This document shows positions 1 through 64,000 of a stretch of DNA of 64,000 nucleotides, piece by piece. Position numbers and translations under genes: made by a program. Source of the stretch: Pochonia chlamydosporia 170 (taxonomy: Eukaryota > Ascomycota > Sordariomycetes > Hypocreales > Clavicipitaceae); the NCBI RefSeq assembly GCF_001653235.2, contig NW_019154050.1:124001-188000 (forward strand), given 5' to 3'. Each line of letters begins with the position of its first letter. Within the stretch, counting starts at the first letter, position 1. The notes below the pieces were generated by a model. It did no database searches. It was not told where the DNA came from and was given only the letters and a program-made list of their open reading frames with translations.

Positions 1-2
1 CG

Positions 3-371
3 CAAACAGTTGGGATGTGTCAGGTATTGAGGTCGTGGTTTCGGGCAGGCATTATCAACGACCTAGATCCGTTATTTCTCTCGATCATAGAGGAGAAGAA
101 AGAGCTCGAGGGCATCCATCTTAATGATGATGAGTTCAGAAGACGGGAGCTATCGTGGCTCGCTGCCGCGGCGAAAACAGCTGGCCATTGAAGAGGCGAT
201 TCGAGTGCTACAAGAGTGAATGAAGGGAAGGGGACGGGAGCAGCCGAAGGTAGATTCGCACCAGAGGAGCCTCGGGAAGCCCTACTTGTTGTACCAGCCA
301 GCAAAAGTGGACATCACCTCCTTCTAAGAGGGAGGTATTTGTTAGAATATGTCGTCTCTGACACTTTTTAA
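3..371 (+). pseudogene. unrecognised open frame with one in-frame TGA
   Basis: One forward frame is open from the window edge to a TAA at 369-371 except for a TGA at 189-191. The part before the TGA has ordinary protein composition (for example WFRAGIINDLDPLF and DDEFRRRELSWLAAAA), so it may be the 3' end of a gene that begins outside the window. I recognise no family. The downstream part is weaker and could be chance. It could also be a degraded transposon tail, given the neighbouring hAT copy. Confidence 0.3.
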
Positions 372-559
372 TGCGAGGGGATGGTTAGCGTCACTGTGGC
401 CAACCCTGACACGGGCGCGATGAGATCAACTCAAGAGATAATGCCACTATATTGCACGAAAACCAAGATGAAGAGGAAAGAGGTATGAGCAAGCGCGTGG
501 ACGTGTAGACGCGTTAACTTAGTGCCATCATGCGCTGCCCCACTACGCCGCGACTCTGG

Positions 560-659
560 NNNNNNNNNNNNNNNNNNNNNNNNNNNNNNNNNNNNNNNNN
601 NNNNNNNNNNNNNNNNNNNNNNNNNNNNNNNNNNNNNNNNNNNNNNNNNNNNNNNNNNN
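560..659. other. 100-N scaffold gap
   Basis: Exactly 100 N bases, the usual placeholder for a gap of unknown length. It removes the C-terminal coding part of the hAT transposase on the minus strand, so reading frames drawn across it are not meaningful. Confidence 0.98.
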
Positions 660-2582
660 CCAGTCGGGCTTATGTACCCAGGCCTGCTCGAACCATCCCC
701 ATCTGTATGCCGGGTGGAGTGCGAGGGCGGTATAATATATCGGTGTTGTGTCGAGAATAGTGTAATACTTGTCTAATTTCTCCCAGGCCATATTTATGCT
801 GATCCTGAACTGTTCGGGGTCAGGAAAATCTTTTGCCATCGCCTTATATTTTTCGAGCTTGCCAAGCAGGAATTCAAACCCATTGATCACATCCCAAACG
901 TTCCCATATGAACCAGTATAACCCCTCTTGCGTTTCCTGATTAAACCGTCGCCTTCTAGAGTCTTGACTGCATCTTCATAGTATCCAAGGATCGTCGCGA
1001 AGTGTTGAAGTACAGACCAATCGTTGGCCGTAAGTTGGTTCTCGTCTCTAAGGATTCGAGGCCGGACAGCCGACTTTTTCAACTGGCCAGTTCTTTTTGA
1101 TGTATTCTCCTCCTCCCATTGGATTCGGAACTTCGCGACTAGCAGTTCGAAGTACCTTCGAAGTCTCAAGGCGCGGCGGATCATATAGAGCTGGGAAAGC
1201 CAGCGCGTATCGTTATCTAGCACTACCGAGACGGGGCTTTTTGACCGTATTTTCGGATCGTCCGACATGGATATGTCGTACTCTTGAAGTTCTTTCAACA
1301 GGTATGTCAGTCTGTCCGATCGATCAACATCCACGACGAAATTATGGAGCTTCCCAACCGGCCCTTTCTGTCGCCAAAGTTCGTATTCGGCTTCAGACAG
1401 CGCTTCTGCACCAGAAAGTTGTTCTTCGAACGCGTCTGTATCCTTCCCGAACAGTAGTGCCTTCGCAGACAGATTGACTATATGGCCGAAGCAGCGGCCT
1501 CGCCTTCGAGCGCCATTGAAGCCGAGCTTTTTGCCAATAGCCTCAAGTGCTGTGTCGTTGTTCTCGGCATTGTCAAGGGTAAAATACCCAATATTCTCCT
1601 CGATGCCAAAAGCCTCGATGGTATAAAGGACTTCTGTTGCAATGTTGTTCCCCGAATGTCTGCGGACTTCGGGGACCCCCAGAGCGACCTTGTGGGGCTT
1701 GCTATTCTCGTCCCTGAAGAAGCACACGATACCGTATAACGAGTGTCGATTCCGCGCCCTCCATCCGTCAAAGCTGACGTGTATTAAGCCGGGGCTCTTT
1801 CGCAGGGCTTCAATGACGCGCGCCTTGTGCTTTTTAAATTCGGAGTTGATGAGCGCGCGAACTGTGGTATCAGAGATGTTGGCGTTCGTGATCTTGACTG
1901 CAGGGTTAAGGTATTCGAAGATATCCCGGAGTCTCTCATGTTCAACAACACTAAAGGGCTGATTCGTGTCGACTATCCACTCGATCAGGAGACGTTGAAA
2001 GTGATTTCGATTAAATCCGCGTATCATAGAGTTGGCAATCGCCTGTTCTCGAGGTCTTAAAGGGTCGAGCTTCCATATATCCACAATCGATCTTGGCCTC
2101 TTGCTCCCTGGCTTCTCCTCGGCTTTCTTTTGCAAGCCGGACTTTGTCTTGTTATCTGGTGCAGATATTCCGTGATCCTTGTATAAGTGATTCAGCGCAT
2201 TCTGAAGGCCAATAGCAACGAAATTCTTAGGTCTGGGGTCGTTCTTCTGAATACACGGCTTGCAGACCCATCTGCGCTCGTCGTCATGTTGTATGTCGTA
2301 TCCATATTCCCAAGCCCATGAGTAGTTGTCTTTGCTTCTTTCTGACCATACCCAACCCGGAAAATGTCCCCAAAGACGCGTATCGTACTTATCAGGAGTG
2401 GGCAATGTCGTCGGCGGCGGGGAGAACGGCGTCAATGAGCTCTCGGCAGAAGAAGCAGGCGTGGAAGGCACTGGGAGTTCGAAGTCAATTGGGACATCAT
2501 CGATAGAAATTGGGGACGATTCTAGGAATTCCGAAGCGCTCATGGTCATAGTAAACATAAAGACATAATGTGAAAGTGTCAC
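660..2582 (-). CDS. hAT transposase, C-terminus lost in the gap
   Basis: The open minus-strand frame encodes about 640 residues of a hAT (Activator-type) DNA transposase. The start could be the first Met at 2582 or Met14 (MSASEF) at 2543. An acidic Ser/Pro-rich N-terminus is followed by a BED-like finger (CKPCIQKN, later HLYKDH). The RNase-H-like catalytic core shows VSFDGWRARNRHSLYGIV (first Asp) and YFTLDNAENNDTAL (second Asp), then GHIVNLSAKALLFG. The conserved hAT C-terminal dimerisation block is missing because the frame runs into the N gap. No frameshift or stop is visible in the preserved part. It is clearly diverged from the hAT copies at 27, 35, 48 and 57 kb and resembles the orphan dimerisation fragment at 62.4 kb. 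Terminal repeats were not identified. Confidence 0.85.
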
Positions 2583-2593
2583 GGACTAACTCG

Positions 2594-2690
2594 TTGCCGT
2601 GCACCTGGGTTGATGGCAATGCTGATAACGCCACCAAATGAGGGTCTCACAACCAGCCCCTGAGCATTGACTGCCCAGTTAACCACCATA
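2594..2690 (+). repeat. fragment of hAT family A 5' leader
   Basis: The stretch containing AACGCCACCAAATGAGGG and AGCCCCTGAG matches the untranslated leader of the hAT copies at 27.54 kb and 57.13 kb (AACGCCACCAAATGAAGG, AGCCCCTGAG). It is in plus orientation, opposite to the hAT gene that ends at 2582, so it is a separate scrap of another hAT family and not the leader of that gene. Confidence 0.55.
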
Positions 2691-3158
2691 GTAGAGAGTC
2701 CACCCCTCGAGAACGTCTGCTCTCTCTTTTTTGTTAGCTGAATGAGCCGCGTGTCCCCTTACGGAACTTACTGGGGCCGACCGGCGACCCCTTACAGAAA
2801 AGAAGCGATGATACTTGTTGTAGATGGCCAGAAATAGGTGTTATGTGATGATCAAGCAGGTGCTAGCTAGCAGGAAGATATTTCAATAAACTAGGCATCA
2901 GCCATCGTTCCGCTACACGGCATTCAAAACATGGCAATACGGTTCCAAGATGGGTAAAAAGATGCCGAAGTCAATCAACCAAGGATCAACAGACGCACGA
3001 CGCAGTAGCGGAGGCTCTACCTTAAGGCACTTTGGTTAGAATACAAATTACGGATGTAGAATAGGGGGAGGAAGCTGACTTGTCGTCTCGCCCGCAGCCG
3101 AACCTACCCTGAAGCTAAGTTCGAGATCAAATGTGCAGCCCTTTAACCATCAACAGTT
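2691..3158. other. no gene recognised
   Basis: No convincing frame, RNA gene or terminal repeat was seen. The stretch is probably old transposon-derived spacer. Confidence 0.4.
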
Positions 3159-3160
3159 AC

Positions 3161-3253
3161 ACTGAAATCAACTAAATCCACGTACACGAGAGGCCCAAAT
3201 TTAGTTTAATTGATTAGTCAGGATTGTCCTGATTTAGTTGATTTAGTTGAGTG
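3161..3253. mobile_element. 93-bp TA-flanked hairpin element (MITE-like)
   Basis: The stretch starts CACTGAAATCAACTAAATC and ends in an imperfect inverted copy (GATTTAGTTGAGTG). TA occurs on both sides (3159-3160 and 3254-3255). Directly after it lies a 21-bp near-palindrome, 3259-3279, also between TA dinucleotides and also bounded by CACT and AGTG. The pattern fits a Tc1/pogo-type miniature element and a smaller relative inserted next to each other. It sits just before the truncated start of the Fot transposase at 3292. No coding capacity. Confidence 0.5.
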
Positions 3254-3291
3254 TAATACACTAAGTTGATCAACCAGTGTAAGTCGTGTAG

Positions 3292-4704
3292 TTGATTGGG
3301 TCTCTGGCTCTGGCCCATCGTGGACATCCGCCAGTGGTTGGCCTTAATTGGACTACCCGCTTCCTACGGCGTCACAACTACGGCAAGAGACTTCAAAAGA
3401 AGCTTCACTCTGACCGTCAGGCATCGGAAGACCTCAGCCGAGTTGCCGAGTACTTCCAGAAACTCTCACATGTCTACCAGGAAGAGGGAATACTACCAGA
3501 GGATATCTGGAATATGGATGAAACCGGATTCCGTATTGGCGTTGGTAAGGACCAGCTGATCGTTACCAAGCGGAAGAGAGCCCACTACTTTGGAATCCCT
3601 GAAAATAGGGAGTCTGCTACTGCAATCGAGGCTATTTCGGCGGGTGGGGAGTATATTCCTGCTTTCTTGATCGTGGCGGGCCAAGTCCATATGGCTCAAT
3701 GGTATGCTCAACCTGAATTGAACCCAGATACAGCCATCAGGCCGACTCCGAGCGGGTATACAAATGATCAAGTGGGTCTGGAATGGCTTGAACACTTCGA
3801 CAAGCATACAGCGAAGAAAAGAGTAGGCAAAAAGCGTCTACTCATCCTTGATGGCCATGGTTCACACCATACGAAGGAATTCATCGCGTACTGCGATGCC
3901 CACGATATCGTGCCCTTTGGCTTGCCTCCAAATCTCACCCATTTGCTACAGCCCCTGGACGTGGTGGTCTTCCAGCCTTTGAAGCACTACCACGCAAAGG
4001 CGCTTGACGTCATGGTTCGAGATGGGCTTGTCAACATCACCAAGATCGAGTTCCTCAGCTGCATTGAAGAGGTCCGCAGGCAGGCATTCAAGGAAAGCAC
4101 GATTCTGACTTCGTTCAAGAAGACTGGAATTTGGCCATTCAACCCACAGTCAGTTCTCAAGATTCTGGAAGAACGGCAGGCAAAGAAGACACCGTCGCCT
4201 CCTTCAAGCACGGGAGGACTTCATTCATCACCGTTTTCCACGCCGTTGACACTTAGACAGATGAATAAGGTGGCAGACAAGCTAGAGGATTTCCTTGAAG
4301 AAGACCAGCACCTGGACCCGGAGTTTGCACACGATATTGGTCGGTTTATCAGAGGGTCCCTGATAAGCGCTACGGAGCTGTTACAGACGAAGAGGGATCT
4401 AGGGAGGACGCAATATGCGCAGCGCGTCCAAAAACAACGCAGGGCGATGAAGAATTCGCCGCTTCAGTCAGGAGGGGTACTAACAGTGGCCGGGGCCGGG
4501 CATATGGTGCGGCAGAGAGAAGAAGACGCAGTTGCTAAGGCGAGGAGGATGGTGCAAGCTGCGGATGAGAAGGCAATTAAGGTGGTCAAACGGGTGATAT
4601 TCGAAGCGGCCAAAGTTGCACGTAAATGGAGGATGTCCGGGAAGCTAAAACCAGCTGTAGTGTACGAGTCTGGGCTATTTCCTAGAGCGTTAAAGAGATT
4701 CTAA
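3292..4704 (+). pseudogene. Fot1/pogo-type transposase, 5' truncated (copy 1)
   Basis: The 470-residue frame is a DDE transposase of the Fot1/pogo (Tc1-mariner) group. Only the end of the CENP-B-like DNA-binding domain remains (VVGLNWTTRFLRRH). The catalytic triad is complete: first Asp in NMDETGFRIG, second in LLILDGHGSHHT, third in LLQPLDVVVF. A lysine/arginine-rich tail ends KPAVVYESG...LKRF. Full family members are usually 520-570 residues, so about 70-90 N-terminal residues are missing. The frame enters from unrelated DNA near 3290, where small hairpin elements lie. It is very similar to the copy at 18.0-19.3 kb, so both belong to one family. The missing DNA-binding domain makes autonomous function unlikely. 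Confidence 0.85.
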
Positions 4705-4756
4705 CATTCACAGTCCAAAAAAGTGGCCGCTGTGGTGGTGTGGCCGTTGTGGTGGT

Positions 4757-4817
4757 GAGCACCATCTTTAGATGGTGCGAGTCCCACGAGTGCCAATAAA
4801 GTGGGGCGTGGCACGAG
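4757..4817 (+). repeat. right terminal region of Fot copy 1
   Basis: The element ends ...GGGGCGTGGCACGAG at 4817, followed by target TA at 4818-4819. The same terminal region follows the second Fot copy (ends 19451), and its outer part reappears on both sides of the 70-bp MITE at 60877-60946. The matching left terminus is absent here, consistent with the 5' truncation. Confidence 0.7.
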
Positions 4818-4819
4818 TA

Positions 4820-4855
4820 CTGGTTCCGCCGCCAAAGACGGCGGTGGAAGCAACA
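4820..4855 (+). repeat. 3' end of a solo-LTR family
   Basis: The hairpin CCGCCGCCAAAGACGGCGG followed by TGGAAGCAACA matches the 3' end of the 215-bp LTRs at 39987-40201 and 51466-51680. Only the last ~35 bp survive, abutting the TA at the end of Fot copy 1. This suggests the Fot element inserted into an LTR whose left part was later lost with the Fot 5' end. Confidence 0.55.
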
Positions 4856-4888
4856 ACAGCTCTCTGATCCATAATCTGCGTCTTATAT

Positions 4889-5737
4889 TCATCTTGACAT
4901 TGATATTTTACGTTCCTGTGTAATCGCAACAATGATAAATGGCGGAATGACCTGACCTTGAGAATTAATGCCTTGGACTACTGAAACCCGTCCCCTATTG
5001 CCTGGCTGGGCTAAAGTTACTATGCCACGTCTTTCGGAGCTTATAACTACCATATTTGTTATTATCATGCCCATCACAACGCAGTCTCATCAAAGGTATG
5101 AAAATCCTCATCAAGTACGCCATATTTCGCGACTGTGTTGCGTACAGGCTCCAACCAGTCCCCAATTAGCTTTGGATCTTTGCATAAGGTCCTCTGATAG
5201 TCATATCTGCGCGTAAAGCGTGTAGTGAGCTCTTGGTGGCGCTTTACAAGGTCTTTGAAGCCCATCGTGGTCCCACGGGAGGCGCGATGCGTTCCGCAAG
5301 CAAGCGATTCGCCATATCTTGCACACCAGTCAGCCGGGGAGGAAATGATCGTGAGTCTAAGTCAATGATGTATTCCACGATTGTGGATTCCGCCAGTTTG
5401 GTAAGTTCCTGGCAGGGAGCCATAGCATCCCGTCTTGATGGCGTACTCTTGCGTCGTCGCTTGAGCGTACTTCGAGAGACACACTATAGACCTTTGCAGC
5501 GGCCCTGATGCTTAGTTTTGGATCTTGCTCTAAAGTTTCAACAGCTAACAGTAATCGGCTTTTGTTTGATGTGGAATCCATTTTTTTTAGGTGGATATTT
5601 GACATGTAGGGAGATGGGTAGGTGTTTCGGCGGAAAGTGGCCCACTCACCGTGCTGGCCCAAACTATGCACCTACGTTGTAGAATATTTAAAAGTTAGCA
5701 ATTAGGTGGAAAAGGCGGCCGGTTGGGGCCCCGACGT
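4889..5737 (-). pseudogene. broken pogo/Fot-type element
   Basis: Three minus-strand pieces match successive parts of the pogo transposase at 52.2-53.9 kb. They are an N-terminal part (MDSTSNKSRLLLAVETLEQD...KLSIRAAAKVY), a middle part (LVKRHQELTTRFTRRYDYQR...VLDEDFHTFDET) and part of the catalytic core (PGNRGRVSVVQGINSQGQVIPPFIIV). They lie in different frames, with internal loss between NTSLT and MGFKD. The distal catalytic Asp residues are absent. The outer end at 5737 is GGCCGGTTGGGGCCCCGACG T followed by TA, a pogo-type terminus related to that of the intact element at 40.8-42.7 kb. It is a dead copy. Confidence 0.75.
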
Positions 5738-5977
5738 TACACCATCGCTCACAGGCACAACAGCAGGTATAGAATCCTGACACTTCTCGGTCTAAAGCTA
5801 GCGTGTTTGTACCAAAATAAAATTAGTCTGTCTCATACTAAGTTGTTCCGGTTCATATGATGTCGCTTGCAGCCTCGCATTACTGTCCGTAAGGGCGAAG
5901 CGTTTCATATATATCGGGTCGGACTACGTCTGCAGGTATAATAATGCAGACCAGTGACCATTTAATTTATTTGGTTT

Positions 5978-7657
5978 TCAGTCCTCTTCTACAGAGTTGT
6001 CCATCTGGTCCCAAAGCACCTTTGCCTCCTTTCTGACTATCCTCAGAAGCATATTATTCTTCAGGTGGTCAGGAGTCTGCACCGTTGGCATGACTCTTTT
6101 AGCTTTCGCTGGAGTCTCCTCGCCCTTCTTGTCTTCTTCCGCACTCTTCTCCGCCCTGGTATCGTTCTTTCCTGTGGCCATATCTTCGTCTTTGGTGACA
6201 TCTACACCTGGCGTATCAGCGTCGTCAGCGCCGTTGTCGGCATCGGTACCCTTGGCATCAGGGGTGTTGGCATCAGTGTTATCGACGCTGGCATCATTGG
6301 CAGCGATGCCGTTAGCACTCGAGTTATCGGCATCAGCGTTGTGGGTATCAGCGCCGTTGACATCAATGTTGTTCACATCAGTGTTGTTGCCATGGGTGAT
6401 TTGACCATGGCTGAGAGTCAGCAGCGAGGAGATAAAGAGTTCCTTGAGATATGCAAAGCTGAAACCGTCGGTCAGCTTCGCAATAACATCGCAGAGCTCG
6501 TCTGGAAAGTCGACAGTCCCCTTATCGGCAAACCTGTTAGCCCACTGTCGACAATAGGCAACCCTCTCCGGCTCCTCGGGGAGCTTGAAATGGAACTTCC
6601 GATCAAAACGGCTAGGCCGCTTGGTGATGGCGTCATCCAGCTTCCCAAGATGGTTTGTCGACCCGATCATTAAAATGCCGTCGTTGGTTTCGATACCGTC
6701 TACCTCATTAAGGAAGTAACTACGTGTCTCATTTTCGACCAAACTGTCGAGATCCTCAAATATGAGTACACAAGGTGCCATGGCGCGTGCTTGTGAGAAC
6801 ACGTCCTTCATGGCCCATTTTGGCCCGCTGCACTCGTTGTCAAATGACTTCACAACAAGAGCGGGAATAGGCGGGTCGAGAGTCGAAAGAGAGTTGATGA
6901 GAGCCTTGATACTGAGAGTTTTACCGTTGCCTGGGACGCCATGTAGGATAATGCCTCGCTTCCAGGGTACTTCCATTGATGCGTACGATTCTCGAGACTT
7001 GAAGAAGGAGAGTACGTCTTTCAGCAGGCTGTCTTTCACCGCAGGCTCTTGAATCAAATCATCCCATGAGACGCCTTGCACACTTCGGAACATGGAAGAA
7101 GATTTTTCCCACGTCGAATTGTCGAAGACGTAGATCTGTTCATGCAAGGCCTTGGTCCAAGCTCCTGCAGCTAGGATTAAGGCGTCGGTATGCTTATGGA
7201 ACCCATTTTGAACCTCGTCTCCAGTTGGTGCCAATACATATAGCTGCTTGACGAGGGTATTGTAGAGGTCGAAATAGCCAATTTCGTAAACCATAAGCTC
7301 GTGTTCATTCCAGGAGTATCTCCAACAGCCAAAACGGATCTCATCCTGAAGTGTACCGGGACTGACGTCGAGAAGCAAGCAGCCAGGCAACGAACAGTCG
7401 GGAATTGAGCAGGTACTTGTGCCACTAGACTTGTAATTGCGTGTAGCATCGTAGCCCGCAACAAGATCCAGCGTTTTGGTGGCATGGCCCGCCTCAGCAT
7501 AGCCGATTAAGTCACAAGTTCCAGGCTCGGTGCGGGTGATGTGGTAGCCAGGATGAGTGTCACATAGTAGTTGAAGGGCTACCAGTTCACTGTCCATACG
7601 AGGTTGACAGACGTGTCGCTTCCAGAGCTCGAACGCATGTTCGTTGACCTTGGCCAT
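5978..7657 (-). CDS. AAA+ ATPase with repeat-rich C-terminal region
   Basis: The intact minus-strand frame encodes about 560 residues. I place the start at MAKVNEHAFE (7657); an in-frame Met ten codons upstream (7687) is possible. A ~200-residue N-terminal region of unknown role precedes a AAA+ module: Walker A GVPGNGKT near residue 240, Walker B CVLIFEDLDSL near 297, sensor-1 IGSTNH near 330 and the arginine-finger stretch RPSRFDRKFHF. This layout is typical of fungal AAA-domain proteins of the ATPase-family-core type; substrate and partners are not evident. After FSFAYLKELFISSLL comes a low-complexity Asn/Asp/Ala tract, then a Lys/Glu-rich stretch and a conserved-looking end (LKNNMLLRIVRKEAKVLWDQM). 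It is not obviously transposon-borne and is one of few apparent host genes here. No intron is needed. Confidence 0.85.
   Translation of the reverse strand: MAKVNEHAFELWKRHVCQPRMDSELVALQLLCDTHPGYHITRTEPGTCDLIGYAEAGHATKTLDLVAGYDATRNYKSSGTSTCSIPDCSLPGCLLLDVSPGTLQDEIRFGCWRYSWNEHELMVYEIGYFDLYNTLVKQLYVLAPTGDEVQNGFHKHTDALILAAGAWTKALHEQIYVFDNSTWEKSSSMFRSVQGVSWDDLIQEPAVKDSLLKDVLSFFKSRESYASMEVPWKRGIILHGVPGNGKTLSIKALINSLSTLDPPIPALVVKSFDNECSGPKWAMKDVFSQARAMAPCVLIFEDLDSLVENETRSYFLNEVDGIETNDGILMIGSTNHLGKLDDAITKRPSRFDRKFHFKLPEEPERVAYCRQWANRFADKGTVDFPDELCDVIAKLTDGFSFAYLKELFISSLLTLSHGQITHGNNTDVNNIDVNGADTHNADADNSSANGIAANDASVDNTDANTPDAKGTDADNGADDADTPGVDVTKDEDMATGKNDTRAEKSAEEDKKGEETPAKAKRVMPTVQTPDHLKNNMLLRIVRKEAKVLWDQMDNSVEED
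6195..6395. repeat. degenerate in-frame repeat inside the ATPase gene
   Basis: About 200 bp of imperfect repeats of the type GTTGTTGACATCA / GGCATCAGCGTT encode a run of Asn, Asp, Ala, Thr and Gly (for example NADADNSSANGIAANDAS). Unit length varies between about 12 and 18 bp but always in multiples of three, so the frame survives. Such tracts commonly vary in length between strains. Confidence 0.65.
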
Positions 7658-8054
7658 GTTGGACCAGGGCAGTAAAGAAAGCGGCAAGTAATACTAATGC
7701 GGATATGGAGACAAACCGTCAAGTAGCCTTCCTTGATAGAGGGGTCCAAAAGAACTCCAGTTCCAGAGGACGTCGGTGAAGCCAGGACTTTATTTGTAGT
7801 CTATCGTAAGGGCCTGCGCAAATTTCACATAACAAATTTGCTGGGCGGCAGGGCTGCCGACGTACCCGACTGATCAGCAAAGCACAGCCCGCATGTTGGT
7901 ACTGCTGCCTAAATGAAGCCGGGTCTTTCTTATCGAAAGAGCGAAGTCAGCAAAGCAGGGCAGCTTAGCGCATCGGAATCTGGCCGACGGCTCGGGACCC
8001 CGGCGCGGCAAACTGACTTGTTTGGATATCAACATCCAGGGTCTGGACTAGCAT
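7658..8054. other. upstream region of the ATPase gene
   Basis: No frame worth calling. The part next to 7657 presumably holds the promoter and 5' UTR of the ATPase gene; no specific element was recognised. Confidence 0.35.
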
Positions 8055-8490
8055 CAGTGTAGTAACTAAAATACAAACGATACATGTATTGGCAATATGG
8101 ACTCCATGAGGTTCTTGGCTTCGCGCGAGAGGTTGCAGAGGCCGTGCCAGGTCGCGAGGATTGACATTCAGAGGCTTGGCTCTCGTCAAGGTCAGGTAAA
8201 TGGTCACTAGAAGGCTCCAAAACGTCGTCTGATGTTATTGAACTTTTCGTTTTGACGTTTGCACGAAAATCAGGCGTTGTGATGCATTGATTGTTCCCGG
8301 GCGTTCGCCAGAAGCGTGCCTGGAAATCAACAAATCAATAGCATTGAAGAAAGAAGAACTGGAAATCTGGCTAGCTTGGCATAGACTCAACATTCAGGGG
8401 TTCATAGCGACACCTTCATGTAGTGGCATTATTTGGCATCGCATAAACCATACGTAGAACGACAGCCCTATCCAATAACAACACTTGGTC
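8055..8490 (-). mobile_element. internally deleted hAT family A derivative
   Basis: The element's 3' terminus (CAGTGTAGTAACTAAAATAC..., with GGCAATATGGACTCC inside) begins at 8055. Right after it comes the N-terminal coding part of the family A transposase on the minus strand, including GTTCTTGGCTTCGCGC and GATTGACATTCAGAGG, then the leader (ACACCTTCATGTAGTGGC). The catalytic and dimerisation regions are absent. This is the structure expected of a Ds-like deletion derivative. The far terminus was not found and may be lost. Confidence 0.65.
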
Positions 8491-9504
8491 TTCTTCGCTG
8501 CCGTCGACACAACTCTCCCCATGTAAAAGTTCTTACTTCCCGGCAGCTGTTAGCAGCACAAGTAGTGGAGGTTGAGATTTTAGGCCACCCGACCATGCAT
8601 CTGGAGCTGTGGCTTCATCGGGGTCTTAACTGCAACAGACGAAGGCCTTAGGAGAGTTTGACTTCACCTGAGATGCTGGTCTCAGACAAGAGGTGCTCCG
8701 GTGGAGGACTTTGGGGGAAGGGGGGAGAGCGGCGGGGTTTTGGGGTTTTGGGGTAGCAGGCCAAATTTGTTCAGTTCAGAATTCAAGAAGAAACTCGGGA
8801 GCCAGATGGCTGTCGGTGACACAGTTTGTAAAATCTGTCCCGCACATCCTGACAACTATTAAACGACGCTCTCGCTAGACACAATATTGTTTTAATATCT
8901 CTTCTGTCACACACAGAAAGTGAACAAGATTTCGTGTCGATCGCATCCATCAAAGTAAGGACAGTCATTTCCGTCAGATCAGATTACAAAACCTCGGAAA
9001 ACAAACAGAACTTCCGCTCTTCTGTTCCCAGCGGCTGTCAAGAGCATGTACAGGTATTTTGTGCCAGTATTACTGGGCGAAAATGCAACCGTAATTACGA
9101 AGTTCGGGCTACAAAAGTGAGTGATTTGAGTCTTGAACGTTGAGCATTTCGATAGAGTTCTATTGTAATAATGTCCGCACGGTTGTAAGCACTCCGTTTG
9201 AAATTCTGGATGACAGAGTATGTCATCGAAACTAGTTGCCACTTCCAGTAGAGAGGCGTTCGCTCTCTCTGGAGGTCATTCCGGAAGTGCAAGCAGGACA
9301 GCGCTCAGTTTTTGAGTCCCACTTCTGCAACAATGCGAACAGTGTCCTTTGTTGAGGCACACAATGGATTATCAAAAACCGCTAGCTAGGTGTCATATTG
9401 ACCAGTGGATTGGTCCTTGTATTGGTTATCTATAGGGGAAGCTAGCCGCCTTTTATCCTGATAGCTTTGAACTGCCGATAGATGTGTTGCTAGCTTCCTA
9501 GATC
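8491..9504. other. 1-kb stretch without recognised features
   Basis: Only short frames with no family resemblance. No terminal repeats or RNA genes were recognised on either strand. Confidence 0.4.
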
Positions 9505-10012
9505 CCATGCATTGTCGCTATCACCATACTTCAATGGCGGTGGTGGTTGTTCAGGGGTGACGAAGTTCTGGGAGAGCAAATCTATTGAAAGGCATTTGTC
9601 CTTCTTTTGAAAGATGAGAGTCCGGCTCTCCGAGTGATCATGCTCGTATCCACCAACCTCTAGCTCGATTACAGCGGTACCAAGGTCCGGTATGAGTAAA
9701 AAGTCTTAAGAAGAGATACCGCCGTTTTTGCGAGTCGAACGCGCTGTAGAACAGTTTCGGATGCGCGATTTTCCGGAAATATTTACACGTGCGTGACAAG
9801 TGAGAAAGGGCAGTCAGTCGCCCTCCTTCACCCCTGAAGTAGATGCCGTCCTGATAATCGTCTTGCACATCTTGCAGATCCGTTATCGATAACATGTCGC
9901 GGTTCGTTGCGCCTGCAATGCACTTCGTGCTGTCAGCGTATTGTCCCAAGGCACCTTGAATAAGACAGTCTTTGGGGGTCAGTACGGTGGGCGATAGGGA
10001 GCACTGTTGCAA
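9505..10012 (-). pseudogene. F-box-like protein remnant with frameshift
   Basis: The minus-strand frame contains LTALSHLSRTCKYFRKIAHPKLFYSAF, which resembles the region following the F-box in fungal F-box proteins (LS-x-S-C-K-x-F-R-x-IA-x-P-x-L-Y). After ...RYLFLRLF the reading shifts, and a second frame continues as PDLGTAVIELEVGGYEHDHSESR...WDLGS before a stop near 9505. The N-terminal F-box itself was not found. I infer a one-base shift near 9700 in a once longer gene. Family assignment is moderate, function unknown. Confidence 0.45.
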
Positions 10013-10376
10013 AACCCCCCGGTTGTTTCGTTTTAGGTTTAGGGTCTTACGTCCCTAGTCATCTGGGTACTTCGGGTCGCCATCAAACATGTACCGCGGA
10101 CTAGCAGCGGGCTCGCGCGGCCTGCTGCCAGTCTAATCGATCAATTGAGGTTACTCGGTACGTCAACTGTAAAATGGCGAACCATTTGCCGCTAGACAGA
10201 TGATTTTCAGCGCCATATCGCGAATTCGTTTCTCAACAATTCTCAATTGATCTTTCTATATAAAGTCAATACAAGAATTTCGGTTGCTATAGTCGCGATT
10301 TGAATGCACAATAGTGAAGGACGAGCTGGCGACAACGTTCATCTCGCGATGAGGATCACGATGGGCGGACGGAGAA

Positions 10377-10397
10377 TCACCGCACCAACCCCGCTTC
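10377..10397 (+). repeat. left copy of short direct repeat flanking the integrase pair
   Basis: TCACCGCACCAACCCCGCTTC recurs at 13860-13879 with one substitution and one indel, in the same orientation. Each copy is followed by a TGATC-centred palindrome (here CCGCTTCTGATCAGCAGCGG). The repeat lies ~190 bp before the companion gene start. Confidence 0.45.
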
Positions 10398-10568
10398 TGA
10401 TCAGCAGCGGACAAGCGCAGCAACCTCCTGTTTTAAACCGGTCTAGCGACATCATCCACCGTAAAGGAAGGACGATGTTGTTTTGTTCTCCTTAATTAAA
10501 AAGCTCGGTCTGAAACAGGATTCCTCTCCTCGTCTCCTTCAACTTGCTCTCATCTCTCGTCAAGCCAA

Positions 10569-12057
10569 ATGGATCCCTCAAAGATCCCCTCCGGGCATAT
10601 CTATTGCATCCAAGACGGAAAGAAGCACTATGACCTCTTCACCACCACATATATAAGCGCCAACTATTGTGGCCGTTGCGGCTTAGCCAACCCCTTTCGG
10701 ACCCAGCAACGAGCCAGGTCTAAAACTCCAGCACTTCCTGGCCCATATGATGAGGTGGTAGAAGTCGAGGACTCTCCGCCACGGCCAGTCAGCCCAGCAA
10801 GTCTGCTGCTGCGTGACGGACCAAAACCAGTGTCATCGATGAGCATCAGACGCGCCGCTCAACTCCTCCCCAACAAGATTTTCTCAGCTGATACGGTGAA
10901 CACGCGGGCAGTTATAGCTCCCTCTCAGTCGTCAAGCAATCCCCATTTTATGTCTGTCGCATCCGCGGCCAGCCGAGCTATTCAAAGTTCTAAAGGAAGC
11001 ACCAGAAAACCTATGAGGCAGCGAACTGGCTATCAATGGGTCCATATAAGTCTCCTGCTAGTGAGTTTGGAGACAAGATACTTCAATGGGCTTGCAGTCG
11101 AGATCCCAGAGACCGTGTTGCCTCTGAAGGACACCGTGATCAAGTTTTCCTCGGCAGATTTACTGACGTGGCCTTCGTTCACCGCAATTTTGTTCGACCA
11201 TCTCCGTCCGCTCCCGCCTGCGATCGATCTCACTAACAGAGATCTCTGGAGCTTATCGTACGCTTCTAGTTTCTCTGGCAAGAAGATCGTTACCGTCTCC
11301 AATACCGATAAGTACGCTACGCCGTCAAGCATGCTCGCATCCGGGCACTTTGGAAACAACCAGGCAGGGCAATTGAAGGTATTGGTGGTTCTGACATCCA
11401 CGTTTGTTGTTGATAAACAGGAGCCAGTCACACCGCTGAGGCCAGATGAATATTCGACGCCGGTCAAAGAAGAAAAGAAACGGAAGATCAAGCAAGAGGA
11501 TACGAGCCCTGCCACCGGACACAAGAAGCGCGTCAAAAAGGAAAGACAGATGACGGAAGAGGATGGCGCTAGGAACATGGATCAGGCCAAGCAAGAGATA
11601 CCCGTCTAGTTGAAGCAAGAAGAACCTGTTCCGACCCCCTCCAGCCAGAGCCCAACAGACGATGAGCGTGAAGATGTTTTTGACGAAATCGTTGTCCGTG
11701 AAGATGTGGTAGACCTCAGCGAAGTGGAAGATCCTCTTCATGATGTAGTGTTTCGCAGCATCCCTGGCGATAAGGGGCGTGAAGGCATGGTAGACGACGA
11801 AAATGAAGTGGACGAAGAAGACGGTGAAGAAGTTTTGGGCCCGGAGTTTGTAAGAGACCAAATCACCCCATTACACAGTCTAGTGCTGACAAGAATAACA
11901 GGTAAGCCGAGAGTCCGTTGCTCAAAACTTTGGGAGCGATCAAGCCCCACCCTCTACCACCGATATTGCAGGAGTACTTCCACCAGCACATTCCACACGC
12001 TTCAAAGGGACTAAGATTCCTGTAACATTTGCTGTCCGACATAACAGGAAGGATTGA
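10569..12057 (+). pseudogene. companion gene of the integrase; function unknown; one premature stop
   Basis: ATG at 10569 begins MDPSKIPSGHIYCIQDG. An early CGRC pair follows, then a Ser/Pro-rich linker, a ~130-residue hydrophobic/globular part (YQWVHISLLLVSLETRYFNGLAVEIPETVLPLKD), a basic tract (KEEKKRKIKQEDTSPATGHK) that could be a nuclear signal, and a very acidic tail. TAG at 11607-11609 interrupts the frame, but the same frame continues. A GT-AG intron fits at 11902-11971 (GTAAGC...TTGCAG), after which a short exon ends VTFAVRHNRKD and TGA at 12055-12057. With the intron removed the lengths add to 473 codons. The stop fits a CAG-to-TAG change. Its TGA directly abuts the stop of the convergent integrase. 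No family recognised. Confidence 0.6.
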
Positions 12058-13782
12058 CTACTCGGGTTCCTCATCAGAAATCTCGCCATCCTCGTCATCA
12101 CTGATTCCTTCTATGTCGTTCCCTTCTTCATCCTCATATCCTAGTTCAACAAGTGGCTGTTCTGTTGGTTCCGTATCACCAAGCTCATAGTGGAAGGCCT
12201 GATTTGCTTGCTCGTATAATGCTTCCTATATGTAATCAGATTCGCCAACTCGCACGGAAACGGTGAGGCTCACATATTCAGCGATGCCACCTGTTGGCGC
12301 CTTGCGATATGCCAATAGAGGCTGCCGGCCACTCTCGATGTGTTGAATGATCCTGTCTCGAAGGCCTAGGTAGAAACGCTTGAACGGCCGCAATTTGTCA
12401 GGCTCATGGTGAGTTCCAAGGGCAACGTGGTTGTAGCCCATTTCGACAAGGACTTGGCGGCACCAATCTTTTGTCTCTGGCTCTAAGCAAGTATTAACAT
12501 CGATGTCAGCCAATGGCCGCTCTAATTCAGCCAGAACTGAGTGGTCAATGGGGATACCCCAGTTGCACGCCTTGTCGGGATCTGGGTAATGGTAGTTCAT
12601 CCAGGGCTGGCCGTGAACCACGTGGGGACGATTCTTCTGAAGGCGGATTCGATGAAGATTCCACGCCTCCACAAAGTCGAACAGTTCTTGGCGTAATATA
12701 TCTTCATATACTGCGTAGATGGCAATCTGATCCTCCAACATATCGCCATCGAAGTCACCGTCTCTGGCGAGCTCCCCAAAGTAGTCAACCCACTGCCGGG
12801 AGGAGATGTGCAGCATACTCTCCCACCATTTCTCTATTTTCACGTTCTTGGTGCTTGGTGCAGCCTTGTAAGAATCCTTTAGGCGCTTTCCTTGCTGAAG
12901 GACCCGCCCATTCCACTCCACTCGTCCATCTGCCGCCAAAGCAAAGTTCCAATGGGCCGCTGCGACCAGTGGCGTTTCGCTGCCTCTATCTGCCTGCAGA
13001 TACCATGGCCGAATTCCGTAGGCGCCACAGGCGGCCAAATATTGTTTTAAAACGCTCAAGGCGGTCGTTGCGGAGTGGCCGGCATAGAACTAGATAATGT
13101 TGCGGGAGTAAGCATCGATCGCGGCATAGATCTCGAAACCATACGCTTTGAGTTTGTCATGGCCGTCAATACACCACTGGTAATTCGGTCCCGGCACAAG
13201 AAACTGCCCCTTCTTTCTGCGGAACATTCTTTTCCGCATCTCGATCTCATTCGGGAACATAATTTTGTACATCGCAAAGAGAGGGTCTCTAGGCACCCAG
13301 AGCTGCTTTTGCTGACGAAGATAAGGCTGAAGGAGACTTTTTCCATATCCGGAAATAGCATTAGAACGTCGTGTCATTTCGATAATGACCTGCTCTGTCT
13401 TTTCCAGCAGCGCAAGGCGCTCTTCATCGCTCTTGATTCTGCGTACCCAGCGGCGGTCCGGGTGCAGCCTGATGCGCTTCAGACCTCGTTTCGTGATCGG
13501 CCAACCCTGCTTCTGTAAAACGCTCAGTGTTTGTTTCTCGGTAAGCCCAACGCGAAATATCAGGTCGCGGGTGGTCTCGATCAGTTCTGGGGTTTCTTTG
13601 GTGCGGGTTTGCTGACGCGGGAGATCCCAGCTTGCGATTCGGCGAGAAATTGTGCTGAGATTGGCAGTGACATGATGGTGTCTTCGAAGCTTGTGCTTGA
13701 TCCTGCTCCGCGAGACCCCGTTGAGGTAAAGATGGGTGACGTATTCACGGTGTTGATCGATCGCATTGGGTGGGCGCGCCAT
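12058..13782 (-). pseudogene. rve-type DDE integrase/transposase with two in-frame stops
   Basis: From MARPPNAIDQHREYV (13782) to a stop at 12058-12060 one frame of 575 codons is kept, broken only by TAG at 13090-13092 and TAG at 12226-12228. The N-terminal part looks like helix-turn-helix DNA-binding sequence (VSRSRIKHKLRRHHHVTANLSTISRRI). The integrase core carries the first Asp in QWCIDGHDKLKAYGFEIYAA, the second in LQADRGSET and the Glu in KNVKIEKWWES. This is the retroviral-integrase-like fold used by several eukaryotic DNA transposon groups. The C-terminus is acidic (SDDEDGEISDEEPE). Both stops fit C-to-T changes in a CpA context (TGG to TAG read on the other strand, CAG to TAG). I cannot assign it to a named transposon family. 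Confidence 0.75.
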
Positions 13783-13859
13783 CACTCGGGAACGCACAAG
13801 CTCTTTTGATGCCGGTAGGAAAAGGGGGACTGATGATGGCCGTCTCATTACAAAAATGC

Positions 13860-13879
13860 TCACCGCACTACCCCGCTTC
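13860..13879 (+). repeat. right copy of short direct repeat flanking the integrase pair
   Basis: TCACCGCACTACCCCGCTTC is nearly the same as 10377-10397 and in the same orientation. It is followed at once by a perfect 10-bp inverted repeat with a 3-base loop (AACTGATCCG-CTA-CGGATCAGTT). It lies ~78 bp outside the integrase start codon. Confidence 0.45.
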
Positions 13880-14067
13880 GGTGATGCAACTGATCCGCTA
13901 CGGATCAGTTCCAAGGCTATTTGCGGAACTTCGCCCGGACCAGAAACAGAATCCACGCTGTTCATCACCCGAATATTTAGTAGAACCTAGATCCTTTCCA
14001 ATCTAGTTTCCACCTTCCCTTTCGTACCATCATAGCCGTCAAAAGACTAGTTATCAACAACAGAGTT

Positions 14068-14870
14068 ATGCCCACAACAGATTCCGTCGACGTAAGCGAA
14101 GCAGCAACCGCTAGTACGACAGAGGGAGGCTCTCGCTGCAGGAACATCACAATCAAAAGGAAAAGATTATCCCAACCCGACGTCCGCGAATCCCCATCCA
14201 AAATCACCGTACGATCCAGGAGGCCCTCGTGCGAAGCGACGACTGCTAATTTTCCCTCCAAAACAGAAGAAACAGACGAAGAAGGCCCCTCCCCGTGGCG
14301 CAGTTCGTGACTTCCCATGCCGCCCCTGCGTCACCCGCGCCACCAAAGCGCCTGGCCATGAATGTGCCTCTCAGGATAGTACGGAGTACGCTTGGTTGAA
14401 TCAGGTCACACCTGCTACGCTGACATGTATGGGATAGATAATGGTGCTGCATGCTGGGACTGCGCAAAGAACGGCCACACATGCAAGCCGGTAAAGCAAT
14501 CTCTGCGCTGCCGAGTATTGAGTTACTAACCAGGCTCTCTAGGTTCCACCTGGAGCTCGTGCTGCTGTACGAGCTTTTTGGGACCTGAACCGACGGCTCA
14601 GCGGCGCAGATGACGATCCGGATGACGCCTGGCGCGTTGTTGCACAGCGCGCAGCACAACAGTTACGAGCCTGGGGTAATGGTGCGGCTTCTCTCGCCAC
14701 TTCAGCACAAGTTCCTGCTTTGGCTTCGTTTGCCGAGGTAGCAGAGAAGGGCCTCGAAGAGAGAAAGGTTATAGCGCTTGAGACCATCGCTGAGGCCCTT
14801 GCTGAGGCTGTGAAGCTTTGGATTGTGTGTATGATGAGGCCATCAGGTGTAATTCAACTACTGACACAAC
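14068..14870 (+). pseudogene. cysteine-cluster protein remnant, cut by hAT insertion
   Basis: Forward pieces read RGAVRDFPCRPCVTRATKAPGHEC, then in another frame HTCYADMYG...ACWDCAKNGHTCKPV, and after a probable intron end at 14542 VPPGARAAVRAFWDLNRRLSGADDDPDDAWRVVAQRAAQQLRAW. The paired Cys motifs (CxxC, C...CxxC...C) suggest a zinc-binding module followed by a helical domain. I have no firm family name. Frame changes between the pieces and the abrupt end at the hAT terminus at 14871 show that it is broken. Confidence 0.45.
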
Positions 14871-17464
14871 CAGTGTGTCCAATAGTATTTGCGATATGGC
14901 AATACATATTACCATATATTGATATTACCATATGATATGATATGGTGACCGTATGATATCCCATAATCTCATATGGTGGCCGTATGATATTAGCATCCGG
15001 GATATGACCATATATTGCCGTATTGATACTAGAACATAGTGATTTCCATGACTCAACGAGCACAACAGAGGTCAAATATCTGCGTCTTTAAGGCACTATA
15101 GGTTAGCCCGAAGACTTTTTTCAGCTTGCGCTTTAAGGTTCCTTCCCAAGCAGCCCATACAGGGAACCTGTGGCAAGCGAGATTGGCTCGATTCTCAGGG
15201 GCTCATTCAAACTCCCCTCCCCTTTTCATATTTCTGCATCCGTCCGTATTAGCTTAGTCTATTGTCATTATGCTCACTAAGACCATTACAATGTATCAAC
15301 ATAATGTCGTCGCAGCCTTCTGATATGCTTTCGCGGCTTGGGAGCGAGCCATTAGACAATCTTGATTCACCATGTCATGATCCTACACTGTCCTCTCCTT
15401 CCATAACCACCTCGGCGGCTACAAAAAGGCGCTACTCGAAAGTGTGGCACTATACACCTGTTGGCCGCAATGAGGTTACTCTTAATGCGAAGGGGAAGTC
15501 AATATGGCGCTGCAAGTACTGCGCAAAGGAGTATCTCGAGTCTGGTGGAACAACTGTTATTTCAACCCATCTAAAGGACCGGCATAATATCGATATATCT
15601 TCTACCCAAGAAACCCGAACTGCATTGATGCAAGCCACAATTTGTCGACGCCTTCGAAAAGGCCCATCAAACCACCGATTATAAACGCCGCTGTCTATCC
15701 ACGATTGCAACTCACGATGTAGACCCTGCCGTCCTCGAACAACTATACGACAGTGGATCACGACCTGCAGTGTGTCTTTTCGTATGGCAAAGCAAGCAGA
15801 ATTCAGGGCCTTACTTTGCTTCCTGAATCCAGCGATCGACAACTGGCTGCCAAACTCTCCTTCAACCATACGCAGTTGTACTTTGCGGACATATGAGACC
15901 CAGAAACTTCGAGTCAAACGCGAGACCCAGTTAGCTCTCTCGAAAGTACACTTCACAGTTGATCTCTGGACTTCGCCTAATGCCCTTGCGATTCTTGGCA
16001 TTGTTGCACACTATACATCCGAATCCGGCCAGTTAGAATACTCCGTTCTGGCTTTGAGAGAACTCGACGGCAAGCACTCGGGCCCAAATATGGCAGACTG
16101 TGTTATGGAAATTATCAACGACTATGGAATTGCCTCCAAAGTGGGCTATTTCATGATGGACAATGCAGACAACAACGGTACAATGATGAAGGCTCTTTCT
16201 ACTCGTACGTACGTCATATAGCCAGCTCACGCATTGTACAGCGGGGGTTTACAGACCACAATGCATTCACAGCCCGTGACCCATGCTAAGTGGCCCGTGA
16301 ATAGTACCTTTCGACCAGTATCAGATTGTCTACAATGCGGAACACCACCGCCTGCGCTGCAACGGCCATATCATAAACCTAGCCGCTCAGTCCTTTCTCT
16401 TTCAGACCAACGATGAATCTCTTGCAGATGAGAATAATACGAGCGCCTTGACAACGCCCACGGAACTCGAGATGGAGCAATGGCGACGCAAGGGGCCTCT
16501 TGGGAAACTACATAATATCGTGGCATATATCCAGCGGAGCCCACAACGCTTGGCCAATTTCAGAGAGCTCAGTGGCGGCCGCAACCTCGTACGGGACAAC
16601 TCTACTCGCTGGAACTCTTGGTATGCGATGATCCGTACTGCAACGAAGCTTAAGACTGCGATCAACCTCTTTTGCCACCAGTATCAAGAGAACAGCGACG
16701 ACCTGTTGTCGGAAAAGGACTGGCAAGAATTGCAAAAGCTCCAGGACTTCCTGTTGTTCTTCTATGATGCCACAACAGGGACAGAAGGTCGCAATGCAAC
16801 CATTGACAGAGTATTGCCGACAATGGACTTCCTCCTTGAGCAGTTTTGAGACTGCAAAGGAAAAATATGCGGATGACCCGTTCATGAGTCCTTGTTGCAA
16901 CTCCGGCTGGGCCAAGCTGGATAAGTATTACAGCTTGACGGACAGATCGCCGGTCTATATTGCAGCACTAGTATTATCTCCACAGTGGAAGTGGGACTAT
17001 ATTGACAACAATTGGCCTTCAGACTGGCGGGAGCCTTGTCGGAAACAAATGTTGGATTTCTGGACCAAAGAATATAAATCCACTGCGGTTACAGTCCCTA
17101 CTCAGACGTCAGAAGCAGGTAATAAGGTCAAGAACTCCTTTCACAAGTGGGCGCAGCAGAGGAAAGGGAGCAGCCTCAGTCAGGACGAGTACACAAAGTA
17201 TCTTCTTGCTCCAATAGTACCAGAAGTGACGGATCCTCGATCCTGGTGGCTTGAGCCTACTCAGAGGAAGTCTTACCCGGCTCTATCTATTATGGCTTTA
17301 GATGTATTGTCCATTCCGGCAATGTCGGCGGAGCCAGAACGCCTGTTTTCGGGTACAAAGATCACTATTACAGACCGTAGGAATCGCATGGGCATTGAAA
17401 GTATTGAGGCGACGGAATGCCTCAAATCATGGCTTGGCAAAGGCAGCAGGGTGGCCTTTGCCGA
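14871..17464 (+). mobile_element. hAT element, 3' end missing (copy F)
   Basis: The left terminus is CAGTGTGTCCAATAG with AT-rich subterminal repeats of the GATATGG / ATTACCATAT type (14895-15030). The 8 bp before it are GACACAAC. No matching right terminus or second GACACAAC was found. The element is joined at 17465 to a different hAT MITE, whose first bases supply the stop codon of the transposase frame. Confidence 0.65.
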
Positions 17465-17477
17465 CAGTGATGGATAG
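15304..17477 (+). pseudogene. hAT transposase, several frameshifts (copy F)
   Basis: The protein starts MSSQPSDMLSRLG and carries a BED finger (WRCKYCAKEYLESGG...HLKDRH). Core motifs are FTVDLWTSPNALAILGIVAHY and YFMMDNADNN. An intron with GT at about 16205 and AG near 16310 must be removed before HHRLRCNGHIINLAAQ. The C-terminal dimerisation block LSIPAMSAEPERLFSGTKITITDRRNRMG is intact. Frameshifts occur near 15638, near 15770 and near 16847 (extra T in the CAGTTTTGAGACT stretch). The last residues and TAG come from the adjoining MITE terminus (CAGTGATGGATAG). It is inactive as it stands. Confidence 0.8.
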
Positions 17478-18026
17478 AAACATAGACGTTTCAGATACAG
17501 TTTCATATGATATGAAACTGTGCTCTGTATCGTTTCACTGAAACGCCTTGCCGTTTCAGTTTCAGAGTTTCAGTAAGTTTCAGCATATAGTATAAATATC
17601 GCCATAACTCCCAATGTAAATGTCACTATTCAATTCTCTGGTTTAATATCTCCATATCTGGCTTTGAAATGCCACCACACTTGTTTAAAGCGCTCTTTTT
17701 ATGCTGAACTTAACTCAGACTCGGAACTTTTGAAATGTCAGCCCCACTTTGTAAATCCGACGATGCGAAACCTGACCTCGACAAACCGCGCAAGAAGGGC
17801 ATCACGGATGAGTTTTGTCACGCCGATTGTCATTCAAGTTCAGTAACTAGATAATTGGTCAAGATATCCAGTTTACAGCGTTTTCATACGTTGCTTCTCG
17901 GCCAGATGAAGGATAAGTATGAAACATATGAAACATATGAAACGAAATCGGAACAGACCTCCGTTTCAGTGATTGAAACTGACACTGAGCTCTGTTTCAG
18001 TTTCAATACGTTTCTATCCATCACTG
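17465..18026. mobile_element. 562-bp hAT-type MITE of the TTTCAG family
   Basis: Inverted termini CAGTGATGGATAGAAAC / GTTTCTATCCATCACTG. Subterminal regions are packed with GTTTCAG, GTTTCATATG and their inverse, as expected for transposase-binding sites. There is no transposase. Flanking 8-mers differ (TTTGCCGA left, TACAGAGG right), so the left and right neighbours were not one insertion site. The same family encloses the nested hAT at 56450-59950. Confidence 0.75.
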
Positions 18027-19339
18027 TACAGAGGAAGCTTCACGCTGACCGCCAGGCGTCAGAAGATCTGAGCCGAGTTACGGAGTATTTCCAGAGGCTC
18101 TCTGCCGTCTATCAGACAGAAGGGATATTGCCAGAAGATATATGGAATATGGACGAGACTGGATTTCGCATTGGCATTGGGAAGAATGAAATGATCGTCA
18201 CAAAGCGCAAGAGAGCTCATTATTTTGGCATTCCCGAAAACAGGGAGTCTGCGACTGCGATCGAGGCAATATCTGCTGGCGGGGAATACATACCCGCCTT
18301 CTTGATCGTGGCTGGGCAAGTCCATATGGCTCAATGGTATGCACAGCCTGAATTAAACCCAGATACAGCCGTCAGACCGACCCCGAGTGGCTACACAAAT
18401 GATCAAGTAGGCTTAGAATGGCTTGAACACTTTGACAAGCATACAAGGAAGAAAACAGTGGGAAGAAAGCGCCTTCTCATCCTTGACGGGCACGGTTCAC
18501 ATCATACCAGGGAGTTTATTACCTACTGTGACGCCCATAATATCGTGCCCTTCGGCTTGCCTCCAAATCTGACGCATCTCCTGCAGCCACTGGATGTGGT
18601 GGTCTTCCAGCCATTGAAACACTACCACGCGAAGGCACTCGATCTGCTGGTTCGAGACGTCCTCGTCAACATCACCAAGGTTGAGTTTCTGAGCTGTATT
18701 GAAGAGGTTCGCGTGCGGACATTCAAGAAGAGCACCATCCTCTCTTCATTTCAGAAGACGGGGATCTGGCCATTCAACCCACAGCTAGTTCTTCAGATTC
18801 TTGAAGAGCGCCAGGCAAAGAAGACACCCTCGCCACCTTCAAGCTCAGGAGGCATGCGTTCATCACCATTTTCCACGCCGTTGACGCTCAGGCAGATGAA
18901 CAAGGTGGCTGACAAGTTAGAGGACGTCCTCCAAGAAGACCGGGATCTGGACCCAGAGTTTGCACACGATATTAGTCGGTTTATCAGGGGGTCGCTAGTC
19001 AGTGCAACCGAGCTCCTGCAGACTAAGAGGGATCTGGGGAGGACTCATTATGCGCAGCGTATCCAAAAACAACGGCGAGCTATGAAAAACTCACCACTCC
19101 AATCGGGGGGAGTGTTGACAGTGGCTCAAGCTCGGCACTCGGTGCAGCGTAAGGAAGAAGACTTGGTGGCTAAGGCCAGGAAGGTGGTAGAGGCCCAGGA
19201 CCAGAAAGCATTTAATATGGTTAAACGGACAATATTTGAAGCAGCAAAGGTAGCACGTAAATGGAGGATGTCTGGAAGGTTGAAACCAGCGGTAGTATAC
19301 GAGAGTGGTTTCCTTCCTAGGACGCTGAAGCGATTTTAA
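18027..19339 (+). pseudogene. Fot1/pogo-type transposase, 5' truncated (copy 2)
   Basis: Downstream of the MITE the frame reads RKLHADRQASEDLSRVTEYFQ and continues to RTLKRF, matching copy 1 at 3.3-4.7 kb closely over its whole length. Catalytic residues are kept (NMDETGFRIGIG, LLILDGHGSHHT, LLQPLDVVVF). The CENP-B-like DNA-binding domain is missing because the element is cut at the MITE boundary. The longer open frame starting at 17855 includes MITE sequence and is not the natural start. Its right terminal repeat ends at 19451. Confidence 0.85.
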
Positions 19340-19390
19340 AGTTGAGCAGACGAAAAAGTGTCCGTTGTGGTGATCTGTCCGTTTTGGTGG

Positions 19391-19451
19391 TGAGCACATC
19401 TTTAGATGGTGCGAGTCCTGCGAGTGCCAATAAAGTGGGGAGTGGCACGAG
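19391..19451 (+). repeat. right terminal region of Fot copy 2
   Basis: It matches 4757-4817 and ends GGGGAGTGGCACGAG, followed by TA at 19452-19453. One base of the conserved terminus differs (AGTGG for CGTGG). Confidence 0.65.
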
Positions 19452-19453
19452 TA

Positions 19454-19710
19454 GGAAGAACGGCAAACTAAAGATCCTCACGAGGAAAGAGTTAACCGCT
19501 ATTCGTAAAACTGGCCAGAAACTATACGACGCGAAACACAAGGCTAATAACGACGCGGCACGCCCTACAACATCCCAAGACCAGAATACGTCGGATACCC
19601 GAAGCTCTTCGCTGAGCGACCCCGAAACAGCAATGGACACCAACCCCACCGAAACCACAAACAGCGAAGACGCTGACGATTCAACTCAACACCACAGTAA
19701 AATGATATGA
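19454..19710 (+). pseudogene. unrecognised coding-like sequence after Fot copy 2
   Basis: The frame reads RKNGKLKILTRKELTAIRKT, then becomes Asn/Asp/Thr-rich (TSQDQNTSDTRSSSLSDPETAMD) to a stop at 19710. It starts right at the Fot target TA and could be the 3' part of a gene or older element into which Fot copy 2 inserted. No family recognised. Confidence 0.3.
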
Positions 19711-20216
19711 TAATAGACTTGTTAAAAGCGATTTCACGAATTTCCTTTCGACTTCTCCGGCCGTAATCCGTCGAGCTTCGGGAAGTGTCCAAATAACTTA
19801 GGTGTCGAAATCGGTGTCCCGATCATCACTCCTTGCGGGTCGACTGTGGCTGTGAAAGTGATACCACCCAGCATCAACCAACTGGTGACATGGACGAAGC
19901 GCGGATGCCAGAAGCTTCCTCGGACGATGTCCGCGAAACAAAGAGACTTATATGTTCAATGGCATTTTATTGGATATATGATGTTCACAGCATATTTTAG
20001 AACAGACGACGTTGGGAGCAGCGCCTTGGCAGGACGCGGCAGTGCTTACTGTGGGTGAGTATTTATGTCTGCTGAAGAGCTGGGCTGTTTCTACATTTGT
20101 AAATCTTGCATCCTTAACTGCCATAATTTTGAAAATTTGTTATCACTACATTCACAGGCATTGTAGTATTAAACCATCACTTGAAAATACTCCACCACAC
20201 CTAACCACAACACATC

Positions 20217-20444
20217 ATGGGTGTAGCGAAAGCAGCCATCAAAATCATCGTCATCCCAATCGTCGTCGTCTTCGTACTCATCGCCCTTGCGGTGTTTTTG
20301 TGCATTTGTCTCCGCCGCAGGAGAAAGAACAAGAAAAGAGAGGTTGAAAGCCAGCAATTCCCCCCTGCTGCTCCGCCAGTGGGCTATCCTCCAGCTCAAC
20401 CGATGCCTTACCCGCCGAATCAGGGAGACCGCCCTCATGGATAG
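20217..20444 (+). CDS. small single-pass membrane protein with proline-rich tail
   Basis: An intact 75-residue frame. Residues ~9-32 (IIVIPIVVVFVLIALAVFLC) form one clear membrane segment, followed by a strongly basic stop-transfer stretch (RRRRKNKKR) and a Pro/Tyr/Gln-rich tail (PPVGYPPAQPMPYPPN). The positive charges after the segment suggest a cytoplasmic C-terminus. The start context (AACACATCATGG) fits a fungal start, and no intron is needed. It lies in unique DNA between two transposon relics, so it is a likely host gene. Function unknown. Confidence 0.6.
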   Translation: MGVAKAAIKIIVIPIVVVFVLIALAVFLCICLRRRRKNKKREVESQQFPPAAPPVGYPPAQPMPYPPNQGDRPHG

Positions 20445-20900
20445 TGTTAATGTACGTTTGGTATAAGGAGAGGGTCAGTGGTGCGTGAGTAGCTGCTACG
20501 GAATTAGAGCTCTGGTCGGGCCAGTGATTTGGAACAGTTCGGAAGTTTTGATTTGAATCACCTAGGTTCTTGAGTGCTTTTGGAAAAGTTGTTGAAAGCC
20601 TTTCGTTTGAATAGTTACCAATTGTACGAAGTTTGACGCGTTTCTGTTCGGCTCGTCATGATTTGCTAAGGCATACTTGTTCACCACTGTCCAGGGTTCA
20701 AAGTCACTACACATATTTCCACATATGGACTCACATATGTATCCATATCTGTCACGTTACGAGACCCATTGTTAACTAAGCTTCTTTTCAAAATCATTAT
20801 TCTTGTTGTTCTTCGTGCTGCAGACAGAGTCTGCAGCTGCCTTTTTAATACTAGAAAACTTCCCTTCGTCCGAATCTGTTTTTCGGTTAAGTTTAGTCAT
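20445..20900. other. spacer with possible left end of a Fot derivative
   Basis: No gene recognised. AGTCACTACACATA at about 20702 resembles the inverse of AGTCCCTACACATA near 21895-21910. The two may be worn termini of the deleted Fot derivative between them. Confidence 0.3.
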
Positions 20901-20938
20901 GATAACCGACAGTATGAAAACCAGGAATTACACCAAAT

Positions 20939-21802
20939 TTGCTTGTTCTATCAACAGAGGCAGTTTTATCCGACAATAATCGCATTCATGGCCGGGAATG
21001 CAGAAAGGGTGCATTTTCTGCCCTTCAGAGACTTACACAGACCCAAGAAAATCAGCTCACAGAATGGGTTCTTCTCCAGGACGCTCTTGGCCTCCATTCA
21101 CATACCTCTCATGTTTTGCAACCACTTGATTTGTCGGTCTTCTCACCTCTCAAGCACTTCTACCGCAGGCAGATCGGATTTCTCAGCCTCTTGACCGATT
21201 CAAGCCCGGTAGGCAAGCAAAACTTCCTTGAATGCTATCAGAAAGCCCGGAGGCAAGCGCTTACTGCCTCAAATATAAAAGGTGGTTGGAAAGCAAGCGG
21301 ATTTTGGCCGGTGTCCGTCGCGAAGCCTCTTCTGAGCCCTCTACTACTGGAGAACGGCAATAAGGGTAAAGAGAACGCGCAGAAGTGTACTAGTGCTTTA
21401 AAAACTCCTTTAACTGCCAGATCTTGGCTATCGGAAGCATCACAGATGGAATGGTCGACTCTGAGGAGGTCCAAAGACCTGAAGCTTCAAGTGCTCCATT
21501 TCAGTCAGTTGGAAGACGACGGCCCCACAAAGAGATTGCTCTTCAGAAAGATAACTAAAGGGTTTGATGAAAAGGACACCCTTCTGGCAAAAGCTCAAAT
21601 GCGAATAGAGGCACTGGAAACACAATTGGAGGCTGCTAGACCTAAGAGAAGGAAGAAGGTTGAAGTCAGTCCCAACTCGAGGTTCGTCGATATCATGGCG
21701 ATACAGCGCACGCAAGAGGAAGTTATGGCAACTGAAAACGAAGTTGACGAAGCATCCGAGACTTTTCCATCCGATATTGAGGATGACTGCATCGTAGTAT
21801 AA
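20939..21802 (+). pseudogene. Fot/pogo transposase with central deletion
   Basis: The 287-codon frame starts in the CENP-B-like region (IHGRECRKGAFSALQRLTQTQENQLTEWVLLQDALGL). It then jumps directly to the end of the catalytic domain (HTSHVLQPLDLSVFSPLKHFY, with the third Asp). About 170 residues holding the first two catalytic Asp are missing, yet the frame is preserved. A coiled-coil-like tail (RIEALETQLEAARPKRRKKVEVSPNSRF) resembles the tail of the intact element at 40.9-42.5 kb. It cannot catalyse transposition but could still bind DNA. Confidence 0.75.
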
Positions 21803-24201
21803 TACGAATTGGTGGTGAATAGATGGCGATTGAATTGAAGGCCAAATTTTGCACACGATAATTTTGGGGGTGTCCAAAAGTGGGGGGTGCCCATTTCTAT
21901 GTGTAGGGACTTAATAGAACACACAGGCAGAGTTATGACATGCTGGTAGTTGTTCGTTGTCCTCTATAAAAAGCAGAATCCTCCGATACTAAATACTTTG
22001 GAAGGTTGGCTTACTGCAGTTGCCTTCCTGGCAAAACAGCTGAGTGATCAGTCAACAAAGGCAGCTCTATCTTCCAGATATGTCTTAAGAGTGCAAACAA
22101 CCCCTTATTGACGCCTAGTCGTTGAAAGAGTTTTGAGGGGAACAATGAGCCATCGCCGTGCCGCGGGCCAAACAGGGAATTCCTTGATACGATCGGCACG
22201 GCATATAACGGCACAAACTGAATGTTCGTTTGGGAACGGCTTCCTCTAAGATGACACGGAGCCAGCTTTGCTGTTAAATGTGCCTGAGCAGTAATGTTTT
22301 CCAAACAAATCTGCATAATCAGCGGCTTGCACTTGTTGCTCTCTGGTATGGAAACGTGCATTGCAGCATCGGCCACATTTGCCGCCGAACGATAATTTCT
22401 AGTTATCGCTTACCACTCGGTGAACCGTGACAGCTACCTTCCCTGCAGGCTTCGGCTAGCAATTTCTTCCATCGATCAGTATAATCCAGAAATATCCATC
22501 CGTGGGGTTATTGGGGCTAGGACTTACAGAACATACGCGACAGATGCGCATAATCAGCACAAAGAGGATGATAACAAGAGTTGTGACGCCGACGCACTTA
22601 ACTAAAGTCGTTTTCCGATGGAATTGAAGCTCAACTGTTCTGGGTTTCCAGTCGGGCCTGGAAATCATTACATTGCCTTCCTCGTCTACGATGGCCAATC
22701 GCGTCGGGTCAAGCTTGAACACTGGCAACATTCGAAAGTCCTATTCGAGGCTGCAGAAGGTTGGTTATGAGAAGTGAGCTACAAATTTAGTTGTTTTGTG
22801 ATGCAACGAGTCGGGGAACGTGACGCGGGCCAAGGAGTTCTGGGCGAGTTACGGGGGGATGAAAGCGTAGCAACCTTTGTGGCTCCGTCAATCCAGTGGT
22901 TCTGCATTGGGGCCATGCACCCGAAGCGCGGATCTGTTCCAGTTGCAGCTTCCCATCGCATGTCTGCTGAGGTATCGGTTCACCACTGGCGCAGGCATGG
23001 TTCTTCGGTGGCTAAATTCAGTCTGTCACAACCAAGCCCTGTAGCATTGGTCACACTAGAGCCACCTTACAAGACACCCTCCATTTTGATAGCGTGGCTT
23101 GCCTGGTCCAGGGTCCCCATAGAAATCACGCTCAGCCACCTCCCGAGAAGTGGCCCACCAAATTTATCGCCACCCATCCAGTTGGCCATGCAGGCCCCCT
23201 CAGTCGTGATCAACCCGCGTCGAGGAAATTGCAACAAACTAAACACTGGCTCAGGGCCGGCGTCAGTGCCTCGCTGATGCGTTAAATGGTAGAGACGAAA
23301 AGGTAAAAGTTAAGCGGCTAAAACTTTCAAATTAGCACATGCATTCACGATATGTCACAGGGCGGACCGCACAGATTTGGGTAACAAAAGCCACACAGCC
23401 ACACCGTGGTGAATAATATTGGTGACTATTCGGCCAACCAAACACGCCAATTGCCAGGTTTTGACTTGTTTGAGAACTTTTGATGCAGCGTGTGTCCCGC
23501 CTTTGCGTACCTGCACTCTGGGGAATGCTCAGAGCTGGACAGATGATCTGGATCGTTCCGGTTCTTCGTACCCACACGCCATCTTTCGGCAAGTCCCCGA
23601 GCACTTAAGAGTGTCGCGCACCGCCCAGTGACATAGCCATTCGGTATACACGAGTCGTCACCCACGGTGGTCTCCCGGACTCTCCCCCGCGGCCGCCGGC
23701 ACATCCCGGAGCTGAAACAAAACCTTGAATACCCAACAAGTATTCTTCTGTTAGAGAACAACACGACGCACTAGTAGCACACTCAGCTACCAACAACTCG
23801 CCGCGCAGATCCCAATCTAGTTGGTGGTGGCTCATATTACACTGCCGACGTCGGACATCTTCCATGTGGATTGTTATTACAGATCCGGTAGTTAACTTAG
23901 ATGATAACCAATATATAGTCGATAATATTGATCTGCCAAGGTGAGGTTATTCTTAGGGCAAATACATCACAAACCAGTACAGAACGAAGTAAATTATGGA
24001 ATCCACACGAATTTGAATTCAAAAATACTCATACCATACATTTCGCAATATCTTATGTTGTTATAAAGCCGCTTCAATATCCTGCGGGTTACAATTCTTC
24101 TTCACTCTGTCTTTTAAGAAGACCCACAACTCGAACTCCTTAAAGCTACTTGTTTAATAGTTTCTTCTATTTCCAACATTGTATCTTCTCCCGTTATAAC
24201 A
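21803..24201. other. 2.4-kb stretch, no confident gene
   Basis: Several frames of 80-170 codons exist on both strands but overlap each other and show no motif I can name. A minus-strand frame at 22456-22731 includes a hydrophobic segment (TTLVIILFVLIM) and a possible GTAAGT donor near 22540; it might be an exon of a small membrane protein. Otherwise nothing was seen. Confidence 0.3.
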
Positions 24202-24536
24202 ATGTGGTTCGCTGCTGTTCTTGTCGCGGCGTCTGCCATTGGTGTTCACTGCACTACGTCCAGCACCGCTAGCAGTTCTGGCGCGCTGCCGACCAACCGA
24301 AGCTCAACTGCGCTGGTTACCGGAAAAGCTGCATAAGGAATAACATCTGTGTCGCGCCGAAACTCAAACTAAAGATGAGCCTGCACAGAACCTCTAGTGT
24401 TAGCGGCCGACCAAGCGCTACAACTTCTTCCGCAGCTGCGTCAAGCAGTGCCAAGACGGCCGGTGCTGGACCAAATGCTGTCGCCCCTGGAGTCGGCTTG
24501 GCTGGTATCTTGGCTCTAGGCGCCTATGTTGCATAA
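24202..24536 (+). pseudogene. small secreted GPI-type protein with lost splice donor
   Basis: This is a paralogue of the gene at 55857-56214. Exon 1 (24202-24332) encodes a signal peptide (MWFAAVLVAASAIGVHC) and a Ser/Thr-rich start. Exon 2 (24398-24536) encodes SSAAASSSAKTAGAGPNAVAPG and a hydrophobic end (GLAGILALGAYVA), the layout of a GPI-anchored wall protein. Joined, they give 89 residues in frame. At the position of the GT donor of the paralogue the sequence is AT (24333-24334), so the intron would stay in and translation would stop at TAA 24334-24336 after 44 residues. Either it is a recent pseudogene or an unseen donor is used. Confidence 0.6.
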
Positions 24537-25549
24537 GGATACCTTAGTACAAACCAAGGTCGCTCCTTTTTGCCGCCGATACTACTCTTATCAAGCGTGG
24601 GTCCAGGTTGTTGTGAATACCGTTGAGGCTCGAGATTGGACAACTAGCCGTGGATCAATTGAGAGATCACGTGTATCAGAATACGTTTGTCATTGTTCGA
24701 ATTAGATTAAATGTTCGTTCTCTACTACAATGTTTCCTTCTCTTGTACCCAAGGTTGAAAGCCACTTGTTACGATCCCAACTCGTAGGGATGGGCTGGCT
24801 GCGTAAGCCACCCCGCGGCTACCACCTAGAGCCGCACAACCTTAAATGGTCGACCGGAGCATCTGGGTCAAGGTTGAGGACCCTGATCCGTGTAACAAGA
24901 TCGCGCCTTGAAGCGTGGTCCAAGTAAAAATATCACGATGAAAAAGGCGATCCACAGCAGTATATAGGTAACCCCAAAAGTTTCCTCTCCCAGATAGTTA
25001 CTAGTCCTTAAGAGTGCGGCAGCAGCTTTAGCGAGAACGCGAGAGAATTTTGACCGGACAAAACCAAGGGTTGATCATTGCGGCGAGAGCCGATTGCTCA
25101 AGATATCCCGCTGACGGGTGAGGGCCTTGACAGAGAGCGCCTTTGAGCTGATGAAATGCTGGATGAGCTTTTGAAAATATCTGGGATATGTACATTAGTT
25201 TAGCTCAGCACATCCTGTGCCCCTTTAGGGGACCTGAGCGACCAAAGTCGCTGGAAGGAAAATACAATCAATCAATCAATCAATCGATATCGTCAAATAT
25301 ACTGACCTACAACGGGCTATCCAACAGAGTCAAGTCAAGCCCAACGCCGCAGACGTTTACACAAATCAGGCATGGCTATATGAATGGCAATGGTAATGGT
25401 AATGTATACGCCCGGAGGGATCAACCCTATAGGGCCTCAACGCTGCATCTAATTATATTTCCGTCAACTCTCCTCCTACATCTACAGGGGTACCTACCTT
25501 GTAGACAGACAGTGACGTAGAGAAATAAACATCTTCACATTAAGTAAAC
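24537..25549. other. spacer with simple repeat and possible LINE end
   Basis: No gene recognised. A short CAAT repeat lies near 25267-25285. At 25385-25440 a GGTAAT repeat precedes CGCCCGGAGGGATCAACCC, a motif shared with 47712-47753. This looks like the tail of a Tad-type LINE on the minus strand, or alternatively the leader of the ORF1 that follows. Confidence 0.35.
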
Positions 25550-27244
25550 TTGCAAAGACATCCCCAGCGGTGCTGCGCTGCCATGGCCATGGTTATCTCC
25601 CAACCAGCCACGCCAGAGCGTAGCGCTGGGGCTCAGCTTGACCAGCAGTACCCGGATAGCGTCAACTTCAGAGCTCGCCAACAGCTCCTGAAAACAGGCC
25701 CTCCAGTAACCCTGCAGCCATTTCAACCGACCAGCAGCCCAACCCGTAGCCTTACAGCATACGACAGGGACAGAGGACACCGCCGCAATAGACGACTGGG
25801 CAAAGGCACCCAAGACAGCACAACCAACAGGTTTGCAGCCCTTGCAGAAGAGGATGACGCCACAGAAACGCCTACCCCAGTTTTCGATCTGGAAGCTGAG
25901 ACGGAAGAAATCATCAAGACACAGAAGGAGAGACTTGACATACGCGCTAAGGTCCTCAGAACCTACGCAGAAGCAATAACAGCCTGCACGCGAAAATTCA
26001 CCACGGGTTACGGACTACATATTGCCAATGAGTTTCAGAACACCCTCCTCCGACATTGGAACCAGGTTGTACGCGCAGAAGAACCGCTCATACCAGAAAA
26101 TAAGAACAGCCCCGCTCCAAGCTCACTCACAGGGACAAACAAAGCTACGCCGCCAGCGCCGGACTCCAGAGAAAACACCAGAACCGACAAGTTGGTGAGC
26201 TTCGACAACATCGCGGAAAATGTCTCACGCCAGGCACCAGGGGATGTGCACGTGCAACCCCACCGCCGCCAAAACACAACTATTGCGGATCGCACCGATC
26301 GCAGGGTCCTTCTCCGCTTGAAGAGTGGCTCCTCCTTCTTCGAGAAGGGCTTACAGATCCGCCTTGCACTAAAGGACAAGCTCGCTATTGCATCCCAGGA
26401 CATCCAAGACATCAAGCCAACAAATACAGGATGGGCAATTGTGGCCCGGAACGAGAAAATTCAGCAGCTCATCCTGGAAAAGCAGAACGAATGGGGCCTA
26501 TGTATCGACCTAGATATTGCAGAGAAACAAATCCCATGGCACACCTACCTGATCAAGAACTTCCCCAAGACTATCCACTCTTGGGACGGCACCCTTCTGG
26601 ACTTCGAGACAACGATTGAAGAAGAGATTGAAGCCCAAACAGGGCAAAAGCCAGAACGATGGCATGTCTCACAAAAGCCCAATAATGAGGATCCGACCAG
26701 AGCAACACTGGTCATCTCATTCCTTAAGCCGCTGAACAGCAACTTCCGGCTACTCGGACAGGGAAACTACTCCTTTAAACTCACCAAACCAAAGAAACTG
26801 TCTCAGTGCACCCACTGTTGGAACTTTCACCCGCCAACTCGCTGCACCGCTACAAAAGTCTGTGTTCGCTGTGGCATCAAGGATAATGCGCACAGCGCTG
26901 ACAGGTGCGACAATACGACAAAATGCGCGAACTGCTGTGGCGCACATGAAGCCAACTACGAGAACTGCTACGCCCGTCCACAGAAACTTCGCGGCAATTT
27001 CCAGAAACTCTCAAAGACTCAGCTTATCTACGCCAGGCAACTAGGACAAGAAGACTTCAAACGAAAGAACAATACACAGCAAACTGACAGTGACCAACCC
27101 CCCCTTGCTGAGGAGGGTGATGAAGACGCCCGCCCGCTACAGGATGCCGAGATGAGCGGCACAGAGCCAATTCAGACAACCCAGGCCCCAGAAACACACT
27201 CAGTAAATATTGTTGATCACGAAGAGAGAGAAGTAGGTACCCCA
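25550..27244 (+). pseudogene. Tad-type LINE ORF1 (gag-like), 5' part
   Basis: The 565-codon frame (likely start MAMVISQPATPE at 25583) is the gag-like first ORF of a Tad-clade non-LTR retrotransposon. A central RNA-binding-like region (RRVLLRLKSGSSFFEKGLQIR; IPWHTYLIKNFPKTI) is followed by zinc knuckles (CTHCWNFHPPTRC, CVRCGIKDNAHSADRC, CANCCGAHEANYENC). The frame is cut at 27244 by the hAT element. Its C-terminal continuation lies in inverted orientation at 34472-34936, with the same 8-bp target sequence at each break. ORF2 (endonuclease and reverse transcriptase) is absent from the window. Confidence 0.85.
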
Positions 27245-30128
27245 CAGTGTGGTAAATAATATGGCAATACAACAATATACCGCGGTACATACCATATAAT
27301 ATGCACCTTTCTGATATTGTAACAATACAATACGCGGTCTGCGAAACCCTCGCAATACCATATGAGGTTCGCGATATTGTCACAATACAATATGAGACAA
27401 TTCATATTGGCAATATATTGTTTATATTGTTTGGTTCAGCCAAGGTAAGATTTAGTCGTTTTGCTCATAGTTACATAGAAGAAAACACGTAATGGACATC
27501 AACTTAACAATTGTATCGGGTAGGGCCGTTGACCTGCGCATGGCTGACACAAATAACGCCACCAAATGAAGGTGTCGCCAGAAGCCCCTGAGTGCCGAGT
27601 ATGTGCCAAGCTAGAGCTCGCCAGATCGCTAGCAGCTTTCAATTCCCCCTTTCATCGATGCAATCAAGTGGTTAGTTTCTTGGCAGGCTTACTGCGAAAA
27701 TGCGCCCGGTGCGTCTATAAAAATCAATGCCTCAACAACGCCTGCATTTTTTGCAAACGGCGCAACGGAGAGGTTCGCCAATATCCGACGACCTTTCGGG
27801 GCCTTCTAGCCAACAGCTACATGACCCGGAGGAGAGCCAAACCTCTCAATGTCAATCGTCGCAACCTCGCACGGCATCTGCGTCCTCTTGCGCGAAGCCA
27901 AGAACGTCGTGGGTCTTCTCTCATATGCCAGACGAGGAGACAGAGACTAGGTACTACAATCAAAGGACTGGAAAAGAGGAATGGCGCTGCAAGTACTGTG
28001 AGAAAACATATTCCTGTTCTGGTGGAACTGGAGCTCCGGCCAAGCACCTAACTGACCCTCCTCCTGACGGTCACGGTCTCCCAAAAGGCGCTCCACGGAC
28101 AGCTAAAATCAGAACCATACAAACTATTCTCGAACAAGCTCGTCTTACGGCTGAAGAAAATGCCCGAAAACGTCGTCGGCTCAACGATCAATACGGAGAC
28201 TCGATCGACCCGGACCAGCTCGAAGTGTTGTACGTAAGGTTTATTACCGCCTGTTCTCTTCCATTTCGGCTTGTGGAATGCCCAGAATTCCGAGCCCTAT
28301 TGGCCTACATCAATGCCGACATCGATACTTGGCTTCCAGACACGCACCAAACTGTCAAGACCTGGATTATGCGGCAGTATGAAGATCAGAAGGAGAAGGT
28401 CAAGCAGCGCATACAGTCCGCAAAGTCAAGGATTCACATCAGCTGCGACCTTTGGACTTCTCCCAACTCTTTGGCAATCTTAGGCGTAGTTGCTCACTAT
28501 GTCACGGAAGACTGCAAGCTGGAACACCACACTTTGGCCTTAAAAGACATCGACAGTGAGCATGATGGTTCTCACCTCGCCGCGGCAATCATGGAAGTGG
28601 TTGAAGACTGGGGTTTTGCTTCCAAACTTGGATATTTCGTGATGGACAATGCAAGCAATAACGACACAATGATGAAGTCCCTTTCTCTTGGTCGGTACGA
28701 CTCACTACTTCTTCCGAGCGCTGCTAACATTTATAGCCCTTCTACGCCAATTTGACATTCAATATGATTCCAAATCTCACCGACTCCGCTGCCAAGGCCA
28801 TATTATTAACCTTGCCGCCAAATCCTTCCTCTTCGTTACCGATAATGAGAAGCTCGACCACGAAGATTCCGATCTGCACAATGTGACACTAAAGCAGATT
28901 GAGACGTGGCGGCGAAAAGGTCCTCTTAAGCTTCACAACTTTGTCGTGTACATTCAACGAAGTGTTCAGCGCAGCCAAAAGTTTATGGCTATTAGCCATA
29001 ACCGCAAGCTTGCGAGAGACAATGACACAAGGTGGAGTTCGTGGTACACCATGCTGCAAGCGGCCTTAAGTCTTAAGGACGCCGTTGACGGTTATTTCAA
29101 CAAATGGATGGAAGAAGACTGCGCTGGTGACGAGCTCTCTTCAGAAGACTGGATCATCCTAGAGAAGATAAAATTTTTCTTGGAGAAGCTCAAAATGACG
29201 ACCAAGGCTCTGGAATCATCATTTGCAACTCTCGATAATGTCCTCTTGGCTATGGACTTCGTGTTGGCACAATTCGAAGCAGGAAAAGAGGCATATACTG
29301 ATGATCCGATTATGGCACCAATGTATAACTCAGGCTGGGCGAAATTGGATAAGTACTATCGCCTTACTGACGAATCGCCTGCCTATGTTGCAGCGATTGT
29401 GCTCCACCCTTCGCATAAGTGGCACTACATACACGAGAACTGGAAGCCAGAGTGGGTTGAGTCGTCAAAGAAGTTGATAGAGGCGCTGTGGGGTGAATAC
29501 AAACCCGTGGGATCACCTCCTCTGTCCGAGGTCCCGCGGGCGACTACAAACGAGTTCTTGAAATGGAGGAACAAACATCTACAACCAGCACTTATCACGG
29601 ATGAGTACGAGCATTATTGTAAGTCTGAACGGGTCTATGGGTTCACAAGCGCCCTTACATGGTGGTTAGAGGAGACGCAGCAGAAGACGTATCCTAACTT
29701 TAGCAAAATGGCTGTGGATATGCTGTCAATCCCGGCAATGTCTGCAGAGCCTGAAAGGCTCTTCTCTGGGGCAAAGATAACCATCACGGATCGTCGAAAC
29801 CGGATGGGGAGCGATGTAATTGAAGCATTAGAATGTCTAAAGTCCTGGTTTGGGATACGAGACTTTTAAGGCACAATAATTTAGTTAGTTCACGGGCTGT
29901 TGAATAATACCTTCACGGTCACGTGCAATAAATGGGATATATTGTCGTATTGTCAATATATTGGGTTCCGGGCAATACAATACAATATGGATCAATGTTA
30001 TATTGCGCAATACAATATGAATCATTTCCATATTACGCAATACAATATGTATCACTTGGCAATACAATAATATTGCGAGGGGGTCCATATTGCCAATATA
30101 CGTATTGTTTGTATTATTTACCACACTG
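27245..30128 (+). mobile_element. hAT family A element, copy A
   Basis: 2,884 bp bounded by CAGTGTGGTAAATAAT and ATTATTTACCACACTG. Both ends carry many CAATACAATATG-type subterminal repeats. The element looks identical, in inverse orientation, to 34945-37828: every reading frame is mirrored at the same offset. The left 8-mer is GTACCCCA and the right 8-mer is GCGACACC, so they do not form a target duplication. The partner of GTACCCCA flanks copy B. Confidence 0.92.
27727..29869 (+). CDS. hAT transposase, apparently intact (copy A)
   Basis: Two exons, 27727-28690 and 28737-29869, separated by a 46-nt intron (GTCGGT...TTATAG with GCTAAC branch-like sequence), give 698 residues. The N-terminal BED finger (WRCKYCEKTYSCSGG...KHL) lies near residues 85-110. 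Core motifs are ISCDLWTSPNSLAILGVVAHY and GYFVMDNASNNDTMM, followed by the dimerisation block LSIPAMSAEPERLFSGAKITITDRRNRMG. Compared with copy C one Gly codon is absent at RRKGPLKLHN; otherwise no lesion is visible. Both terminal repeats are present, so this copy may be autonomous. It is identical at protein level to copy B, which indicates very recent duplication, gene conversion or assembly duplication. Confidence 0.9.
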
Positions 30129-30440
30129 GCGACACCATTCTTTCCACTCTGCTTTATGTTTCTTTTGAACATGCTCCTTCGCATTGCCTGTATAGGCATT
30201 GCTCCAGATCGGCTTTATTTCCTGATTCTCACAAGAGATACAATAGTGCAAAATCTTCTTGTGCCGCTTTGAACCAATTTTCTGGATAACATGAGTCTGC
30301 TCAGAGCCTATAGGGAGTCGAAATAGAGTCCAAATGTTCATCTGATGAGGAGCAGCCTTTGTAGAGATTTCTGAAGGCGCCTTAGATGACATGGCAGGTG
30401 TAGAAGGGACCAGAAATAATGAAGATGCAGTCGCCGACAT
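30129..30440 (-). pseudogene. N-terminal BED-finger fragment of another hAT
   Basis: The frame starts MSATASSLFLVPSTPAM and contains HYCISC...NAKEHVQKKHKAEW, a BED-type finger. It is cut at the terminus of copy A at 30128 after KEWC; the last residues of the open frame come from the hAT terminus. The continuation was not found beyond copy B at 37829, so the gene was broken by more than a simple insertion. Confidence 0.6.
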
Positions 30441-30549
30441 AGTAGCAATTGGTTCTGATCGAGATTAAGGATGGGGTGATACTATCGAGATGGTTGTTTC
30501 TTGGGATTTCCTCTAAGATCTGGCCATTCAGGGGGGGTTCACATCCATA

Positions 30550-30680
30550 GATAAGATTAAGGGGGCCAATCAGAGCGCGTTGTACAACAGTTGTACAACA
30601 GCCAACAAAGTGTAGTTATTGTACAACAGATTTTGATCTATACTACACAACGCGTTGTACGTACAACTTTGCCCAAGTAT
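30550..30680. repeat. cluster of GTTGTACAAC palindromes
   Basis: GTTGTACAAC, itself a perfect palindrome, occurs twice in tandem near 30579-30600. Close relatives follow (ATTGTACAAC near 30616; CGTTGTACGTACAAC near 30652). Outer parts GCGCGTTGTAC / CAACGCGTTGTAC partly mirror each other. It lies upstream of the BED fragment, so it may be the terminal or subterminal binding-site array of that transposon. Confidence 0.4.
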
Positions 30681-30780
30681 GCCGTATGTCATCATCGGAT
30701 GATTTTTTATGCCCCAAGGAGAATGCATCCTTGACACCCTCGGCTATTATAAGTATATTTGTGTACATGAGATTCTCACT

Positions 30781-31092
30781 TTATATCACGAGCTTCCGTT
30801 TGGCGTGATCAAGAAAAGACACAGTGCTACGGTCGACTAGGCGAATGCATTTGTAAAGTTGCTTAACAAATACAGCATGAAATTCTCTATTAATGAGGCG
30901 AAGACCGGAAAGACGTCTTCGATTATTTATCTGGAAGGAGTGTGAAATATGGGGGGCTGATTCGGTGACGATGCGTAGACGTAGCGTCGACATCCCGACG
31001 ATTCGTTCCTGGATGGCAAACTGCCTAGCCATCGGATCCAGAAGTCCCCTCGTCGTCTGTTCAAACTCACAATATAGTAGGAACCAACACAC
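30781..31092 (-). pseudogene. possible F-box-type fragment
   Basis: The 103-codon frame ends with LRLINREFHAVFVKQLYKCIRLVD, similar in pattern to the segment after the F-box in fungal F-box proteins (L-x-NREF...LF). No start domain or continuation was found. It could be a chance frame; confidence is low. Confidence 0.25.
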
Positions 31093-31134
31093 TCACCATA
31101 TTGGACGAAACCCTCTTTCCTAACATCAAAAGGC

Positions 31135-33559
31135 TCACGTCATATCGTATTTCTTATTCTGTGCGTCTCGCTCAACAGACGAAATACTGTGTGTCCGCCG
31201 CCGAGTTTCTGAGATTCCGTTATCGTCATCCTGATGTTGCTGCTTATAACCCCACTGCGAAGGGGATGTCAATGGCAGGTCGCGTTCGTTGTGCGATGAA
31301 TTTTCAGTTCGACGACGCTTAAATCGGGCTTTATTGCGCTTGATTCCCTGACCGTTTATGTGTGTCAGGATCGCAATCGTCACCCAGACGAGCGTGATGG
31401 TTGGCATCACCCATGGTGAGTTCAAGAAGTAGTCAACTCTCTCCTCGTTGAACCATAGAGTCGCAACTAGGCTGGTACCTATCGCCAAGAGGAATATAAT
31501 TATGAGGCGCAAGATGGGCCACAGTTTGAATTGCGTTGTCCGCGCAACAATAGTTAGCATGATCATGAAAATAATGGTGCAGCCGGCAGCAATGTAGCCA
31601 TAAGCAAACTTTTTTTACAGGTACGCATTAGCAGTTGCGACGCAGTATACCTCGGGGACAAGACGTCTGGTTTGACATACCACTAATCTGTACCGTCGCC
31701 ATGTTTTGTCTTGCACTAAAACCTGGTATCCCCCATCTTTTATGTTCTTCGCTGCTGCGGGGTCTTTTTTGGAGATGTCATCGTCCAGATTGATGCCAAA
31801 TGCACCATATAGAGCATTTGCCATTGTGAAATATATTGTGACAACAGTGTTACCCAGCGTTTCGAAAGCTCTTCGCATATCCGGAGAGAGATCAGCATCA
31901 GAGTCAACTGTCTGGTTTGCAACCGCGGGCCAAATTGAGTCAGGTATTTGGGTAATGTTCTTTAGTGCCTCGTTGACAGTGTCCAGTGAGCTTAAAATTT
32001 TTGGTGGGTAGTCGCTGAAAAAGCTCTGAACTGAGCTATTCAAGGAATTTTGAACGGCTTCGCTCGTCAAGGCGCGAGCATCATCAGCCGGGTCTGCAAT
32101 AATGCCGATGCGGTTTATCTGGCTGACAATCTTGGACCACAAGAGAAACTGCGTGAACCCTTGCATGAATAAGACAACGGAGAGATGGAATGGTAGGTGA
32201 AGGCATGTCCAAATTTGTTGACGAAGAGCTGGGAGATAGAAAGACGACCTTAACCAGTCAAAGTAGACCAAGAACACCAAGTACATCGTGGTTACCGCCG
32301 CTGTTAACAGGCTAATGGTCAAAGAATCTTGAAATCGTCGTCAGCTCCGTTTTTACATGCGGTACTATTCCAGGCAAAAGTCAGACTTACCCCAGGCACC
32401 TGGGTTTTTGACAATTGTTACGACTTCTCTGGCCAATTGCTGAATGCCTTCACCTAAGAACATAACAGTCAAAAGTGACATACGCCTCATCATATGAGTA
32501 GGGGTGAGACTAGCGGCCGGGGATAGATTCGAGATAAAGACGGTCGCAATAGCTTCGGCACCTGCAATGAAATACCACGCCATAAACACACGACTTTGTT
32601 TTCCGCTCGAGAAGCGGAAAGTGATGCCTAGATAGACGGCTGACGCGGCAGCATGAACCGCTATCTGCAGATGCAGAACCTTGTGCATCTTTTTGTATCT
32701 TCTTACGTGCCATAGCGTCGATGCGTATTCAACTGCTAGGCATGCTCGTGAGACGCAGAGAATGAGCGCTGAGATGGTTAGCTCGTTGCTGCAATATGTT
32801 GATGTAATATGGCAGCATTTGACGAAGGGTGTGCTTACACATAGCGCGCATCGTGTCAAGGTCTTGGTCGTTTGGATTGAACTTTGGCGCAACAACAACA
32901 AAGCCTACAAGCACACCAAGTTGAATGGCCCTGGTAAGTCGAGCTAGTGTGTTGATGACTGGTTAGTAATTCTGTACTATTTTGAAACCATTTGAGCGAA
33001 ACCGGGAATACAGCCGTACAAAAGATGCTGTCGGTGACATAGCGCACATCAAACATTGCGACCTGAAACCAGGTTAACCATAGCAAGCTGTGGTTGCGAA
33101 GAGTTAGTCATTTATGTTCACCAAAATTGGCTGTACGTGTTAGATTAGAGTCCACGAACCAGAAATAGCCAACCGATGCTTTGAACTTGCTGTGGCCGGT
33201 GACTTGTTGCGTATCGGAGAAGACATTGTAGTTGGCAGCAAAGAAAAGATCATAAAAAATTTCCAGCAACGTTGGTTCCTCGTACTATTCACACAAGGGC
33301 ATGAAATGATTAGCTACCGCAAGCGCCCTGTTTGCTGGGAGTATTAAAGATTGCCACTCACCCGTTGGAACTGGGGAAGATCTTCTCCATGGAATTGACG
33401 GTCCTCGTCGTCGGACGAGTTGCGGCTGTCGTCGATGGAATGCCGAGTTTGAGCATGCCTCACATCTCCATCTGGTTTGTTTGCCCGACGTATGTGCGGG
33501 CTGCTGAGGATGCGAAGCTTCTTGTGCTGATGCCGAGTTTGGTGGGCGTCTTCCGACAT
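31135..33559 (-). CDS. LtrA-family (low temperature requirement A) multipass membrane protein
   Basis: A multi-exon gene read on the minus strand from MSEDAHQTRHQHKK (33559) to a stop at 31135. Exon 1 ends at 33362 with a GTGAGT donor, and exon 2 starts at 33285 with YEEPTLLEIFYDLFFAANYNVF, the hallmark start of the LtrA domain. Later exons give LLWLTWFQVAMFDVRYVTDSIF, VLVGFVVVAPKFNPND, RMSLLTVMFLGEGIQQLAREVV and, after a further intron, several more hydrophobic segments (YGYIAAGCTIIFMIML). The C-terminal tail is polar and probably cytoplasmic. About six exons with short introns are needed. LtrA proteins in fungi have no firmly known substrate. This is the only clear host gene in the segment between the inverted hAT copies. 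Confidence 0.75.
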
Positions 33560-34471
33560 TTCGTTTGATGCCCTCTGCGCCCTTATAAATTGCACAATCC
33601 TCCGGTCGAGTTGGGAGTTCGATTTTGTTCTGGCCGGGTGGTGCCTATGGATACCTTATACCTACGTAGAGGTGGGCGAGATGGACAGCAGCAACCACCT
33701 TTATTGTTTGATGTAGGGAAGGAAAAGAATAAAATTAAGATTCAACGTTTTGGTGACTCGCTGCCGTGTCAGTACCCCGTGGCACCACAGCACTGAACCA
33801 ACAGCCACATCCCCAATTGTCAAACCAATCATGACGCAGTACGATGAATGTCGCCGGATTGGCGAACGGGTGATGCACTGATCTGCAAATGTACCAGACG
33901 CTGTACCATGATCTGACCAAATAGTACAAAAGGCTACATGGAAATGACGCAGGCGGGTCCCGACAGGCTCTCTCTTGCACAGTTAGAGGATGGCGTGAAA
34001 TAAGCTTTGCCCATTTGGACTAGACTTCGGAATGTTACCGAAAAGGTTAGTGTACTGCAGACGACGCGGATTTCCATGAAACGAAGGTCCGGACATGGCT
34101 GACACTTTACAAGCAATATGCACAGGGCTTGTGTGGATTGCGTTGGGTTGAACATGCTCCGCTTATCAGGCTGTGCGAAAAGCCATGGCGTACCTATTGC
34201 AATTAATTCGCGAGAGGAAAACCGCGGCATTCGTAATTGCCCAAGTACTGGGATGGAACACACTCGACGATCGAGAGGGCCAAACCTCACCACCAATTGG
34301 TTTCGCACTGACCGATGACTCTGACTCAGCTGTTACCCGAATCAGCAAACGCTCTCTGGCGAGCAATGCTGGCAGAAGATGAGCATCTACCCCTTGTGCA
34401 GTCCGTGAAGTCGGGATAGTGTACATGTGCTTAGTCTATGTTCCCAATGGCGACCGGTCACCGAAAGTTCT
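33560..34471. other. upstream region of the LtrA-like gene
   Basis: No recognised gene. The DNA next to 33559 should contain the LtrA promoter. Frames on both strands up to 124 codons overlap one another and show no motif. Confidence 0.35.
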
Positions 34472-34936
34472 TCAGAGATGGAACATGTAAGGGCCAACAA
34501 GGTACTCTAATTTGGAGCTGGTCACACTGGATATATCCAAATAGCAGAGTTGATATCGATATATCGTATCCAAATACGCTGGTCTGAGTGGCTCTATGTT
34601 GTCAGTTCGGGGTTGAGGTGGAAACTGCTTTTTAATGGTGAAGTACCGGTCCCTGGTTGTGCTGGTACTGGCCGTAGAATTTTGCTTGGTGACTGTGTGC
34701 GATGTACCCTTCCGGGTGATATAGAAATGGTGTTTGGGATAGGAGTGTTGGTCCTGTCTTGTGTTGGTTCCTGTTGGGTACGACTGTGCTGGTGGAGGTA
34801 GTGCTTCCTCAATCTCTTGTTCCTCTGCTTCCTCTTCCTCTTCCTCTCCTTCTTCTTCTTCCTCTTCCTCTGCTTCCTCCTCCCCTGCTGCTTCTTCTTC
34901 GGTTTCTTCATCGTCCTTTTCATTTTCCCTCACTCC
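34472..34936 (-). pseudogene. Tad-type LINE ORF1, 3' part, inverted
   Basis: This minus-strand frame starts right at the hAT copy B target site and runs through an extreme Glu-rich tract (EEAAGEEEAEEEEEEEGEEE) to a stop at 34472. If the target sequence shared with 27237-27244 is taken once, its frame continues the ORF1 frame that stops abruptly at 27244 (both are in the phase set by the GTACCCCA site). The strongly acidic tail matches the acidic trend at the end of the 5' part. The final ~40 residues may already be non-LINE sequence. Confidence 0.7.
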
Positions 34937-34944
34937 TGGGGTAC

Positions 34945-37828
34945 CAGTGTGGTAAATAATACAAACAATACGTATATTGGCAATATGGACCCCCTCGCAA
35001 TATTATTGTATTGCCAAGTGATACATATTGTATTGCGTAATATGGAAATGATTCATATTGTATTGCGCAATATAACATTGATCCATATTGTATTGTATTG
35101 CCCGGAACCCAATATATTGACAATACGACAATATATCCCATTTATTGCACGTGACCGTGAAGGTATTATTCAACAGCCCGTGAACTAACTAAATTATTGT
35201 GCCTTAAAAGTCTCGTATCCCAAACCAGGACTTTAGACATTCTAATGCTTCAATTACATCGCTCCCCATCCGGTTTCGACGATCCGTGATGGTTATCTTT
35301 GCCCCAGAGAAGAGCCTTTCAGGCTCTGCAGACATTGCCGGGATTGACAGCATATCCACAGCCATTTTGCTAAAGTTAGGATACGTCTTCTGCTGCGTCT
35401 CCTCTAACCACCATGTAAGGGCGCTTGTGAACCCATAGACCCGTTCAGACTTACAATAATGCTCGTACTCATCCGTGATAAGTGCTGGTTGTAGATGTTT
35501 GTTCCTCCATTTCAAGAACTCGTTTGTAGTCGCCCGCGGGACCTCGGACAGAGGAGGTGATCCCACGGGTTTGTATTCACCCCACAGCGCCTCTATCAAC
35601 TTCTTTGACGACTCAACCCACTCTGGCTTCCAGTTCTCGTGTATGTAGTGCCACTTATGCGAAGGGTGGAGCACAATCGCTGCAACATAGGCAGGCGATT
35701 CGTCAGTAAGGCGATAGTACTTATCCAATTTCGCCCAGCCTGAGTTATACATTGGTGCCATAATCGGATCATCAGTATATGCCTCTTTTCCTGCTTCGAA
35801 TTGTGCCAACACGAAGTCCATAGCCAAGAGGACATTATCGAGAGTTGCAAATGATGATTCCAGAGCCTTGGTCGTCATTTTGAGCTTCTCCAAGAAAAAT
35901 TTTATCTTCTCTAGGATGATCCAGTCTTCTGAAGAGAGCTCGTCACCAGCGCAGTCTTCTTCCATCCATTTGTTGAAATAACCGTCAACGGCGTCCTTAA
36001 GACTTAAGGCCGCTTGCAGCATGGTGTACCACGAACTCCACCTTGTGTCATTGTCTCTCGCAAGCTTGCGGTTATGGCTAATAGCCATAAACTTTTGGCT
36101 GCGCTGAACACTTCGTTGAATGTACACGACAAAGTTGTGAAGCTTAAGAGGACCTTTTCGCCGCCACGTCTCAATCTGCTTTAGTGTCACATTGTGCAGA
36201 TCGGAATCTTCGTGGTCGAGCTTCTCATTATCGGTAACGAAGAGGAAGGATTTGGCGGCAAGGTTAATAATATGGCCTTGGCAGCGGAGTCGGTGAGATT
36301 TGGAATCATATTGAATGTCAAATTGGCGTAGAAGGGCTATAAATGTTAGCAGCGCTCGGAAGAAGTAGTGAGTCGTACCGACCAAGAGAAAGGGACTTCA
36401 TCATTGTGTCGTTATTGCTTGCATTGTCCATCACGAAATATCCAAGTTTGGAAGCAAAACCCCAGTCTTCAACCACTTCCATGATTGCCGCGGCGAGGTG
36501 AGAACCATCATGCTCACTGTCGATGTCTTTTAAGGCCAAAGTGTGGTGTTCCAGCTTGCAGTCTTCCGTGACATAGTGAGCAACTACGCCTAAGATTGCC
36601 AAAGAGTTGGGAGAAGTCCAAAGGTCGCAGCTGATGTGAATCCTTGACTTTGCGGACTGTATGCGCTGCTTGACCTTCTCCTTCTGATCTTCATACTGCC
36701 GCATAATCCAGGTCTTGACAGTTTGGTGCGTGTCTGGAAGCCAAGTATCGATGTCGGCATTGATGTAGGCCAATAGGGCTCGGAATTCTGGGCATTCCAC
36801 AAGCCGAAATGGAAGAGAACAGGCGGTAATAAACCTTACGTACAACACTTCGAGCTGGTCCGGGTCGATCGAGTCTCCGTATTGATCGTTGAGCCGACGA
36901 CGTTTTCGGGCATTTTCTTCAGCCGTAAGACGAGCTTGTTCGAGAATAGTTTGTATGGTTCTGATTTTAGCTGTCCGTGGAGCGCCTTTTGGGAGACCGT
37001 GACCGTCAGGAGGAGGGTCAGTTAGGTGCTTGGCCGGAGCTCCAGTTCCACCAGAACAGGAATATGTTTTCTCACAGTACTTGCAGCGCCATTCCTCTTT
37101 TCCAGTCCTTTGATTGTAGTACCTAGTCTCTGTCTCCTCGTCTGGCATATGAGAGAAGACCCACGACGTTCTTGGCTTCGCGCAAGAGGACGCAGATGCC
37201 GTGCGAGGTTGCGACGATTGACATTGAGAGGTTTGGCTCTCCTCCGGGTCATGTAGCTGTTGGCTAGAAGGCCCCGAAAGGTCGTCGGATATTGGCGAAC
37301 CTCTCCGTTGCGCCGTTTGCAAAAAATGCAGGCGTTGTTGAGGCATTGATTTTTATAGACGCACCGGGCGCATTTTCGCAGTAAGCCTGCCAAGAAACTA
37401 ACCACTTGATTGCATCGATGAAAGGGGGAATTGAAAGCTGCTAGCGATCTGGCGAGCTCTAGCTTGGCACATACTCGGCACTCAGGGGCTTCTGGCGACA
37501 CCTTCATTTGGTGGCGTTATTTGTGTCAGCCATGCGCAGGTCAACGGCCCTACCCGATACAATTGTTAAGTTGATGTCCATTACGTGTTTTCTTCTATGT
37601 AACTATGAGCAAAACGACTAAATCTTACCTTGGCTGAACCAAACAATATAAACAATATATTGCCAATATGAATTGTCTCATATTGTATTGTGACAATATC
37701 GCGAACCTCATATGGTATTGCGAGGGTTTCGCAGACCGCGTATTGTATTGTTACAATATCAGAAAGGTGCATATTATATGGTATGTACCGCGGTATATTG
37801 TTGTATTGCCATATTATTTACCACACTG
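34945..37828 (-). mobile_element. hAT family A element, copy B
   Basis: 2,884 bp, the exact inverse counterpart of copy A as far as I can see. The outer 8-mers are TGGGGTAC (34937-34944), which is the reverse complement of the 8-mer left of copy A, and GCTGCTTG (37829-37836). It therefore lacks its own target duplication. Together with copy A it forms an inverted repeat with a 4,816-bp spacer. Confidence 0.92.
35204..37346 (-). CDS. hAT transposase, apparently intact (copy B)
   Basis: Exons 37346-36383 and 36336-35204 encode the same 698-residue protein as copy A, with the same 46-nt intron and no lesion. Motifs are those given for copy A. Either copy could supply transposase for the deleted relatives in this window (8.1 kb). 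Identical sequence in opposite orientation means short reads cannot be placed uniquely here. Confidence 0.9.
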
Positions 37829-38040
37829 GCTGCTTGCAGCAAATCTAGGCTTCACTTCTAGGCTGCGGCCGGTCCGACAAAGTATAAAATAGATCCTTCA
37901 TTCCATCCTTAGAAAATGATGAGCGTTCGGTTGCCCCAAAAATCTCCTCCCGGCCTCTAGTGGTTTAGAGCCGAGGGAAGAACCAATTCGTTTAGACTCT
38001 AGTTCTTGGGCCAGCTGCCGACAGGTCACACCTTTGTTAA

Positions 38041-38848
38041 TCAGTTCTCGTGAAGTCTGCTACTCGGACCGAGTGGTGAAGAACGTCGTCGAGCTCGTCT
38101 TGAGACCTGGGCATCTCGTAGCATTTCGAGCAGCGGATTTTCAGGTTTCAGCGAACTGTCCTCGGAATAGGATGTGCTACATAGGCGAGAACCTGAGGCA
38201 GAGGGACCGCGAAGCTTTCGTGGAGTCCGGCAGCGAATTACCCCTGGCCGGCCTTTGCTGGCGCCAGCAATATATCCACAATCGGTGAAGTCGTATTTCA
38301 TGGGCCAGGACAGGTCGGGCTCGACGTCAAGGACGACGGACGACATGATGGATGGGACGTTTCGGGGCACGAACAACGGTTCGATTGGGCTTGGGCAAGT
38401 GGAGGTAGCGGAGCATTGGTTCCCAAGCTCAACGATTGGCCGTATACAAAGGGCATTGCCAATTTCGTGAATACGTAGCCTGTTTGGGTCAACCGGCGCG
38501 AGGAAGCTGCGATCATCGGGCTGACGGTGGAGAAATGGGTCATTGGGAAAACTGTACCGATGGCCGAGGTGGCGTCGTCCATGTTCCCATTCGCATGTCG
38601 AGATTCTGGTGCGTGAGGATGTGCTGGCTGCCAAGACCTCGTCCACCCCGACATTACCGTCCGCTGGAGCGATGGTAGCTGCTTGTTGTGAGGACCTGCA
38701 CATCGCTGAGAAATCGGCCGAGAGTTGTCCAAAATATCTCTTTGTCGTAGCGAAGTTGGTGGCCTGCGAGGATGTATGGTTTGGGCGGGAGTTGAGGGGT
38801 CCGTTCCACAGCTAAATACCTCAAGCGCAAGTGGTGGGACACAACCAC
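38041..38848 (-). pseudogene. unrecognised protein-coding remnant
   Basis: Two overlapping minus-strand frames look coding. The first, 38848-38654, contains RTPQLPPKPYILAGHQLRYDKEIFWTTLGRFLSDVQ. The second is 220 codons, 38703-38041, with SSVVLDVEPDLSWPMKYDFTDCGYIAGASKG. A frameshift or small intron near 38690 could join them. I recognise no family. The sequence starts just beyond hAT copy B, so the gene's 5' part may have been displaced. Confidence 0.35.
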
Positions 38849-39164
38849 TGCACGTTGTGTCCCTTGTCACTATTAGGGAGGGCTAAACGGCTTGCATGCC
38901 TTGCAACACGGCCTGTTTAGTATGCGAGTCGGTGACTCGTTGCAACGTGTGGTAAAGGGAGGCGAAGTTGGCAGTTGTGGACCTCATACAATCATGATAA
39001 TCTACGAAAGATCATACCCATCGAAATATTTGAAGGAACAATTTTAACCTTTGTTGTAATAGCCGACGTGAGCGATGCGCTTCGGAACTGATTTGACCAC
39101 GCCAACTCTGTCCCTTTCCAGAAACATTACCTTGGCCGTATTGTTCGTGCTGATCCATGGGCCA

Positions 39165-39542
39165 TTATACGTCGCGAAAAAAGCAGACCACAACCAGCTT
39201 TGAATCTTCGCATAAGGCTCGCTGATAGTCGTATCTACGCGTAAAACGCGTACAGACCTCTTTGTGGCCTTTGACGAAGTTTGAAGCCCATCGTGGTACT
39301 CCGCGGGGCGCGTCGCGATCGGCGAGCATTCGATTCGCCATATCTTGCACACCATTAAGCCGGAAAGGAAATGATCGCGAATCTAGGTCAAGGATATATT
39401 CCACGATTGTTGATTCCTCTAGGTTTGTAAGTTTTTCAGAGGGCGGCACAGTAGCACGTCGTGCGGCGATTCGCTTAACACGAGCATTAAGCATGCTGAT
39501 TGCCGCGGGACTTTGCCCGTGTCCTCTATAAAAGATGCACAC
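39165..39542 (-). pseudogene. N-terminal fragment of pogo transposase
   Basis: The frame includes EKLTNLEESTIVEYILDLDSRSFPFRLNGVQDMANRMLADRDAP and FVKGHKEVCTRFTRRYDYQRALCEDSK. This closely matches the DNA-binding part of the pogo element at 52-54 kb. It breaks off after CEDSK and no catalytic domain follows. A dead fragment. Confidence 0.7.
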
Positions 39543-39986
39543 AAATGATTTCTCATCCAGGACTCAGAATTGACCCCGGACGAGCCACCGAGCAGTGGCA
39601 TACATACGCGCCTTGCCGATACGAGTTATGCAGTTAAGTTGGCCAGATGTTTCACCATTAGGCAGCAACGCGGTTCAGCTTTTTGGGGTGCGGTTGGGCC
39701 TTCGTTGATCGGGACAATACGGCGGGATATTAGTACCGCAACTGCGAGAGGGCCAAACCACAAGTGCCACACATAACTGTCGCGCTATGCGATTCCAATG
39801 ATGTTCACCTTGTCACATGGAGTAAAAGACCACTGATCGAATAAATTTAATTTTTTTTTCCCTTTTTCCCTTCCTTTCTCCAAACTGTTTTAATGGTCCT
39901 TTAAATGACAGCATTTATTTGACAATAGCATATTGTGCTTGCTTTGAATGAGCGACCTGATCTTGACAATATTGCCAATAACTATA
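39543..39986. other. spacer without recognised features
   Basis: No coding frame or repeat recognised. A T-rich run near 39843-39880 is present. The DNA ends at the solo LTR. Confidence 0.35.
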
Positions 39987-40201
39987 TGTTGGAAGCGCAA
40001 GGCTTCTATTCGGGTGATAATTATCACGGGATTTGGGGTACTTGTAACTGGTTTTTTGATGCTTGTTGAATTCATCTAGCTATAGATAACGTGCCCCTGT
40101 GTTGGTGTTGAGGCCTCCTCACGTGAGGTCTGTTTCAGCCACCGTTTGAAGCCATTCGCAGGCTGCTGGCTCCGCCGCCAAAGACGGCGGTGGAAGTAAC
40201 A
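39987..40201 (+). repeat. solo LTR, 215 bp (copy 1)
   Basis: It begins TGTTGGAAGCGCAAGG and ends GGAAGTAACA, with a CCGCCGCC...GGCGGTGG hairpin near the 3' end. It matches 51466-51680 over the full length with few differences. The flanking 5-mers differ (CTATA, ATATG), so the target duplication has decayed or been recombined. No internal retrotransposon sequence is near. Confidence 0.65.
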
Positions 40202-40228
40202 ATATGTGTCAAGTCCCGTGTCTAAATT

Positions 40229-40492
40229 GTCGCGTTTAGCGGTTCCAATATAATTTACTACACGGAAGTACGACTCTTGATGATCTGAATTGCTGTCCGT
40301 TCCTGTTCTATCCTGGCCAGAGGGTTTCATATCATTTATCTCAGCAAAGAAGCATTATTACCAGTCTCCTAATTATTTTCAGGTGGCTGGCCGGCCTCTT
40401 CACCCCCTGATATGTATGATTTTATGACATCCAGCAATTACTCCAAGTCTGCTTGTTCAATCAACAGAGGCAGCCTTATCCAACAGTTGTAT
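40229..40492 (+). repeat. dispersed repeat, copy 1
   Basis: It is similar over ~265 bp to 55111-55387. Shared blocks include GCAAAGAAGCATTATT, GATTTTATGACATCCAGCAA and CTGCTTGTTCAATCAACAGA. A short piece of the same repeat occurs at 20937-20980 next to the deleted Fot transposase. Identity unknown; probably part of a transposon. Confidence 0.5.
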
Positions 40493-40820
40493 AGGTTCTA
40501 GGTCATGTAACGGCACGCTACTTGGTGAAATGGCGATCGAGCACTCCGGTAGAACCTCCGTACCGAAACTTTACGTTTGAACAGGTTGTCTGGAATGCGG
40601 TGTACCCCATGAAAATTGTTGGCAATCAAAATGACATGTAATCGTATGGATTTGCCATGTATATCTATGTACCAGTGTAACAGTGATCCACTTAACTAAT
40701 CTTTGGTGTTTCCGATTAGTTCCAGTCAGTGAGATTGTGGTGGTCATAGCTTGGCACTCAAGGAGATAGCCCGAGCACGTCCCAAAATCGAGGCTGGCGA
40801 AATTTGTAAATCCCAGTTAA

Positions 40821-42659
40821 CGTCGGGGACCCATTAACCGGCCAGACCCCTCAACCGGCCACACTTTTTCGTCTTTTCAACACCAAATGGCCAGCATTCC
40901 AACCGCGATTTCTCGTGCAATTTAACAACAATTTAAATTCTGTTTTAATTTTTGGATTCCCAATGCCAAACTACACGGAAGATGATATTCAAAACGCACT
41001 ATCGGCCGTGCGCAGTGGCCTGTCTGTCAGAAAAGCTGCAGCACAGTCGGGGATACCAAGGACAACTATTCAAGATCGAATGTCCGGCTCCCATACGCGA
41101 ATTGATGCATATGAACCGCGTCAGCGGCTATCGCAGAAGGATGAAAGTGCCCTGGTTACTTGGATAGTAGCCCAGTCGTCATTAAATGTGCCAATTACAC
41201 ATCGACAACTCTACCTCTTTGTCTCATATATCCTAGCCAAGGGAGGAGACCATCGCCCTTTGGGGAAGAATTGGGTAAAAGGATTCATACGTCGGCATCC
41301 TGAAATAGCAACTAGAAAAGGCAAGAAGATGGATTCCTGTCGCATTAATGGGGCTTCTGCTGATACAATCAAGAGCTTCTTTTCAAGGGTCCAGCTACCA
41401 GCAGTACAAGGAATCCCAGCGCGAAATCAATATAATATGGATGAGACTGGTGTTCACGAGGGTCAAGGGACTAATAGTCTTATCATTGGGAGTGCAGAAA
41501 TTCGAGTAATTATTCGGAAGCAGCCTGGGTCGCGGTCTTGGACTACAATTATCGAATGCATCTCAGCAGACGGCAGGACACTTAGTCCTCTGGTGATATT
41601 CAAAGGAGCAAGCGTTCAACAGCAATGGTTTCCCGATAAATGCGATAAATATCATAAATGGCACTTTACAACATCACCAAATGGCTGGACTTCTGATGAA
41701 ATTGGGCTTGCGTGGCTGCGCGAGGTCTTTATCCCGGAAACAGCACCAACTAACCCGAAAGAGCCACGGCTACTAATTGTAGATGGTCACGGAAGTCATA
41801 CAACCGATGATTTTATGCTGGAATGCTTCAAAAATAAAATATACCTTCTTTTTCTGCCAGAGCATTCATCTCACGTTTTACAGCCGCTTGACGTTGGTGT
41901 CTTTAGCTCAGTCAAAGCCAGCTATCGCACTTTCATTATGGACCTTCAATTATCAACACCCTTGCTTTCAATAAACAAAATAACCTTCCTTGACTGTTAT
42001 GACAAAGCTCGGAATACCGGAATTACCAAAGGAAACATTCTTTCAGGATGGCGGGCCACCGGAATTTATCCCACTAATATGAGCCGACCTCTCCTGTCAA
42101 AATCCCTCAAATCAGCGACTCAACCGCTCAAGGAAATAACGCAAGAGACACCACAAATGTGTACAAAGCAGCAAAATGACCTACTACAGACCCCACAGCG
42201 CGGTAGTCAAATTTTTGACTATATTCCCCAACTTCTTAGACCCAAAGACATAGACCCAACAGCCCGTCAGCTATTTCGTAAGATTCGGAAGGGAATTGAC
42301 GATAAGAACATGCAGCTTGTTGAAGCCGAACAGAAGATTCAATCACTACAGCGGCAGATTGATCATCAGAAGCCAAGAAAGAAGCGAAAAGTCATACATG
42401 ATCCTAATAGAAAATTCGCCAATATCAAAGACGTTGAAAAGACCCGGCAGCGTCTTCAAAGACGGCCTCCAGGACCCTCTATTGCAGACGGGGTCAATTT
42501 TGAGTCTCTATGTAATGAATGGAAGCTGGACAGCTAGAAAACACCAAATATTACTATTTTCATCTATCATGACCGTTGAAATCGAAGTTCCAATATGATG
42601 CCATTTGGTCCCACGGGTGGCCGGTTGGGGGGTCTGGCCGGTTAATGGGTCCCCGACGT
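40821..42659 (+). mobile_element. complete Fot1/pogo-type element
   Basis: 1,839 bp flanked by TA (40819-40820 and 42660-42661). The 43-bp inverted termini (40821-40863 and 42617-42659) start ACGTCGGGGACCCATTAACC and differ at one position. The element carries one long open frame and looks complete. Confidence 0.9.
40963..42537 (+). CDS. Fot1/pogo transposase, apparently intact
   Basis: 524 residues from MPNYTEDDIQNALSAV; an in-frame Met 16 codons upstream (40915) is less likely because it precedes the conserved helix-turn-helix. Order: psq-type HTH (VRKAAAQSGIPRTTIQDR), CENP-B-type HTH (QRLSQKDESALVTWI...GKNWVKGFIRRHPE), DDE core with YNMDETGVHEG, LLIVDGHGSHTTDDF and VLQPLDVGVF, then a coiled-coil-like basic tail (EAEQKIQSLQRQIDHQKPRKKRKV). 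All catalytic Asp are present and no lesion is visible, so the element may be active. It acts in the nucleus, cutting at its TIRs and inserting at TA. Confidence 0.9.
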   Translation: MPNYTEDDIQNALSAVRSGLSVRKAAAQSGIPRTTIQDRMSGSHTRIDAYEPRQRLSQKDESALVTWIVAQSSLNVPITHRQLYLFVSYILAKGGDHRPLGKNWVKGFIRRHPEIATRKGKKMDSCRINGASADTIKSFFSRVQLPAVQGIPARNQYNMDETGVHEGQGTNSLIIGSAEIRVIIRKQPGSRSWTTIIECISADGRTLSPLVIFKGASVQQQWFPDKCDKYHKWHFTTSPNGWTSDEIGLAWLREVFIPETAPTNPKEPRLLIVDGHGSHTTDDFMLECFKNKIYLLFLPEHSSHVLQPLDVGVFSSVKASYRTFIMDLQLSTPLLSINKITFLDCYDKARNTGITKGNILSGWRATGIYPTNMSRPLLSKSLKSATQPLKEITQETPQMCTKQQNDLLQTPQRGSQIFDYIPQLLRPKDIDPTARQLFRKIRKGIDDKNMQLVEAEQKIQSLQRQIDHQKPRKKRKVIHDPNRKFANIKDVEKTRQRLQRRPPGPSIADGVNFESLCNEWKLDS

Positions 42660-42661
42660 TA

Positions 42662-43514
42662 GTTCTGTGCCGTAAACGAGATATTTTTTTGGCTAAAAGT
42701 ACTGCTTGGTGGAGGGGGAAAGTTTGGCTCGCCAAGATCGCTAAGGTCTTGACCTATGTTTGGGGGGGTCTCATTCAGCCGTCCAGACGAGGTCTCTCTT
42801 GTTACTGCTCGGATAACATCCGATTTATTGCTACATCTGTGCCGCGCTGTCTATCACCTCACCACGGCATCCTCAGCGGATATGGAGACTAGTAAAGTCC
42901 CAACGGGCAACTTCCGCTTGCACCAGATTCAGAAGATTCTACTAAGATGTTACCTAAATCATGAAAAATATGTTTCAGGCGAGGTTTGTCCAGCCACTTA
43001 CCCTGTCAAAGCGTAGTTACTGAGGTGTGGCAGTGACATGCTATCTGGAAGTACAAGAGAGCCATCCTTAGTCAAGTATCAAGTCTCGCGAGACAGGATG
43101 TTGTCCCTGGTACCTTAACGACGACGCCACGCAATTACGCGTCTTGCATGGAACTTGCAGATGCTTCTTTGCAATTATCTCCACACTTTTTTCAAGCCGT
43201 GTTGAAGTCTAGGACGACAAGCCATTTCGGCGACCCAGCAATGTTTGGTGTACCGTGTGCGAGTTGGGATGCCGACTGATTGTACCCCACCGCATCATGT
43301 GGCTGTGTTTCCGCCCCGCGGGACAGAAATAAATGCCGTCCCATTCCTCGAACAAATAAGTGACGATTTCTAGCATCGATTCAATATCTCACATCTCGTT
43401 TTCCTCGTAAGCTCTATCAGTAAGCTTTTCTTTCAATGAAGAGTGCAGAAACAGTTACCACAGACCTGGAATCCCGCTTACCTACCAGTAGGATCACTCG
43501 TGCCATCAAAACAA
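42662..43514. promoter_or_regulatory. probable displaced promoter of the cysteine-rich gene
   Basis: No gene recognised here. The MULE at 43515-46990 inserted 11 bp before the start codon of the cysteine-rich gene at 47002, so the DNA left of 43515 was originally its upstream region. A TC-rich stretch (CATCTCGTTTTCCTCG near 43391) is of the kind that precedes fungal start codons. This is inferred from the insertion geometry only. Confidence 0.4.
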
Positions 43515-43926
43515 GACAGTCTTTAATCGGACGCACCCCCCACATTCAGCCACACCTAAGGTACCTTAAGCCACATAGCCTCCGACTTCGCGGACTGAAG
43601 CAACCGACGTCGAAACTGTTCAGTGTTGGTTGTCATTGTCGCCATTCTTAAAACTAACCAATTAAGCATTGTTGAGGTGATAGAAATTCCTCTTTGACTT
43701 CTAAACCACCGCCTGTCAGTTGTCAGTGGGTAGCAAGCGTCCCAGTAGTTCTTACAGGACTGCGGTCTAGATGCTAGGACTTCGAGACATGCAGAAGTCC
43801 TAGATCTTAACAGAAGCGCCAATCTGCATATAGCCATAAAATCCTGTTAAGACAAATATGTTAATTCGCAGTGTATTGAATACAATAGCTTTACAAGCCG
43901 TCGATAAGACTCTTCTAATGCTGGCT

Positions 43927-46802
43927 ATGGCGCACCCTCCAGGCTTCCCCGAACCGTCTGAAACGCTACCTGTCGACTCAGCAGATGAATCTATTAGTGA
44001 CTCCGATGAATGTAACGAGATCGATGAATCTGAGGATTGGAATGGTGAACCATGGGAGGCGGTCTTTCCATCGGACTCTCCTCTTCTAACAACAACTTAT
44101 GAGTCTCTTGAGTTGCTCCTCGACAGCCTAAAGGAGTTTTGTGTTCAGAATCGGATGGGCCTCATCACGATACGAAGTCAAAAGAATAAGGCGAAGACTA
44201 GAACAATAAAATGTGAGCTTGTCTGTGATAAGAGTCGGTATTATAAGCCCAGAGAGTCAATCGCCAAAATACGGAACACGAATACAACGAAGTTGGCCGC
44301 CAACTGCCCGTTCAAAGTTATCGTTCAGTCCCTCCATGCCAACAACTACGAATGGTCCATGAGAGTTGTCAGCTCCCTTCATCGAGACCACGGGCCATCA
44401 CAAGGCCTCACCGAGCACTACCAATGGAGAAAGTTAACAGACGAACAAATGAACCTCCTGAAAGATCTTTGTCTTGACAAGACGATCTCTTCTCGATCCG
44501 TTCATAAGCAACTGTGCCAAAAGTGGCCTCAGATTGCTATTCGCAGGACAGATATATATAACTGGCGATGGAAAGTCAACCAAGCCAAACGTCAAGGCTA
44601 CGGCCCCGCCAATGACTTTGTACGGACGCTCTCTGAGTCGAAGAGAGTCTGGATATGGGGCTTAGACTGGATTCATGATGAGTTCCGTTTTCGAAATGCC
44701 GCTTGGGCTTATCATAAAGGGGGAAAGATGTGGCAACAATTCTCGTCATGTCTCCAGATTGACGCTACATATAAGACCAACTGCTATAAAATGCCTTTGG
44801 TTACTGTCGTAACTGTATCGTCGGAGAAGACGTCCATGCCAATTTGTTATGGCCTTCTTAATAACGAACAAGTTGCTACTTATGAGTGGTTCCTCCAACA
44901 GCTGTCGAGATTCCAACAAGCAGGCAACATCGCGCCGCCAAAAGTTATTATCACGGATAAGGACGACCAGCTGCGTGCTGCAGCACGGCAAATATTTCCT
45001 AATGCGCAACTTCAGCTATGTGTCTTCCATATCAACAGCAATGTGGTCTTATCTATTAAGAAGTGGTGGAAGAAAACCGATGGCTCTGAGACAGATAGCG
45101 ATAGTGACAATGCAGATACTGCTGACATTCAAGAGATGGAACGTGGGAATGTCAACGTTAAAGATATGAAGGATTCCAAACTTGGCCCTGTTCCCAAACG
45201 AGTATTAAAAACTCGAGCTGGTCTGTACCTCCTCTGGAGACATATGGTATTTAGCAGATCGGAGGACGAGTTCAAATCAAGCATGGCGGCAACTTCAAGA
45301 GACCTTTGAACACCAGGAGCGCATTCTGAGTTATCTCAAGAGCACATATTTACCTTTGAAGAAAGAATGGGCATGCTGCTATACTCGCCATTATCGGAAC
45401 TTCGGTTTGATTACGACAGCACCGGCCGAGTCAAACCATCATTCTCTGAAGACCTACAACCTATCCCTTCGGTCCGACCTCCCTGATGTCGAAGAGGCCA
45501 CAGCTAGTCAGACAGTGGATAAACGTCTGCTATATAAAGACAAAATACAACAAGCAAACACCACCATTCGGAACCAGTTCTCAGGAAGAGAGTGGCTTGG
45601 CCAGCTGCCTTTAAGTGTCACTCGTTGGGCACTAGACCAACTCAACGAGATCCACAGGCTTATGGAATCAGGCCAGATCTCCAAGAAGCCTTTACTAGCG
45701 TGTACAGGCTCTACTAAGGCTCAATACGGCTTGCCTTGTGCTCACATGCTCCTCAGGTTAGCTGATCAAGATAAGCCACTGAAGAGGGAAGACTTGGATC
45801 CATTTTGGCACATCAAACGATCTCGAGAAATTGACGATCCTCTTCTTCAGGTACAGCGTCCTCCGATGGGAATACCCAAGGGCAGCGCTCCTAATAGTGC
45901 GAATAGTGCGTGTGGACACCCCAAACTGCTCCTTCAGTGCGTTTGACTGGGCCACACTAAACCACCAGTGCGTTTGAAACAGCTGGACTGAACTAGCAGT
46001 GTGCCTGAGCAACCCCACACTACACTGTTAGTCCGTCTGTCACCATCAGACAACACCATGGTGCAAGCCACAATTTGCACTAGTAGTGTGAAACGTGCCA
46101 CAAAATTGCCCCCACCTTCAATTTCCCAGTTCAGCTCCCTCACTGCTCACTGACCAATGGTCGTTGCCCAGCTTCATCTGGCACTATTAGTACCACTATT
46201 AGTGGGCGACCTTCGCACTGAACCAGTCGCCCGTGTGGTCGGGTTGCACTACACTGTCAGTGTAATTTAACAACACCGCACTGAACTATCAGTGTGGTGC
46301 AAGAAACGTACACTGAACTAATAGTGTATGCACTAATAGTGTGCGCTGCAGTGTGCACCAATAGTACAGTTTTCAGCTCGCACTATTAGGAGCGCTGCCC
46401 AAGGGACAACCACAAAATGGCGAACCATTTGGCAACGAACGTGCGATTCCCGATCATCAACTTGCGCCTCAAGGGTCAACACGAAGTGGCGTTAAGAGGT
46501 CAGCACGTCGGAACTACTCTCAATTCGAGCTAGGGTCAACTCTTGACGAGGAAGACGCAGCCGACCTACCAGACCAACAACAGCCTCGGCGAAAGCGGAG
46601 TAAAGTTTCTGCTAGAGTCACAACTCGAGTTACTCGTCAACAGGCAAAGGGACACAGGGGCGGGAATAATCCAGCTAAACAGCATCATTCTCCAGATGTA
46701 GAGGAGGACCATAAAATAACGAAGATTTTGCTTGCGAAGAGACAGAAAAAGTGGAAGGAAAAGGAAAAGGTTGGTGATAGCATTGTAGTTGCAACGGATT
46801 AA
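43927..46802 (+). pseudogene. MULE transposase, one frameshift and one MITE insertion
   Basis: From MAHPPGFPEPSE an acidic start leads to a FAR1-type DNA-binding region (CELVCDKSRYYKPR...NCPFKVIV...HRDHGP) and then the MULE domain, with catalytic Asp in CLQIDATYKTN, Asp in VIITDKDDQLRAA and Glu in TAPAESNHHSLK. A SWIM zinc motif follows (YGLPCAHML). One extra base near 45277 shifts the frame between EDEFK and the following QAWRQLQE-type sequence. The MITE at 45883-46397 interrupts it again. Counting one copy of its target duplication, the frame runs on to a basic C-terminus (LLAKRQKKWKEKEK) and TAA at 46800-46802. Without these two events it would be a full-size Hop-like transposase. Confidence 0.85.
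45883..46397. mobile_element. 515-bp hAT-type MITE inside the MULE gene
   Basis: Inverted termini CAGCGCTCCTAATAGTGCG (left) and its inverse (right). An exact 8-bp duplication CCCAAGGG lies at 45875-45882 and 46398-46405. The interior has no gene but many copies of ACTGAAC, TAGTGTG and CACTATTAG in both orientations, like transposase-binding arrays. The 8-bp duplication and CAG start point to a hAT source; no transposase with these termini is in the window. Confidence 0.88.
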
Positions 46803-47001
46803 GGTAGGAAGTCACCCTGGGGTGGTAGCAAAATACTACTCAGGCACTGTAAGTAGTTGTTGGTATGGTGGAAATACTGGAGATATCACTTGCAGCAAAT
46901 TTGACCGGGACATTATCGGAGACTGCTGTGGCTGAATGTGGGGGGGGTGCGTCCGAATAGAGATTTGGGTGCGTCCGATTAAAGACTGTCCAAAACAAAA
47001 G

Positions 47002-47274
47002 ATGCCTGGCGAAATCGTCAACCAACCCACTGCCAACCAGGAACTCCTTCCAGTTCATCCTGCCAATACGATTGAATCCCGGCAGCCAGTGAGTGTTTTC
47101 TCTGTGCGCTATTTGCATTTAATTGCTCCATTGTGAGTATTGCCTAGTTGCTGAGCATGCGAAATTTGGTAGACTGTCGAACCACAGATGAATACCGATG
47201 TTCCTATACTTCGCGGCGGAGAATATGCTTCTTGCGACTTTTGTTGTTGCGGCTGTTCTGAAGAATGTTGTTAA
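47002..47274 (+). CDS. 62-residue cysteine-rich protein (family 1, copy 1)
   Basis: Exon 1 (47002-47088) and exon 2 (47173-47274) flank an 84-nt GTGAGT...AG intron. The protein starts MPGEIVNQPTANQE and ends LRGGEYASCDFCCCGCSEECC: seven Cys in the last 13 residues. No signal peptide or membrane segment is visible. The gene at 61559-61830 has the same length, intron position and Cys pattern, so it is a real gene family. The C-terminal cluster could bind metal or be lipid-modified; function unknown. The MULE ends 11 bp before the start codon and must have separated it from its promoter. Confidence 0.7.
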
Positions 47275-47689
47275 TCATATGCTGGTTGCTCGCGAGCTAA
47301 GTTAATTCGCGCAAGCGCATGAGATTCAACGAGGGCCTGTCACATCTTGGGAGCCATTAGTCTGAGTGAATACAATATTTAATTTCCTATAACTACCACG
47401 ATGTTCAGTGCAATGTAGCACACCACGTACCACAGTACAAATAAGCAGGGTTAGCCGTGGAAGTCGGCCTTGGAAGTGGAATAATCTCAGTCGACCACAG
47501 AAATGGTCAAACTAAGGACCAAAGTATGGGGGGTTTTTGACAATGGAATGGGATGACCTTTAGCGACATGGACCTAACCACGAGCTCGAGGCTCGCCTCG
47601 AGCTCTTGATCTTTCCTTTCTCCTTAGTTTTAGACGGACAATATGAAGGCATTCTTTGTTGAATAAACACGGGCTGAACCCTTTACACT
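47275..47689. other. spacer with a perfect hairpin
   Basis: No gene recognised. GAGCTCGAGG-CTCG-CCTCGAGCTC (47582-47605) is a perfect 10-bp inverted repeat with a 4-base loop. Its role is unknown. Confidence 0.4.
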
Positions 47690-47830
47690 GGGCAATGTAA
47701 TGTAATGTAATTTATTTACGCCCGGAGGGATTACAACATCCCTAAAGGGCCATAACGATGCGCTATTTGCTTATTCTACCCTGTAAGCTGTACACCTAAA
47801 GCCCAACATACACTAGGCAATTGATACCCG
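47690..47830 (-). repeat. probable 3' end of a Tad-type LINE
   Basis: Read on the minus strand, GGGATGTTGTAATCCCTCC and GGCGTAAATAAATTACATT lead into an ATTAC repeat, the usual form of a LINE 3' tail. A related end lies at 25385-25440. The hAT at 47842 inserted next to or into it. Confidence 0.4.
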
Positions 47831-47841
47831 GGCATGACACT

Positions 47842-50755
47842 CAGTGATGTAAATAGTGTGGCCGTAAATAAGACGATATCGTATTCAATATCGTATTGCC
47901 TGCACGATATAAAAATACCGTGCAGTGCAAGAAAAATAGAAAACCGTGCGGTGCAGTGCGAGGTCGTTTGAATATCGTTTAATATGATATTCATGCAGTG
48001 CAAATACGGTGCAACACGAGTAATACGAGGCCCTTGCTGTACGCATCAGGCGTAATGAATGAAGATCCCAATTGAAGGACTTCTCTGCAATAAAGCGTGT
48101 CAGCCCCTGAAATTTCACTTCCTTCGTCGACAATTCTTAATCTAATACATAATGACTTCTCAACACTCAGGTATTGCGGCTTCCTTCGCGGCCATATCAT
48201 CTCAAACATCCCTAGTGGCTGATTCATCAGCTGCCAGCGACAACGGAGATTCTGACATCGGAGAAACGTATACTTCGCCGCTGTCGCCTTCTCAATTTAA
48301 GAAGAAGAAGCGTACATCGAAGATATGGGACCATACGCCTTTCGGAAAAAACGAGATCGTCCGTAATACGGAAGGTCAGATTATCTGGCGTTGCAAATAC
48401 TGCAAAGGGAAGCCTGCCGAATATCTCGAAAATGGAGGCACAGCTCATATCTACAAGCACCTTAAATCGCACAATACTCTTGGTATATTGACGCCCAACG
48501 AAGAAAGGGCGGCTAAAACAAGGAACCATCTTGAGGAGGCTTTCTCACGGATGTCTCAAAGCGCGAACCCCCTTAAACGCCGTCGACACGATGACGAACC
48601 GACAGATCTCAACGCTGATAAATTTGAGCAACTGTATGTAAAGTGGATTGCGGACTGCGGGGTCGCACTTCGTATGGCAACAAGAGAAACTTTTCGAGCC
48701 GTACTCAAGTTCCTCAATCCTGGCGTGCTCTCAATCTTACCTACGTCACATCAGACGATTCGCGAGTGGGTAATGCGAACGTTCGAGACGCAAAAGCGGC
48801 GTATGCGGCAAGTTCTTCAATCAGCCGTCTCGAGAATACACTTCACCGTCGATTTGTGGTCCTCTCCAAATAAGCTTGGCATCCTTGGCGTTGTTGCACA
48901 CTTTATTGACAGCAACGGCGAGTTGGTTTCCTATTGCGTTGCTCTACGAGAGGTGCATGGTAAGCATTCAGGGGAGAACCAGGCTCAGATTGTGATGGAT
49001 GTTGTCGAGGACTACGGAATTGTCACCCAGGTTGGATATTTTGTTTCGGACAATGCAGATTCAAATGATACATTGATGAATACTCTACAGAACTTGTTAA
49101 ACGAGAGGCATGATATCTTATATGACGCGAAACATCACCGCCTTCGTTGCAATGGTCATACTATCAATCTGGCAGCACACGCATTTATGTTTCCAAAAGC
49201 GGCACCAGTGGAAGCACCTACGAAAAATAAGATCAAGAAGGAGACCACGAGCGAATATATCAAACCTTCAGAATCTGATATATTGAAATGGAGGAAGGCT
49301 GGTCCTCTTGGCAAGCTCCACAACATCGTTGTTTTTATCCGGTGTAGTCCCCAACGTATACAGAGGTTTAAAGAGATCAGCGACAAGAAGGGACTTCTTC
49401 GCGACAACGATACAAGGTGGAACTCCAAGTACTATATGACCGCGAGAACTATTGAACTTGCAGATCAAATTGATTACTTTTGTTCCAAGGAGAAGGACCT
49501 GAAGCTTGACTCCCTTTCAGAGCAAGACTGGGTTGAGCTGAGAAAAGTTTGCAATTTCCTCAAATCATTCGCTGATGCAACCAAGGCTACAGAAGGTCAC
49601 GCGCATACGATTGACCGAACGTTGCCGATAATGGACTTCCTGCTTAGTAAATTTGAGGCTGCACGAATCGAATACGGAAATGACGCCTTTATGGCGCCAT
49701 GCGTTGAGGCAGGGTGGGCGAAATTCGACGCGTATTACACTCTTACAGAACGTTCATCTGCATATGTTGCAGCCATTGTCCTCAGTCCTCATAGAAAGTG
49801 GCACTACTTTGATGTCGCCTGGGAGGACCATCCTGAGTGGATTGAAAGTAGTAAGACCGCCGTAGAAGGTCTCTGGAAGTCTCGTTACGCACCAGTCGCC
49901 AAAATGGCTGAGTCGGGAGCTCAGTCCCTGGTTGACAAGCCGCTGGTGAGTAATTCGTTCCTTGCATGGGAAGATGACCAAGAAGATCTCGGTCTTCCTA
50001 CCCAATTTGACGAGTATCAGAATTATATATCAGGTCCAAGGGTCAAGGTAAAAGACGTACGAAAGTGGTGGCTTGAAGACACACAACAAACACTCTATCC
50101 AAACCTGTCCAAAATGGCGCTTGATCTTTTGTCAATTCCAGCGATGTCTGCCGAGCCAGAGCGCCTCTTCTCTGACACTAAAATCACCCTTCAGGATCGC
50201 AGAAATAGGCTAGGTATTGACATAATTGAGGCAATTGAGTGCATAAAATCCTGGTCGAAGACTCACGAAGTGGCTTGGGTTGACGACATTGGACTTGTTT
50301 TGGATTCAGCAATAATGGAAGAGGGTGAGCAACGGGCGACATAGTATCCTGACAATATGAGCACTAGTGAGTATGTAGAAAATGGGAGTGACGTTGAGTA
50401 GTTCAGCCGTGTCGCCAATCTGCGCCTCTGATCTAACACAATTGAGGTTGAAAGAACCGTTTCTCAAGCGCTCCCATCTCTTGAAAAGAGCAAACTATTA
50501 CACGTTGGCTGCGAATAGCTTCGTCATTCACGGTTGGTGAGACATTGTAGAACCTCAACCTTACTCAATTGGGTTAGCTTCATGCCTGGGCCATGCGGCT
50601 CTTTGCACGCCGTGCGGTATGATATTACAATACGATATTGCTCAAATACAGTGCAATACCGTATACCGTGCAGTGCAGCAAATTCCTAAACAATACAGTG
50701 CAGTGTGAGGTTAAAAAAATATCGTATACGGTATTTTGCACTATTTACTTCACTG
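47842..50755 (+). mobile_element. hAT element, copy D
   Basis: 2,914 bp. Left end CAGTGATGTAAATAGTG, right end CACTATTTACTTCACTG. Subterminal CGTGCAGTGC / ACAGTGCAGTG motifs and AT-rich ATATCGTAT repeats lie at both ends. The flanking 8-mers differ (ATGACACT, AACCAGAG), so the neighbours do not record one insertion. Confidence 0.8.
48152..50344 (+). CDS. hAT transposase, apparently intact (copy D)
   Basis: A single 730-residue frame without intron. The BED finger (WRCKYCKGKPAEYLENGG...HLKSH) lies near residues 75-112. Core motifs are FTVDLWSSPNKLGILGVVAHF and YFVSDNADSNDTLM; HHRLRCNGHTINLAAHAF follows with no intron at the site used in copies A-C. The C-terminal dimerisation block is LSIPAMSAEPERLFSDTKITLQDRRNRLGIDIIEAIE. 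Both termini are present. It is a different family from A-C (different termini) and may be active. Confidence 0.9.
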   Translation: MTSQHSGIAASFAAISSQTSLVADSSAASDNGDSDIGETYTSPLSPSQFKKKKRTSKIWDHTPFGKNEIVRNTEGQIIWRCKYCKGKPAEYLENGGTAHIYKHLKSHNTLGILTPNEERAAKTRNHLEEAFSRMSQSANPLKRRRHDDEPTDLNADKFEQLYVKWIADCGVALRMATRETFRAVLKFLNPGVLSILPTSHQTIREWVMRTFETQKRRMRQVLQSAVSRIHFTVDLWSSPNKLGILGVVAHFIDSNGELVSYCVALREVHGKHSGENQAQIVMDVVEDYGIVTQVGYFVSDNADSNDTLMNTLQNLLNERHDILYDAKHHRLRCNGHTINLAAHAFMFPKAAPVEAPTKNKIKKETTSEYIKPSESDILKWRKAGPLGKLHNIVVFIRCSPQRIQRFKEISDKKGLLRDNDTRWNSKYYMTARTIELADQIDYFCSKEKDLKLDSLSEQDWVELRKVCNFLKSFADATKATEGHAHTIDRTLPIMDFLLSKFEAARIEYGNDAFMAPCVEAGWAKFDAYYTLTERSSAYVAAIVLSPHRKWHYFDVAWEDHPEWIESSKTAVEGLWKSRYAPVAKMAESGAQSLVDKPLVSNSFLAWEDDQEDLGLPTQFDEYQNYISGPRVKVKDVRKWWLEDTQQTLYPNLSKMALDLLSIPAMSAEPERLFSDTKITLQDRRNRLGIDIIEAIECIKSWSKTHEVAWVDDIGLVLDSAIMEEGEQRAT

Positions 50756-51460
50756 AACCAGAGTCCTTCAACGAGCTGGGAATGTATCGGGACCTAGTCA
50801 TGCTGTGGATAATTGCGGCCGTCGGTTCTGTTATCCTGTAGGTCAATCGCACGAAATCTCGTAGGTTAGTTTGCTAACGGAATTTGAAGTGTCATGTTGT
50901 ACATATGTCTGTTGGGGTTTTGGGGCGAGTAGCCATAATCGTGACATCGTTCTGCAATCAGATCGACTCATGTCAGGGACGTTTTGTTAAGGGAATTGCT
51001 ACGCGGGCATGATCCTTACACGGGCATGACTTTCATCACTCCTGATTCGTCCAGATTTTTTCTGTTAATATCTTGGATTCTGCCACATCTACCACAAGTA
51101 CCTAAACCACAGCTCACTATCACAAATATCTGACGCAACTAGAACAGCTTATTATACAACAAGATACCATTCTAACTTGTCTCTACAATCTTGATGAACT
51201 GCAGCAGTAATAACCGAGTGGCCACATTCTTTGGGGAGGTTGGAATAACAAGTAGCTCTGCGATGCATAATAACGACGTTCGAACTGCCCGAGATCACGG
51301 TTTCCCTTGTCCCACAGATATTTTTCGGATTGGCCAACAGTGATACGGAAGATGCGGTCTGTGATGTTGTTCGGAATAAGATGGAATCTAATAATTATTA
51401 GTAGTATATTATACATATCTCGCTCATTTTACCAGAACTTATAATGTTTACTTACTGATG
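50756..51460. other. spacer without recognised features
   Basis: No coding frame, RNA gene or repeat recognised on either strand. Confidence 0.35.
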
Positions 51461-51465
51461 GTATA

Positions 51466-51680
51466 TGTTGGAAGCGCAAGGCTTCTATTCGGGTGATAAT
51501 TATCACGCGGTTTGGGGTACTCGTAACTGGTTGATTGATGCTTGTTGAATTCATCTAGCTATAGATAACGTGCCCCTGTGTTGGTGTTGAGGCCTCCTCA
51601 CGTGAGGTCTGTTTCAGCCACCGTTTGAAGCCATTCGCAGGCTGCTGGCTCCGCCGCCAAAGACGGCGGTGGAAGCAACA
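51466..51680 (+). repeat. solo LTR, 215 bp (copy 2)
   Basis: TGTTGGAAGC...GGAAGCAACA with an exact 5-bp target duplication GTATA (51461-51465, 51681-51685), the signature of an LTR-retrotransposon insertion reduced to one LTR by recombination. It contains the CCGCCGCCAAAGACGGCGG hairpin near its 3' end. Confidence 0.8.
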
Positions 51681-51685
51681 GTATA

Positions 51686-52152
51686 AAATTGTGATTTAGA
51701 ACTTGAGCTTCCGTAATCCCCTTTGTTAAAAGGGTGGAGAGGGATCCGACCCCGACCCAATGCAGTTCATATTTTCGACATTTCGGGACAATGGAGACAA
51801 GAGTGTAACTAAAAAAACACGGGCGTAAAACTACCCATCGTACCGATACGTGGCATAACTTCACTGCCTGTACTCTACTGCAGCAGGTGATGATCCACTT
51901 TATGAGTGGATTTGCACCGGTATGTGGCATTTTATTTCGTATCATATTAGGGTTGTAGGCAAATATCAAGTTACGAGCTAGATATCTTTGGACAGTGGGC
52001 TTTTTTGGTCCTTGTTTTTCTATGTAACTAGATGGAATCTTCCAACCTTTTATAGCTGTCTTGTACTTTAGTGAAAAGTAGCTGCCGAGATTTTCCTTCT
52101 AGTTACATCCGATAACCCCTCAATATAATTGCTTTTGTAGTCAATAGTTATA
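51686..52152. other. spacer without recognised features
   Basis: No gene recognised. It ends with the TA target of the pogo element. Confidence 0.35.
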
Positions 52153-54012
52153 ACGTATGTGCATAGCGGGTCGCTCAACATAGCGAACCGCTCACCCAAT
52201 ACTACCTTTTCGTAAAGATTCCACCAAAAAACAACCACAACATAGGAAATCAACTAATCTTCGCTGGTATACTCTTCATTAGATATTTCCACATCAATCC
52301 GACATGTTCGTGCATTATGGCCGGGCTTGCCGCACACACCACATCGCCGACCCTTCCTCTCATCCCTTGGTTTGCGACCTCTCGTCCAGCGATCTTCTTG
52401 CTTTATCTGCTCATCCACGTCATTCTGATCCTGAAGAGCTTGTCCCTCGGCAATAGTCATGCTACCTCCTTGACGTAAACGTGTTTTTTGGCTCTACGCC
52501 GCTTACTTAGTAGTGCATTTGCCTCTCGAAGCTGGTTAACCTCAGCCTTTAAGAGGGCCATCTTGTGCATTATTCCGCATGTGCCCTTCGCAAATTGATC
52601 CATAGCGTCTAAAATTGATGTTGGTGAGCTTCCCTGATGGCGACTAATTCGTTTTTTAATATAATTAGTTTGTGAAGTTGCCTCGGTTGGGTTGTTTGGG
52701 GTCTTTGGAACCCACGGGTTTGGTAGCTCAAGTGCGGCTTCAACTGGTGTTGGAGTCCGTAGCCTTACATCTAGACGCGATAAGACACTATTTTGATCAA
52801 ATGGAACAAGTCCTGCGCCTCTAAAAGCTCCTTGGATATTTTCTTTGGTCATTGCGGCTTTAAAGGCGGTGCAAAACGCGGGAAAGAAGTCAGCTTGTGT
52901 GATGTGTGTAATGTGCGCCCTCATAAGTCCTTCAATTTCTTTGCCATATGCCTTCTTTAGCGGCCCAAAACAGCCAACATCTAATGGCTGAAGAATGTGG
53001 GATGAATGAGATGGCATACAAAGCGTAATAATCTTATGGTCTTTGCAGAATACCTCGAATTCGGTTGAGTGGTGACTTTCATGCCCATCTAGAATAAGAA
53101 GTCGATATGCGCCGCAACTTTTAGGTTTAGTATGCTTTTCGAAGTGCCGGATCCAATCTACGGCTTTCTCACTTGTAGTCCAGCCGTTGTGAGTTATAGA
53201 GATAACCCAATCCTTTGGTAGCGCGCTATCTTCATACCAGTTTCCAAGGTGAAACTGCCCCGCAGCTATGATAAATGGCGGGATAGCTTCGCCTCGGGAA
53301 TTAGTAGACTGGAGTACTGAAACCCATTTTCTGTCACCTGGTTGAGCTAAAGTTGGTTTGCCATGTCTATCTGAGCTTGTAATAACCATAGTGGTCGAGA
53401 TTATGCCCATCATAAAGCCAGTCTCATCAAAGTTGTGGAAATCCTCGTCTAGTATGCCGTATTTCGCGACGGTGTTCCGTACAAGCTCAAACCAAGGCTC
53501 AATTATCTTTGGATCTTCGCATAAGGCCCTCTGATAGTCATATCTACGCGTAAACGCGTGGTAAGCTCTTGGTGGCGCTTAACAAAGTTTGAAGCCCATC
53601 GTGATCCCACGGGAGGCGCGTCGCGATCCGCGAGCAGTCGATTTGCTATATCTTGCACCCCACTAAGCCGAGGAGGAAATGATCGCGAATCTAGGTCAAG
53701 AATATATTCAACAATTGTTAATTCCTCTATATTTGTAAGTTTTCGACAATTAGGCATAGTATCGCGTCTTGCAGTAACACCGTTAATCCGATCCTTGAGC
53801 GTGCTAAATGGAACTTTGTAGATCGCTGCGGCTGCTCGAATGCTTAGATTAGAGTTATGTTGTATAGCTTGGTAGGCTAAGATTATGTTTTTCTCTTTTT
53901 TTACAGAGTCCATGATTTTTCGTTGAGAAGTAAGTAAATAAAGAATGATGGTTCCATTTGCCCTGTGGAGTGAGCGGTTCGCTATGTTGAGCGACCCGCT
54001 ATGCACATACGT
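52153..54012 (-). mobile_element. pogo-type element with perfect 43-bp TIRs
   Basis: 1,860 bp flanked by TA (52151-52152, 54013-54014). The inverted termini (52153-52195 and 53970-54012) start ACGTATGTGCATAGCGGGTC and are identical over 43 bp. The perfect TIRs argue for recent insertion although the gene carries frameshifts. Confidence 0.92.
52254..53913 (-). pseudogene. pogo-type transposase with two frame breaks
   Basis: From MDSVKKEKNIILAYQAIQHN (53913): psq-type HTH (LSIRAAAAIYKVPFSTLKDR), CENP-B-type domain (LTNIEELTIVEYILDLDSRSF...GSRWASNFVKRHQELTTR), DDE core with FDETGFMMG, LLILDGHESHHSTEF and ILQPLDVGCF, then LLSKRRRAKKHVYVKEVA. One base is missing near 53555 (TTRLRVDM where relatives read TTRFTRRYDYQR), and the reading resumes in the next frame. 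The core frame ends at TGA overlapping ATG (ATGA, 52457-52460), and the next frame encodes a CCHC knuckle (RRCGVCGKPGHNARTC) to 52254. Relatives usually carry this knuckle on the same protein, so the overlap is probably a second frameshift. Confidence 0.85.
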
Positions 54013-54014
54013 TA

Positions 54015-55110
54015 TTGAAGTTTCTTGTGTTATAAATCCTGTTATTTAGTTACATTTTTATCCGAGGATTCCGTGTTGTATTTTTCTGTAATGACTGATA
54101 ATAGTATTATTAGATGTCCGTTGACAGCAAAATGGAGTAAATTGAGGAGGAAGCGCAATTCTGTGGACTTACAATCAACAAATTCAATGCGACGACAGGC
54201 TACGCATACGAACACTTCACTCTGGTGTTCCTCCATTGACATCCTGCCAGTCTTTCAAGACGGCAAGCTATGACACGTTGTCATATATCATGCCTACCCA
54301 ACATTGGACTTCTCTCCGAGAACTTAGAAGTCCTGCAATTATCGTATCTACACGGTTGTCTTCTATATAGGGCAATTACAGCAATTTCTTTGGTACAGTT
54401 ATTATTGCTTGTTAGATAATTCCCTCTCAATACAATTAGCGCCTTCAGTACCGTTATGCTCGATATAATGTGATCGCACAATTGTCTGACACACATGGTA
54501 TTCGTCAGGGGCATTTTATGTGGTAAATTAGGGTTAACTGCTCCATAATTTCCCAACGGCAATTGAGATTCATCACAACCCTCCTCGGGACAAACCGCGT
54601 TCAGCCAAGCAAACAACCAGCCTTTCGTGGAAGCTCGAGCACACCCGTGAATACATTTTGGGCTATTTACGTAGCCACGCAATTACAACCTCCTCCTCCC
54701 TGGATTCGTTACTTTCATTTTCGGTGACGTCTTCCAGGGCCTAAGCAGGCCAGTGCTTGTACAGTTAGGCCGATTGGCCAGACCCTCTTTTGGTGGGTCA
54801 AAGATAGTGTTCGGTGGTGGCTTGAGCTCCACCGCCTGCGTCGAAGAATGTTTAGATAGGCGCCAGAGTGAAACGTAATTGGCGCTAAAAACCATGCAAG
54901 TGGCGCTGTTAGATTTACGATGCCTCACTTGGCTCATGAAGGGTGTAATTGATGACTTATTGAATTATTCATACAGAAACTGATGAGTCTGTTATTAGTC
55001 TTGTTCCTTCTTCTTCCTCCATTTCCTGTGGGCGGGGAAGTCTCTTGCTATCCTCTGTTTAGACAGCCAGATACCACAGTATGAATTTGCGCCGCTTTAG
55101 TCGCATATTT
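54015..55110. other. 1.1-kb stretch without recognised genes
   Basis: Minus-strand frames at 54281-54682 and 54683-54937 have no recognisable motif. No repeats recognised. Confidence 0.35.
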
Positions 55111-55387
55111 GTCGCGTTACGCGGTTCCAATTCAATTTTTACTACGCTGAAAATGCAGTTCTTGATTCAATAGCCTGTCAATTGCCTGTGTATGCCTTGA
55201 CTTCTTGTCCTCCTCTTGCCAGAGGGATTCACGTCATTTATCTTAGCAAAGAAGCATTATTTCCAGCCTTCTAATTATTTCCAAGTGGCTGGCCAGCCTC
55301 TTCACCTTCTGATATCCATGATTTTATGACATCCAGCAATAACTCCAAGTCTGCTTGTTCAATCAACAGAGGCAGCCTTATCCGACA
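55111..55387 (+). repeat. dispersed repeat, copy 2
   Basis: It is similar to 40229-40492 (shared GATTTTATGACATCCAGCAA and CTGCTTGTTCAATCAACAGA). On the minus strand it is open as RIRLPLLIEQADLELLLDVIKSW, which may be a trace of an element-encoded protein. Confidence 0.5.
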
Positions 55388-55754
55388 ATATTCTCGCCAA
55401 TCTAACACTGGCTTGGGAGGTGTCTTAGAGGTAAGGTCAGAAAAGGAAGCCCCCCTCACAGAGGCCACACCGACAAGGCGCAGAGGATCAAGCAATAGAT
55501 TCAGAGCCGCAGAATTGACTACGTGTGACCCCATTGTGAAAATGGAACGCACCATGCATCCAAACGAAGAAATTACCAAGTGGATCACCGCTGGCAAGGT
55601 GAGCGACCCTGACACAACTAAGCCACCCAAAAACCGGGGTGTGAGACCCTACGTCGAGAGATCGACGTACGATACAGCCACCACGAACCATTTGTCTCTG
55701 GGTCAAAGGATATATAAATCAATGGATCACCCAGAGGATCCTGAGTTTGTTTGA
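55326..55754 (+). CDS. hypothetical protein, doubtful
   Basis: A 142-codon frame, polar and basic, with PDTTKPPKNRGVRPYVERSTYDTATTNHLSLGQRIYKSMDHPEDPEFV at its end split over several short polar stretches. The C-terminal half looks like ordinary protein. The first ~20 codons lie in the dispersed repeat, so the true gene may start later or be a fusion. No family recognised. Confidence 0.3.
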   Translation: MTSSNNSKSACSINRGSLIRQYSRQSNTGLGGVLEVRSEKEAPLTEATPTRRRGSSNRFRAAELTTCDPIVKMERTMHPNEEITKWITAGKVSDPDTTKPPKNRGVRPYVERSTYDTATTNHLSLGQRIYKSMDHPEDPEFV

Positions 55755-55856
55755 CAACTCATGCACTAATCAAATCATTACCGCATTTCGTTCGTTCACT
55801 TACAAAACTTCTTCATTGTTGCCATAAGTCAAGTTCTTGTATCCCAATACTTAAAA

Positions 55857-56214
55857 ATGAAGGTTTTCGCTATTATCGTGGTGGCTTCAGCGATTGGTGC
55901 CCAGTGTGCCTCTTCCGCCTCAGCCAGCTCAACTGCTTTATCATCTGTTGCAGGACCAACCGGTAAAGCAACGTAAGTAAATCACGTTCACGAAAGTTGG
56001 ATTCTCTCAAAAGGATCAAATCAAACTAATACTATACAGTACTACGAGTGCTGCTACGGGGAGGGAAGCTTCTAAGACTACTTCCTCTACCGTTGCGACC
56101 ACTTCCTCTACCGTTGCGACCACAACCGCAAAGAAAGCAGGCGCAGAACCGAAGGCAACTATTCCTGGATCTGCCTTGGTGGCTGTCTTAGCTATTGGCG
56201 CGTATATGGCCTGA
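55857..56214 (+). CDS. small secreted GPI-type Ser/Thr-rich protein
   Basis: Exon 1 (55857-55972) and exon 2 (56040-56214) flank a 67-nt intron (GTAAGT...TACAG) and give 96 residues. Residues 1-18 form a signal peptide (MKVFAIIVVASAIGAQCA). The middle is Ser/Thr-rich with a 21-bp tandem duplication encoding TSSTVAT twice. The end is a hydrophobic tail (IPGSALVAVLAIGAYMA) preceded by small residues, the layout of a GPI-anchored cell-surface protein. The gene at 24202-24536 is a paralogue with a broken donor site. Probable location is plasma membrane or wall; role unknown. Confidence 0.65.
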
Positions 56215-56802
56215 GTCCTTCCAGCACGGATGGCCGTCATCATGTGTGGTACATGGGCACGAGCAAGGTCGTGTGCGACTTTGGGGTAATGATTGTCATG
56301 GAGAGGCGGGGTTTTCTTAAGTAAACCTCCGACTTAGGCTCGTTACAATATCATTCCGTCGTTCCCCACACATCTCAGAATATCGTCCCGTTAAGCCCAC
56401 ATCAAACTCTACGGGATATTTACAAGTAGTTAACGCGAGTGCATAGTGACAGTGATGGATAGCCACGCGTGTCGTTTCATTCTGTTTCGTATGAAACTGA
56501 AACCGCCCTTGGAACCGGGTTCATATGAAACTGTAACTTTCCCAGTTTCATATGTTTCATATAGTACTGCGTTTTTTTCCTACATTGTAGCCCTCGAAAA
56601 GAAATCTTATTGAACCAAACACCTATAACTTACTCAGAAGCCACTGTCAATCACGAATTTATCGCATTCGATAAATTATGTGCTATTAGAGAGCCGGTTA
56701 TGGTTCCTAGAACCTAGAATCCGCTGTCTTCTGTGCAGTACGGAGTCGGTGAGGCTCCCATTTGTCTCGAGGGGCTATCGAGCGAACTAAGAATTGCACA
56801 AA

Positions 56803-59692
56803 CAGTGTGGTAAATAGTATGACAATAAAACAATATATCGCAATACATACCATATAATATGCATTTTCTGATATCGTGGCAATACAATATGCGGTTTCCT
56901 ATATCGTGACAATATGATATCAGTCGGCTCATATTGGCAATATATTGTTTATATTGGTTGGTAAGTATGGTTTGCGTAAAACGCACTTATCTTCCGACAG
57001 TCATGTCAACGAACATATGTAATAGTGTGTATTTACCATCTCGTGGCCATAGATAAAACATAATAGACAATCAAAAACGATGCCGGGTAGGACGCCTGAT
57101 CCGTGCCTGCCAGCTACGAATCTGCGATGTTAATTACGCCACCAAATGAAAGGCGCCGCCACAAACCTCTGAGTGTTACCTTAACTATGTGCCCAACCAA
57201 CTGGCTCTTTGAGGACTTTGAGCTCTTCTTTTCTCTAATGCGATCAATTTGCTGTTCTCATGCACGATTCTGGCGAAAATATGCCTGGTGCATCCTGCGA
57301 CAATGCCTCAACAGCGCCTGCATTTTGTTCAAACACTGCAACGGAAACGTTCAACACCATCCAATGACCTTTTGGCGCGTTCCAGCCAACAACCATTGGA
57401 CACAGACGAGAGCTACGCCTCTCAATGCCAGCCTTCGCCACCTCGCACGGGCTCTGTAGCCTCTTGCGCCAAGCCAAGAACATCATGGATCTTCTCTCAC
57501 ATGCCAGACGAGGATATCGAAACGAGATATTACAATCAACGGACCAGGAAAGAAGAATGGCGCTGCAAGTATTGTGAGAAGACATATTCTTGTTCCGGTG
57601 GAACTGCGGCTCCAACTAAGCACCTAACGGATCCTCCTCCGGACGGTCATGGCCTCCCAAAGGGCGCCCCACGATCGGCCAAAGTAAGAACCATACGAAC
57701 CATTCTCGAACAAGCTCGTCTTACGGCCGAGGAAAATGTCCGAAAACGCCGTCGACTCAACAATCATTACGGAGACTCGGTCGACCCGGACCAGCTTGAA
57801 GTGTTGTACGTACGGTTTATTGCCGCCTGTTCTCTTCCATTTCGGCTTGTGGAATGCGCAGAATTCCGTGCACTACTATGCTACGTTAATGCCGATATTG
57901 ATACTTGGCTTCCAGACACACACCAAACTATCAAGAAATGGATTATGCGCCAGTATGAAGATCAGAAGGAGAAGGTCAAGCAGCGCATTCAGTCGGCAAA
58001 GTCGAGGATTCATATCAGCTGCGATCTCTGGACCTCTCCCAACTCCCTGGCAATCTTGGGCGTAGTTGCTCACTATGTAACGGAAGACGGCAAGCTGGAA
58101 CACCATACTTTGGCCCTAAAGGACATCGACGGTGAGCATGATGGTTCTCATCTCGCTGCGGCAATTATGGAAGTGGTTGAAGATTGGGGCTTTGCTTCTA
58201 AGTTGGGCTATTTCGTCATGGATAATGCAACCAATAACGACACAATGATGAAGTCGCTTTCTCTTGGTCGGTACACTCACAATTCACAATTTCTTTCGAA
58301 CGCCGCTAACATGTATACATGATGTATAGCCCTTCTACGTCAATTTGACATACAGTATGATCCCAAATCTCACCGACTCCGCTGCCAAGGTCATATTATC
58401 AACCTAGCCGCCAAATCCTTCCTCTTCGTTACCGATAACGAGACGCTCGAACACGAAGATTCCAGTCTGCACAATGTGACACTGAAACAGATTGAGGCGT
58501 GGCGGCGGAAAGGCCCACTTGGTAAGCTTCACAACTTTGCCGTTTACATTCAGCGAAGTGTTCAGCGCAGCCAGAAGTTTATGGCTATTAGCCATAACCG
58601 CAGGCTTGCGCGAGACAACGACACAAGATGGAATTCGTGGTATACCATGCTGCGAGCGGCCTTGAATCTTAGAGAAGCAATTGATGGCTATTTCAACAAA
58701 TGGGTAGAAGCAGATTGCGCTGGAGACAGGCTTTCAGCAGAGGACTGGACCATCCTCGAGAAGATCGAATCTTTTTTAGAGAAGCTCAAAATGACGACCA
58801 AGGCTCTGGAGTCATCGTTTGCAACTCTCGACCATGTTCTGCTGGCTATGGACTTTGTGTTGGCACAATTCGAAGCAGGAAAAGAGGCATATACTGACGA
58901 TCCGATCATGGCACCAATGTATAACTCGGGCTGGGCGAAATTGGATAAGTACTATCGCCTTACTGACGAATCGCCTGCCTATGTCGCAGCTATAGTTCTT
59001 CATCCCTCGCATAAATGGCATTACATACACGAGAACTGGAAGAGGGAATGGATTGAGTCATCGGAGAAGTTGATTGAGGCGCTGTGGGGTGAATACAAAC
59101 CCGTGGAATCACTTCCTCTCGCCGAGGCACCATCCACGACCCACGAACGAGTTCTTGAAATGGCGAAACAAGCATCTACAACCGGCACCTATCAGGGACG
59201 AGTATGAGCATTATTGTAGGTCTGAGCGGGTGTATGGGTTTACCAGTGCCCTTACATGGTGGGTAGAGGAGACGCAGCAAAAGACCTACCCTAACTTGAG
59301 CAAAATGGCCGTGGACATACTGTCAATTCCTGCAATGGCTGCCGAGCCTGAAAGGCTCTTCTCTGGGGCAAAGATAACCATTACAGATCGTCGAAATCGC
59401 ATGGGGAGTGATGTAGTTGAAGCATTAGAGTGTTTGAAGTCATGGTTTGGGATATCAGAGTTTCAAAGCACTATGTTGTAGTTAGTTACGACAGTTGAAT
59501 TATATCCTTAATGGTCACGTGCTATACGGGATATACTGTCATATTGCCAATATGTTGGATTCTTGGCAATACAATACAATATGGACCAATGGCATATTGC
59601 GTAATACAATATGCGCCGCTTGACAATACAATAATATTGCGAGGGGGTCCATATTGCCAATATACGTATTGTTTATATTATTTACCACACTG
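56803..59692 (+). mobile_element. hAT family A element, copy C, with exact target duplication
   Basis: 2,890 bp from CAGTGTGGTAAATAGT to ATTATTTACCACACTG. An exact 8-bp duplication TGCACAAA lies at 56795-56802 and 59693-59700. It is clearly related to copies A and B but diverged throughout. Confidence 0.93.
57303..59481 (+). pseudogene. hAT transposase with one frameshift (copy C)
   Basis: It starts MPQQRLHFVQTLQRKR. Exon 1 ends at 58266, an intron spans 58267-58329, and exon 2 continues from 58330. BED finger (WRCKYCEKTYSCSGG), ISCDLWTSPNSLAILGVVAHY, YFVMDNATNN and the dimerisation block LSIPAMAAEPERLFSGAKITITDRRNRMG are all present. One extra base in 59139-59146 (ACGACCCACGAACG where copy A has GCGACTACAAACG) shifts the frame before NEFLKWRNKHLQ. 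The intron is 17 nt longer than in copies A and B. Inactive as it stands. Confidence 0.85.
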
Positions 59693-59950
59693 TGCACAAA
59701 CATGAAGTACTTGCAATTAATTGCGCGCCAGCCGTGGAATACAAAGAATGCAGAGGGTTGGGTAATAGCAAGAAATGCGTGGAGCAAATTAGAACCTCAA
59801 TAACCTGCTCTGTGGCGATAATGGGCAGCATTCGGGAACGTGATAGCCCGCCAGCTTTGTGCCCATCAGAAGGACTGAAACTAGAAACTGTTTCATATGA
59901 AACAGAAACTCACCCCAGTTTCAGTTTCATAGCGTGGCTATCCATCACTG

Positions 59951-60876
59951 CAATGATAGTGAGCTGGACACCCCAAATTCCCATACAAATGGCGCTTTGC
60001 AACCCCCACGCAAAATGGCCATTTTGTGACAGTAACGAACAATTTCTAGATAAGCAAGATTACTTTTCCGACAAGACCGAAGCGTGATTGGCAGTTTTGC
60101 TATACAACTTGAAGCTAAGCCTCTTGCTGTAGCCGACGAGTTGGATGATGAAAATGAGTCCATAAAGGTTATGGATAACCGCCCCTGAGTCACCAGTACC
60201 CCGTCTGTGAGTTGGAGCCCTGACTGTCGAGTTAATTCCTTTCAAAATAGAGCTGGGGTATCTTAAACGTTCCCATGACAGTGCAGTCATGAAGTCACTA
60301 GCCTATGTCCACGACCTTCTTACAAGAGCCCGCTTCATCTCGAGCGCAAACCTGGCACCTTGTCAGATTGTGGCGCCGCCAGTGATGAATCGCATTGTGC
60401 GCAGCCACCACCTGCTGCCTGGGTGGCGATCCTGCTGCCCTGTGTATTACAAAACGTATTTTAGTCTCGAATGGTTCCGATCCTCGAGGGGAAAGAAGAA
60501 GAACAAGAATCAACTTAATTACATTCGAAGAATCAGTAGAATTCTCTCCGTGGCATTGTAGTGCCTCCGTATTTCTAACACACCTCCGGGTGTCCGGGTG
60601 TGGCTTGAGGCGCACTTGCTTATTGTTTGGCTCCGTAACCCTTGTTTCGACTCAGCCCCCAACCCATACATGCCTGCGTGAATCCCGGCTAACTTCCGAA
60701 GGGACTCTGGGACCTTTGTTAGATTCACGATGCCCCACTTAATTCACTACGGGGGTTGTGGTCGATTATTGAAGCCGAAAACTGATGATTGTCTTCATTG
60801 ATGCTTGTATCTTCTGTGCGTTCTGGTCGGGCGGGGAGACAAAGTCTCCCCTGCCTTGTTAGATACACCGGGGTTA
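59951..60876. other. spacer without recognised genes
   Basis: Short overlapping frames only. No repeat or RNA gene recognised. Confidence 0.35.
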
Positions 60877-60946
60877 CTCGTGCCACGCCCCACTTTTTGG
60901 ACTCAGGATTTCCTTCGCACCACTAAAAAGTGGGGCGTGGCACGAG
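60877..60946. mobile_element. 70-bp pogo-type MITE
   Basis: CTCGTGCCACGCCCCACTTT at the left and its inverse at the right, with only ~20 bp between the arms, flanked by TA (60875-60876, 60947-60948). The arms match the right terminus of the Fot copies that end at 4817 and 19451, so this is a miniature derivative that keeps little more than the TIRs. Confidence 0.9.
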
Positions 60947-60948
60947 TA

Positions 60949-61558
60949 TTCAATACCGAATGCATCACTGCTCCGAAGGAGGCTGTATCCCGCATATGTA
61001 CTGTGCCACGCTTCAGGGATATGTCTAAATCTCTTGCGCTACCTGACTAGCCTCACCCAACAACATAAGGTACATCCTTCTGGAAAATGAAACCCTAGTT
61101 TCTCAATCCCCCGCCCAAGCGCTACCAATCGTAATTATGACGCCATATACCCGGCCTCTACGAATGAGAGGCTCGCTCCGGTGGTGAACACCTCAAGCAC
61201 GTGGTTGTGTCTCATGGTCCCCATAACTCACCCGAGACAGTACATTGCGTTGTCCCAAGGTTTTGTGGCTAGGTGGTGGAGTCAATTTGTCCCAGAAGGG
61301 TACTGCGGATGGTGTCCAAAACGATATGGGCGGTCGCCAGGCAAGGGGTACAAGGTAATAAAATGTCAGTCTATTTCTCCAAGTCTTTAAGAATGCCTCC
61401 TGGGTGACAATTTAATCTTGCGCAGGCTTTTTTCCCCTTCTAGTCAAATTCAATCAAAAGTTTCTCTTTCAGTGGTGAGTACACAAACATTTGCAGCAGA
61501 ACCAAACCCTGTGTACCAGTGGTATTAATTGGTTTAGTCCGAGTAGCACAGACTCGAC
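60949..61558. other. upstream region of the second cysteine-rich gene
   Basis: No gene recognised. The part next to 61559 is presumably promoter and leader. Confidence 0.35.
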
Positions 61559-61830
61559 ATGTCTGGCGAAATTGTCAACCAAGCCCCTACGAAGCTCGAG
61601 GTTCTTCCAGTCAACCCAGTCAATGTGACCGAGTCTCAACAGCCGGTGAGTACTTTCTCTGCGTGCCTTTTGCAATGCCTTTTTTTTTTGTGAGGATTTA
61701 CTCGTTGCTGAGCTCACACCATCGGTAGACTGTCGAACCGAAAATGAGTATCGATGCCCCTAGACTTCGTGGAGGACAAGAGGCTTCTTGCGATTTCTGC
61801 TGCTGTGGGTGCAGCGAAGAATGTTGTTAA
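61559..61830 (+). CDS. 62-residue cysteine-rich protein (family 1, copy 2)
   Basis: Exon 1 (61559-61645), an 83-nt intron (GTGAGT...GGTAG) and exon 2 (61729-61830) encode MSGEIVNQAPTKLEVLPVN...RLRGGQEASCDFCCCGCSEECC. Exon lengths (87 and 102 nt) and the Cys-rich end are identical to the gene at 47002-47274, while the middle has diverged. Conserved frame with synonymous and scattered changes supports a functional protein. Unlike copy 1 it has an undisturbed upstream region. Function unknown. Confidence 0.7.
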
Positions 61831-62355
61831 TTATATCTTATTTGCTCTTGTGGGCTAAGGTAGACACTGTAAACGCCCGCTTGCTATATCATCAGGTGTC
61901 GTCACATCTTTTCGCGACAAGTAGTTAGGAGAGATTAAATATACAGGTCTTCGGTAGAATGCTGAAATGGCGTCTGCAGGACGTACCTAGTCAATTTCGT
62001 TCCACTTGATCATCATATCGACTAGCTCCCTCCGAGGACCTAGTACAGGATTTTGCCCTGATCCCTCTAAACTAGTTCAAATTGTGAGGTACATGAGGAC
62101 TGAGCCGGCGTCACTGTGTCGTTTCGAAAAATTGGCGTCGTTTAGTATGCTCCTGCACCAGTCTGCGGCTTTTTACGTCGGAATCTCAACCAGTGATCGG
62201 AATGGTCTGGTACCACCAGAATGAGGCTGCAGTTGTCACGAAGGCATATGCCGCTATTATGGCCGCTGGAAAAGACGGTAGGTTTGCACTTTACCCTTGG
62301 CGGTGAAGCGGATTGACAGCAGGAGTGCAAGAAGGAAAGGAAATATGTTCAACTA
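61831..62355. other. spacer without recognised genes
   Basis: No feature recognised between the cysteine-rich gene and the hAT fragment. Confidence 0.35.
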
Positions 62356-62600
62356 CTATCCATTTATCCAGTCGTCATCATTCTTATTATCCTCGCTTTC
62401 ACTGTCATCCTCAACAGCGGCCTTTCCATACCGGGCCTGGAGACATTCGCACGCCTCAACAATACCTACCTTCAGCCTACGCCGTCGATCAACCACTATA
62501 AGCTTGGAACTACTAAGAAGACGTCCGCGCTCATCCGACATAGGTGAGATGGCAAACAGGTCCAGAGTGAAGCGAGCAAGGTCTCTCCGGGAATCATAGC
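62356..62600 (-). pseudogene. orphan hAT C-terminal dimerisation domain
   Basis: The minus-strand frame reads DLARFTLDLFAISPMSDERGRLLSSSKLIVVDRRRRLKVGIVEACECLQARYG, the conserved hAT dimerisation block, with an acidic end. Nothing upstream of it is hAT: at about 62600 it joins a MULE fragment. It resembles the hAT type at 0.7-2.6 kb, whose C-terminus is missing. Confidence 0.7.
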
Positions 62601-62767
62601 AGGCTCTACCAAGGTCCAATATGGCTTGCCTTGTGCTCACAGACTTTTGGAGTTAGCTCATCAAGATAAGCCATTGAGGGAGGAAGACTTGGACCCATTT
62701 TGGCATCTTAAACGATCTCGAGAAATTGGCGACTCTCTGTTTCAAGTTCAACGTCCTCGATGGGAAC
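62601..62767 (+). pseudogene. MULE transposase fragment with SWIM motif
   Basis: It encodes GSTKVQYGLPCAHRLLELAHQ and DPFWHLKRSREIGDSLFQVQRP, matching the SWIM region of the MULE at 45.7 kb. It starts abruptly at the hAT fragment and runs into the N gap at 62768. Confidence 0.8.
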
Positions 62768-62867
62768 NNNNNNNNNNNNNNNNNNNNNNNNNNNNNNNNN
62801 NNNNNNNNNNNNNNNNNNNNNNNNNNNNNNNNNNNNNNNNNNNNNNNNNNNNNNNNNNNNNNNNNNN
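62768..62867. other. 100-N scaffold gap
   Basis: Exactly 100 N bases. The gap falls inside MULE sequence. Confidence 0.98.
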
Positions 62868-63196
62868 TGTTGCACTAAAGTCGTGCATAATCCTGCTCCA
62901 TACCGGTTAAGTGCATAATGGGGGTGTGTCGCTTGCGACACGCTTACGCGCATAAAAAGGAGAATGGAAGATCAAGCAGAATGGAACAGAACAGACAACA
63001 ATGAATACACTGGGCGAATGCCTACACACCCATTCAATTTTACAGTGACGCCTTTGTGAAAGTATCCACACCGTGATTCTGACAGCTATCTATCCTTTGC
63101 ACCATACAAATAAGGTACCTATTTGTGGCTTGACAGCGGCTGAGCCACAGCGCCCTCGTAAGGAAGTCCCCGTAGCAAAGTGGTTGGACCCGCATA

Positions 63197-63223
63197 GCAA
63201 TTGCCTTATTATTTACCACACTG
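63197..63223 (+). repeat. isolated terminus of hAT family A
   Basis: TTATTATTTACCACACTG ends at 63223, identical to the right terminus of copies A and C. No internal hAT sequence is attached on the left, so it is a remnant end. Confidence 0.5.
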
Positions 63224-63692
63224 GAAGCGGACTTGGGATACCCTAGCCGGACGAAGGTAGAGGGGCGAAAACAACCACGGCTGGGTGGCATGAGAGGAAG
63301 CCGGGAAAAACCCCGCCTTCTACTTCGCTGTGGCTGCCTCGAGTTAGCGAATGGCCCACGAGCTCCGGAAACCCGGCGGCGCTGCTGCGCCACCCGGTAG
63401 CGGTTTAGGGGAGCCACGAGCCAATTTCTCCACTAAAACCTCCCTCTTGTACTGGCAGCTCTGGACCATGGCGAAATATGGCATGGCAACTGCCAAGTCG
63501 GAGAATAAAAGTGGCGCTGTAACTTCGCCGCGTTGTCTACTTGATCCGGTGCCGGTTGGGAACCATTCCAATGATGGCAGCTATAAAGGTGGTCTGACCC
63601 AGGAGTCCCAGTCAAATGTTGGTACATATCTTGAATACGCGAAAGCTGCCTTGTACGTCTATCGCGATCGTGCTCATCATCAGCAAAGGAAT
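63224..63692. other. upstream region of the rhodopsin-like gene
   Basis: No gene recognised. It probably includes the promoter of the gene starting at 63693. Confidence 0.35.
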
Positions 63693-64000
63693 ATGCCCAG
63701 TGGTTCGTCCAGAAATGCATCCATCGGAACACCGTTTGACCCCGCGCACCTACCCGCGCCTCCTCTTGGAACGGACCTGGACGAGAATAGGCAAGCCGCA
63801 GTTATTGTTGTTTCAGTCGTAACATGGCTTCTAGCCATGCTTTGTATCGTCCTTCGGATTGCAAGCCGGAAGATAAAGGGCACCAAGCTCTGGCTGGATG
63901 ACTGGATCATATTCGCTTCCGTGGTATGCTACCCTTCTTGTCGCCCGCCTCCACGGTTTCGAGATCAAGCTCCCGCAAGTATCTCAATGCTTACGAGACA
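63693..64000 (+). CDS. rhodopsin/Pth11-like integral membrane protein, 5' part
   Basis: ATG at 63693 (MPSGSSRNASIGTPFDP) opens a 77-codon exon that ends at 63923 before GTATGC. A polar N-terminus leads to a first membrane segment (AAVIVVSVVTWLLAMLCIVLRI) and then ASRKIKGTKLWLDDWIIFASV. The R-x-x-SRK...LW-x-DDW pattern after the first segment is the hallmark of the fungal rhodopsin-domain (SAT4/Pth11-like) family. The rest lies beyond the window. Such proteins are plasma-membrane receptors or orphan seven-segment proteins. Confidence 0.65.
   Translation, partial: MPSGSSRNASIGTPFDPAHLPAPPLGTDLDENRQAAVIVVSVVTWLLAMLCIVLRIASRKIKGTKLWLDDWIIFASVVCYPSCRPPPRFRDQAPASISMLTR

What the first reader, a model, noticed from the sequence alone, without database searches (positions are those of the whole stretch)
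27237..37836. Apparently perfect 2,884-bp inverted hAT pair with a swapped target duplication and a split LINE gene
Copies A (27245-30128) and B (34945-37828) mirror each other at every frame coordinate (sums equal 65073). GTACCCCA left of A has its partner, inverted, left of B (TGGGGTAC). The Tad ORF1 frame that stops at 27244 resumes in phase on the minus strand at 34936. So the 4.8-kb segment with the LtrA gene was inverted relative to the state when hAT A inserted into the LINE. The alternative is that the assembler flipped a segment between identical repeats. Both outcomes matter: a live inversion switch, or a wrong reference.
Basis: seen in the sequence. Interest (0 to 1): 0.8.

Follow-up and report, generated by a model that had tools for sequence, protein, structure and literature searches.

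The report
Segment flipped between twin jumping genes
In a fungus that parasitises nematode eggs, two identical copies of a jumping gene face each other across a 4.8-kb segment that sits backwards relative to how the first copy inserted; this is either an ordinary flip caused by the twin copies or an orientation error in the published genome, and the raw long reads could tell which.

Summary
Arms 27245-30128 and 34945-37828 are identical inverted hAT copies (0 of 2,884 differences). The 8-bp duplication GTACCCCA lies at A's outer 5' end and, inverted, at B's inner 3' end. LINE ORF1 stops at 27244 and resumes in phase at 34936 (minus). All 6 LINE paralogs found keep both halves together; three join at the duplication. 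So the 4.8-kb island is reversed relative to the state in which A inserted.

Flipping back gives A a normal duplication but not B, whose flanks come from two unrelated sequences. At least one further rearrangement is needed. Alternative transposition fails: the required new duplication matches 3 of 8 bases.

The genome is Pochonia chlamydosporia 170, a hybrid Illumina/PacBio assembly. Another insertion of this hAT family is split between contigs C23 and C3, with Ns inside both halves, so the assembler did fail at this repeat. Against that, dispersed identical repeats of the same size are threaded correctly (3 of 3) and no N lies at this site. Real inversion about 0.5; assembly flip about 0.38. 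No evidence for a working switch.

The parts
25544..27244 (+). LINE ORF1, first part (567 codons counted from the preceding stop), interrupted by hAT A
   Evidence: Open frame; about 96% identical to the C21 paralog, whose adjacent ORF carries endonuclease and RVT_1 domains
27237..27244 (+). Target duplication GTACCCCA, left copy
27245..30128 (+). hAT copy A (2,884 bp, 17-bp terminal inverted repeats)
   Evidence: transposase C-terminal domain PF05699, E = 3.4e-19
27727..29869 (+). Transposase gene of A; open as 698 aa if a 46-bp GT-AG intron (28691-28736) is assumed
   Evidence: the joint reads as in the paralogous protein P0013
30129..30681 (-). End fragment of a second hAT family ('hAT2'), cut off exactly at the 3' end of A
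   Evidence: 73% identical to elements on C1, C12 and C30; homology starts at 30129 in all three
31135..32904 (-). Weakly LtrA-like gene or gene remnant in the inverted island, several open stretches
34588..34936 (-). Continuation of LINE ORF1, in phase; homology to the paralogs ends at about 34588
34937..34944 (-). Target duplication, second copy (TGGGGTAC on the + strand)
34945..37828 (-). hAT copy B, identical to A, inverted
37829..39283 (+). Repeat flanking the 5' end of B; 94-95% identical to C12:469493-470925, homology starting exactly at 37829

Best explanation
Two identical, inverted, possibly autonomous hAT copies act as inverted repeats around a 4.8-kb island, and homologous (ectopic) recombination between them has reversed the island. 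Shown from the sequence: A inserted into a LINE with an 8-bp duplication, and the LINE and duplication halves now lie at the outer end of A and the inner end of B, as a flip predicts. Shown: B lacks a duplication in either arrangement. Inferred: B is itself a product of an earlier exchange or deletion involving another copy of this hAT. Inferred: the flip exists in the cells rather than only in the assembly. If so, it should be reversible and both orientations may coexist in culture, but that would be passive recombination, not a dedicated switch.
For: Exact inverted arms. Exchanged 8-bp duplication, one of 5 exact matches among 703 end pairs where 0.011 are expected. LINE paralogs continuous across the site and reading frame in phase. 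Identical-repeat control: hAT2 copies on C1 and C12, 100% identical over 2,886 bp, plus a C30 copy identical over the 1,208 bp compared, keep matching 8-bp duplications in 3 of 3 cases, so the assembly threaded other exact or near-exact 2.9-kb repeats correctly. The stretch 660-62767 contains no N, whereas the split hAT insertion of this family (C3/C23) still has Ns inside it.
Against: Ectopic recombination between two ordinary insertions predicts two exchanged duplications; only one is found. The same hAT family appears to have defeated the assembler elsewhere (C3/C23). An inverted repeat around a short island is harder to orient than repeats dispersed over three contigs, so the hAT2 control is imperfect. 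No reads, second assembly or other isolate could be examined.
Confidence: 0.5

Rival explanations
1. Assembly flip: in the living strain the island lies the other way (LINE - A - rest of LINE ... hAT2 fragment - B - C12-like repeat). The assembler oriented the island wrongly because only reads or mate pairs longer than about 2.9 kb can tell.
For: The genome was built from Allpaths-LG Illumina scaffolds joined and gap-filled with LoRDEC-corrected PacBio RS reads at ~32x, Canu pieces and manual edits (passages of PMC5773674). A hAT insertion of the same family with duplication AGTGAGAA is split between C23:33197 (5' half, ends at 10 Ns) and C3:29141 (3' half, ends at 1 N), which points to this repeat having broken and misplaced contigs. 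The flipped arrangement gives A a normal duplication and the LINE a normal frame.
Against: No N in or beside A or B. hAT2 repeats of 2.9 kb are threaded correctly in 3 of 3 cases. It does not explain why B lacks a duplication in either orientation.
Confidence: 0.38
2. [quoted passage not shown]
For: Explains at once identical inverted copies, precise element ends, and one old duplication shared between A's 5' end and B's 3' end. Known for Ac/Ds (PMC8225341, passages) and discussed as an alternative for Galileo (PMC2775673, passages).
Against: It predicts a new 8-bp duplication between A's 3' flank and B's 5' flank. Observed GCGACACC against CAAGCAGC, 3 of 8 bases (flanks). The two flanks also belong to unrelated sequences.
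Confidence: 0.07
3. The island arrived by several unrelated rearrangements in a transposon-rich region (hAT-hAT deletions, truncations), and no single flip took place.
For: LINE truncated at 34588, hAT2 truncated at 30129 and B with hybrid flanks all show repeated breakage. 2 of 5 other two-ended copies of this hAT (C1, C11) also lack duplications.
Against: The exact exchanged duplication and the in-phase LINE are explained by one flip.
Confidence: 0.05

Closest known systems
[quoted passage not shown]
   Same: Two copies of one DNA transposon in opposite orientation at the ends of an inverted segment, with exchanged target duplications
   Different: There both duplications are exchanged, the copies are chimeric and the non-inverted chromosome is known; here one of two is exchanged, the copies are identical so chimerism cannot be seen, the segment is 4.8 kb, and no non-inverted allele could be examined
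Maize Ac/fAc alternative-transposition inversions (PMC8225341, passages read)
   Same: hAT element ends precisely at the inversion junctions
   Different: Those carry a new matching 8-bp duplication at the junctions; here that test fails (3 of 8 bases)
Orientation errors of islands between inverted repeats in genome assemblies (general knowledge, recalled)
   Same: Identical inverted repeats around a short unique island; a split hAT insertion in the same assembly
   Different: No unresolved bases at this site

Membership tests
hAT superfamily DNA transposon (copies A and B) | 8-bp target site duplication | tested here: met
   In-place 8-bp duplications in 3 of the 5 other two-ended family copies (C31, C15:180803, C21); A's is exchanged with B; B's own is absent
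hAT superfamily DNA transposon (copies A and B) | Short terminal inverted repeats | tested here: met
   17-bp CAGTGTGGTAAATAATA at both ends of A and B
hAT superfamily DNA transposon (copies A and B) | Transposase with hAT C-terminal dimerisation domain | tested here: met
   PF05699, E = 3.4e-19, 68.9 bits against a cut-off of 21.4
hAT superfamily DNA transposon (copies A and B) | BED zinc finger and catalytic residues | tested here: inconclusive
   No Pfam match in the first ORF at E 0.001; catalytic residues not aligned
LINE (interrupted element) | ORF2 with endonuclease and reverse transcriptase | tested here: met
   Met in the C21 paralog (PF14529, PF00078); the window copy is truncated before ORF2
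Inversion by ectopic recombination between transposon copies | Two homologous copies in opposite orientation at the ends of the segment | tested here: met
Inversion by ectopic recombination between transposon copies | Both target duplications exchanged | tested here: not met
   One pair exchanged; the other two flanks do not match each other or any other of the 38 ends compiled at 7 of 8 or better
Inversion by ectopic recombination between transposon copies | Non-inverted arrangement in another chromosome | not testable with these tools
   No other isolate or read set available
Alternative (reversed-ends or sister-chromatid) transposition | New 8-bp duplication at the two other junctions | tested here: not met
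   GCGACACC against CAAGCAGC, 3 of 8 (flanks)

The most novel reading that the evidence does not exclude
The island flips back and forth in living P. chlamydosporia by recombination between the two identical hAT copies, so a culture is a mixture of both orientations, and the LtrA-like gene and the LINE fragment change neighbours with each flip.
Probability: 0.25. Interest if true: 0.4.

Novelty: new member of a known kind. Interest (0 to 1): 0.22.

Why it matters
If real, it is a compact, young example in a fungus of transposon-mediated inversion that can be scored by PCR. If an artefact, it marks a specific error in the reference genome of a biocontrol fungus. The duplication test used here (pairing the 8-bp flanks of the hAT ends found across the genome) also points to another probable mis-join, C3/C23. 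Either way the mechanism is of a known kind.

Tried and rejected
Reversed-ends or sister-chromatid transposition was considered in detail, because it would produce identical inverted copies in one step; rejected as the leading account since the required new duplication is absent.

'B is an ordinary insertion once the island is flipped back' was rejected. The flanks of B are then a hAT2 fragment (homology to C1, C12 and C30 starting exactly at 30129) and a C12-like repeat (homology starting exactly at 37829). The neighbouring 1,208 bp of those paralogs were searched in the genome. The hAT2 side gave the three identical hAT2 copies and one divergent copy at C1:95k, which is 64.5% identical over 1,368 bp and has no hAT1 copy in the list. 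The C12 side gave no second copy reaching the last 51 bases before the junction, but only 40 of 84 candidates were scored there, and a copy at 73% identity could have been missed on either side. None of the other hAT ends carries a partner duplication at 7 of 8 or better; ends whose terminus differs at two or more of 17 bases were not sought, apart from C21. So the absence of the lost neighbours is likely, not proven.

Left out of the count of two-ended copies: C8, where a 3' end (1200416) and a 5' end (1208687) lie 8.3 kb apart and their flanks do not match, and copies with only one recognisable end.

'B is a gap-filling phantom' was rejected as unlikely, since the flank homologies start exactly at B's terminal bases.

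Point-mutation silencing (RIP) as a clue to age: the composite index is negative in 62 of 64 one-kb windows and 0.01 and 0.04 in the other two (24001, 46001); all windows over the arms are negative (reading of the index recalled). Identity of the arms is weak evidence of age in any case, because Illumina-based polishing (Pilon) could have made them identical (inference).

Led nowhere: protein search with the LtrA-like ORF (23 relatives, 21 without a source name, no genomic context); literature search for inverted-repeat misassembly with PBJelly (2 listings, not read). The Pochonia 170 paper's main text has no occurrence of 'inversion', 'inverted' or 'misassembl'; its supplements could not be looked up. 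Strain 123 has a PacBio-improved assembly (PMC8817618, passages), but it could not be reached here.

Full report
What is there. The window is C15:124001-188000 of a 44.2-Mb, 49-contig genome. The transposase of the hAT element matches a protein of Pochonia chlamydosporia 170 that lies on a contig of 727,680 bases, the length of C15, and 49 scaffolds / 44.2 Mb is that strain's published assembly (PMC5773674, passages). At 27245-30128 and 34945-37828 lie two hAT copies that are exact reverse complements (0 of 2,884 mismatches). They enclose 4.8 kb with a weakly LtrA-like gene or remnant (PF06772, E = 0.016, below cut-off). The two other copies that match end to end are 85-86% identical (C31, C1), and no partial match of appreciable length exceeds 88% (40 of 48 candidates scored; short end matches reach 91%), so A and B form a young pair of their own. 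The transposase gene reads through as 698 aa if a 46-bp intron is assumed; activity was not tested.

The LINE test. The ORF1 frame ends at 27244 on a codon boundary, and the minus strand from 34936 continues it in phase. The paralogs on C21, C15:404k and C6 are uninterrupted: their alignments to the two window pieces meet at the duplication GTACCCCA, overlapping by 7-9 bases. Three further paralogs (C26, C38, C12) have both halves together with 21-60 bases unaligned between. So A inserted into a LINE whose other half is now next to B. That other half is only about 350 bp long: it stops at about 34588, still inside ORF1, where homology to the paralogs ends. An intact ORF1 exists on C21, but the start exactly at the duplication and the shared nearest paralog at similar identity (95.8% and 96.6%) speak against an independent copy.

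The duplication test. I compiled 38 ends of this hAT family: 36 with at most one mismatch in the 17-bp terminus plus the two ends of the C21 copy. I compared the 8 bases outside every end with those outside every other end. Five exact pairs were found among 703, with 0.011 expected, and no further pair at 7 of 8. Three are ordinary insertions (C31, C15:180803-183692, C21). One is A's 5' end with B's 3' end. One is C23:33197 (5' end) with C3:29141 (3' end). A's 3' flank (GCGACACC) and B's 5' flank (GCTGCTTG) match nothing. Of the other two-ended copies, C1:48778-51586 and C11:571653-574541 also have no matching duplication.

What B is. The A-3' flank, 30129-30681, is the end of a second hAT family, 'hAT2', at 73% identity to elements on C1, C12 and C30; the homology begins exactly at 30129 in all three. 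The B-5' flank is 94-95% identical to C12:469493-470925, beginning exactly at 37829. Flipping the island back puts B between these two unrelated sequences without a duplication. Exchange, or deletion between directly oriented copies, involving at least one further hAT copy is the simplest account (inference). The lost neighbours were not found in the assembly, within the limits (40 of 84 and 4 of 4 candidates scored; a 73% copy could be missed).

Real or artefact. For an artefact: the assembly began as Allpaths-LG Illumina scaffolds, later joined and gap-filled with corrected PacBio RS reads at ~32x, Canu pieces and manual editing. An island between inverted repeats can be oriented only by molecules longer than the repeat. 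The C23/C3 pair is strong evidence that this family broke the assembly: both half-elements end at Ns inside the hAT, 10 in C23 and 1 in C3, and the halves share an exact duplication; a true translocation there is not excluded. For reality: hAT2 copies on C1 and C12 are 100% identical over 2,886 bp and the C30 copy is identical over the 1,208 bp compared, yet all three keep matching duplications (CCCTGAAC, GGTTGAGG, GGTGTAGG; the boundary was shifted by one or two bases by eye). There is also no N anywhere between 660 and 62767. I put the real inversion at 0.5 and the assembly flip at 0.38. That weighting is a judgement, not a measurement.

Mechanism compared with known cases. Galileo inversions in Drosophila show exchanged duplications on both sides (PMC2775673, passages). 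Maize Ac alternative transposition leaves a new matching duplication at the junctions, and recombination between inverted copies does not (PMC8225341, passages). Here one duplication is exchanged and no new one exists. This fits recombination between inverted copies acting on a B copy that had already been rearranged, and does not fit alternative transposition.

Verdict. The inversion inference holds relative to the ancestral insertion. The 'switch' idea is unsupported, and the 'wrong reference' idea is a serious rival that reads can settle.

Noticed in passing
C23:33197 (L049 1501) and C3:29141 (L035 1501), outside the window: Two half-copies of the same hAT family share an exact 8-bp duplication (AGTGAGAA), and each ends at Ns inside the element: one hAT insertion split between two contigs, probably a scaffold mis-join.
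   Followed up: partly
C31:24239-27047 and C1:48778-51586 (L022, L023): These two hAT copies differ at 12 positions, all within bases 1192-1434 of 2,809; C33 is identical to C1 over the 1,900 bp it shares. Gene conversion or a chimeric consensus.
   Followed up: no
window 660-1895: 99.9% identical to the sequence on C23 just after its 10-N gap, and it ends at the window's own 100-N gap (560-659).
   Followed up: no
window 56803-59692: A third full-length copy of the hAT family, 83.5% identical to A over 2.6 kb, with an intact 8-bp duplication TGCACAAA.
   Followed up: yes
window 40818-42661: DNA transposon with a 575-aa open frame (DDE_1, HTH_psq, HTH_Tnp_Tc5) and 45-bp terminal inverted repeats 98% alike; the label pogo/Fot1-like is recalled, not tested.
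   Followed up: no
window 27727-29869: The public gene model of the transposase (VFPPC_18547, 627 aa) starts later and splices differently from the 46-bp-intron model, which gives 698 aa and reads across the joint like its paralog.
   Followed up: partly
window 37829-40265: Mosaic region: 37829-39283 matches C12, 38941-40205 matches C23 at 96%, with a degenerate hAT-like terminus at 40249 and one on C23 next to its copy.
   Followed up: no
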